A stretch of DNA of 36,969 nucleotides, from the NCBI GenBank assembly GCA_017303715.1, contig JAFLBZ010000042.1, positions 1-36,969 of the forward strand, read 5' to 3'. Position numbers and translations under genes: made by a program. How positions within the stretch are numbered: position 1 is the stretch's first letter; each line of letters starts with the position of its first letter. The notes under the pieces were generated by a model that was given only the letters and a program-made list of their open reading frames with translations, had not been told where the DNA came from and searched no databases. Positions 1-36,969 of the stretch are shown here, piece by piece. Origin of the DNA: Rhodothermia bacterium. Lineage in GTDB: Bacteria > Bacteroidota > Rhodothermia > Rhodothermales > UBA2364.

Positions 1-15
1 TTTGAGTTGAATCAT

Positions 16-110
16 ATCTATTACCTAATGAATGAGTAGGGAATAGATAATAGCCTCTAAAATCGCCTTCAAATCAAATATTTACCAAAATTTACGTTAT
101 CTATTACCTA
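16..110. repeat. AT-rich region with three copies of a 12-bp motif
   Basis: The motif ATCTATTACCTA occurs exactly at 16-27 and 99-110. An inverted copy with one mismatch lies at 36-47, so 16-47 can fold into an imperfect hairpin. The region is much more AT-rich than the genes beside it. It sits directly in front of a gene that seems to lack its normal N-terminus. It could be a small mobile-element remnant or a regulatory region; the sequence does not decide. Confidence 0.5.
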
Positions 111-136
111 TTAATTTAGGGTTTAGGGTTAAGTAT

Positions 137-601
137 GTGCAGATAGACAAAGCCGAAGCACGTTTGGATAGCGCACTTCAGCAAGTGGATGTTCCCGAAA
201 TTATGGCACGGAAAACCTTGCTTTCGGCCTCGGAATCTATTGGATATACACCTGTGGGCAAGGTGAAAGAGGCGGACTTTATCTTGGATTTACGAGTGCG
301 GCAGTACGGAATCCGTGCAGATTCGTGGAATGGTGCAACATACCTCTTTGTGGAAGGCGATGTTTTGATCTACGATAACGAGACCAATAAGCCCATTTGG
401 AAACGCGGGGTAAGTGTCCGAGATCGGGTTTCAAGGCACTGGTTTGGTCTTGGCGGTGGCGTCGGCAATATCTTTACGGCAACAGACCTTGCAAAACTTT
501 CTACAAAAGAGATGGAAGTGGGGTTCCGGAATTTGGCCGAATTTGCGGGCGAACGTATTGCGCGCTCCATCTTGGATGATTACCAACGGAAGCGCCGATA
601 A
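137..601 (+). CDS. conserved-looking hypothetical protein, possibly 5'-truncated
   Basis: I do not recognise the family. The 154-aa product has an amphipathic start, a middle rich in short beta-like segments (ADFILDLRVRQYGI, then a stretch ending near GDVLIYDNET), a Gly-rich loop (WFGLGGGVGNIF) and a helical C-terminus. The pattern looks like a periplasmic or lipoprotein domain, but no signal peptide or lipobox is present. The only start codon in frame is GTG at 137. The frame is open upstream to about position 47 without an ATG, through repeat-rich AT-rich DNA. The gene may therefore have lost its 5' end, or the start may be wrong. It ends two bases before a weak terminator region. Confidence 0.6.
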   Translation: MQIDKAEARLDSALQQVDVPEIMARKTLLSASESIGYTPVGKVKEADFILDLRVRQYGIRADSWNGATYLFVEGDVLIYDNETNKPIWKRGVSVRDRVSRHWFGLGGGVGNIFTATDLAKLSTKEMEVGFRNLAEFAGERIARSILDDYQRKRR

Positions 602-624
602 TGTTTGATCGCCTAAGAAGTTTG

Positions 625-652
625 AAACCCTGCTCGTGTAGAGTGGGGTTTT
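625..652 (+). terminator. weak intrinsic terminator after the first gene
   Basis: A six-base stem, AAACCC (625-630) with GGGTTT (646-651), is followed by a short T-rich stretch. It lies 24 bases after the stop codon of the hypothetical gene. The rest of the 602-822 gap shows no convincing gene. Confidence 0.4.
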
Positions 653-822
653 CTTGTTCTATTGGGTTTATTTTACCGGAACCTCATGGGTATTGGTGGA
701 CATTAGCACCGCTTATAACCTATTTTATTAGTGTGCCTTTAGGTTCAGCGTATAAACCCTATGAAGAAACATATGTCTGGATACCCTAAGCGCATCTTGT
801 CCCCTAAAAAATAGTTTACCAG

Positions 823-2724
823 ATGTCACTGACCAAAAAAAATCAGGCTCGTTCCAGCCATGCTATGCGATTGGAACGCCTGCCCGTGCTTATTTTTGAC
901 GACCCTGCACAAATGGCTCGACAGGTTGCACGCAAGGTTGCAAACCTTATCCAAGACCGCGCTGTAACGGGAAGAATGGCCGTTCTTGGACTCCCAACAG
1001 GTTCTACACCTATAGGCGTGTATCGAGAATTAGTGCGGATGCACCAAGAGGAAGGACTTGATTTCTCTAACGTGATTACGTTTAACCTCGACGAATATTT
1101 CCCGATAAAGCCCGATGCCCTCCAAAGTTATCATCGGTTCATGGAGGAAAACTTGTTCAAACATGTGAATATTCCGCGGGAACAGATCCATATCCCACGA
1201 GGAGATATTGCGCGTGAGGAAGTTGATACCCACTGCGATGAATATGAGTGGCAAATAAAAAAATCAGGTGGAATAGACCTCATGTTGCTTGGTATTGGGC
1301 GTAGCGGGCACATCGGGTTTAATGAGCCGGGTTCTCGGCGCGATGACCGGACGAGGATGGTGGTTCTGGATGAAGTGACTCGTCGAGATGCAGCCGGAGA
1401 TTTCTTTGAGGAAAAAAACGTCCCGCGTGAAGCCATTACCATGGGGGTTGGGTCCATTCTCGAATGTCGCGAAATCATCCTGATGGCTACCGGTGAGCAC
1501 AAAGCCCAGATCATCCGAAAAGCCGTGGAGGAAGAGCCAAATACCAGTGTTACCGCCTCCTTCCTGCAAGAACATACCAATTGTGCCTTTTATGTGGATC
1601 GGGCGTCGGCAAGTGAACTGACCCGCGAAAAAACACCTTGGATTGTGGGAGATGTGTCTTGGGACAATGACATGGCGCGCAAAGCGGTGGTCTGGTTGGC
1701 TAAAAAGGTGAAAAAACCCATTTTACACTTAGAAACCGCAGATTTCCACCATCACCACATGCACGATCTCGTCAATGCTTATGGCTCGACGGATGAACTG
1801 ACGTACAAAGTCTTTATGGAATTCCGAAACAGGATTAAGTACCAGCCAGAATTGCCCAAGAAAAAATCTTGTATTTGTTTTAGTCCGCACCCAGACGACG
1901 ACGTCATTTCGATGGGAGGGATGTTGGGCAAATTGGCACAAAACAAAAACGATGTTGCTGTGGCCTATATGACCAATGGCTCTGTGGCTGTTTTTGACAT
2001 GGATGTGGAACGCCACTTGCGTTTTCTGGAAATGTCGGCCAAATTACATGGAGGCTCGGATGGCGAAGAAGGAATCAAGGCTTTCACACGACCAATTTTT
2101 GAATTTATTACCCAAAAAAAACCCGGACAGATTGATACCGCCGAGGTGCAACAGCTTAAAGCCTATATCCGTTATACCGAAGCCATTGCGGGTATCGAAG
2201 TGATGGGTCTGCAGGAAAAAGATGCCCGATTCCTTGATATGCCATTCTACAAAACGGGCGAGGTGAAAAAAGCACCTATCGGAGAAGACGATGTTCAAAT
2301 TGTCTTAGACTTATTTAACGAATTAAAGCCGGATCATATCTATGTTGCTGGAGACTTGTCCGATCCGCATGGTACACACCGCATGTGCTACACGGCAATT
2401 AAACGGGCTTTAGATAAGTACAACCAACAAGAAGGGGTTAAAAAACCATTGGTTTGGCTGTATAGAGGGGCTTGGCAAGAATGGGAAATCGAAAAGGCTG
2501 ATATTTTTATGCCCATGTCTAAGGCCGACCTTTACCAAAAAATTGACGCCATTTACAAGCACGAAAGCCAAAAAGACCGGGCACTTTTCCCCGGATCGGA
2601 TGCGCGTGAGTTCTGGGAGCGGGCACGAGACCGGAACATGGGTCTTGCTCGCGAAATGGATTCACTGGGCTTGCCAGAGTTTTATGCAGCCGAGGCGTAT
2701 GTAACAACCTATGAAATGCCTTAA
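823..2724 (+). CDS. glucosamine-6-phosphate deaminase-like protein fused to a PIG-L/LmbE deacetylase domain
   Basis: The 633-aa protein joins two enzymatic folds. Residues about 15-290 are NagB-like: the sugar-phosphate loop is GLPTGSTPIGVY, and FNLDEY holds Asp90, the counterpart of E. coli NagB Asp72. Residues about 340-630 are PIG-L/LmbE-like, with His356-Pro-Asp-Asp-Asp and a second His pair in DPHGTHR (His516, His519), matching the zinc ligands of that family. Bacteroidota encode similar fusions of about 650 residues annotated as glucosamine-6-phosphate deaminase-like. NagB converts glucosamine-6-phosphate to fructose-6-phosphate plus ammonia; PIG-L enzymes remove N-acetyl groups from GlcNAc conjugates. 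Both would be cytoplasmic. Oddly, the NagB motif GVDGHxxFNEP reads GRSGHIGFNEP here, so Ser161 replaces the catalytic Asp141, while His163 and Glu168 remain. The exact reaction is therefore uncertain. An alternative start is Met15 (865). Confidence 0.9.
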   Translation: MSLTKKNQARSSHAMRLERLPVLIFDDPAQMARQVARKVANLIQDRAVTGRMAVLGLPTGSTPIGVYRELVRMHQEEGLDFSNVITFNLDEYFPIKPDALQSYHRFMEENLFKHVNIPREQIHIPRGDIAREEVDTHCDEYEWQIKKSGGIDLMLLGIGRSGHIGFNEPGSRRDDRTRMVVLDEVTRRDAAGDFFEEKNVPREAITMGVGSILECREIILMATGEHKAQIIRKAVEEEPNTSVTASFLQEHTNCAFYVDRASASELTREKTPWIVGDVSWDNDMARKAVVWLAKKVKKPILHLETADFHHHHMHDLVNAYGSTDELTYKVFMEFRNRIKYQPELPKKKSCICFSPHPDDDVISMGGMLGKLAQNKNDVAVAYMTNGSVAVFDMDVERHLRFLEMSAKLHGGSDGEEGIKAFTRPIFEFITQKKPGQIDTAEVQQLKAYIRYTEAIAGIEVMGLQEKDARFLDMPFYKTGEVKKAPIGEDDVQIVLDLFNELKPDHIYVAGDLSDPHGTHRMCYTAIKRALDKYNQQEGVKKPLVWLYRGAWQEWEIEKADIFMPMSKADLYQKIDAIYKHESQKDRALFPGSDAREFWERARDRNMGLAREMDSLGLPEFYAAEAYVTTYEMP

Positions 2725-2763
2725 AAAGCCAATAAATGATGCAAGGCAATTATGTGTAAGTTT

Positions 2764-2795
2764 GGGGGAGCTGGGCAAATGCTCCCCTCTTTTTT
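2764..2795 (+). terminator. intrinsic terminator after the NagB-PIG-L gene
   Basis: A perfect stem GGGGAGC/GCTCCCC with a nine-base loop is followed directly by TCTTTTTT. It lies 40 bases after the stop codon and separates this gene from surface cassette 1. Confidence 0.9.
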
Positions 2796-3112
2796 GAAAA
2801 AGTTAATTTGATTATCCAAAAAAACAGGATCATCCTCAAGCTCATATTGAACCCACATAGATGAAAAATAATTAAACCAAGTACTGGAAGTCTAATAAAA
2901 ACAAATCATTCTGTAAGACTGTTTCGATGTCGCATTTTTGGGGAGGGCAAAAAAACCACATCATGAAAAAACAACGTGGCCTTCGTACATAAAAAAAGCG
3001 CTTGCGGTACGGGGTTAAAATTGGTACTATTCCCCAAAGCAGTGGTGCTTTTTCGCTATGAGTCATTTTGGTTATGAACTTTTTCTCTTCTCCCGATAAA
3101 ACCCGATCAAAC
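2796..3112. other. intergenic leader region before the first TonB-dependent receptor
   Basis: This stretch of about 317 bases holds no convincing gene. It is AT-rich and contains a nine-codon open frame (2963-2992, MKKQRGLRT) that is too short to judge. A widely spaced AAAAAGC/GCTTTTT pair lies around 2993-3053. It probably carries the promoter and 5' leader of the receptor gene, but I could not identify a clear promoter. Confidence 0.4.
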
Positions 3113-6100
3113 ATGAAACGCAAATGCTGGAGTATTCTGCTTTTGCTTGTGCTGTGCATGAGTACGGCTTGGGCACAAAGTGGAAAAATTGCTGGACGGG
3201 TAACGGATGCCGCATCAGGACTGGGCTTGCCCGGTGTTACGTTGCAGGTACTCGGAACCACACAAGGCAATGTGTCGGACGTGGAGGGCTACTTCTCCAT
3301 TATCAATGTCCGACCCGGAACTTATACGGTGCGCGTCTCCTTTGTTGGATACGAAACCGTCAATGTGAGTGACGTGCGGGTAAGTACAAACCTTACGACC
3401 CCGCTCAATGTGCAACTAAAAGAAGAAAGTACGCTAACGGAAGTCACCGTTATTGCCGAGCGTCCTGTTGTGCAAAAAGACGTTTCCAACTCTACTGCCA
3501 GTATTGGGGCGCAAGAAGTGGCACGGCTTCCTGTGGCCTCCGTAACCGGTGCGGTGGGATTGCAGGCTGGTATCCAAGGGTTATCCTTTCGGGGTTCCGG
3601 TTCCGATGAATTGTCCTTCAACGTCAACGGGCTTACGCTACGAGACGAACGGGACAACTCGCCGATTACCAATATCCCGCTTTCATCGGTCGAGGAAATT
3701 CAAGTCCAAACTGGGGGCTTTAATGCCGAGTATGGCAACGTGCGTTCTGGGGTGGTCAACGTCATTACCAAAGAAGGAAAACGGGATCGCTACGAAGCCA
3801 ATATCAATATCCGTTATAGCCCCCCCGCCCAGAAAAACATCGGGCCAGCAGCGAACGACATAGACTCTTACTGGATTCGTCGTTTTGTTGATCCAACCGT
3901 GGCCATGACGGGTACGGGTTCTTGGGATCAGGCCACACGAGACCAATTTGGCACGTTTGAGGGCTGGATTGCGGTTGCCGAAAAGCGCTTAAAAGACGAT
4001 GACCCAACAAACGACATGACGCCAGAAGCGCTCCAAAAAGCATTTCTGTGGCAACATCGCAAAAACATGCAGATCAATCGTCCTGATTATAACGTGGATT
4101 TTGGATTTGGTGGGCCGGTTCCGGGCTTGAATAAACTCGGAAATACCCGTTTTTATGCTTCCTTTATCCAAAACCAAGACATGTACATGATTCCATTGAA
4201 CACCGATCGTTATCGAGACTATAACGGCCACGTCAAGATTACTTCCGATGTAGCAAAGGGCATGAAGTTCTCGGTTGAAGGGATGATGGGACGCCAAAGC
4301 GGAACCACTGCCAGCCGTTCGGGTGGACCGGGATTCTTTAGGTCAGCCTCCGGTATTGCGAGCAATTTAACCAGTGTAAGTTTTATTGACTCTCGGATTT
4401 TCTCACAAGATTATTGGAATCCGAGTGAAGTAAACAGCAAAATGTTTGGTGCGACGTTTAACCATGCGCTAAATGGAAAAAGCTATTACGAACTACAAGC
4501 GGCTTATTTAGCCACAGAATACGATACCGTCCCCGGCGAAGGCCGAGACCTGACAACCCAGCAAACCTTTGGCGGTGTTGGATTTGACGAAGCGCCTTAT
4601 GGCTTTATGCCCAATCCATCAAACGGGGTGGACGGAATGCGGATGGGCGTAGGGATGTCCAATTCCCGCGATTCCAGTTTTGTTGGGGTGTTTAACCTCA
4701 AAGGGAATTACACCAATCAACTAAACCGCTTCTTGCAACTCCGTACAGGTTTTGAGTTTAACAGAAGCAACACCAAAGTGAATTACGGCAACTTTGACTC
4801 CTATTTACCTTCTAGTAATTCACAGTCCAAGTGGGATCGTTCGCCCAATCGTGGTGCTGTTTTTGCGCAAACGAAGTTAGAATTTAATGGCATGGTGGCC
4901 AATTTGGGCTTACGGGCAGATTATTTCCATGCGGGTGGTGATTGGTACGTCTTAGACCCCTTCTCGAATGCGTTATCCTCAAAAGGCTCTGCTGGTCTAG
5001 AACAAGAGGAAAAAGCAGCGACCAAGAAAATCCTTGAGTTTAGCCCGAGAATTGGGGTATCTTTTCCCGTAACCACCCTTTCAAAATTGTACTTCAACTA
5101 CGGGCATTTCCGTTCGATGCCGGCGCCGGAGAATTTGTTCTTGGTACGTTATGCAACCACCACTGGACAAATTACACGGATCGCGAATCCGAATAATCCG
5201 CTCCCCAAAACTGTTGCATACGAATTGGGTTACGAACAATCGGTAGCCGAGCAGTTCTTGATCCGGATTGCTGGATATTACAAAGATGTGTCCCTCCAAC
5301 CGTATTTGGTGAACTACGTCTCTAAGACCAATACGGTTAATTACACCACTTCTGAGCCTAATCTCTACGAGGATATTCGTGGTTTTGAGGTGACGTTGTC
5401 GCGGAATCGTGGCTGGATACAAGGCTTCGTGAACTTTACCTACATGGTGAACTCTTCGGGGTATTTTGGCTATGGAACGGTATATCAGAACCCACAAGCG
5501 ATGCGGAACTACATCAACGACGATGCGGTACGACGCGCCGCACAATCGAAACCGCAGCCTTATCCTTATGGTCGCTTAAATATTGACCTCATCTCGCCGG
5601 ATGAATGGGGGCCAGCTGTAGGCAAAATGCACCCATTAGGTGGTTGGAAAACCAGCGTTATTGTATCGTGGCAAGATGGCGGAAAAGCGACATGGGTAGG
5701 GGGTGGCTCTAAACCGGGGGTAGAACGGAACGTGGATGTGGTGGACTTTTGGAACATGAACCTGCGTTTTGCAAAGTCTTTCTATATCGGAAAACGGGGC
5801 GTTGAGTTCTTCGCCGATGTTTACAATGTGCTTAATGCAAAGCGATTGTCTGCCTATGGTTATTTCGATGGTGTGGATATCAACAAGTACCGTTTATCAC
5901 TCCACCTTCCTGAATCGCCGGACTATCCAAACATCCCCGGTAGTGATAAATTTGGAACCTATCGCAAGCCAGATGTTCCTTACCAACCTACGACTGGTAT
6001 TCAAAACCGCACGGGCGTTAAAGCCTCAAGCGACGTCTTGTATTATGAGTTTGATACGAAGTCCTATATCCAATACCAAAATGGACAATGGGTAGATGCG

Positions 6101-6220
6101 GATAAGACATTTGTTGATACCGTCCTCAAAGAAAAACGCTACATAGACATGCCAAACCAAGCGTTTCTAAACTTCTTGGATCCACGCGATTTTTGGTTTG
6201 GACTGCGGATAAAGTTGTGA
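3113..6220 (+). CDS. TonB-dependent outer-membrane receptor with carboxypeptidase-regulatory-like domain (cassette 1)
   Basis: From the ATG at 3113 the protein has 1035 residues and opens with a clear signal peptide (MKRKCWSILLLLVLCMSTAWA). A TTG start at 3068 would add 15 residues before the signal, so 3113 is preferred. Residues about 24-110 form a CarboxypepD_reg-like beta-sandwich (GKIAGRVTDAASG...SFVGYET). The plug domain follows (FNVNGLTLRDE, FNAEYGNVRSGVVNVITKEG). The rest is a 22-strand-type barrel rich in aromatic alternation and ending FWFGLRIKL. Such receptors import large ligands using TonB energy. No SusD gene follows; instead come an exported protein and a PorV paralogue. The substrate is unknown. 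It closely resembles the receptor at 28020-30665 in domain order. Confidence 0.93.
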   Translation: MKRKCWSILLLLVLCMSTAWAQSGKIAGRVTDAASGLGLPGVTLQVLGTTQGNVSDVEGYFSIINVRPGTYTVRVSFVGYETVNVSDVRVSTNLTTPLNVQLKEESTLTEVTVIAERPVVQKDVSNSTASIGAQEVARLPVASVTGAVGLQAGIQGLSFRGSGSDELSFNVNGLTLRDERDNSPITNIPLSSVEEIQVQTGGFNAEYGNVRSGVVNVITKEGKRDRYEANINIRYSPPAQKNIGPAANDIDSYWIRRFVDPTVAMTGTGSWDQATRDQFGTFEGWIAVAEKRLKDDDPTNDMTPEALQKAFLWQHRKNMQINRPDYNVDFGFGGPVPGLNKLGNTRFYASFIQNQDMYMIPLNTDRYRDYNGHVKITSDVAKGMKFSVEGMMGRQSGTTASRSGGPGFFRSASGIASNLTSVSFIDSRIFSQDYWNPSEVNSKMFGATFNHALNGKSYYELQAAYLATEYDTVPGEGRDLTTQQTFGGVGFDEAPYGFMPNPSNGVDGMRMGVGMSNSRDSSFVGVFNLKGNYTNQLNRFLQLRTGFEFNRSNTKVNYGNFDSYLPSSNSQSKWDRSPNRGAVFAQTKLEFNGMVANLGLRADYFHAGGDWYVLDPFSNALSSKGSAGLEQEEKAATKKILEFSPRIGVSFPVTTLSKLYFNYGHFRSMPAPENLFLVRYATTTGQITRIANPNNPLPKTVAYELGYEQSVAEQFLIRIAGYYKDVSLQPYLVNYVSKTNTVNYTTSEPNLYEDIRGFEVTLSRNRGWIQGFVNFTYMVNSSGYFGYGTVYQNPQAMRNYINDDAVRRAAQSKPQPYPYGRLNIDLISPDEWGPAVGKMHPLGGWKTSVIVSWQDGGKATWVGGGSKPGVERNVDVVDFWNMNLRFAKSFYIGKRGVEFFADVYNVLNAKRLSAYGYFDGVDINKYRLSLHLPESPDYPNIPGSDKFGTYRKPDVPYQPTTGIQNRTGVKASSDVLYYEFDTKSYIQYQNGQWVDADKTFVDTVLKEKRYIDMPNQAFLNFLDPRDFWFGLRIKL

Positions 6221-6233
6221 GACCCTTATGCCT

Positions 6234-6249
6234 TTCTACTTTGGTAGAA
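6234..6249 (+). promoter_or_regulatory. short hairpin between receptor and exoprotein genes
   Basis: TTCTAC (6234-6239) and GTAGAA (6244-6249) form a perfect six-base stem with a four-base loop. It lies just after the receptor stop codon and about 40 bases before the next start. There is no T-run, so it is more likely an RNA processing or stability element than a terminator. The second cassette has a hairpin at the same place. Confidence 0.4.
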
Positions 6250-6286
6250 TAGGAACTGATTGATTCATCTTTAGGCGAAAATTTTT

Positions 6287-8377
6287 ATGCGTAAGTATTT
6301 TAAACTCCTGCCTTTATGCTTGCTGGCGGTAGGAGCTTTCCAGATAACAAAAGCTCAGTTTACCAATAAATGGCTTTCTGCGGGTAGCTTCCATAACTGG
6401 TATTCCGAAGTAGGGAACCAAGTTGAATCTGCCGGTTTTGTTAAAACACAGCAAGATGGCTGGCGCTGGCCCGGAATTTACCGCTTTACCGACATGCAGG
6501 CCGCACGTGGTATGTGGATTGGGGCCAAAAATGTGACTGACGACAGAGGTACAAATTTCGATACCCGTGTGGTACATATTGGGCCGCGTGTAAGTGGTGC
6601 AAATGAGTTCTTTCCGGTTTCCTTTAAACTGGTTAGCCGTTTTGAACTTCCGTCCGTCTTCGTGGATGGGGATCCGTCGGAGCCAGAAGCGGCGATGATT
6701 GTTGATGAAGTGAACCCAAATTTGGATGCCGATTTTGCGATAGAAAACGAGGTGAATAACCTGCTCGGCCTTACCATGAAACGTCGGATTTTGCAGTTCT
6801 CGCAGGAATTTAATGACAATTACCATGTTCAGGAATACACCTTCACGAATACAGGTAATACGGATGGTGATGCAGATATAGAACTCCCGAACCACACGTT
6901 AACAGATGTTATGGTGTATTTCCAAAACCGGATGGCAGTCTCAAAAGAAACCCGATATGTGGTTGGTAATGGCTCTGGATGGGGGATGAATACCATGATT
7001 GATGCGCGGGGAGATGGCTTGCGCCCAGACCCACCCGGTCAAAACTTCCGCGCACAATTTGTTTGGCATGGCAAATTTCCAGCCTTTACGCGATATGACA
7101 ATATTGGTGGCCCTATCTTGAAGTCTGTATTGCCCGCGCTTCAGATTGCATCCGCCGATACCTTAGGTCGCCTGGGGGCGTCTCAATTCGCGGGAATCGT
7201 CGTGCTTCATGCGGATAAATCTGCCTCGGACAAAACGGATGACACAAACCAGCCGTTTACCATGAACTACATCGGATCGGACGATAACTACCAGTCTCGG
7301 AACGATGCGTTTAACGTTGCACAGATGGAGACCGAATACCGTCTGATGACCCAAGGCAAAAGACCAAGACATGCTTACATTGTAGAACCAACCGGAGATC
7401 CCGGATTCAAAGCCCCGACCGGAGATCCAGCTTTGGGAACTTCTGGTGGATATAGCAATGGGATGGGCTTTGGGCCTTATACCTTAAAGCCCGGAGAAAG
7501 CATAAAAATCGTTCTGGCCGATGCTGCTGCGGGGCTGAGCCGAGAGGAAAATATCCGAGTGGGCCGCTTGTTACAGCGCGGACAGATCAGCGTTGCGCAA
7601 AAAAATGACATCGTTTTCCAAGGCCGCGATTCGTTGTTCCAAACCTTCCGACGTGCCATCGAAAATTACAAAAGTGGTTATAAAGCACCTAAAGCACCTT
7701 TACCGCCTAAACAGTTGGAGGTGAAGTCTGGTGGTGATCGTATTCAAATCTCATGGACGCCTTTTGCCGGTGCTTCAGTAGATGGCTGGGAGGTATATCG
7801 TGCCAAAAACAGCTACGACTCTACCTATACCATGATTAAACGCCTGGGTGCAAATGAAACGAGTTTCGATGACACGACTCCCATTCGTGGTTTAGACTAT
7901 TATTATTACGTCCAAGGGTATTTGGACAAATCCAAGAATACCGGAGGTCCGGGAACGCCTGCAAACCGCGTCCTTAGAAGTAGCCGATACTTCGCACAGT
8001 CCTATGCGCCTGCTCGTCTCAAGCGGCCTGCCGGAAGTGCGTGGGACGGCGTAAGGATTGTGCCAAACCCTTATACCATTGCAGCCGGAACAGACCTGCG
8101 CTTCTCGCAACGGGATAAATTGGGATTCTTCGATGTCCCCGGTCTTTGCAGTATTGAAATCTATACCGAGTTGGGCGAATTGGTGGATAAATTTGAACAC
8201 ACCGATGGCTCCGGAGATGCCTATTGGGATCACACCACTTCCTCCCGACAATTGGTAGTGTCTGGCATCTATATTGCCGTCATTACAGCAAACGAAGACC
8301 AGACCAATAAGACAACGGGCGCGATAGAATTCCGAAAGGGTGAGCGCAAAATCATGAAATTCGTCGTTATCCGATAA
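6287..8377 (+). CDS. secreted exoprotein with Fn3-like domain and T9SS-like C-terminal tail (cassette 1)
   Basis: The 696-aa protein begins with a signal peptide cleaved near KAQFTNKW. Residues about 25-470 form a large domain I do not recognise from any named family. Its core (GLTMKRRILQFSQEFNDNY, then YTFTNTGN, from about residue 159) also appears in the exoprotein at 30717-33920. Residues about 473-565 look like an Fn3 domain (ISWTPFAGASVDGWEVYRAK). The last 105 residues begin with VPNPY (Pro593-Tyr596) and end KIMKFVVIR, which fits a T9SS-type sorting and anchoring tail. I infer that it is exported through the T9SS to the cell surface and works with the adjacent receptor. Its biochemical function is unknown. 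Confidence 0.8.
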   Translation: MRKYFKLLPLCLLAVGAFQITKAQFTNKWLSAGSFHNWYSEVGNQVESAGFVKTQQDGWRWPGIYRFTDMQAARGMWIGAKNVTDDRGTNFDTRVVHIGPRVSGANEFFPVSFKLVSRFELPSVFVDGDPSEPEAAMIVDEVNPNLDADFAIENEVNNLLGLTMKRRILQFSQEFNDNYHVQEYTFTNTGNTDGDADIELPNHTLTDVMVYFQNRMAVSKETRYVVGNGSGWGMNTMIDARGDGLRPDPPGQNFRAQFVWHGKFPAFTRYDNIGGPILKSVLPALQIASADTLGRLGASQFAGIVVLHADKSASDKTDDTNQPFTMNYIGSDDNYQSRNDAFNVAQMETEYRLMTQGKRPRHAYIVEPTGDPGFKAPTGDPALGTSGGYSNGMGFGPYTLKPGESIKIVLADAAAGLSREENIRVGRLLQRGQISVAQKNDIVFQGRDSLFQTFRRAIENYKSGYKAPKAPLPPKQLEVKSGGDRIQISWTPFAGASVDGWEVYRAKNSYDSTYTMIKRLGANETSFDDTTPIRGLDYYYYVQGYLDKSKNTGGPGTPANRVLRSSRYFAQSYAPARLKRPAGSAWDGVRIVPNPYTIAAGTDLRFSQRDKLGFFDVPGLCSIEIYTELGELVDKFEHTDGSGDAYWDHTTSSRQLVVSGIYIAVITANEDQTNKTTGAIEFRKGERKIMKFVVIR

Positions 8378-8461
8378 CCATTTAAACATCAGAGGAAAGA
8401 CATGAAGACAACTGATGCACCCAAATGGTACGTTCGGAGCGGCCATGTTTTGGGGAATACC

Positions 8462-9469
8462 ATGAAAATGATTAAGATTTCTGCCTTTCTGTTGCTCTGG
8501 ATGCCTGTAATCTTGGTAGCGCAGAAAGACAATCAGCAAAAATTAGCCCAAACCGGTATGAAGTTTTTGGCCGCCTCGCCCGATCCGCGTGCAGCTGGTT
8601 TGGGGGATGCCATGACGGCACTGGAAGGCGGTGCGGAAATGATGTTTTATAACCCCGCTGGTATGGCAAACATGGACGGCAAATTTAGTGCCTCATTTGG
8701 GCAAATGGCATGGATTGCCGATATCAAGTACAACTTGGCCGGTGCAGCTTTTAAGGCCGGAAATATTGGTACTTTCGGGGTAAATGTGATGAATGTAGAT
8801 TATGGCGAAATACAAGCAACCGTTCGGGCAGACAACGAACGGGGATATTTGGACTTGCCCAATAGCATACACCCTGTAGCGATGGCGGTGGGTGTAAGCT
8901 ATGCACGCGCTTTGTCCGACCGGTTTGCGATCGGAGGGAGCGTGAAGCGGGTAATGCAAGACCTTGGGAGTGCTGCAACCACCTTCGATAAAAGTATAAG
9001 TGATTATGTTTATGAGTCTTATAAGCAAACTGTAATGGCTTATGACTTTGGGGTTTTGTATAAAACGGGCTTCAAAAGCCTGCAATTCGCCTTTAATGCG
9101 CGTAATTTTGCAAAGGAAATCAAGTACGAGGAAGAAACTTTCCAATTGCCCTTAACCATGCGAATGGGAATTTCGATGGATTTGATGGACTTTTCCTCGA
9201 TGGGCAGAGATCACAACCTCTTGCTCTCTGTTGATGCCGAGCACCCGCGCGATTTCGCCGAAGTTATTAAATTGGGAACGGAATACTCCTTCCGGAACTT
9301 GCTTTCATTACGTGCCGGTTATGCGTTCCCGTCCGATCAACAGGGCCTCACCTTTGGCGGTGGGATTCAGGTGAAGCGTGGTGAGCGGAAAGTTCAGGCA
9401 GATTATTCGTACACCCAATTTGGGGTATTCAACGCCGTTCAGCGGATCGGTATTAAAATTGGACTCTAA
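8462..9469 (+). CDS. PorV/PorQ-family outer-membrane protein (cassette 1)
   Basis: The product has a signal peptide (MKMIKISAFLLLWMPVILVAQ), then the family hallmark stretch LAASPDPRAAGLGDAMTAL followed by MMFYNPAGMANM. It continues as an alternating beta-barrel ending in IGIKIGL. PorV proteins bind T9SS cargo tails as they leave the translocon and carry them to the attachment complex; family members are FadL-like barrels. With the start at 8462 the length is 335 residues, identical to the cassette 2 paralogue. An upstream ATG at 8402 has a good AGAGGAAAG ribosome site and would add 20 residues before the signal peptide, so it cannot be excluded. Its place directly after a T9SS-tailed exoprotein suggests a cargo-specific shuttle, which is inference. 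Confidence 0.85.
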   Translation: MKMIKISAFLLLWMPVILVAQKDNQQKLAQTGMKFLAASPDPRAAGLGDAMTALEGGAEMMFYNPAGMANMDGKFSASFGQMAWIADIKYNLAGAAFKAGNIGTFGVNVMNVDYGEIQATVRADNERGYLDLPNSIHPVAMAVGVSYARALSDRFAIGGSVKRVMQDLGSAATTFDKSISDYVYESYKQTVMAYDFGVLYKTGFKSLQFAFNARNFAKEIKYEEETFQLPLTMRMGISMDLMDFSSMGRDHNLLLSVDAEHPRDFAEVIKLGTEYSFRNLLSLRAGYAFPSDQQGLTFGGGIQVKRGERKVQADYSYTQFGVFNAVQRIGIKIGL

Positions 9470-9523
9470 CGGCTGTTTACGGCCATCCTTGTGATGCCGG
9501 AGCGCTATCAAGCCTATACTGAC

Positions 9524-10849
9524 ATGAAGCACATACAACGAAATTTTTACTTTTTCGCAATCTGGGCACTTCTTTGGGCTGGATGCGATTTCAGCGGCGA
9601 CAACTCGCTGTTTAATGAAGACAACCTAACATCGGACGCAGATCCGGTCGTCACCAGTATCACCAGTGCAGAGGCTCCGCCTTTTGCCGGTATTGACGTG
9701 CTCACGATTAAAGGGAGCAACTTTTCTGCCGATCCAGCTAAAAATATGGTCTATGTGACATTTTATTTGCCAGCGGTGGATGCTGCCGGAAATATCGTTA
9801 CAACCAGTGGGAAGCCCGATAGAGGAAAAGTACGGGATGCCATTCGGGCAACGGTGCTCACCGCCTCGGCTACGCAACTGACCATTCAAGCCCCGTTACG
9901 CCCCACCTTCGATGCAAAAGACCCGAAAACCCGTCCTTTGGAAGAGGTGGATATCCGGGTCGCAACATTGGGGGCGGAGAATTTTTCTGCCGTAACCAAA
10001 ATGATACTTGCTCCTTCCTTTGAGCCAGTAACGACGTTCGACACAAAGACGGACGAGCCTTTTGGGATGACCAATGACAAAAACAACAATATTTATGTTT
10101 CGCTTTTTGTAAGCGGTAGTGCGGCCGGGGTCTTTACCTATGCGCCCGATGGAACCCGAACTCCATTCCTTACAGCGGCTAATGTTCAAAGCCAAAAGTT
10201 TGATGACATGCAATACCGCGACGACGAGGCGTACCTTTATGCTGTTCGTGGCTTGCGGGCCGTCTTCCGGTTCAAGAAAAACAGCAACCAAGAAACATAT
10301 GTTGCCATCCCTACAACGTTGGAGTCTGCTCGCTTGGTGACGTTAGACTTTGACGGCAACAATAACCTATGGCTAGGGGGGAACAATGCAAACTTGTATC
10401 GCATAAAGCCAGACAAAACCACTAAAAACTATGCCTTTGTTGCAGATGTGCGCTCGGTTCGGGTTTCTGGCTCTAATTTGTTTGTATTGGCCAAAAAAGA
10501 CAACCAATTTAGCATCTTTCGTTTCCCCATAGATGCCAATAGCGATTTAGGGACACCCGTAAAAGTGGCCGACCTGAACTTAGGAACCAATGAGGCTTTT
10601 GCAATTGATCTGGCAAAAAATGGCGATATATTTGTTGCGACAAACCGTAATCCGGATCCATTGATGATCGTGAGTAATGGCCAAGTTTCTACCCTCTATC
10701 CGGGCGCTTTTGTTGGAATGGCGCGTTCCTTTGCTTGGGGTGCGGATCCAATCCTGTATGTGGGACAAGGGGTTCTGCCCTTGGGCACGGCTACGTCTAT
10801 TGCGGCAAATTTCTTAATGCTCAATACGCGAAGAGAAGGCGTGCGTTAA
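9524..10849 (+). CDS. surface lipoprotein with IPT/TIG-like domain and predicted beta-propeller
   Basis: From the ATG at 9524 the protein has 441 residues and a lipobox LLWAGC with Cys21 as the lipidated residue. A longer reading from 9491 would add 11 unneeded residues. Residues about 41-170 resemble an IPT/TIG immunoglobulin-like domain (VVTSITSAEAPPFAGIDVLTIKGSNFS). The rest shows repeated short motifs such as FGMTNDKNNNIYVSLF, LDFDGNNNLWLGG and IDLAKNGDIFVATN, typical of NHL/SMP-30-like propellers. It is 54 bases after the PorV-family gene and is probably the last gene of cassette 1. In Bacteroidota polysaccharide loci, IPT-containing lipoproteins bind glycans at the cell surface; a similar ligand-binding role is plausible but unproven. 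Cassette 2 has no counterpart. Confidence 0.75.
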   Translation: MKHIQRNFYFFAIWALLWAGCDFSGDNSLFNEDNLTSDADPVVTSITSAEAPPFAGIDVLTIKGSNFSADPAKNMVYVTFYLPAVDAAGNIVTTSGKPDRGKVRDAIRATVLTASATQLTIQAPLRPTFDAKDPKTRPLEEVDIRVATLGAENFSAVTKMILAPSFEPVTTFDTKTDEPFGMTNDKNNNIYVSLFVSGSAAGVFTYAPDGTRTPFLTAANVQSQKFDDMQYRDDEAYLYAVRGLRAVFRFKKNSNQETYVAIPTTLESARLVTLDFDGNNNLWLGGNNANLYRIKPDKTTKNYAFVADVRSVRVSGSNLFVLAKKDNQFSIFRFPIDANSDLGTPVKVADLNLGTNEAFAIDLAKNGDIFVATNRNPDPLMIVSNGQVSTLYPGAFVGMARSFAWGADPILYVGQGVLPLGTATSIAANFLMLNTRREGVR

Positions 10850-10855
10850 GCAGAG

Positions 10856-10885
10856 TTTGTTTGTGTCAAAAAAACTGTATTTTAG
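10856..10885 (+). promoter_or_regulatory. candidate Bacteroidota-type promoter for the MFS gene
   Basis: TTTG at 10856-10859 and TATTTTAG at 10878-10885 are separated by 18 bases. This approximates the Bacteroidota pattern TTTG-N17-23-TAnnTTTG, with one mismatch in the second box. It overlaps the left arm of the terminator that follows the lipoprotein gene. Confidence 0.35.
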
Positions 10886-10912
10886 GGGCTGGTTTCCACT
10901 CGCCCCTTTTTT
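10885..10912 (+). terminator. intrinsic terminator ending surface cassette 1
   Basis: GGGGC (10885-10889) pairs with GCCCC (10902-10906) and is followed by six T. It lies 35 bases after the lipoprotein stop codon and ends only six bases before the start codon of the transporter gene. Confidence 0.8.
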
Positions 10913-10918
10913 ATATCC

Positions 10919-12187
10919 ATGAAAACAGAAACTCAAACTCGGACAGTCTGGCTCATTGCCCTTATGTCGGCATTTTTGTATGCAGATCAAAACCTAATGG
11001 CGCCGAACCTCACACAAATTGCACAAGAATTTGGCTTCTCTGAAACCGAACGCGATGTGAAACTAGGAGGCGATATCTCGCTCATTTTTTGGATGCTCGG
11101 CGGTATTGTCACCCTTTTTATTGGCCATTGGACGGATCGAGTATCACGTAAACCCCTTTTTATTGTGGTTGTATTAATGGGAGCCATTCCGTGCCTCCTC
11201 ACAGGTTTTGTGCAAAATTATACACAATTATTCTGGCTTCGAGCGCTCACAGGCATTGGTATTGGTGGAGCTTTGCCTTTGGTGTATTCGCTCTTGGGAG
11301 ACTTGTATCCACGCAGTCAAAGGGCAAAAGCTACTGGGGTGATTGCTTTGGCTATGGGACTTGGGGTTGCTTTGGGGCAACTTATGGCCGGATTCTTAGG
11401 GCCGACCTATGGCTGGCGTATGCCGTTTATCCTTCTTGCTTTCCCGAATATTTTCCTTGTGATCCTTTTTGGTGTTTGGGTAAAAGAGCCAAAACGTGGC
11501 GCCGTAGAAGGAGAGGTTTCCGAGGGGGATCTGCCAGAGAAACTAAACCTCAAGGCGGTTAATTCACTGTTTCAAGTACGAACCAACCGCTTGATTTTTG
11601 CCCAAAGCATCCTTGCAACGGTTCCTTGGGGCGTGTTTTTTACATTTTTGAATGATTTCTATGCACAAGACAAGGGTTTTTCGGTCGAGGAAGCGACGCT
11701 CATTGTGATGGGAGCCGGCGTTGCGAGTATCTTTGGGGCCTATATAGGAGGTCTTTGGGGGAATCGTCTCTACAACCAAGCGCCCAGAAAACTACCTCAA
11801 CTTGCGGGCTGGACAACCTTGGCTGGCGTTTTTCCTGTTTTACTTTTGCTCAATTATCCACCACAAATTGGCGTTACGGAGCGAGAGATGGTGTGGCCCT
11901 TATTGTTAGCGGCACTTTCGGGATTTTTGGTTGTCATAGCAAGTCCAAACATCCGCGCCATGCTGATCAACGTGAACAATCCACATACAAGAGGTTCTGT
12001 TTTTGCGCTGTATAACCTTGCTGATGACCTAGGCAGGGGATTTGGTCCTGTGGTTATCTCCCTAATGGTGGTTTGGTGGGGGCGCACAATGGCGTTTTCG
12101 GTGGCGGCTAGCTTCTGGTTGTTGGCTGGCGTCTTTATGCTAAAGATGGTTAATACGTTTCCAAAGGATGAAATTGGAGAATTATAG
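10919..12187 (+). CDS. MFS transporter, Spinster-like
   Basis: The 422-aa protein has about twelve hydrophobic segments and the MFS signature between helices 2 and 3 (GHWTDRVSRKPL). A second conserved stretch, LRALTGIGIGGALPLVYSLLGDLYP, is typical of the fourth and fifth helices. The N-terminal helix carries ADQNLMAPNLTQIAQEF, the kind of motif seen in Spinster-type and organic-acid MFS carriers. It would act in the inner membrane, moving a small organic solute with a proton or by exchange; the substrate cannot be read from sequence. It is separated from cassette 1 by a terminator, so it probably has its own promoter. It is not obviously linked to trigger factor downstream. Confidence 0.85.
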   Translation: MKTETQTRTVWLIALMSAFLYADQNLMAPNLTQIAQEFGFSETERDVKLGGDISLIFWMLGGIVTLFIGHWTDRVSRKPLFIVVVLMGAIPCLLTGFVQNYTQLFWLRALTGIGIGGALPLVYSLLGDLYPRSQRAKATGVIALAMGLGVALGQLMAGFLGPTYGWRMPFILLAFPNIFLVILFGVWVKEPKRGAVEGEVSEGDLPEKLNLKAVNSLFQVRTNRLIFAQSILATVPWGVFFTFLNDFYAQDKGFSVEEATLIVMGAGVASIFGAYIGGLWGNRLYNQAPRKLPQLAGWTTLAGVFPVLLLLNYPPQIGVTEREMVWPLLLAALSGFLVVIASPNIRAMLINVNNPHTRGSVFALYNLADDLGRGFGPVVISLMVVWWGRTMAFSVAASFWLLAGVFMLKMVNTFPKDEIGEL

Positions 12188-12279
12188 CACATTATTTCCA
12201 GAATCTTTATGGTTTTGGAATTGTGAATTTGTAACCGTATCATTAATTTAATAGACTTAATTGTTTTATGCACCTTTCA

Positions 12280-12309
12280 TGACAAAGCCATAAATGTGCT
12301 TCTTTGTCA
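12280..12309. promoter_or_regulatory. perfect 8-bp inverted repeat upstream of trigger factor
   Basis: TGACAAAG (12280-12287) and CTTTGTCA (12302-12309) form a perfect stem with a 14-base spacer, ending 16 bases before the trigger factor start codon. There is no T-run on either side. It could be an operator or a leader hairpin affecting translation. The rest of the 12188-12325 gap shows no gene. Confidence 0.45.
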
Positions 12310-12325
12310 AACCAATTAGCGTTTT

Positions 12326-13849
12326 ATGAACACCACAATCTCCCCGATCAACTCCGTAGAATATGAATTTGTACTCGAAGTTCCGGCCTCCGAGTTGACG
12401 CCCTACATCGAGAACAAACTCCGTCAAGTTGGTAAAAAAGCCAGTATGCCCGGTTTCCGTCCGGGGAAAATGCCGAAACAGCTTGTTAAAAAGATCTACG
12501 GCGAGGCTGCCGCTTTCGAGGTCGTGGATAAATTGGTGAAAGACACGTTTGAGGACGAGGTTTTGGGGGACCCTAAATACAAACAATTTGGTACACCTAA
12601 AATGACCACATTTGAGTATGAGGACGGAAAAGACCTTCGGGCGGTTATTCAGTTTGGTGTTAGGCCAGTATTTGAATTAACCTCCTTGGATGGAGTTGAA
12701 ATCTCGCGTTTGGTGAACCCCGTTACCCCAGAAGATGTGAAGGGGACGATAGATGCCCTTTTATTTCGTCGGTCCACATTACAAGACTCGGACGCGCCCG
12801 TCGCAGAAAAATCCATCGTCATAGCGGATATGGTGGAATTGGATAATGAAACAAAAGAAGTGATGGACGGAGGGACGCAAGAAAAAAGTGCGACCATCGT
12901 TATGAATGACCCCAATTTGCTCCCTGAGTTTCTTACAGCGTTGATGGGTAAAAATGTGGGCGATGTTGTTGAGGTGGTGGTCTCTCACGAAGTTCCGCAT
13001 GGCGATCATACCCACAAACACACCCATTCATGGCAGGTGACCCTTGTTAAAATTCAGGAACGCATCTACCCAGAATTGAATGATGATTTCGCAAAGGAGG
13101 TGAGTAGTGGCAAAATAGAAACGTTGCAGGAATTGGAAATTGTGATTGAGAAAGACTTGGTTGAGCAGCGTGAAAAACGTTCAAATGAAATGTTTGAAAA
13201 TAAATTGGTGAGTAAAGTATTGGAACTTAATACTTTTGAAGTACCCTCTTTGGTCGTTGAGAATATGCTGGACATTATGGTTGAAACCCATAAAAAGGAA
13301 CAAAAAAAGAAATCTCCAAACGCCTTAGATTCGTTCGATGAAGCACAATATCGGTCTTCCCAATATAAATCAGCTTATCAAACTTCAAGGTGGTTTGTCC
13401 TTCGGGATAAGATCATTGAAGCCCAAAATCTTGAAATTACCGAAGAAGATTTTGTTGCCTATTATGATGAAATGGCGAAAGATTTTGGTTTCATAGATGG
13501 CCCATCGCTTCGTGAAATTTTTGAAAGCAACCAAGAAATTTCCTATCGTCAGGAAACCGACAGTAAAATATTGTCTGGAAAAGTGATTGACTTTCTCACA
13601 AACCAAGTTCACGTCGTAGAAAAATCTCGTGCGGACTTTAATAAGGAAAGCATTGATGAAGATTTAGACCATCTGAAAAGTACAGAAGCCGAAATATCTG
13701 CTAAATTGGCAGAAATGGAAGCCTCAAATGCGGATGAAGGCGTAATTTCGGATTTGGTAGAGGACTTGGATAATATCCGCTCCCAGATGGCAGAGCTAAG
13801 TCAGGAGCGTGCTGAGTTGGAAGAGCCTTCCGAGACAAAGCCCGAATAA
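12326..13849 (+). CDS. tig: trigger factor, ribosome-associated chaperone and peptidyl-prolyl isomerase
   Basis: The 507-aa protein has the ribosome-binding signature GFRPGKMP with Gly43-Phe44-Arg45, the same position as in E. coli trigger factor. Residues about 150-245 correspond to the FKBP-like isomerase domain, and residues about 250-430 to the helical chaperone domain. The protein binds L23 at the tunnel exit and protects nascent chains. It is about 75 residues longer than the E. coli protein: the extra part is an acidic, strongly helical tail with heptad-like spacing (KSTEAEISAKLAEMEAS, IRSQMAELSQERAELEE). A His-rich loop, HGDHTHKHTH at residues 225-234, interrupts the isomerase domain. 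The gene precedes clpP, a common arrangement, although a terminator lies between them. Confidence 0.95.
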   Translation: MNTTISPINSVEYEFVLEVPASELTPYIENKLRQVGKKASMPGFRPGKMPKQLVKKIYGEAAAFEVVDKLVKDTFEDEVLGDPKYKQFGTPKMTTFEYEDGKDLRAVIQFGVRPVFELTSLDGVEISRLVNPVTPEDVKGTIDALLFRRSTLQDSDAPVAEKSIVIADMVELDNETKEVMDGGTQEKSATIVMNDPNLLPEFLTALMGKNVGDVVEVVVSHEVPHGDHTHKHTHSWQVTLVKIQERIYPELNDDFAKEVSSGKIETLQELEIVIEKDLVEQREKRSNEMFENKLVSKVLELNTFEVPSLVVENMLDIMVETHKKEQKKKSPNALDSFDEAQYRSSQYKSAYQTSRWFVLRDKIIEAQNLEITEEDFVAYYDEMAKDFGFIDGPSLREIFESNQEISYRQETDSKILSGKVIDFLTNQVHVVEKSRADFNKESIDEDLDHLKSTEAEISAKLAEMEASNADEGVISDLVEDLDNIRSQMAELSQERAELEEPSETKPE

Positions 13850-13873
13850 ATCCCGATTTGGGAACCAGTTGTA

Positions 13874-13911
13874 AAAGGGTTGGTTTGCAGTGTTCAGGCC
13901 AACCCTTTTTT
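13874..13911 (+). terminator. intrinsic terminator after trigger factor
   Basis: GGGTTGG (13877-13883) pairs perfectly with CCAACCC (13899-13905), extended by flanking A/T pairs, and is followed by a run of T. It implies that clpP is at least partly expressed from its own promoter. Confidence 0.85.
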
Positions 13912-14002
13912 AAAAAGGCGGACGACCCTCGTTAGAAAATAATCGTGTTTCACCAGATATATTGGATGTTTTTGTCCGATATGTCGTTATTCCCAAAGCC
14001 CA

Positions 14003-14683
14003 ATGGTGCAAGATTTCTTTACGTTTAGCCGTAGTTTAACATCTCTTCCCGAAGGTATTTATAGCAAACCTTTTAACAATGCCCCCATTCAGGCCGTCAT
14101 CCCAACTGTCGAGGAAGTCACCTCGCGTGGTTCTATTCGTTACGATATTTTTAGCCGCTTGCTCAAAGAGCGCATTGTAATGATTGGAACCCCCATTGAT
14201 GATTGGACGGCCAATTTGGCCATCGCGCAGTTGCTTTTTTTGGCAAGTGATGACCCTGACAGAGACATTAGCATTTATATTAATTCTCCGGGTGGGAGTG
14301 TGGATAGTGGATTGGCTATTTACGATACTATGCAATTTATAACGCCTCAAGTGGCTACCATTTGTGTCGGTTTGGCTGCTTCGATGGGGGCTGTTTTATT
14401 GGCTGCTGGTGAATCTGGAAAAAGGGCCGCATTGCCACATTCGCGTATTATGATCCATCAACCGCTGGGAGGCGCACAAGGCCAAGCATCGGATATAGAA
14501 ATAACCGCTCGCGAAATTGCAAAGATTAAAACAACGCTCTACGAAATTCTTAGTCATCATACGGGCAAAACACTTGAGCAGTTAGAGGTAGATGCGGATC
14601 GTGATTACTGGCTCTCTGGTAAAGAAGCACAAGCTTATGGCTTGATTGATCGTGTGCTTTTTCCTGAACCCAAGCAAAAATAA
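14003..14683 (+). CDS. clpP: ATP-dependent Clp protease proteolytic subunit
   Basis: The 226-aa protein carries the full ClpP triad: Ser127 in [14 protein letters not shown], His152 in [10 protein letters not shown] and Asp201 in ADRDYWLSG. The fold markers [12 protein letters not shown] and [19 protein letters not shown] are also present. It forms the 14-subunit chamber that degrades unfolded substrates delivered by ClpX or ClpC ATPases. The N-terminus is about 20 residues longer than the mature E. coli enzyme and may be a propeptide or a start overextension. No clpX follows; instead a terminator and a convergent gene appear, so the partner ATPase is encoded elsewhere. Confidence 0.96.
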
Positions 14684-14722
14684 GTGCTTATTGTATCTGA
14701 ATTCTTGTGAGCTAAAAACACC

Positions 14723-14755
14723 AAAGCCCCAGAAGTTACTACTGGGGCTTTTTTA
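14723..14755. terminator. intrinsic terminator after clpP, possibly bidirectional
   Basis: AAAGCCCCA (14723-14731) pairs with TGGGGCTTT (14743-14751), followed by TTTT. The opposite strand also has a T-rich flank, so it may stop readthrough from the convergent peptidase gene as well. Confidence 0.9.
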
Positions 14756-15011
14756 TTCACGTATTTTGCGTTGTGGCTGCTCAAGGGATATAATGTGGGT
14801 TCTGTTAAGCTTATGGGTGACCAAATTTAGCCCACCGACACGGCATCTTAGTAGAAATCCACTTCCAACGCATGGTATAGCCCCATCTGGGCGACATCAT
14901 TTTATAAGGGGAATTGGCTGAAAGTAGCTGTTTAGCCATGTCTGTTGGCTAAGCCTTGTCGCCGCCTGCCGGAGGCCTTCTTTTGTACGACCTACAATTA
15001 CCAACCCCTTC
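14756..15011. other. convergent intergenic region between clpP and the M1 peptidase
   Basis: No gene is apparent. The stretch contains several small GC-rich inverted pairs, for example GCCTGCCGGAGGC near 14964-14976, and TGGCT/AGCCA around 14916-14938. None is followed by a T-run in the direction of the minus-strand peptidase. It may hold remnants of a repeat element. Confidence 0.3.
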
Positions 15012-16934
15012 TTAGTTCTTGCTCTTCCAAGCATCGTTTGTCCGATTTTGGTCGGGCAAAATTTTATCTGGATCCACTTGCACTTTGAGTACTTTACCTT
15101 TAACGGGCAAAGTCTTTGTAAAGGTATCGCCCATGTGCCAAATGGCCTCAGGTAGGTTTACACGCTCTTTGGTATTGTTCTGATAGGTGATTTCGAGTAC
15201 CTGTGGCATGTTCATGGGTTTGACCTTCTTGAGCGTTACGGTGATTTCGCCGCTGCCAACTTCCACATTTTGGATACCAACATCATAGCGATCGTTGGAG
15301 TAGAACCACGTTCGCCAGAACCAAGAGAGGTCTTCGCCGGAGACATCCTCAATGGTTCGGAAAAAGTCTTGTGGTTGTGGATGTTTAAACTTCCATCGGT
15401 CGGTATAGGTACGGAAGGCGGCATCAAATGAAGCAGACCCCAAAATATATTCTCGTAGCAGAACAAGTCCGTAAGCAGGTTTATAATACGCCAATAATCC
15501 AAGCGCCTCTGGGACGGTATGATCCGGTATGGTGGTTAAAGGCTGATCCCAATAACTCATTTGGCTATAAAATGTAATCTGTTCTGAGGTTTCTTGCCAG
15601 AAGGCTTTTGGTTCTTTTTTGTAATACGTCAGGGTTGCATAGAAATTGATGAACGTATTAAACCCTTCGTCCATCCATGCGTGACGTCGCTCATCCGAGC
15701 CAACAATCATCGGATACCACGAGTGGCCAAATTCATGGTCTGTAACGCCAAAAAGACTTTCGCCACGATCGCCAACGGCACAGAAAATAATCATGGGGTA
15801 TTCCATCCCACCAACGACGCCCGCCACATTTGTCATCGAGGGGTATGGATACTTCAACCATCTTGTGGAGTATTCTTGGAGCGAATGGGCCAACATCTGT
15901 GTGGATTCTTCCCAGCCCGGATTCTCCTTGCTTCCCAACCCTTCTTTGGGATAGGCGGAGGCGAGCCAAACACCATCTACAGTTGCGGCATCCCAGATAA
16001 AAGAGGTAGAGGCGGCCCAAGCGACATCGCGGACGTTCTCCGATTTAAACTTCCAGACCAAAGTGCTTCGCCCTTGAGGACGGCTTACGGGCTTACCGAC
16101 TTCGTCTGGTTTAACGATGACTACGGTTGAGGACGAATTTTTGGCTTGGTTATACCGTTGTAATTGGGTTGGCGTTAATACGGATTCGGGGTTGAGCAAA
16201 CTACCAGAAGCCACGACAATCATATTGGAAGGCGCTGTGATTTCAAGGTCGTAATTGCCATAGTCTAAATAAAATTCGCCTTGTCCCAGATAAGGCATGG
16301 TATTCCAACCATCGGATGCGTCATACACACACATGCGGGGATACCATTGCGCCAATTGGTAAACAATACCTTGCTCGGCCTCGAAGCGGCCCATGCGGTC
16401 TGCGCCATATTCTGGAATCACGAACGACCATTCCATATCCAATTGTATGGTTCCGCCTTTTGCTGCCAAAGGGGTATCTAAATCAACCCGTAGTCGGGTA
16501 TCGTTTAGCATGGTTTTGGGCGTGTAGCGTTTTCCGTTCATCATAACCGAAAGAGCAGGGAGGTCTAAGCCGCCATCTGCAAATCCTCCACGCCAGCGCG
16601 AGTTTGGAGGTTGTTTCATTTGGCCGTCACTGGTTGGTTTAAAGAGATTCTGCTCCATATGAAGCCATAAGAATGGCAGTTCGTCCGGCGAATTATTGGT
16701 ATATATAATCGTTTGTTTGCCTCGGATGGTATGGGCTTCGGGCGTTAAACTTACCTTAATTTGATAGGACGCTGTATTTTGCCAATAATCTACACCGGGT
16801 GCCCCAGAACCAGTTCTAACCCGATCGGCAGGCGGGAAAGGTAAGGGAGCAAATTGATTATGGTTGGGTTTTTGAGCCATTATATTTCCGGCAAAAAATC
16901 CGACCAAGAGGAAGAAGCGAATGGTTTTAAACAT
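15012..16934 (-). CDS. secreted M1-family zinc metallopeptidase
   Basis: The 640-aa protein has a signal peptide (MFKTIRFFLLVGFFAGNIMAQ) and the gluzincin motif His400-Glu401-Phe-Gly-His404, with the third zinc ligand Glu423 in WMDEGFN, exactly the HExxH-x18-E spacing of M1 peptidases. GGMEYPM replaces the GAMEN exopeptidase motif, as in many bacterial M1 relatives. The N-terminal third is the beta-sandwich typical of the family (YQIKVSLTPEAHTIRGKQTI). It should cleave N-terminal residues from peptides outside the cytoplasm. The C-terminus ends in a lysine- and asparagine-rich stretch without a T9SS tail, so a periplasmic location is likelier than surface attachment. It is the last gene of the minus-strand block, 292 bases after the desulfurase. 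Confidence 0.92.
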   Translation of the reverse strand: MFKTIRFFLLVGFFAGNIMAQKPNHNQFAPLPFPPADRVRTGSGAPGVDYWQNTASYQIKVSLTPEAHTIRGKQTIIYTNNSPDELPFLWLHMEQNLFKPTSDGQMKQPPNSRWRGGFADGGLDLPALSVMMNGKRYTPKTMLNDTRLRVDLDTPLAAKGGTIQLDMEWSFVIPEYGADRMGRFEAEQGIVYQLAQWYPRMCVYDASDGWNTMPYLGQGEFYLDYGNYDLEITAPSNMIVVASGSLLNPESVLTPTQLQRYNQAKNSSSTVVIVKPDEVGKPVSRPQGRSTLVWKFKSENVRDVAWAASTSFIWDAATVDGVWLASAYPKEGLGSKENPGWEESTQMLAHSLQEYSTRWLKYPYPSMTNVAGVVGGMEYPMIIFCAVGDRGESLFGVTDHEFGHSWYPMIVGSDERRHAWMDEGFNTFINFYATLTYYKKEPKAFWQETSEQITFYSQMSYWDQPLTTIPDHTVPEALGLLAYYKPAYGLVLLREYILGSASFDAAFRTYTDRWKFKHPQPQDFFRTIEDVSGEDLSWFWRTWFYSNDRYDVGIQNVEVGSGEITVTLKKVKPMNMPQVLEITYQNNTKERVNLPEAIWHMGDTFTKTLPVKGKVLKVQVDPDKILPDQNRTNDAWKSKN

Positions 16935-17040
16935 GTCAGAACGGTTGAGTTGTAAACAGTAAATATGCTATAAAATACGTCAACGCTCACGCTATCTGTT
17001 TTATTGGAAAAAAAATCTTGTAACCCACATGGTGTGATCA

Positions 17041-17073
17041 TTCAGGGATAGAGCCTTCTTTTTCTGCCCTGAA
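17041..17073. repeat. 7-bp inverted repeat in the desulfurase-peptidase gap
   Basis: TTCAGGG (17041-17047) and CCCTGAA (17067-17073) are perfect inverted copies with a 19-base spacer. It lies upstream of the M1 peptidase on the minus strand and could be an operator. There is no T-run to make it a terminator. Confidence 0.35.
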
Positions 17074-17160
17074 GTGCAGGCAAAAATACGATTTAGGGGT
17101 TGTCCAAAAGCCGTTCTAAAGAAAAAATAAGCGATAACACTTTTTACACAACTCCGACAT

Positions 17161-17225
17161 TTTCAGAAAGATACATGGTTGTACGTGACAACTCGTAGAT
17201 TACTTTTTGGTTCATGTATCTGAAA
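17161..17225. repeat. bulged 13-bp inverted repeat immediately after the cysteine desulfurase gene
   Basis: The right arm 17213-17225 (CATGTATCTGAAA) is matched by the left arm 17161-17177, which reads the same complement with four extra bases. The 35-base interior contains a further small hairpin, GTTGT/ACAAC at 17178-17192. The element starts one base after the stop codon. It lacks a T-run, so it resembles a 3' stability structure or a small palindromic repeat more than a classical terminator. Confidence 0.5.
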
Positions 17226-17226
17226 T

Positions 17227-18402
17227 TCATCGCCCTTTTCGGCTAATGCGGTTTAGGATCTGTACAAGCGCAGCGGTAGCCACTTCTATATCCTTGGATG
17301 ATGTGTGTTTTCCCATAGAAAAACGAACGGTTGCCGAAGCGGTTTTGTCAGGGACGCCCATGGCACGCAGGACATGACTGGGTTCTACGGCTCCACTCGT
17401 ACAAGCAGACCCGCTGGAGACCATACATCCGGCCAAATCCATATTGAGCAAGAGCATTTCCCCATCAATGGCTTCATGTCCAATGGGCGGGAAGGAGATG
17501 TTCAGGATATGGGGCGAGGTTGGTGTTCCCTCCTGCGGTGTATTCCAAATAAAGCGTCCGCTAAGGTGTTGTAAAAGGGTTTCGATCAACTGCGCTTTAA
17601 GGGAAGATAGGTGGTTTAGGTGTTGATTTGCATCTGCGAAGAACTGTTCAAATGCCGTCACGAGTCCAATAATTTGAGCGACGGCTTCCGTTCCGCCACG
17701 CCGCTTTCTTTCCTGTGTACCGCCTTCTATTTGTGCGTGCAGATCGGTTCCAGCACGTACATACAATGCACCAGTTCCTTTTGGGCCATAGACTTTATGG
17801 GCAGAAAAGGAACAAAAATCCATGCCCAATTCCTCCATTTGTGGTCGGAAGAGTGCCGCTTGAACCGCATCGCTGTGGTATAAAACACCATTATTCTGAC
17901 AGATCGCAGCAATTTCCCGTATGGGTGAGATGGTTCCAACCTCGTTGTTCACATACATCACGGAGACCAAACGGGTGTTGGGCTTTAGGGCATCTTGAAC
18001 TTTTTTTGGTGTGACGGATCCGGTGGAAGTGGGTGTAAGGAAGGTAACCTCAACCCCTTGTTTTTGTAGGTTTTTAGCGGGTTCAAGAATCGCCTCATGT
18101 TCTGCTAACGTGGTAATAAAATGATCCCCCGGCCTTAAGACGCCCTTCAAGACCAAATTGTTCGACTCGGTAGCGCCGCTGGTAAAAACGACCTCGCTTT
18201 CTTCTGCCCCGATAAGTTGGGCAAACCGCTGACGAGCTTCTTCAAGGGCATACCGTGCTTCCCGCCCTAATCGGTGTACAGATGACGCATTGCCAAAATC
18301 CGTGGTTAGATAAGGCATCATGGCCTCTAATATGGCGGGATCTAAGGGCGTGGTGGCCGCATAATCAAGGTACACTGACATAGAAGCTGTTTTTTGGTGC
18401 AT
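17227..18402 (-). CDS. cysteine desulfurase, NifS/IscS family
   Basis: The 391-aa protein shows the class V aminotransferase features: the N-terminal YLDYAATTPLDP, the PLP lysine Lys203 in SAHKVYGPKG and the active-site Cys334 in SSGSACTSG. It removes sulfur from cysteine to give alanine and an enzyme-bound persulfide used for Fe-S clusters and tRNA thiolation. Its ATG overlaps the stop codon of serS in TAATG, indicating translational coupling; Met8 is an alternative start. No iscU, sufU or mnmA gene is adjacent, so the sulfur acceptor cannot be named. The serS neighbour makes a tRNA-modification role imaginable, but this is speculation. Confidence 0.93.
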   Translation of the reverse strand: MHQKTASMSVYLDYAATTPLDPAILEAMMPYLTTDFGNASSVHRLGREARYALEEARQRFAQLIGAEESEVVFTSGATESNNLVLKGVLRPGDHFITTLAEHEAILEPAKNLQKQGVEVTFLTPTSTGSVTPKKVQDALKPNTRLVSVMYVNNEVGTISPIREIAAICQNNGVLYHSDAVQAALFRPQMEELGMDFCSFSAHKVYGPKGTGALYVRAGTDLHAQIEGGTQERKRRGGTEAVAQIIGLVTAFEQFFADANQHLNHLSSLKAQLIETLLQHLSGRFIWNTPQEGTPTSPHILNISFPPIGHEAIDGEMLLLNMDLAGCMVSSGSACTSGAVEPSHVLRAMGVPDKTASATVRFSMGKHTSSKDIEVATAALVQILNRISRKGR

Positions 18403-19682
18403 TAGCCGATTCTGTCGAAGCCCGCATATGGAGCCAAAGCTTCGGGCAAAAGAATGGAGCCATCGGCTTGCTGGCCATTTTCGAGCAAGGGGCCTAAAAT
18501 ACGAGGAAGGGCAAGACCACTTCCATTCAGTGTATGCACAAATTGCGGTTTTTTTGCCTCCGGCGAGCGGAACCGAATGTTGGCGCGTCGGGCTTGGAAG
18601 GACTCGAAGTTAGAAATGGAAGAGACTTCTAACCATCTTTTTTGTGCGCCACTCCAAACTTCAAGGTCATACTTTTTCGTTTGCGTAAAACCGAGATCGC
18701 CCGTACACATCAATAGTCGGTGATAGGGTAATCCTAATTTTTGTAAGGCATTCTCTGCATTTTGGCGGATGCCTTCTAAGTGTTCGTAACTGCTGTCTGG
18801 ATGAACAAAGCGCACCAACTCCACTTTGTCGAATTGGTGGAGGCGGTTAAGGCCGCGCACATCCTTGCCATAACTTCCGGCCTCACGTCTGAAGCAAGGG
18901 GTATAAGCACAATAAAGGAGTGGGAGTTGGGCTTCATCCAAGATTTCGTCGCGGAGGAAATTCGTTACGGGAACCTCGGCGGTGGGAACCATAAAGAGCC
19001 GATCAAGGGTGGCCTCATACATTTGCCCTTCTTTGTCGGGCAATTGTCCCGTACCAATGCCGCTTGCTTCGTTGATCATCAAAGGTGGCTGGATTTCGGT
19101 ATAGCCTCCTTCGTTTACCGCCAAATCAAGGAAAAAATTGATTAGGGCGCGTTGTAGTCTAGCCCCTTTTCCGATGTAAAATGGGAATCCTGCACCGGTC
19201 ACTTTAGAACCCCGCTCAAAGTCAATTAGGTTGTGCTTTGCCGCCAATTCCCAATGAGACAACGCCGGGAAGTCAAACATTGGTTTTATGCCCCATTCAA
19301 ACACCACTTGGTTGCCGCTTTCATCACGGCCAATAGGCACATCTGGATGGGGGATGTTGGGGATTTCGAGCAATATTTGATGCCTTTCGCTTTCCATAGA
19401 CCGTGCCCAATCTTCGATTTCTTTGATATGGGATTTTAGGGTAGTGGTTTCTTGCCGAGCGGTTTCTGCTTCTTCTTTTTTACCATTGCGCATCAACTCG
19501 CCAATGCTTTTAGAACGTGCATTCAGGTTTGCTTGTACTTCTTGTAGTTTAGTAAGGGTTTCGCGCCACTCTTGGTCAAGAACAAGCAATTTATCCACGA
19601 CTTCGGGTGATCCCGTTTTTTTATGGGTAATTGCTTCTTTAACTCGTTCTGGATTCTCGCGAATAAATTGAATGTCTAACAT
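18402..19682 (-). CDS. serS: seryl-tRNA synthetase
   Basis: The 426-aa length matches bacterial SerRS (about 430). The N-terminal 110 residues form the long helical arm that reads the tRNA variable loop (WRETLTKLQEVQANLNARSKSIGELM). Class II motif 2 is seen as CFRREAGSYG with Arg265 and Arg266, and motif 3 as GSGLALPRILGPLLEN. The enzyme charges tRNA-Ser with serine in the cytoplasm. Its stop codon overlaps the start of the desulfurase gene, and it starts 84 bases after the RmlD-like gene with no terminator between them. Confidence 0.97.
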   Translation of the reverse strand: MLDIQFIRENPERVKEAITHKKTGSPEVVDKLLVLDQEWRETLTKLQEVQANLNARSKSIGELMRNGKKEEAETARQETTTLKSHIKEIEDWARSMESERHQILLEIPNIPHPDVPIGRDESGNQVVFEWGIKPMFDFPALSHWELAAKHNLIDFERGSKVTGAGFPFYIGKGARLQRALINFFLDLAVNEGGYTEIQPPLMINEASGIGTGQLPDKEGQMYEATLDRLFMVPTAEVPVTNFLRDEILDEAQLPLLYCAYTPCFRREAGSYGKDVRGLNRLHQFDKVELVRFVHPDSSYEHLEGIRQNAENALQKLGLPYHRLLMCTGDLGFTQTKKYDLEVWSGAQKRWLEVSSISNFESFQARRANIRFRSPEAKKPQFVHTLNGSGLALPRILGPLLENGQQADGSILLPEALAPYAGFDRIG

Positions 19683-19766
19683 GACGTCTATTGGTTGGTA
19701 TTTTGGGGTTCGGTATTTATTTTGGCGGAAGGTTTGTGTTTTGGCTTCATCGCATTGTCATTCGGT

Positions 19767-20714
19767 CTATATTTCATCGGTTTCGGTACGAAGGACTTCT
19801 TCCCTCTTCATCAAGTCCAAGATGTTTTTGGGGATTGTGTGGGGTTTGTATCCGATCTCCGATTCGGCTTTTAGAATTAACAGCCCTGTTTTTAGGGGTC
19901 TTTTTGCCGGTTGTATAAACCCCGAGCTGTCCGTAGGGGAGATTAATCCTTCGTCGTAGCCAAGCGTTCTTGCAATGGTTTTTCCAAAGTCATAAACGGT
20001 CATCATTTCGCGCCCGGAGAGGTTCCACACCCCCGATTTTCGGAAGCGGATGAGGCGTTCGATGCCATCGGCAAGATCGTGGACGTAGGTGGGTGTTCGC
20101 CATTGGTCGGTCACTAACTTTACAGGTTTTTGCATATCTAATTGACGGATCAGCCATGTGGCAATGTTCGGTCTTGTTAGTTTTAGTCCGATTCCATAAA
20201 CCAGAACTGTACGAACGATGACCCATTGGTTGGGCTGGAGGGATCGGATTACGTTCTCGGAGGCCAATTTGGAGCGACCGTAGTAGGAAAGCGGGTTTGG
20301 TCGGGCATTTTCGGCATAAGGCCCCAATTCTCCATCAAAAATAAAATCCGTGGAAAGGTGGATAAGCCGCGAACCAAAGGTTTTACACAGCCGGACGATT
20401 TGTTCTACGGCGGTCACATTCAGTTGCCAACACTGGTCTCGCTGGGTTTCGCAATCGTCCACCATCGTCATAGCAGCGGTATTGATGACTACGTCGGGAG
20501 CAAAATCTGTAAAAATATGGCGGAGTTCTTCGGCGTCTGTGATGTCCATCGGAACATATCCGCAAGACTTGTGACGTAATTTACTGTTAAGGTCGCGCCC
20601 TGTGGCCAAGACGTCATACCTTGGTTCTTTAGACAATAAAGATACCAAAGCCTGCCCCAACAGCCCATTAGCGCCCGTAATCAGCACACGTCGGTATTTA
20701 GGGAGTTCAATCAT
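19767..20714 (-). CDS. RmlD-like NAD(P)-dependent SDR reductase
   Basis: From the ATG at 20714 the protein has 315 residues. A longer frame begins at 20762, but the 20714 start gives a standard N-terminus and overlaps the upstream stop in ATGATTGA. The nucleotide-binding motif is GANGLLG (Gly14-Gly20) and the catalytic pair is Tyr145-x3-Lys149 in YYGRSKLASE. NTAAMTMVDDCE and STDFIFDGELGPY match extended SDRs of the dTDP-4-dehydrorhamnose reductase type. True RmlD enzymes reduce the sugar nucleotide in rhamnose synthesis, but no rmlA, rmlB or rmlC is present, so the substrate is open. Confidence 0.85.
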   Translation of the reverse strand: MIELPKYRRVLITGANGLLGQALVSLLSKEPRYDVLATGRDLNSKLRHKSCGYVPMDITDAEELRHIFTDFAPDVVINTAAMTMVDDCETQRDQCWQLNVTAVEQIVRLCKTFGSRLIHLSTDFIFDGELGPYAENARPNPLSYYGRSKLASENVIRSLQPNQWVIVRTVLVYGIGLKLTRPNIATWLIRQLDMQKPVKLVTDQWRTPTYVHDLADGIERLIRFRKSGVWNLSGREMMTVYDFGKTIARTLGYDEGLISPTDSSGFIQPAKRPLKTGLLILKAESEIGYKPHTIPKNILDLMKREEVLRTETDEI

Positions 20715-21240
20715 GTGCTTGGTGGATGTTTTCCAAGAGAAAATGAGTGAGTTCGTGCGCATCGGCGACTTTTAATCTCCCTGCAAGCACCAAACGTAAT
20801 TGCCTTCGTCGTTCTGCGGCCTCCCAACGGCTTTGTTCATCCGATGTATTTGGGGATAACGTTGGAATGGAAGTTGGCCGGAGTTCCTCGTCTATTGCCA
20901 CCATCGTATAAAATGCACGGTTAGAGGCCGTCTTGCGTCCGGTTCTGGGATTCTCTGCCCATACATTGATCTCCACCTCCATCGAGGTACGGAAAGAGCG
21001 GTTGATGTAGCCTTTTAGGGTAACGACATCGCCCAATTTTATAGGGGATGAAAACTCGACATGATCCACCGAGGCCGTTACCACTGTTCGGTTACTGTGC
21101 CTTTGGGCCACCACGCCAGCACACATATCCATCAAATAGAGCAGTTGCCCTCCCATCATGTTGCCCAATGTGTTGGTATGGTTTGGAAGAACAATTTGCG
21201 ACATTTCGGTTAGAGAATCTGCAACTACTTTGGTCGGCAT
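20707..21240 (-). CDS. acyl-CoA thioesterase, hotdog fold
   Basis: The 177-aa protein matches the YciA/BFIT-type hotdog thioesterases: TNTLGNMMGGQLLYLMDMCAGVVAQRH contains the conserved Asn-Gly core and the helix with Asp, and VTASVDHVEFSSPIKLGDVV is the usual next strand. These enzymes hydrolyse acyl-CoA to free fatty acid and CoA in the cytoplasm. The C-terminal 40 residues (SRWEAAERRRQLRLVLAGRL) are a charged helix. Its stop codon overlaps the start of the RmlD-like gene by eight bases, so the two are translationally coupled. The 163-base gap upstream shows no gene. Confidence 0.88.
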   Translation of the reverse strand: MPTKVVADSLTEMSQIVLPNHTNTLGNMMGGQLLYLMDMCAGVVAQRHSNRTVVTASVDHVEFSSPIKLGDVVTLKGYINRSFRTSMEVEINVWAENPRTGRKTASNRAFYTMVAIDEELRPTSIPTLSPNTSDEQSRWEAAERRRQLRLVLAGRLKVADAHELTHFLLENIHQAHD

Positions 21241-21403
21241 AGCTTCTTAGGCCCTTAATTAAAGATGGTAAATCGCCTTGGTTTTGCGGGAAGTTAAGGA
21301 TTTGATGGGCTTTTTAGCCGATCTTGTCACGTTTTTAGTTTCTAAATTCGTTTTTTTACCATTTTTGAAAAGTCGTATTCATGACCTAAGTTGAAGGCTT
21401 TTG

Positions 21404-23122
21404 TTATTGGGTATAAGGCCAAAGTGCGTCAATGACTGTTTCATTCAGTAGAGCCATTTGTGGGTTATAGGTCTTCGGTAGGGCTGCCATGTGTGCTATA
21501 AGCCGCTTCTGTGCCTGCATTAGGCTGGGCAACTCTGCTTGAATATCTTCAAATTTGCGGAACTGCGAGGCTCGGTTTTTTGCACGAATCACCCAGAATT
21601 GACCCTTATGCGGGTATGGGCCTTGGATGCCCGTCCAATCGTTGGTGATGCGGAGGGTGTTCAGTGGCCATGTGGGGATTTCCTGATCTTGTAGCCAGAA
21701 AGTTTGGGCGTGGACTTCTTCAAGAGGAAGGAGCGATTTCTCCGCCAGTGTCCGACGAAGAGCCTTCCAAGCAGCCATACTATCAGGAAATGCCCAAGCC
21801 TCTACTTGAGTGAGGTCTGCTTCTCGGAAATAAGTGGATTTGAATTGTTCATAGAATGCTCGTTCGTATCGCGAAAGGCGTAACGTGTCACTGACTGCGG
21901 AGAGGGTTGTGTAGTAACGTGCTGTATAGAGGGCAAACGCCTTTTGTGCTTGTACATAGGGGTCTTGGGGCGAAAGGTGTCTTTTTGCCTCCGTTGTGAG
22001 GATGGCGTCTCGTATGGCAATTTCCAGCGCTTGCCGTAGGTCTCGTTTCCAATAATTTGAAGGGACATCGGGGAGTGCGGCCAAAAAATCAGAAATGCGG
22101 AATGGTTTGCCGGAAACAGTGGCCAAAATCGCTCGTGGATTTAAGTTGGGCGAGGACAAAATGGGCACTTCTTGCTGAACAACGACCAAGCCTTCTGGGG
22201 TTTTTAGCCGCTCGGCGTAGGGGGCCAAAAATCCCCAAAGTTTATCCAATTCCCTCAGGTTAATCTCAAGTTTATGCGCAAACAAAATCTGTTTGATGTG
22301 TTGGGATGCGGCTTCTGCATAGCGCCTGTTCCGCCAATCAAAAGCCAACTTTTCGCGGGATTGTTCAAAGGACGTCTCGTCCAAAACCAATTCCTCCCGC
22401 CGTTCAATCAGCCGGAAAATGTGCCAGCCGTTGAGGGAAGCCACTGGTGCGGAAGTTTCTAACGGACGTAGGCGATAGGCCATTGCTTCCGGAGCTATGT
22501 CTAAATCATTCCATTTGACCCAGCCCATGTCGCCAGCCTTTTCGGTATCGGATACGCCGTATTTACGCATGGAGGCACGCGCAAGTGCATTAAAATCGCC
22601 TCCAGACTGTATGAGCGCATACAGCGAGTCAATCTCGTGCTTGCTACGCCCGAAGATTTGTTGTAGGTGTAAAAATGTACGGGACTTGGCAAAAGCATCT
22701 CGGAGAATTGCTGTATCTGGAAAGGGAATCGTGTCTCGGATAGCCGTTTCTAACCAGCGTTGGCGAAAAGCGAAAGATGTCTTTCGGTTAAGGTAGGTTT
22801 GTATGCGCTTGCTTTGGTCTAATCCATTCCTTTTACTCCACTCACCAATGATGGCGCGCTCCAGCATTCTAAACGCATAGGCCCTTCGTGTTTGTGGGGT
22901 GTCTCTGTCTGGCGACTGGGTGATGTAGAGGCTGTATTCTTCTCTGAAATTCGCGGTGGATACTTCAATGTTCTGCCATTTAATAATAAAATTGGTTGTT
23001 TGTGATAGGACGTAATAGGGTATTGTGAATAGAATAAAAAAAGTTAACCAAGTTAAGCGGTTGGACAAAGTAATGAATATATTGTGATGAAAAGGCTTCT
23101 TTTGATTTATCTTCTTGTTCAT
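21404..23122 (-). CDS. periplasmic parvulin-type peptidyl-prolyl isomerase-like protein
   Basis: The 572-aa protein has an unusually long polar N-terminus followed by a hydrophobic signal segment (LTWLTFFILFTIPYYVLS). Residues about 145-265 resemble a PpiC/parvulin domain: FLHLQQIFGRSKHEIDSL, then GDFNALARASMRKYG and GDMGWVKWNDL, ending SLNGWHIFRLIERRE. The rest is helical, as in SurA and PpiD chaperones. Such proteins help outer-membrane barrels and exported proteins to fold in the periplasm. It is transcribed away from a T9SS cargo gene, 66 bases apart, so the two may share a promoter region. A second isomerase domain in the C-terminal half is not obvious. Confidence 0.75.
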   Translation of the reverse strand: MNKKINQKKPFHHNIFITLSNRLTWLTFFILFTIPYYVLSQTTNFIIKWQNIEVSTANFREEYSLYITQSPDRDTPQTRRAYAFRMLERAIIGEWSKRNGLDQSKRIQTYLNRKTSFAFRQRWLETAIRDTIPFPDTAILRDAFAKSRTFLHLQQIFGRSKHEIDSLYALIQSGGDFNALARASMRKYGVSDTEKAGDMGWVKWNDLDIAPEAMAYRLRPLETSAPVASLNGWHIFRLIERREELVLDETSFEQSREKLAFDWRNRRYAEAASQHIKQILFAHKLEINLRELDKLWGFLAPYAERLKTPEGLVVVQQEVPILSSPNLNPRAILATVSGKPFRISDFLAALPDVPSNYWKRDLRQALEIAIRDAILTTEAKRHLSPQDPYVQAQKAFALYTARYYTTLSAVSDTLRLSRYERAFYEQFKSTYFREADLTQVEAWAFPDSMAAWKALRRTLAEKSLLPLEEVHAQTFWLQDQEIPTWPLNTLRITNDWTGIQGPYPHKGQFWVIRAKNRASQFRKFEDIQAELPSLMQAQKRLIAHMAALPKTYNPQMALLNETVIDALWPYTQ

Positions 23123-23188
23123 ATTGGTTATTGGTTAAGATCATTAAGTAAAAATATACCTTTTTCTTTCACCTAAACGCATAAAAAA
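23123..23188. promoter_or_regulatory. divergent promoter region between the PPIase and the T9SS cargo gene
   Basis: This 66-base, AT-rich gap is the only space between two oppositely directed start codons and must hold at least part of both promoters. TACCTTTT at 23157-23164 is close to the Bacteroidota TAnnTTTG box for the plus-strand gene. TTGG elements lie about 22 bases upstream. The assignment is tentative. Confidence 0.4.
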
Positions 23189-25780
23189 ATGAAGTATCGC
23201 TTTACGAAATGGTTTACATGGCAACTGATAGCGCTTGCATTCTTGCCGCTCCTGTCACATGCTCAAGCGCCCGTTCCTGTTTTGGGCAATCCAGTTTGGT
23301 CGGTTGATTCCGGAACGGTTCCTTTTATGGGAACGGGGAATACGGAACGTGGCGGCGGATACAATCCGAAAACCGACCACGTCTTGGTGGTTACGCGGAC
23401 GAATCCAACACGTATTGCGGTGGTAAATGCCGCTGATGGTAAGTTTATTAAAGACATGGACATGACAGGGGTGAATGGTGGGACTTTTCATTTGAACGAG
23501 ATTGGAATAACGTCCGACGGTCAGGTATTTGGGGCAAATCTCACGACCAATAGCACGACAAGTAGCATCAAAATCTATTACTGGGCAAACGAGGATGCTG
23601 TTCCCGTAAAGGTTTTTGATGGCAAAGTGGAGGCTGCGCGGTATGGTGATGGTATTGGCGTTGGTGGTATGGGAACCAATGTTAAAGTGTTTTTGAATGG
23701 AAGTGGTAACGATAAAATGGCGGAGTTTGCTTTTGACGGAACAGCCCTCACGTTTGTGAAAAATCATGTAGTAGAAGCGGGCATTGCGCGTGCCCGATAT
23801 GGCATGGCCCCGGTACCGGGCACTTCATTGGTTTGGGTAAATGAGCCAACAACCGAACTCGGCTTGTACGATACTGCAACAGGAACCGTTTACAATGTTT
23901 CCGAAGACAAAGTGGCTAAGGGATTTGGGGATATTACCTATTTTATGGCCAACGGTCGCAAATATGTGGCTACTGGGCCTAATTTTGCGGGTAAAATGGA
24001 ATGGGCATTGGTGGATGTAACTGTTCCTGCGGAAGCAAAAGTCGTTGCTGTTTCCCCAGACAACACCGCACGTCCTAACCTGAATGCAACGGGTTTTGCA
24101 GCCTATGACAGCAAACGTGGCAACCTGATTTTATTCACAACGAACAACCAGATGGTGAGCTATCCGCTTTCGCAGTTGGTTCCAGCACCCATCTCCAAGC
24201 TCATTAACAAGGTAAATTGGCGCATTGATGCCGGAAAAGTACCCTTTATGGGTACGGGAAATACCGAACGTGGAGGCGGATACAATGGTGCGACGGATCA
24301 CGTGCTGATCGTTACTCGTACCAATCCCACGCGGATTGCAGTGGTGGATGCGGCTGATGGTAAATTTTTAAAAGATATGGACATGACAGGGGTGAATGGC
24401 GGAACCTTCCACCTGAACGAAATTGGGATCACGCCCAGCGGTCAAATTTTTGGCGCAAACCTTACAACCAACAGCACAACGAGTAATATCAAAATTTATT
24501 ATTGGGAAAATGAAGAAGCCAAACCCGCCTTGGTGTTTGATGGCAAAGTAGAAGCAGCGCGGTATGGCGATGGGCTGGGTATTGCTGGCGATGGTACCCA
24601 TGTACGCATTTTCCTGAATGGCTCCTCTAATGACAAAGTGGCGGAATTTGCATTTGATGGAACAAAACTCAACTTTGTGAAAAATCATGTGATCGAAACA
24701 GGGATTGCGCGTGCCCGTTATGGCATGGCGCCTGTTCCGGGAACAAGCCTGATGTGGGTAAACGAGCCACAAAACCAAATGGCCCTTTTTGACCTCGCAA
24801 CGGGTAAAATGGTAGCAGACGTTCCAGAAGATAAAGTGGCCAAAGGATTTGGCGATTTAACCTACTTTGAGTATGGGTTCCGGAAATACGTGGCTACAGG
24901 CCCTAACTTTGCCGGAAAAGGAGAATTTGTGGTCGTAGAGGTAACGGATCCCGAAAATGCAATGGTGGTAGGCGTTACCCCTGACTTCCCGCTAGCAAAC
25001 GGAAATGCTACGGGTTTTGCGGCTTTCGATTATAAGCGTAATGCCCTGATTGTGATGGCCACCAACAATGCTGTGGTGAGTTACTCCGTGGTGGGCAAGT
25101 CCGAGGTAAATACACCGCCACCCGCAGCAAGCGTGGTCTCGCCTGCCGACAAAGGCAAGGTGGTTCTCGATGGACAAGGAAGCAAAAACGTAACGATCTC
25201 TTGGACACCGGTGAGCGATACCGATGGTGATGCCTTATCCTATCGTTGGCATTTATCTACAAAGCCAGACATGAGCGATCGCCAGATGGATATTGAGGTT
25301 GGTGCAGCCACCAGTACTTCCGTTAAACAAAACTTCCTCTACGACATTTTGTATTGGCAAGGAAAGCGTGCTACCGGCATGACGCTATACCATCGTATCT
25401 ATACCTTCGATGGCATATCCTTTGTTGCGGGCCCCATTTCCTCTTTCGATGTCTCGATTGCTGGAACCTTTGTGGATCGCGAAAATGAAGGTGGTTTACC
25501 AACAACCTTTGCAATCAACGGGAACTACCCTAATCCGTTCAATCCGACAACCACCATTTCGTTTGATCTTCCAGAAGCCGCTACGGTAGAAGTGGCTGTG
25601 TCCGACATGTTAGGACGCGAGGTCATGCGATCTGGCAAAATGACCATGACTGCGGGTGCTTCGCAAACCGTACAACTAAATGCGCTAAACCTTGCTTCGG
25701 GCAACTATGTATATCGTGTAGAAGCAAAAGGCAATAAGCAATCCTATGTGGCTACAGGCCGTATGACCTTGTTGAAATAA
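23189..25780 (+). CDS. T9SS-exported protein with two tandem copies of an about 307-residue domain
   Basis: The 863-aa protein has a signal peptide ending in SHAQA. Residues about 34-343 and 344-640 are tandem copies of one domain: VPFMGTGNTERGGGYN, GVNGGTFHLNEIGIT and IARARYGMAPVPGTSL occur in both, offset by 307 residues. The repeated short beta-like segments suggest a propeller or related beta fold. Residues about 650-770 look like an Fn3 or cadherin-like domain (ISWTPVSDTDGDALSYRWHLS). The last 85 residues, starting at Asn779 (NYPNPFNPTTTISFDLPEAA), are a T9SS type A sorting domain ending VATGRMTLLK. It is therefore very probably secreted and surface-attached. I do not recognise the repeated domain well enough to name it. 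Confidence 0.88.
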   Translation: MKYRFTKWFTWQLIALAFLPLLSHAQAPVPVLGNPVWSVDSGTVPFMGTGNTERGGGYNPKTDHVLVVTRTNPTRIAVVNAADGKFIKDMDMTGVNGGTFHLNEIGITSDGQVFGANLTTNSTTSSIKIYYWANEDAVPVKVFDGKVEAARYGDGIGVGGMGTNVKVFLNGSGNDKMAEFAFDGTALTFVKNHVVEAGIARARYGMAPVPGTSLVWVNEPTTELGLYDTATGTVYNVSEDKVAKGFGDITYFMANGRKYVATGPNFAGKMEWALVDVTVPAEAKVVAVSPDNTARPNLNATGFAAYDSKRGNLILFTTNNQMVSYPLSQLVPAPISKLINKVNWRIDAGKVPFMGTGNTERGGGYNGATDHVLIVTRTNPTRIAVVDAADGKFLKDMDMTGVNGGTFHLNEIGITPSGQIFGANLTTNSTTSNIKIYYWENEEAKPALVFDGKVEAARYGDGLGIAGDGTHVRIFLNGSSNDKVAEFAFDGTKLNFVKNHVIETGIARARYGMAPVPGTSLMWVNEPQNQMALFDLATGKMVADVPEDKVAKGFGDLTYFEYGFRKYVATGPNFAGKGEFVVVEVTDPENAMVVGVTPDFPLANGNATGFAAFDYKRNALIVMATNNAVVSYSVVGKSEVNTPPPAASVVSPADKGKVVLDGQGSKNVTISWTPVSDTDGDALSYRWHLSTKPDMSDRQMDIEVGAATSTSVKQNFLYDILYWQGKRATGMTLYHRIYTFDGISFVAGPISSFDVSIAGTFVDRENEGGLPTTFAINGNYPNPFNPTTTISFDLPEAATVEVAVSDMLGREVMRSGKMTMTAGASQTVQLNALNLASGNYVYRVEAKGNKQSYVATGRMTLLK

Positions 25781-25791
25781 ATATTGATTGA

Positions 25792-25829
25792 TGCAGAGGA
25801 GGAGGTCTTGGAACGCTCCTCCTTCTGCA
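25792..25829 (+). terminator. strong hairpin after the duplicated-domain cargo gene
   Basis: TGCAGAGGAGGAG (25792-25804) pairs with CTCCTCCTTCTGCA (25816-25829), with a single-base bulge. The loop is about eleven bases. Only a short T-rich run (ATTTTGT) follows, so it may act as a weak terminator or as a 3' stabilising structure inside an operon. Confidence 0.55.
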
Positions 25830-25869
25830 AATTTTGTACTATAAAAATCATCAAAATTAGGTATCGCAT

Positions 25870-27960
25870 ATGAGAAAAATGGTAATCGCGTTGCTGGCTT
25901 GTTGTGCATTCTCTTTTGCATTGGCGCAACCAGCTCCGACAACGAATACGTTATATGACATCACCTTCAAAGGTAAGCCTATTACTTTAGATGGTGACTT
26001 GGCGGATTGGTCGGATGCACAATGGCTTTTTCTAAGCCAAGACAAAGTCAATTTTTTAGACCCAACCAATCGCCCTATCCAAGGTCGTCCTAAATCGCCC
26101 GCAGATTTTAGTGGCTTCTTTGCCATGAAAATGGATGCAGACAACGTCTATTTTGCGATTAAAGTAAAGGATGAAGGTACGCCGATGATCGAAACGCCGT
26201 CAACGCCCAATTTGGCGTTTGTTTATGACCACCTTTCGGTTTATCTCGGCTTGTATGACATCGGAAAATCTGGCGGAAGTCCCCATACCGAAGGTGCTGG
26301 CCAAGTTTTCTTTATTGATCCTATAAAAAAAGATACCATCAAGTCTAGTATCCGGACATATCGGATTGGGCCAGGAACCGATAACCTCAAGTCAACCCTT
26401 GGACCAGACTTCCAACTCTTGCTTCGTGCATTGCCTTATGCACCCGGAACCAAAGGAACCGCCGTCTCGACGTATAGTGGTGCAATGGTGGATACGACCA
26501 TCGTGAATACCGAAGCGGGTTCAAAATTGACAAAAGACGAACAAGGTTATACCCTCGAATGGAAAGTCCCGTTTGCCTCACTCGCCGGAAAGATTGCCAA
26601 AGGAACTCGTGAGTACAAAAACTTCTCGTGGCCCTTGTTTACCCCCAAAGATGGTATGGTGATTGTCTTTGATGCAGATGTCACCGACCTTGACGAAGGC
26701 GAGTCAAATTCGGGAGGGGCGACACGTTATTTGCGCATCGGAAATCTACCCGCACTTTGGCGAGATTCCAAAAGTTTCCAAATGCGTGGCCGGATTGTGG
26801 ATGTGAGCGATCCTAAAAACGCCAACAATAGCCCCGCAAGTCGCTATCCGATTGATTACAAACCGAGCCAAACGATTGTGTTGGACGGTAAGTTAGACGA
26901 ATGGAAAGATGCGATGTTTTTTGGATTTAGCCAAGAAGCCCTGAACTTCGCAGGTGCAGTGGCTCCAAAGTCCCCCGCTGACCTTAGTGGGTACGTAGGG
27001 CTTAAGATGGACGACAACCATCTGTATGTCGCTGCCAGTGTTCGGGACGAGGGGAATGGCTTGGTGGCCACCACTGCCACTGCCGCCGCTGCCAAGTTCT
27101 TTGACAGCATCCGCCTATATTTGGGATTGTATAACATCAAAAACCGTGCAGGTAGCCCGCATACAGAGGCATCTTTTAATTTCAATAAACCAAGCGGAGG
27201 TACGGTTGCCGCAAATGGGGCGTACCGCATTGGGGCGGGCACGGATAATACGGCAAGCACACTTGGTTCAGATCATAACCTCGTCCTCCGGTCGTTGCCT
27301 TATGCGGCTGGTGCAAAAGGAACAGCCTATATGGCCGGCTTGGTGAACAATCCAATTACCACTTGGGATGCCGCGTCGGTGCTTGCTTCAGATAATAAAA
27401 CCTATACCATCGAGTGGAAAATTCCGTTCTCGTCACTTTCTGGAACGCTGGGTTCTGGTGACTTTGCCGGATTTAATTGGCCTACCTTTAAGCCGGCTGC
27501 GGGCATGTTTCTGCCTTTAGACATGGAACTTACCGACTTGGAAGACGGCGAATCCAATGATGGTTCAAAAACCCGTGTTCTACGAGCAGGTGCAGCGGCG
27601 GGGCCGGATAAAAACCCCGCAAATTGGGGATTACGTGGCATTGTTACCCAAGAAGGCGCCTCCATTGGGGTGAAAAACGAAAGTACAGAAGTGCCCTCCG
27701 GATTTGTACTGGAGGCCAATTATCCCAATCCATTTAACCCCGCTACGACCATCCGTTATGGACTTCCTGCGACGGCTCCGGTACGGTTGAGCGTATTTAA
27801 CCTGCTCGGTCAAGAAGTGGCGGTTTTGGCTTCTGGTACACAAACTGCCGGAACCTATGCCGTTACATTCGAGGCTGGTCATTTACCAAGTGGTACGTAT
27901 TTATATCGCTTAAGTACGCCTACGTATGCCATAACGAAACGCATGGTTTTGGTCAAATAA
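25870..27960 (+). CDS. T9SS-exported protein with two tandem CBM9/DOMON-like domains
   Basis: The 696-aa protein has a signal peptide (MVIALLACCAFSFALAQ). Two related domains start near residues 38 (ITLDGDLADWSDA) and 336 (IVLDGKLDEWKDA) and share KSPADxSG, LYLGLY-type, RIGxGTDN and LPYAxGxKGTA motifs about 298 residues apart. The pattern LDGxLxxW followed by a KMDxxxxYxAxxVxDEG strand is characteristic of the family 9-like carbohydrate-binding/DOMON superfamily. The final 85 residues (NYPNPFNPATTIRYGLPATA from about residue 617, ending KRMVLVK) form a T9SS type A sorting domain. I infer a surface protein that binds a carbohydrate or similar ligand. It precedes the receptor gene of cassette 2 with a terminator between. 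Confidence 0.87.
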   Translation: MRKMVIALLACCAFSFALAQPAPTTNTLYDITFKGKPITLDGDLADWSDAQWLFLSQDKVNFLDPTNRPIQGRPKSPADFSGFFAMKMDADNVYFAIKVKDEGTPMIETPSTPNLAFVYDHLSVYLGLYDIGKSGGSPHTEGAGQVFFIDPIKKDTIKSSIRTYRIGPGTDNLKSTLGPDFQLLLRALPYAPGTKGTAVSTYSGAMVDTTIVNTEAGSKLTKDEQGYTLEWKVPFASLAGKIAKGTREYKNFSWPLFTPKDGMVIVFDADVTDLDEGESNSGGATRYLRIGNLPALWRDSKSFQMRGRIVDVSDPKNANNSPASRYPIDYKPSQTIVLDGKLDEWKDAMFFGFSQEALNFAGAVAPKSPADLSGYVGLKMDDNHLYVAASVRDEGNGLVATTATAAAAKFFDSIRLYLGLYNIKNRAGSPHTEASFNFNKPSGGTVAANGAYRIGAGTDNTASTLGSDHNLVLRSLPYAAGAKGTAYMAGLVNNPITTWDAASVLASDNKTYTIEWKIPFSSLSGTLGSGDFAGFNWPTFKPAAGMFLPLDMELTDLEDGESNDGSKTRVLRAGAAAGPDKNPANWGLRGIVTQEGASIGVKNESTEVPSGFVLEANYPNPFNPATTIRYGLPATAPVRLSVFNLLGQEVAVLASGTQTAGTYAVTFEAGHLPSGTYLYRLSTPTYAITKRMVLVK

Positions 27961-27964
27961 GCAC

Positions 27965-27992
27965 AAAAGGGGGCTGAAAATGCCCCTTTTTT
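27965..27992 (+). terminator. intrinsic terminator before cassette 2
   Basis: GGGGC pairs with GCCCC around 27970-27986, flanked by A and T runs, with TTTTTT following. It lies four bases after the cargo stop codon and 28 bases before the receptor start codon. Confidence 0.8.
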
Positions 27993-28019
27993 ATCTCTTG
28001 CAACCTACCAAATAAGATT

Positions 28020-30665
28020 ATGAAAAGATTGTTGGTGTTGGTTTTTGTCCTGCTGCCTTCTTTTTTAGTAGCCCAAACCACCGGAAAAATTGCAGGGCGG
28101 GTTGTGGATGCCGCAACTGGTGCAGGTATTCCCGGCGCAAATATTGTGATTTTAGGAACACCGCGAGGCGCCGCCTCCGATTTGGATGGGAATTATTTCA
28201 TCCTGAACATCGAACCTGGTGTTTATACCGTGATCGCCTCCTTTGTAGGGTATGAGACCAAACGGGTAGAAGGCGTTCGGGTGGGGGTAGATAGAACAGC
28301 AACGGTCAACTTTTCCATGGCGGAAGACAATGCACTCTCGCAGGAAGTGGTGATTCAGGCAAATAAAACCTTAGTAGAAGTGGATAGAACATCTTCTTCT
28401 GCAAAAATTGGAGGCGAGCAAATTTCCTCGTTACCGGTAGATAGTTTCCTCGAAACGATTGGCCTTCAAGCGGGGGTGACAAAAGGAGCCGGTGGCGAAC
28501 TTCACATTCGGGGGGGGCGCTCTTCCGAGGTGAAGTATTATGTGGACGGCGTGGCCATCTCTAACCCCTTTAACAATAGTATGGCTTCGCCCGTTGAAAA
28601 CTCGGCGGTTCAGGAAGTAGAGGTGATTAGTGGGACGTTCAATGCGGAATATGGACAAGCCAACTCCGGTATTGTGAACGTCGTCACAAAATCTGGTAGC
28701 GATACCTTTACTGGTTCGTTTAACCTTAGCGGAGGTGGATATTTCTCGACAAGAGAAACCGTATTCCCAGATATTCGCTCGGCTAATCCAATCGGGCAAA
28801 AACGCTTCGAGGGTTCGATATCAGGTCCCACAGGGGTTAAAAACCTTACGTTTTTCCTGAATACGGGTTGGACGGATTACCAAAACTACCTGGGAGGCCG
28901 TCGGGTCTTTGTACCATCGGATTCGTCTAATTTCTCTGGGCGTCCAGAGTCGTGGCGGATTCAGGCTTCTGGGGATTCGGCCTATGTGCCGATGAACCCG
29001 ACAAGTGGTCTTACGAACCTGCTAAAACTTACGTTCCAAGCCTCTAAAAACATTAAAATCTCCTATTCGGCTTCGCGAAATTGGTACAAGAGTCAATCTT
29101 ATAGCCATTTTTACCGGCTTAATCCCGATGCCCGCCCGACGCTTCGTAGCCAGAGTTACAACCACTTGCTGGTGTGGAACCAAGTTTTGAACCCCAGAAC
29201 CTTTTTTAACATTCGGCTAACATACTATACCACCGAGTTAAGCCAATTTGTTTATGAAGACCCCAAAGATGAGCGCTACCAATACATCTACGGTCGGGGA
29301 ATCCAACCTGCGAATGTGTTTAGTACTGGCGGTGTAGAGCGGGGGCACATCCATCGAGACAGTGATACCTATGCTGCACGATTCGACATTACCCGTCAGG
29401 TTGGACAAAACCATTTGATGAAGGCTGGAGTTGAGTACCGCTATAACCGCATGTTTAGCGATGAATTTCAGCTTTTGGTTGATCCACGACAATTTGGAAC
29501 ATTAGAGCCACAAATTCCAGACCTTAGCTCTACGCTCCACAACCAATACACCCGAAATCCAGTAGAAGCGGCACTCTTCGTACAGGACAAAATCGAAATC
29601 AAAGACCTGATCGTGAATGTGGGCCTTCGGTACGACTATTTTGATCCCAATGCCAAAGTACCAACGGATATGCAAGACCCACAAAATAGGTTGCGACCAC
29701 GTCCCGAAGCAGAGGCATACCGTGATGCCAGCATCAAAATGCAGATTAGTCCACGTTTAGGATTTGCATTTCCGATCACTGAAACAGGGGTTATTCATGC
29801 CAGTTATGGCCACTTTTTCCAAATTCCAGAGTATGGACGAATGTATGAGAACCCCGACTTTAAGGTGACCTTGGGGAATTTTAATACGTTTATGGGAAAT
29901 GCAGACTTAGAGCCACAACGTTCCACCATTTATGAATTAGGGCTTCAACAACAGTTAGGCCGAGTGATTGCAATAGACGTCACGGCCTATTATCGGGACG
30001 TACGAAACCTCATCGGTGCAAAACTTTACCGGACTTATACAGGATCGGACAGCTACGGGCGGTACGAAAATACCGACTTCGGCGCTGTGAGGGGCTTTAC
30101 CACCTCGCTACAATTGGTGATCCCGGAGGCCGGTATTCGGGGTGGGCTAAATTATACCTACCAGTCTGCACGTGGTAATGCAAGCGATCCAAGACAAGCG
30201 TTCTATGATGCGCAAGGGAACAACGAAGCGGCCCGCTCGCTGATTCCACTCGATTGGGACTTGCAGCACAGCCTAAATGCAGATTTGACATGGAATATGG
30301 ACGGATGGTCAGCCGGAATCATCGGTGAATACAAGTCGGGCTATCCGTTTACACCCACCGACGTCCAACGTAATCCGATCGTTGAAGAACGAAATGGCGC
30401 GCGTTACCAACCCGAATTTCGGATAGACCTGCGTGCTGGCCGAAACTTTAACATTGGTAATGTGCGGGCACAGCTTTTCTTATTTGCAGATAATCTCTTA
30501 GATGCCTACCGGTCAGATCGGTATCCGCGCCTATTTCAGTCCGAGATAGACGCCCATCGTGCGAATGGATTAGAAATGATCAATACCCTTAAAGCATTTC
30601 GGACAAATCCAGCCGTTCAGCCTTCACCAAGAATGGTGCGGCTTGGCATGATGTTCGACTTCTAA
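28020..30665 (+). CDS. TonB-dependent outer-membrane receptor with carboxypeptidase-regulatory-like domain (cassette 2)
   Basis: The 881-aa protein has a signal peptide (MKRLLVLVFVLLPSFLVAQ). A CarboxypepD_reg-like domain follows at residues about 20-105 (GKIAGRVVDAATGAGIPG, SFVGYETKRVEG). The plug carries IRGGRSSEVKYYVDGV and FNAEYGQANSGIVNVVTKSG. The barrel ends in RLGMMFDF, the terminal-aromatic signal expected for outer-membrane insertion. The first 100 residues are clearly related to those of the receptor at 3113-6220, but the barrel is about 150 residues shorter, which suggests a different ligand. No SusD gene follows. The next two genes are an exoprotein and a PorV-family protein, the same order as in cassette 1. 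Confidence 0.94.
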   Translation: MKRLLVLVFVLLPSFLVAQTTGKIAGRVVDAATGAGIPGANIVILGTPRGAASDLDGNYFILNIEPGVYTVIASFVGYETKRVEGVRVGVDRTATVNFSMAEDNALSQEVVIQANKTLVEVDRTSSSAKIGGEQISSLPVDSFLETIGLQAGVTKGAGGELHIRGGRSSEVKYYVDGVAISNPFNNSMASPVENSAVQEVEVISGTFNAEYGQANSGIVNVVTKSGSDTFTGSFNLSGGGYFSTRETVFPDIRSANPIGQKRFEGSISGPTGVKNLTFFLNTGWTDYQNYLGGRRVFVPSDSSNFSGRPESWRIQASGDSAYVPMNPTSGLTNLLKLTFQASKNIKISYSASRNWYKSQSYSHFYRLNPDARPTLRSQSYNHLLVWNQVLNPRTFFNIRLTYYTTELSQFVYEDPKDERYQYIYGRGIQPANVFSTGGVERGHIHRDSDTYAARFDITRQVGQNHLMKAGVEYRYNRMFSDEFQLLVDPRQFGTLEPQIPDLSSTLHNQYTRNPVEAALFVQDKIEIKDLIVNVGLRYDYFDPNAKVPTDMQDPQNRLRPRPEAEAYRDASIKMQISPRLGFAFPITETGVIHASYGHFFQIPEYGRMYENPDFKVTLGNFNTFMGNADLEPQRSTIYELGLQQQLGRVIAIDVTAYYRDVRNLIGAKLYRTYTGSDSYGRYENTDFGAVRGFTTSLQLVIPEAGIRGGLNYTYQSARGNASDPRQAFYDAQGNNEAARSLIPLDWDLQHSLNADLTWNMDGWSAGIIGEYKSGYPFTPTDVQRNPIVEERNGARYQPEFRIDLRAGRNFNIGNVRAQLFLFADNLLDAYRSDRYPRLFQSEIDAHRANGLEMINTLKAFRTNPAVQPSPRMVRLGMMFDF

Positions 30666-30672
30666 GACATAA

Positions 30673-30688
30673 GGGTCTTGGATGACCC
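30673..30688 (+). promoter_or_regulatory. short hairpin between receptor and exoprotein genes (cassette 2)
   Basis: GGGTC (30673-30677) and GACCC (30684-30688) form a perfect stem around a six-base loop, eight bases after the receptor stop codon. No T-run follows. It occupies the same position as the hairpin at 6234-6249 in cassette 1. Confidence 0.4.
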
Positions 30689-30716
30689 ATTTCTATAACT
30701 AAAGAATTGGATAGAG

Positions 30717-33700
30717 ATGCGTAACATAAAATTACTAATTTACTTGCTGATGTGGTTTTTACCAGCCCTCACTTGGGCACAAGTAAACCAATCAGGAACC
30801 TACATCAACCCCAACAACGGTGTCCGAGATTGGCGAACAGACATCAACCTGACGGGAAATCAGGTAGAGTCCATCATCACCAACTACGGGACGATTGGGA
30901 AGGGAAACGAAAGCATTAATCAGGCGGGTGTTTGGCCAAAAGGAACGGGTCACGGGCACATGCACCAAATGAGTGGCTGGGTGGGTTCGCGATTACCCAA
31001 CAAAGCCGGACAGCGGACAGTGGTGATTTCGGACGGCTATACCGATGGAAATACAGGCCCGCTCGCTGAGACGGATGGGAAAGTGGAGTGGAAGTTCCAA
31101 CCCAAACCCGGCTACTTAAACCGAACAATTACAAGGCCAGAGATTGCCAACTCACTCAATCCCAATAGTTGGCCCACCACTTGGCCCGGAAAGGATGCAC
31201 AATGGCAGGGCAAATGGAATGGCTTCTTTGGCCTAAACCAATTTAATGCAGACCAAGAAGTTTATTATGTGATGGACGACTTCACAAACCGAGAGTTTCA
31301 GGTCTTTCCTTTTGGGGAAAGCGACGCCGATCGTCGGGGGTTGGGGCTTCAGGTGGATGTGCGCCTCTTCCAATGGTCGCAGGCTTTGGCGAAAGACATC
31401 TTGTTTATGCAATACGAGGTGTCTAATGTGGGGAATATCAACTATACGAGTGAATTAAACAATAATCCCCTTTTCTTTGGTGGTTATACCGATACAAACC
31501 CTTCTGGGGCTGGATCTACCGATGACGCTGCTGCCTTTTCAAAACAACGGAATTTGGTCTTTGGTTGGTCTTTTGATGGGGTAGGAAAGTGGACGCAATT
31601 CCGTGAAATTCCCCCCGGACACATTGGCTGGAAATTCCTTGAAAGCCCTTCGATCTCGAACGATAAAATAGACAACGACAACGATGGCTTGGTGGATGAA
31701 TCTCGTGACAACGGAGCTGGTAGCCTTGTCGTTTCCTCTTGTGGGGTGTATGGCGAACCCCGTGAACATTGGTCTGGGGACGAAGACTGCGACTGGAATG
31801 CCAAAATTGACGACAAAGGCTCGGATGGTATTGGGCTTGGCGAAGAAGGCTATCCGGGGCCAGATTCGGACGGAACAGAAGGAAATGGAAGACCAGACCA
31901 AGGCGAGCCAAACTTCGGACGCTTAGACAAAGACGAATCCGACCAAATCGGACTGACTTCCTTCTTTGCGCCGCTCTTCGGAACGGTGGATATTAAGGAC
32001 GAAGAAGCCATGTGGCCTCGGATGCAGCCCGGGTTCTTTGACGTACCACAACAAGCCGTAAACCAAATCTGGATTTTTGCGTCGGGGCCGTTTGCCCTGC
32101 CTGTAAACCGCACCGAACGCTTTTCTACGGCCTTCCTGTGGGGTGCAAATCAGGATGCACTTTTCCGAACAGCACAAGTGGCACAGCGGATTTATGATGC
32201 CGATTACCGTTTTGCGCGTCCACCACGTCAACCCGAATTGCGCGCTGTTGCCGGAGATAAACAGGTGACATTGCTCTGGGATGACCTTTCGGAGTTTTCT
32301 CGCGATCCTATTTATGGTCGAGATTTTGAGGGATACCGAATTATTAAGTCCACCGATCCACAGTTCCGAGATGCGAAAGACGTGACCGATGCCTTCGGAA
32401 ATGCGGTGTATAAACGTTCAATTGCGCAATTCGACAAAGTGAATGGACTTGTTGGGCCACACCCGTTACAATTCGGGGAAGAAATTGGCTTACCAAACGG
32501 CATCCATTACCACATGGGAGAGGACAATGGCTTACAGCACGCTTTTGTAGATCGGGATGTGGTGAATGGCCGCACGTATTATTATGCCGTTGTTGCTTAC
32601 GATTCCGGATATAATACCGACTACTACAAGCGTGGCATTTCAGAAATCGAAGACCTCTTCCCCATTTCGCCGTCAGAATCGCCAGCCAGTATTACGCTAA
32701 CCAATGGTGTTGTTACCAAATACGACCGCAATACCGTATCGGTAACGCCGAATAAACCTGCTTCCGATATTGAAATCGGAAAACTCCAGACCGAAGCGGG
32801 TAATTTCGTCAAAAAGACCAATGGTTCTTCCACAGCGGCAGTCAAGGCCGTTGCCCTCTCTGGCGAAATCCTTAAAGATGCCACGTATAACATCACCTTC
32901 GATACCCAAACGGTTTCGGGAAGACCTTCGGTAGAGTACCAGACGGCTACTTTTAGTGTTCGTTCCACAGATGGTCGCGTATTGGCGGATCGGGTGGTCG
33001 TTCCAAAAACGGCGGATGGCATCGCCCGCACTACATGGACGCACGAGCTTTTGGCAGATGGCATTTTATTACAATTTGAAAATGGCTACCCGACGGAATC
33101 GGACACCAAAAAAAACTCGGCTTGGGGCGATGGCGTGAAGGCTAATCTGAAAACCGAGGTGGAGGCAACTGGCTCAACAACGTATCCTACCGCACCAATA
33201 TGGCCTATCAATGCCGTCGTTGAGTTTACGCAGGCTGTAGCGGATACTGCTTGGTTTTCTGTAAATGCTACCCGAACGGTTGATACGTATTTTAAGGTCT
33301 ATGATGCCGTAACCAAAAAAGGCTTAGACTTTATTTTTGCTGAACCTACCGAAACTGCAAATGGAAGAATTGATGTGGGCGAGGCTATTGGCTTGGTCTT
33401 TAAGGATAAACCAACGGATACGCGGTTTACCCGTGCATGGACGATTCGGTTCCTCCAGCCAACAGATGCCGATGGAAAACCACTTGCTGCTTCTGCTACG
33501 GTTACACCACAGCCCGGAGATAAGTTCTTCTTGCGATCAATAGTGCCCTTTGGTAAAACAGACAACTTTGCATTTGGCTCTTTGGCCTCTAAACAAGTTC
33601 AAAATCCAGAGGCATCGCTTTTAGATAAGGTCTATGTGGTTCCAAATCCTTACGTCGTCGGGAATACCGCAGAAACCCGCCCCTTTCTCTCTGGTCGAGG

Positions 33701-33920
33701 AGAACGTAAGTTGTTTTTCCGGAATCTACCGGCAAAGGCAGTCGTAAGAATCTACACGGCAAGCGGGGTATTTGTCCGTGAATTAGAAGGCGCTAATGGA
33801 ACCGCAACGTGGGATTTGCAAACCAAGGATGGTCTTGAAGTATCCTATGGCCTCTATTTTTACTTGGTCAAAGCAGAGGGAATCGGTGAGAAAACGGGCA
33901 AATTTGCCATTGTCAACTAA
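30717..33920 (+). CDS. large secreted exoprotein with acidic DxDxDG segment and T9SS-like tail (cassette 2)
   Basis: The 1067-aa protein has a signal peptide ending in TWAQ. Residues about 20-310 share a core with the exoprotein at 6287-8377 (GLGLQVDVRLFQWSQ, then YEVSNVGNINY, from about residue 208). Residues about 315-412 are rich in Asp and Gly, with Asp319-Asn-Asp-Asn-Asp-Gly and later PDSDGTEGNGRPDQGE, a pattern typical of calcium-binding thrombospondin type 3 or EF-hand-like loops. An Fn3-like region follows (VTLLWDDLSEF, then YYYAVVAYDSGY). The last 98 residues begin VPNPY (Pro976-Tyr979) and end KTGKFAIVN, fitting a T9SS-type tail. I infer surface export; the function is unknown. Confidence 0.8.
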   Translation: MRNIKLLIYLLMWFLPALTWAQVNQSGTYINPNNGVRDWRTDINLTGNQVESIITNYGTIGKGNESINQAGVWPKGTGHGHMHQMSGWVGSRLPNKAGQRTVVISDGYTDGNTGPLAETDGKVEWKFQPKPGYLNRTITRPEIANSLNPNSWPTTWPGKDAQWQGKWNGFFGLNQFNADQEVYYVMDDFTNREFQVFPFGESDADRRGLGLQVDVRLFQWSQALAKDILFMQYEVSNVGNINYTSELNNNPLFFGGYTDTNPSGAGSTDDAAAFSKQRNLVFGWSFDGVGKWTQFREIPPGHIGWKFLESPSISNDKIDNDNDGLVDESRDNGAGSLVVSSCGVYGEPREHWSGDEDCDWNAKIDDKGSDGIGLGEEGYPGPDSDGTEGNGRPDQGEPNFGRLDKDESDQIGLTSFFAPLFGTVDIKDEEAMWPRMQPGFFDVPQQAVNQIWIFASGPFALPVNRTERFSTAFLWGANQDALFRTAQVAQRIYDADYRFARPPRQPELRAVAGDKQVTLLWDDLSEFSRDPIYGRDFEGYRIIKSTDPQFRDAKDVTDAFGNAVYKRSIAQFDKVNGLVGPHPLQFGEEIGLPNGIHYHMGEDNGLQHAFVDRDVVNGRTYYYAVVAYDSGYNTDYYKRGISEIEDLFPISPSESPASITLTNGVVTKYDRNTVSVTPNKPASDIEIGKLQTEAGNFVKKTNGSSTAAVKAVALSGEILKDATYNITFDTQTVSGRPSVEYQTATFSVRSTDGRVLADRVVVPKTADGIARTTWTHELLADGILLQFENGYPTESDTKKNSAWGDGVKANLKTEVEATGSTTYPTAPIWPINAVVEFTQAVADTAWFSVNATRTVDTYFKVYDAVTKKGLDFIFAEPTETANGRIDVGEAIGLVFKDKPTDTRFTRAWTIRFLQPTDADGKPLAASATVTPQPGDKFFLRSIVPFGKTDNFAFGSLASKQVQNPEASLLDKVYVVPNPYVVGNTAETRPFLSGRGERKLFFRNLPAKAVVRIYTASGVFVRELEGANGTATWDLQTKDGLEVSYGLYFYLVKAEGIGEKTGKFAIVN

Positions 33921-33939
33921 CCTTTAACGTGCTCGGCGA

Positions 33940-33983
33940 ACAGTAATGTTTATGCAACAATACAGTAATGTTTATGCAACAAT
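33940..33983 (+). repeat. perfect 22-bp tandem duplication before the cassette 2 porV-like gene
   Basis: Two identical 22-base units occupy 33940-33961 and 33962-33983. Each contains AATGTTTATGCAACAA. The duplication falls in the 75-base gap between the exoprotein stop and the PorV-family start. Confidence 0.9.
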
Positions 33984-33993
33984 AAGGATATAA
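33946..33993 (+). other. possible 15-codon leader ORF ending two bases before the porV-like start
   Basis: ATG at 33946 opens a short frame (MFMQQYSNVYATIRI) whose TAA stop at 33991-33993 is two bases upstream of the ATG at 33996. The close spacing would allow translational coupling. The second repeat unit carries its own ATG at 33968 in another frame, stopping after five codons. There is no evidence that either is translated. Confidence 0.3.
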
Positions 33994-33995
33994 TC

Positions 33996-35003
33996 ATGAA
34001 AAAGCTTTTTAGCCTTGTTGTGATGGCCTTGTGTCTGCCAATTTTGGCGATGGCACAGTCTAAGGTTGGAACAACCTCGGCGCCGTTTTTGGAAATCGGC
34101 GTCGGTGCAAGAAATGTGGCCATGGGGGAAGCCAGTGTCTCTACGGCCAATGACATCACAGCACTTTATTGGAATCCTGCTGGATTGACCAATCTGAAAA
34201 ACGTGGAAGTTGGATTTCAACATACCACTTGGTTTGCCGGAACCCAACTCCAATATGCTGCCGGCGGAATTAACTTGGGGAATGCCGGAGCGATTGGCCT
34301 AAGCATGTATTCAATGGGTTCTGGCGAAATGGAAGTCAGAACATTAGAATACGAGGAGGGAACTGGAGAAACCTTCAATGTGCAAGATTTGAGCATCGGA
34401 CTTTCTTATGCCCGTGCGCTAACGGATAATTTCTCGATTGGGGGAACGGCAAAACTGATCAATTCGAGGCTTTGGCGTATGTCTGCAAAAACGATGGCGT
34501 TAGACTTGGGGGTGCAGTACCAAACGCCCCTGAAAAACCTAAACCTCGGCTTTGCAATTTCTAACTTTGGTGGACAACTTAAATTGGATGGGGACAATAC
34601 CAGTACCCGCATAGACCTTGATCCTCTCGGCACGGGAGATAATGACGGCCTATTGGGAAACTTGGCCGTTAAATCGTGGGATTTACCCCTTGTTTTTAGG
34701 ATCGGACTACATTACGATGCCGTAAAAACCGCCAATAGCCGTTTGATGATCACCACAAATGCCTTGTATCCAAACAACAACGAAAGATCCGTTAATGCAG
34801 GGATGGAATATGCCTTCCGCGAGATGTTTTTCCTTCGTGCGGGAATGAGCAATCTCTTTCTACCAGATGCAAATCGGGGGCAAGGCAATATGCGCCTTGG
34901 CTTTGGCTTGATGCTCGGCGGAAAGATCGGTGCAGATTATGCCTTTGCAGATCGTGGTGATCTGGGAAGTACGCATATTATAGGTGCTACCATCCGCTTC
35001 TGA
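33996..35003 (+). CDS. PorV/PorQ-family outer-membrane protein (cassette 2)
   Basis: The 335-aa protein has a signal peptide (MKKLFSLVVMALCLPILAMAQ) and the family signature EIGVGARNVAMGEASVSTANDITALYWNPAGL, split here by short variable steps. It continues as an amphipathic beta-barrel and ends IGATIRF. The GxGARxxAMGEA...YWNPAGL pattern is characteristic of PorV/UPF0164 proteins. Like the 8462-9469 gene it directly follows a T9SS-tailed exoprotein. PorV carries T9SS cargo from the translocon to the attachment complex, so a dedicated role for the neighbouring exoproteins is plausible. A terminator closes the locus just downstream. Confidence 0.88.
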   Translation: MKKLFSLVVMALCLPILAMAQSKVGTTSAPFLEIGVGARNVAMGEASVSTANDITALYWNPAGLTNLKNVEVGFQHTTWFAGTQLQYAAGGINLGNAGAIGLSMYSMGSGEMEVRTLEYEEGTGETFNVQDLSIGLSYARALTDNFSIGGTAKLINSRLWRMSAKTMALDLGVQYQTPLKNLNLGFAISNFGGQLKLDGDNTSTRIDLDPLGTGDNDGLLGNLAVKSWDLPLVFRIGLHYDAVKTANSRLMITTNALYPNNNERSVNAGMEYAFREMFFLRAGMSNLFLPDANRGQGNMRLGFGLMLGGKIGADYAFADRGDLGSTHIIGATIRF

Positions 35004-35027
35004 TCCTGTGCAAAATGTTCCTTTGGC

Positions 35028-35062
35028 AATCGGGGTAATCTTCATGACTTACCCCGATTTTT
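35028..35062 (+). terminator. intrinsic terminator ending cassette 2
   Basis: A perfect 11-base stem (AATCGGGGTAA at 35028-35038 with TTACCCCGATT at 35049-35059) has a ten-base loop and a short T-run. It is one of the strongest terminators in the window. Confidence 0.92.
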
Positions 35063-35181
35063 AGTATCGAATAGGTGTATATTCCATTCCAAGCGAACTC
35101 TTATCCGAATAAACCATTGATTACAGGTCACTGGAAAGGAGTAGCTGATTAACCAAAGTATCTATATAGAAAGCGACCAAA

Positions 35182-36060
35182 ATGCGCAAACCAATTCTTG
35201 GATTCATCGGAACAGGTGTCATGGGTAAAAGCATGGCCGGACATTGGCTCAAGGCCGGATATGAGGTTTGGGTGTATAACCGGACGAGAGAAAAACTTCT
35301 CCCACTTATCGAAATGGGGGCAAAAGAAGCCTCTTCAGTCGCCGAAATATCCTATAAGACCGAGGTCATTGCTACCATGTTGGGCTTCCCAAATGATGTA
35401 GAACTTACCTATTTCGGGGAAGATGGACTTCTTAACAATGGAAAGGAAGGACAGCTCTTGATTGATTTTACAACTTCCTCGCCAAATTTGGCACGTATAA
35501 TTGCCGAAAAAGCAAAGGATAAGGGCCTTTTCGCATTAGATGCTCCGGTTTCTGGCGGTGATATTGGGGCACGCGAAGCAAAACTTTCCATCATGTGCGG
35601 TGGCTCGGATGGGGCTTTCGAACGTGCATTGCCCTTACTTAAGATTCTCGGCCAAAATATTCTGCATCACGGTTCGGCAGGGGCTGGTCAAGATGCGAAG
35701 ATGTGCAACCAAATCACCATTGCCGGAATGATGATGAGTGTGATGGAAGCCTTGGTCTATGCAAAGGCTTCTGGTTTAGACCCCGAAAAAATGCTTCAAT
35801 CCGTTGGCTCAGGTGCAGCTACCTCATGGACGCTCCAGAACCTGATGCCCCGTGTGCTGAACAATGACTTGAATCCGGGTTTCTTTGTTGCGCACTTTAT
35901 AAAAGATATGGACATTGCCCTTTTTGAGGCACAAAAAAAGGGATTGGAACTGCCTGCGCTTCAATTGGCTCGGAAACAATATCAACGCTTGGCTGATATG
36001 GGTTATGCACATTTGGGTACACATGCCCTCTGGTTGGTGTATGAGGACTTGTTAGGCTAA
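35182..36060 (+). CDS. 3-hydroxyisobutyrate dehydrogenase-family NAD(P)-dependent oxidoreductase
   Basis: The 292-aa protein has the N-terminal Rossmann motif GFIGTGVMG (Gly10, Gly12, Gly15), the substrate-binding signature DAPVSGGDIGAREAKLSIM and the catalytic Lys173 in GAGQDAKMCNQ. These are the features of beta-hydroxyacid dehydrogenases, including 3-hydroxyisobutyrate, tartronate semialdehyde and glyoxylate/succinic semialdehyde reductases. It would reduce or oxidise a short hydroxyacid in the cytoplasm; the substrate cannot be fixed from sequence alone. It follows the cassette 2 terminator and its end overlaps the convergent rnhB gene by nine bases. Confidence 0.9.
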   Translation: MRKPILGFIGTGVMGKSMAGHWLKAGYEVWVYNRTREKLLPLIEMGAKEASSVAEISYKTEVIATMLGFPNDVELTYFGEDGLLNNGKEGQLLIDFTTSSPNLARIIAEKAKDKGLFALDAPVSGGDIGAREAKLSIMCGGSDGAFERALPLLKILGQNILHHGSAGAGQDAKMCNQITIAGMMMSVMEALVYAKASGLDPEKMLQSVGSGAATSWTLQNLMPRVLNNDLNPGFFVAHFIKDMDIALFEAQKKGLELPALQLARKQYQRLADMGYAHLGTHALWLVYEDLLG

Positions 36061-36705
36061 GTGGTCAAAAGGTAATTGTATTTGAGGACTTTGGATTGGT
36101 GAAAGCCGGAATGTTCTACGATGTTCAGGAGTGGGGCCATGGAGGGCGATGGCGGCATAGTGGGCTTGGGTTGGATATCCTTTATGCGCATCGAAGCCAA
36201 AATCGGGGTAGCTTGTGTGTAACAACTGCATCATCCGGTCTCGTGTTACCTTGGCTATGATGGAGGCAGCGCCTATACATTGGCTTGTTGCATCACCTTT
36301 TACAATGGCCTCGGCGGTGAAGGGGCAATTCGGGATAATCCTGTTCCCATCAATAAGCAAATAATCTGGTAAAGGATTTAGTTGCTCCACAGCACGGCGC
36401 ATTGCCTCCATAGATGCCCAAAGGATATTCAAATGGTCAACTTCGGCAGGAGAACAAATCCCAATTCCCACTGAAATTGCTTTCTCCATGATTTGCTTAA
36501 AGACGGTTTCTCGTTGTTTTTTGGTCAGTTTTTTACTGTCTGTGATTTCTGGAAGTGCAAGGTTAGGTGGCAAAACTACCGAAGCAGCCACTACAGGGCC
36601 AGCCAAACAACCACGTCCAGCCTCGTCCACGCCGGCAAGGAAGTTTATCGCTTCATTTTGGTAGTATCTTTGATCAAATTCAAATCCAGCCGAATGAGGA
36701 GTCAT
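36052..36705 (-). CDS. rnhB: ribonuclease HII
   Basis: From the ATG at 36705 the protein has 217 residues; a GTG at 36726 would add seven. The active-site residues are present: Asp27-Glu28 in GVDEAGRG, Asp119 in YLLIDGNR and Asp138 in VKGDATSQ. The conserved GAASIIAKVTRDRMM and HKGYPTQAHYAA follow. The enzyme cuts RNA in RNA-DNA hybrids and starts the removal of ribonucleotides misinserted in DNA. The last nine bases overlap the end of the oppositely directed dehydrogenase gene, so the two transcripts are antisense at their 3' ends. Confidence 0.96.
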   Translation of the reverse strand: MTPHSAGFEFDQRYYQNEAINFLAGVDEAGRGCLAGPVVAASVVLPPNLALPEITDSKKLTKKQRETVFKQIMEKAISVGIGICSPAEVDHLNILWASMEAMRRAVEQLNPLPDYLLIDGNRIIPNCPFTAEAIVKGDATSQCIGAASIIAKVTRDRMMQLLHTSYPDFGFDAHKGYPTQAHYAAIALHGPTPEHRRTFRLSPIQSPQIQLPFDHLA

Positions 36706-36814
36706 ATTAAAGTTGCGGTCATGCACAAATTTTTGGGTGATAAAATGCCGAATAAGCTACCGCCAAATAACCCAAGGATCGCCTTTTTAGATAAAATATG
36801 AAGGTGCAGGGCAG

Positions 36815-36969
36815 TTATAAGGTCACATCCTCCAAATGTTCTGCCATCATGGCTTTTCCGTACAAATCAAGAAGTTGGTCGGAGTTGGCCTTTCGGATGG
36901 CTTCATGCCATACATCGGGCAAAGGGCCAAATTTAGCCATCAACGCCTCTATCAAATGCTGACCCATTT
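36815..36969 (-). CDS. 3' end of a gene with a DUF4351-like C-terminal tail (partial)
   Basis: The minus strand is open from the window edge to a TAA at 36815-36817. At least 50 residues are visible, with the pattern LIEALMAKFGPLPDVWHEAI and then QLLDLYGKAMMAEHLEDV. A short helical tail of the form L...(K/R)FGPLP...I..A....L..........A..LEDV is typical of DUF4351 tails, often found on Rpn/PD-(D/E)XK nuclease-like transposase relatives. The upstream part is outside the window, so the main domain is unknown. An ATG at 36967-36965 could also make this a complete 50-residue gene. Confidence 0.6.
   Translation of the reverse strand, partial: MGQHLIEALMAKFGPLPDVWHEAIRKANSDQLLDLYGKAMMAEHLEDVTL

Follow-up and report, generated by a model that had tools for sequence, protein, structure and literature searches.

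A fused NagB–PIG-L protein of the Rhodothermales as a candidate bifunctional GlcNAc-6-P deacetylase and GlcN-6-P deaminase

The window (the whole stretch of DNA that was analyzed, 36,969 nucleotides from a Rhodothermia bacterium) encodes a protein, P0001, in which a NagB-like deaminase is joined to a PIG-L/LmbE-type deacetylase, and in which a serine occupies the position of Asp141 of E. coli NagB, a residue that presumably has a catalytic role. The locus raises the questions of whether the deaminase half still acts on GlcN-6-P and which substrate the deacetylase half might supply to it. The coding features are as follows.

823..2724, + strand: NagB–PIG-L fusion gene P0001, a single open frame of 633 codons plus stop
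880..1626, + strand: NagB-like deaminase half, residues 20–268 (PF01182; TIGR00502; VIA-align Z 38.1 to 2bkv_B, model residues 20–267)
1627..1854, + strand: helical linker, residues 269–344 (AlphaFold2 model)
1855..2721, + strand: PIG-L/LmbE-type deacetylase half, residues 345–633 (PF02585; VIA-align to BshB 6p2t and to 3wl3)

Architecture and family of the fusion protein

Profile searches of P0001 returned a Pfam Glucosamine_iso match over residues 27–249 (90.7 bits) and a Pfam PIG-L match over residues 352–529 (67.5 bits), and its AlphaFold2 model had a mean pLDDT of 92.3 and a pTM of 0.86. The protein passed the NagB equivalog model TIGR00502 (259.8 bits versus a cut-off of 236.9), and no match to TIGR00221 (NagA) was present among its NCBIfam hits at E 0.001. 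It also belongs to NCBIfam NF002557/PRK02122, “glucosamine-6-phosphate deaminase-like protein” (residues 5–631, 923.8 bits, cut-off 384), with which it shares the same two-domain architecture over 627 of its 633 residues and from which nothing notable differs. Since this family of NagB–PIG-L fusions is already catalogued, P0001 is not the first of its kind and its membership is not new. No assay of any such fusion was found in the accessible part of the open-licence literature searched, and by that literature the function proposed below is putative. The nearest named relatives among the matches listed were Rubrivirga and Rhodothermales MAGs, and the assignment to the order is based on them.

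For residue counts, at least 237 fusion frames among the matches listed were reduced to 233 distinct rows. The named loci (at least 80) had been found by PIG-L motif patterns, so that motif counts within them are biased; 79 of 80 are represented by a separate row, the exception being L111, which is identical to L031. The 154 other rows were not selected on the PIG-L motif.

The deaminase half and residue 161

The residues of the deaminase half that bear on its activity are located as follows.

1090..1092, + strand: Asp90, equivalent to E. coli Asp72; Asp in 224/233 fusions
1300..1305, + strand: Arg160-Ser161; Ser161 equivalent to E. coli Asp141, Arg160 to S. mutans Arg127
1309..1326, + strand: His163 to Glu168, equivalent to E. 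coli His143 to Glu148; His in 231/233 and Glu in 233/233 fusions
1501..1503, + strand: Lys227, equivalent to E. coli Lys208; Lys in 233/233 fusions

Alignment to E. coli NagB (b0678) paired Asp72 with Asp90, Asp141 with Ser161, His143 with His163, Glu148 with Glu168 and Lys208 with Lys227, which confirmed the first four of these assignments as made in the initial annotation and left Asp72, His143, Glu148 and Lys208 all with equivalents in P0001. The same annotation held that Asp141 had been lost. The site is indeed a serine, but the wording misleads, since Asp occurs there in just one of the 233 distinct fusions; the remainder carry Thr (155), Ser (39), Asn (35), Val (2) or Arg (1). Ser or Thr, whose fixation at this site the initial annotation proposed to check, is thus present in 194 of the 233. 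This pattern is not chance, and to judge from the alignment Ser161 is an ordinary state of the fusion family; when 28 complete fusions were taken from the sampled genomes of the same order, the residue was Ser in 26 and Thr in 2. The preceding site, 160, was Arg or Lys in 201/233 fusions.

Deaminases outside the family also do without this aspartate. Asn stands at the Asp141 site in the B. subtilis enzyme (PDB 2bkv/2bkx, titled “Structure and kinetics of a monomeric glucosamine-6-phosphate deaminase”) and in that of S. mutans (2ri0/2ri1, the title of 2ri1 including “with GlcN6P”). In 26 separate NagB proteins of the same phylum, of which 20 were picked by hand rather than at random and 6 came from family f7 (L250 being left out), the site was Asn in 19 and Asp in 7. 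These observations do not support the earlier view that Ser161 points away from GlcN-6-P deamination. We likewise rejected Ser161 as the sign of a dead deaminase, since Ser, Thr or Asn is usual in the fusions and Asn is found in the B. subtilis and S. mutans enzymes; whether a NagB is active cannot be read from its residue at the Asp141 position, and a false alarm is thereby removed. Solved deaminases of other bacteria do without the “missing” residue too, so both halves of the fusion are probably still active. In E. coli NagB, Asp141 and Glu148 are listed among the residues that bind the allosteric activator in the consulted portion of PMC4281351.

Structural comparison supported membership of the NagB fold, the best fit of the P0001 model being to B. 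subtilis NagB 2bkv (Z 38.1, 1.0 Å over 242 residues, 39% identity). P0001 shares with this monomeric enzyme the Arg before the Asp141 site, the equivalents of Asp72, His143, Glu148 and Lys208, and a Val at the Lys160 position, but differs from it in having Ser rather than Asn, in lacking an Arg172 equivalent and in being fused to PIG-L. With the hexameric, allosteric E. coli NagB it shares 37% identity over 251 residues (1dea) and Asp72, His143, Glu148, Lys208, Tyr121, Ser151 and Arg158, whereas Asp141, Lys160 and Arg172 of that enzyme are not kept. A simulation study of S. mutans NagB gives, in the part available, Ser37, Thr38, Arg127, His130 and Lys194 as GlcN6P contacts (PMC8369159), and in our alignment these map to Ser61, Thr62, Arg160, His163 and Lys227 of P0001. 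A loosened form of this five-contact set was conserved in 187/233 fusions.

The regulation of the deaminase half may differ from that of E. coli NagB. According to the excerpt consulted of PMC4008608, Lys160 pairs with Glu148 in the T state and is part of the allosteric network; its equivalent is Val180 in P0001, and in each of the 233 fusions the site holds Ile, Val or some other residue that is not basic. Two members of the E. coli allosteric network, Asp141 and Lys160, are represented by Ser161 and Val180. The fused NagB is thus probably, although not certainly, without E. coli-type allostery, since the listed allosteric residues Tyr121, Ser151 and Arg158 are kept in P0001 and in 226, 228 and 233 of the 233 fusions, respectively.

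The equivalent of E. coli Arg172 in the lid has been lost as well, a change that tells more than Ser161 does: the site was Arg in 0/233 fusions in one alignment and in 2/66 in another. In E. coli NagB we take this arginine to contact the phosphate of the substrate, and the change at the lid site is perhaps a clue to specificity. The site (residues 192–193, window positions 1396–1401) is Asp in 165/233 fusions in the first of these alignments. Sequence and fold both give good support to the predicted step of GlcN-6-P deamination.

The deacetylase half

Two motifs define the putative active site of the PIG-L half, with the roles in the first assigned as in the part of PMC4101496 consulted.

1888..1902, + strand: HPDDD, residues 356–360; metal ligands His356 and Asp359, general base Asp358
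2368..2379, + strand: His516-Gly-Thr-His519; His519 third metal ligand, His516 equivalent to MshB His144 (fusion alignment)

His356, Asp358, Asp359 and His519 make up the HXD1D2 + H motif in the form given in the consulted text of PMC4101496, and the initial annotation was right that the metal motifs, HPDDD (356–360) and the distal His519, are kept in P0001. Across the fusions, His356 and Asp359 were each found in 233/233 rows, His519 in 231/233 and His516 in 230/233, and Asp358 in 150 of the 154 rows not selected on the PIG-L motif. Thr518 (window positions 2374–2376), which lies at the position of MshB Asp146, is invariant (233/233).

The fold of this half resembles that of PIG-L/LmbE deacetylases, with a VIA-align Z of 22.5 to BshB 6p2t and 21.2 to diacetylchitobiose deacetylase 3wl3; for BshB, MshB and diacetylchitobiose deacetylase together, which share the HXDD + H motif and the fold with P0001, the Z scores ranged from 17.6 to 22.5. 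The hydratase GalB (5cgz) shares the fold as well (Z 21.3), so the fold alone neither proves deacetylation nor names the reaction. P0001 differs from the PIG-L/LmbE enzymes in its fusion to a deaminase and in the distance between the metal-binding Asp and His, which is 160 residues between Asp359 and His519 and 97–148 in the enzymes of the accessible part of PMC4101496. It also has Thr518 where MshB has Asp146, a residue whose change to Ala left at most 1% activity according to the same partial source. In the main text of this review, which covers PIG-L/LmbE enzymes, no phosphosugar is named as a substrate, and a term search there found none of “GlcNAc-6”, “phosphate” and “NagA”. NagA itself (TIGR00221) is an amidohydrolase of an unrelated family; what it has in common with the fusion is the proposed reaction only, a likeness of function.

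Pathway genes, residue losses and alternative readings

We consider it fairly probable that P0001 is a bifunctional enzyme, with a GlcNAc-6-P deacetylase in its PIG-L half and a GlcN-6-P deaminase in its NagB half. Elsewhere, GlcNAc-6-P deacetylation is the job of NagA. In the proposed scheme, the protein would be cytoplasmic; GlcNAc-6-P could be supplied from MurNAc-6-P via MurQ and from GlcNAc via a kinase of presumed specificity; the C-terminal half would remove the acetyl group from this phosphorylated substrate; and the N-terminal half, with Ser, Thr or Asn at the Asp141 site, would convert the resulting GlcN-6-P to fructose-6-phosphate and ammonia, possibly after a hand-over between the halves. 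Part of the initial annotation survives here, in that a deacetylase feeding the deaminase is a supported inference; the unusual amino sugar that it envisaged appears less likely than the route from GlcNAc-6-P through GlcN-6-P to Fru-6-P.

The gene content of the genome is consistent with this scheme. The fusion is its single PF01182 protein, in a search that leaves out SIS-type deaminases (NagB-II), and no NagA exceeded the TIGR00221 cut-off (best E 6.1e-7). MurQ is present (386 bits), together with one BadF-type kinase-family protein, three ROK-family proteins and two GH20 hexosaminidases. The genome encodes five PIG-L proteins, the fusion included, and any of the other four could be the deacetylase instead. 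In the 30 sampled genomes of the order, NagA (counted here and in the comparisons below at E below 1e-48) was found in 0, MurQ in 30 and the fusion in 29; in 74 genomes of the class the corresponding numbers were 4, 74 and 61. The sampled genomes of the order thus present an annotation gap, all having MurQ and none a recognizable NagA, to which the fusion gives a testable answer, and the fusion (or its two-frame form in one genome) is the leading candidate for GlcNAc-6-P breakdown in the order. That form occurs in G215, the order member without a fusion, where a 265-aa NagB-like frame is followed by a 306-aa PIG-L frame (L290, G215:C39:14500-20000, about 16177–17855, minus strand). The two stop-to-stop frames lie on the same strand, overlap by a few codons and keep the catalytic residues, with the linker largely missing; an assembly error is possible.

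Across the 296 genomes of the phylum comparison, a NagA-like gene (by the same threshold; of 50 that passed it, 42 also exceeded the curated cut-off) was present in 29/120 genomes with the fusion versus 17/25 with a separate NagB only (Fisher p 6.8e-5, kinship not controlled; G215 excluded and counted in neither group). The fusion was absent from 71 of the 161 genomes with MurQ but without NagA. A rule by which MurQ without NagA demands the fusion was rejected on these 71 genomes, and the fusion is neither confined to NagA-less genomes nor the sole answer to the missing NagA.

Natural losses of catalytic residues provided further evidence on the reaction. Asp72 of the fused NagB is replaced by Ala, Ser or Asn in all seven sampled fusions of family f7, which belongs to the same order, and all seven genomes hold a separate NagB, with catalytic residues kept in the six that were aligned. 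Six of these fusions (L239–L242, L244 and L246) have intact PIG-L motifs; the seventh, L243 of genome G242, is cut by a contig end to 294 residues and lies outside the 233 rows. Both fusions of family f45 (L025 and L069) have lost Asp72 and His143 with PIG-L motifs intact, and each of the two genomes also encodes an intact NagB as a separate protein. Loss of the fused Asp72 was therefore accompanied by a separate NagB in 9/9 genomes checked, which suggests that the two proteins perform the same reaction. L080, from a named Rhodothermales MAG, is a tenth fusion without Asp72, outside the nine genomes checked, and its PIG-L motifs are intact. In the other half, the base Asp358 is lost from four copies of family f14 (L070, L233, L234 and L236; HPADD for HPDDD), two of which also lack His519. 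All four genomes hold another, intact fusion, and two of them (G167 and G199) also have a NagA-like gene; one f14 genome shares an identical fusion with a Balneolaceae MAG. The aligned copies suggest that losses at fused sites come with backup, in few independent events. G146, which has no NagA and in whose one fusion Asn stands at His516, does not fit this pattern.

A different division of labor seems to us unlikely. In it, the NagB half would be a standard GlcN-6-P deaminase, the PIG-L half would act like archaeal Dac and remove the acetyl group from GlcNAc or chitobiose that carries no phosphate, and a kinase would then make GlcN-6-P. This reading would account for the Dac enzymes among the nearest folds (Z 21.2) and could draw on the ROK-family, BadF-family and GH20 proteins of the genome, but it would leave the GlcNAc-6-P that MurQ yields in 30/30 genomes of the order without a known deacetylase there. 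An alternative role for the NagB half, as a regulatory or structural domain that senses GlcN-6-P or GlcNAc-6-P beside a PIG-L half that alone is catalytic, would suit the two lineages that lack Asp72, one of them also His143, beside an intact PIG-L half; we judge it quite improbable, given Asp72 in 224/233 fusions and a genome with no other PF01182 protein. Highly improbable, in our estimation, is the idea put forward in the initial annotation, that the NagB half, having lost Asp141, takes as its substrate some other amino sugar, freed by the deacetylase. A specificity change would be possible given that Arg is absent or rare at the Arg172 lid site, depending on the alignment, but Asp141 is equally absent from the B. 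subtilis and S. mutans enzymes and from 19 of the 26 chosen separate NagBs, the S. mutans GlcN6P contacts have equivalents in P0001, and the separate NagBs that accompany loss of the fused Asp72 suggest an unchanged reaction.

For the bifunctional GlcNAc-6-P reading, a wider form can be stated, which we hold to be about evenly balanced: that the PIG-L half is a true GlcNAc-6-P deacetylase replacing NagA, that one polypeptide runs the whole branch from GlcNAc-6-P to fructose-6-P in Rhodothermales and relatives, that the two sites have decayed reciprocally where copies are duplicated or backed up, and that one lineage has two adjacent genes instead. If true, a phosphosugar reaction of central metabolism would join the repertoire of the PIG-L superfamily, and the pathway would be complete in many seemingly NagA-less genomes. 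Published genetics counts against the proposed function in one case: in the consulted part of PMC5127042, deletion of F. johnsoniae nagB (Fjoh_4557, fusion status not established) left chitin utilization unaffected and the protein was not expressible, and the authors cite three more nagB-like genes in that organism. The accessible portions of PMC5583593 and PMC10434189 gave no decisive evidence either way; the latter lists BT0258 as an iron-responsive deaminase gene.

The neighborhood of the fusion gene varies and gives mild support to an amino-sugar role. Of 100 related loci, 5 had MurQ no more than about 1.3 kb from the fusion, and 9 contained relatives of the BadF-type kinase of the P0001 genome. 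In G049 and G186 the distance to MurQ is about 0.7 kb, with both genes on one strand. Support is only mild since other frame groups are at least as frequent, among them one that includes a beta-lactamase-domain member (10 loci), GHL10 (9), the larger of two TonB-receptor groups (8; the other has 4 besides the window) and a beta-eliminating lyase (6). Smaller groups include oxidoreductase, sodium-symporter, NagK-like and NagX-like ones (4 each), the NagX-like and NagK-like matches being below their curated cut-offs. Most groups were annotated from one or two members, many loci are truncated, and a group present in 15 loci was taken as frames opposite the fusion gene. The gene downstream in the window is context and not part of the enzyme.

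3068..6220, + strand: TonB-dependent receptor gene (CarbopepD_reg_2 and Plug)

TonB-receptor-related frames were found in 4/100 related loci besides the window. The window itself contains two similar modules (positions 3068–10849 and 28020–35003), each comprising a TonB-dependent-receptor-like protein, a large protein and a PorV-family protein; the large protein, of 696 or 1067 aa, has no Pfam match.
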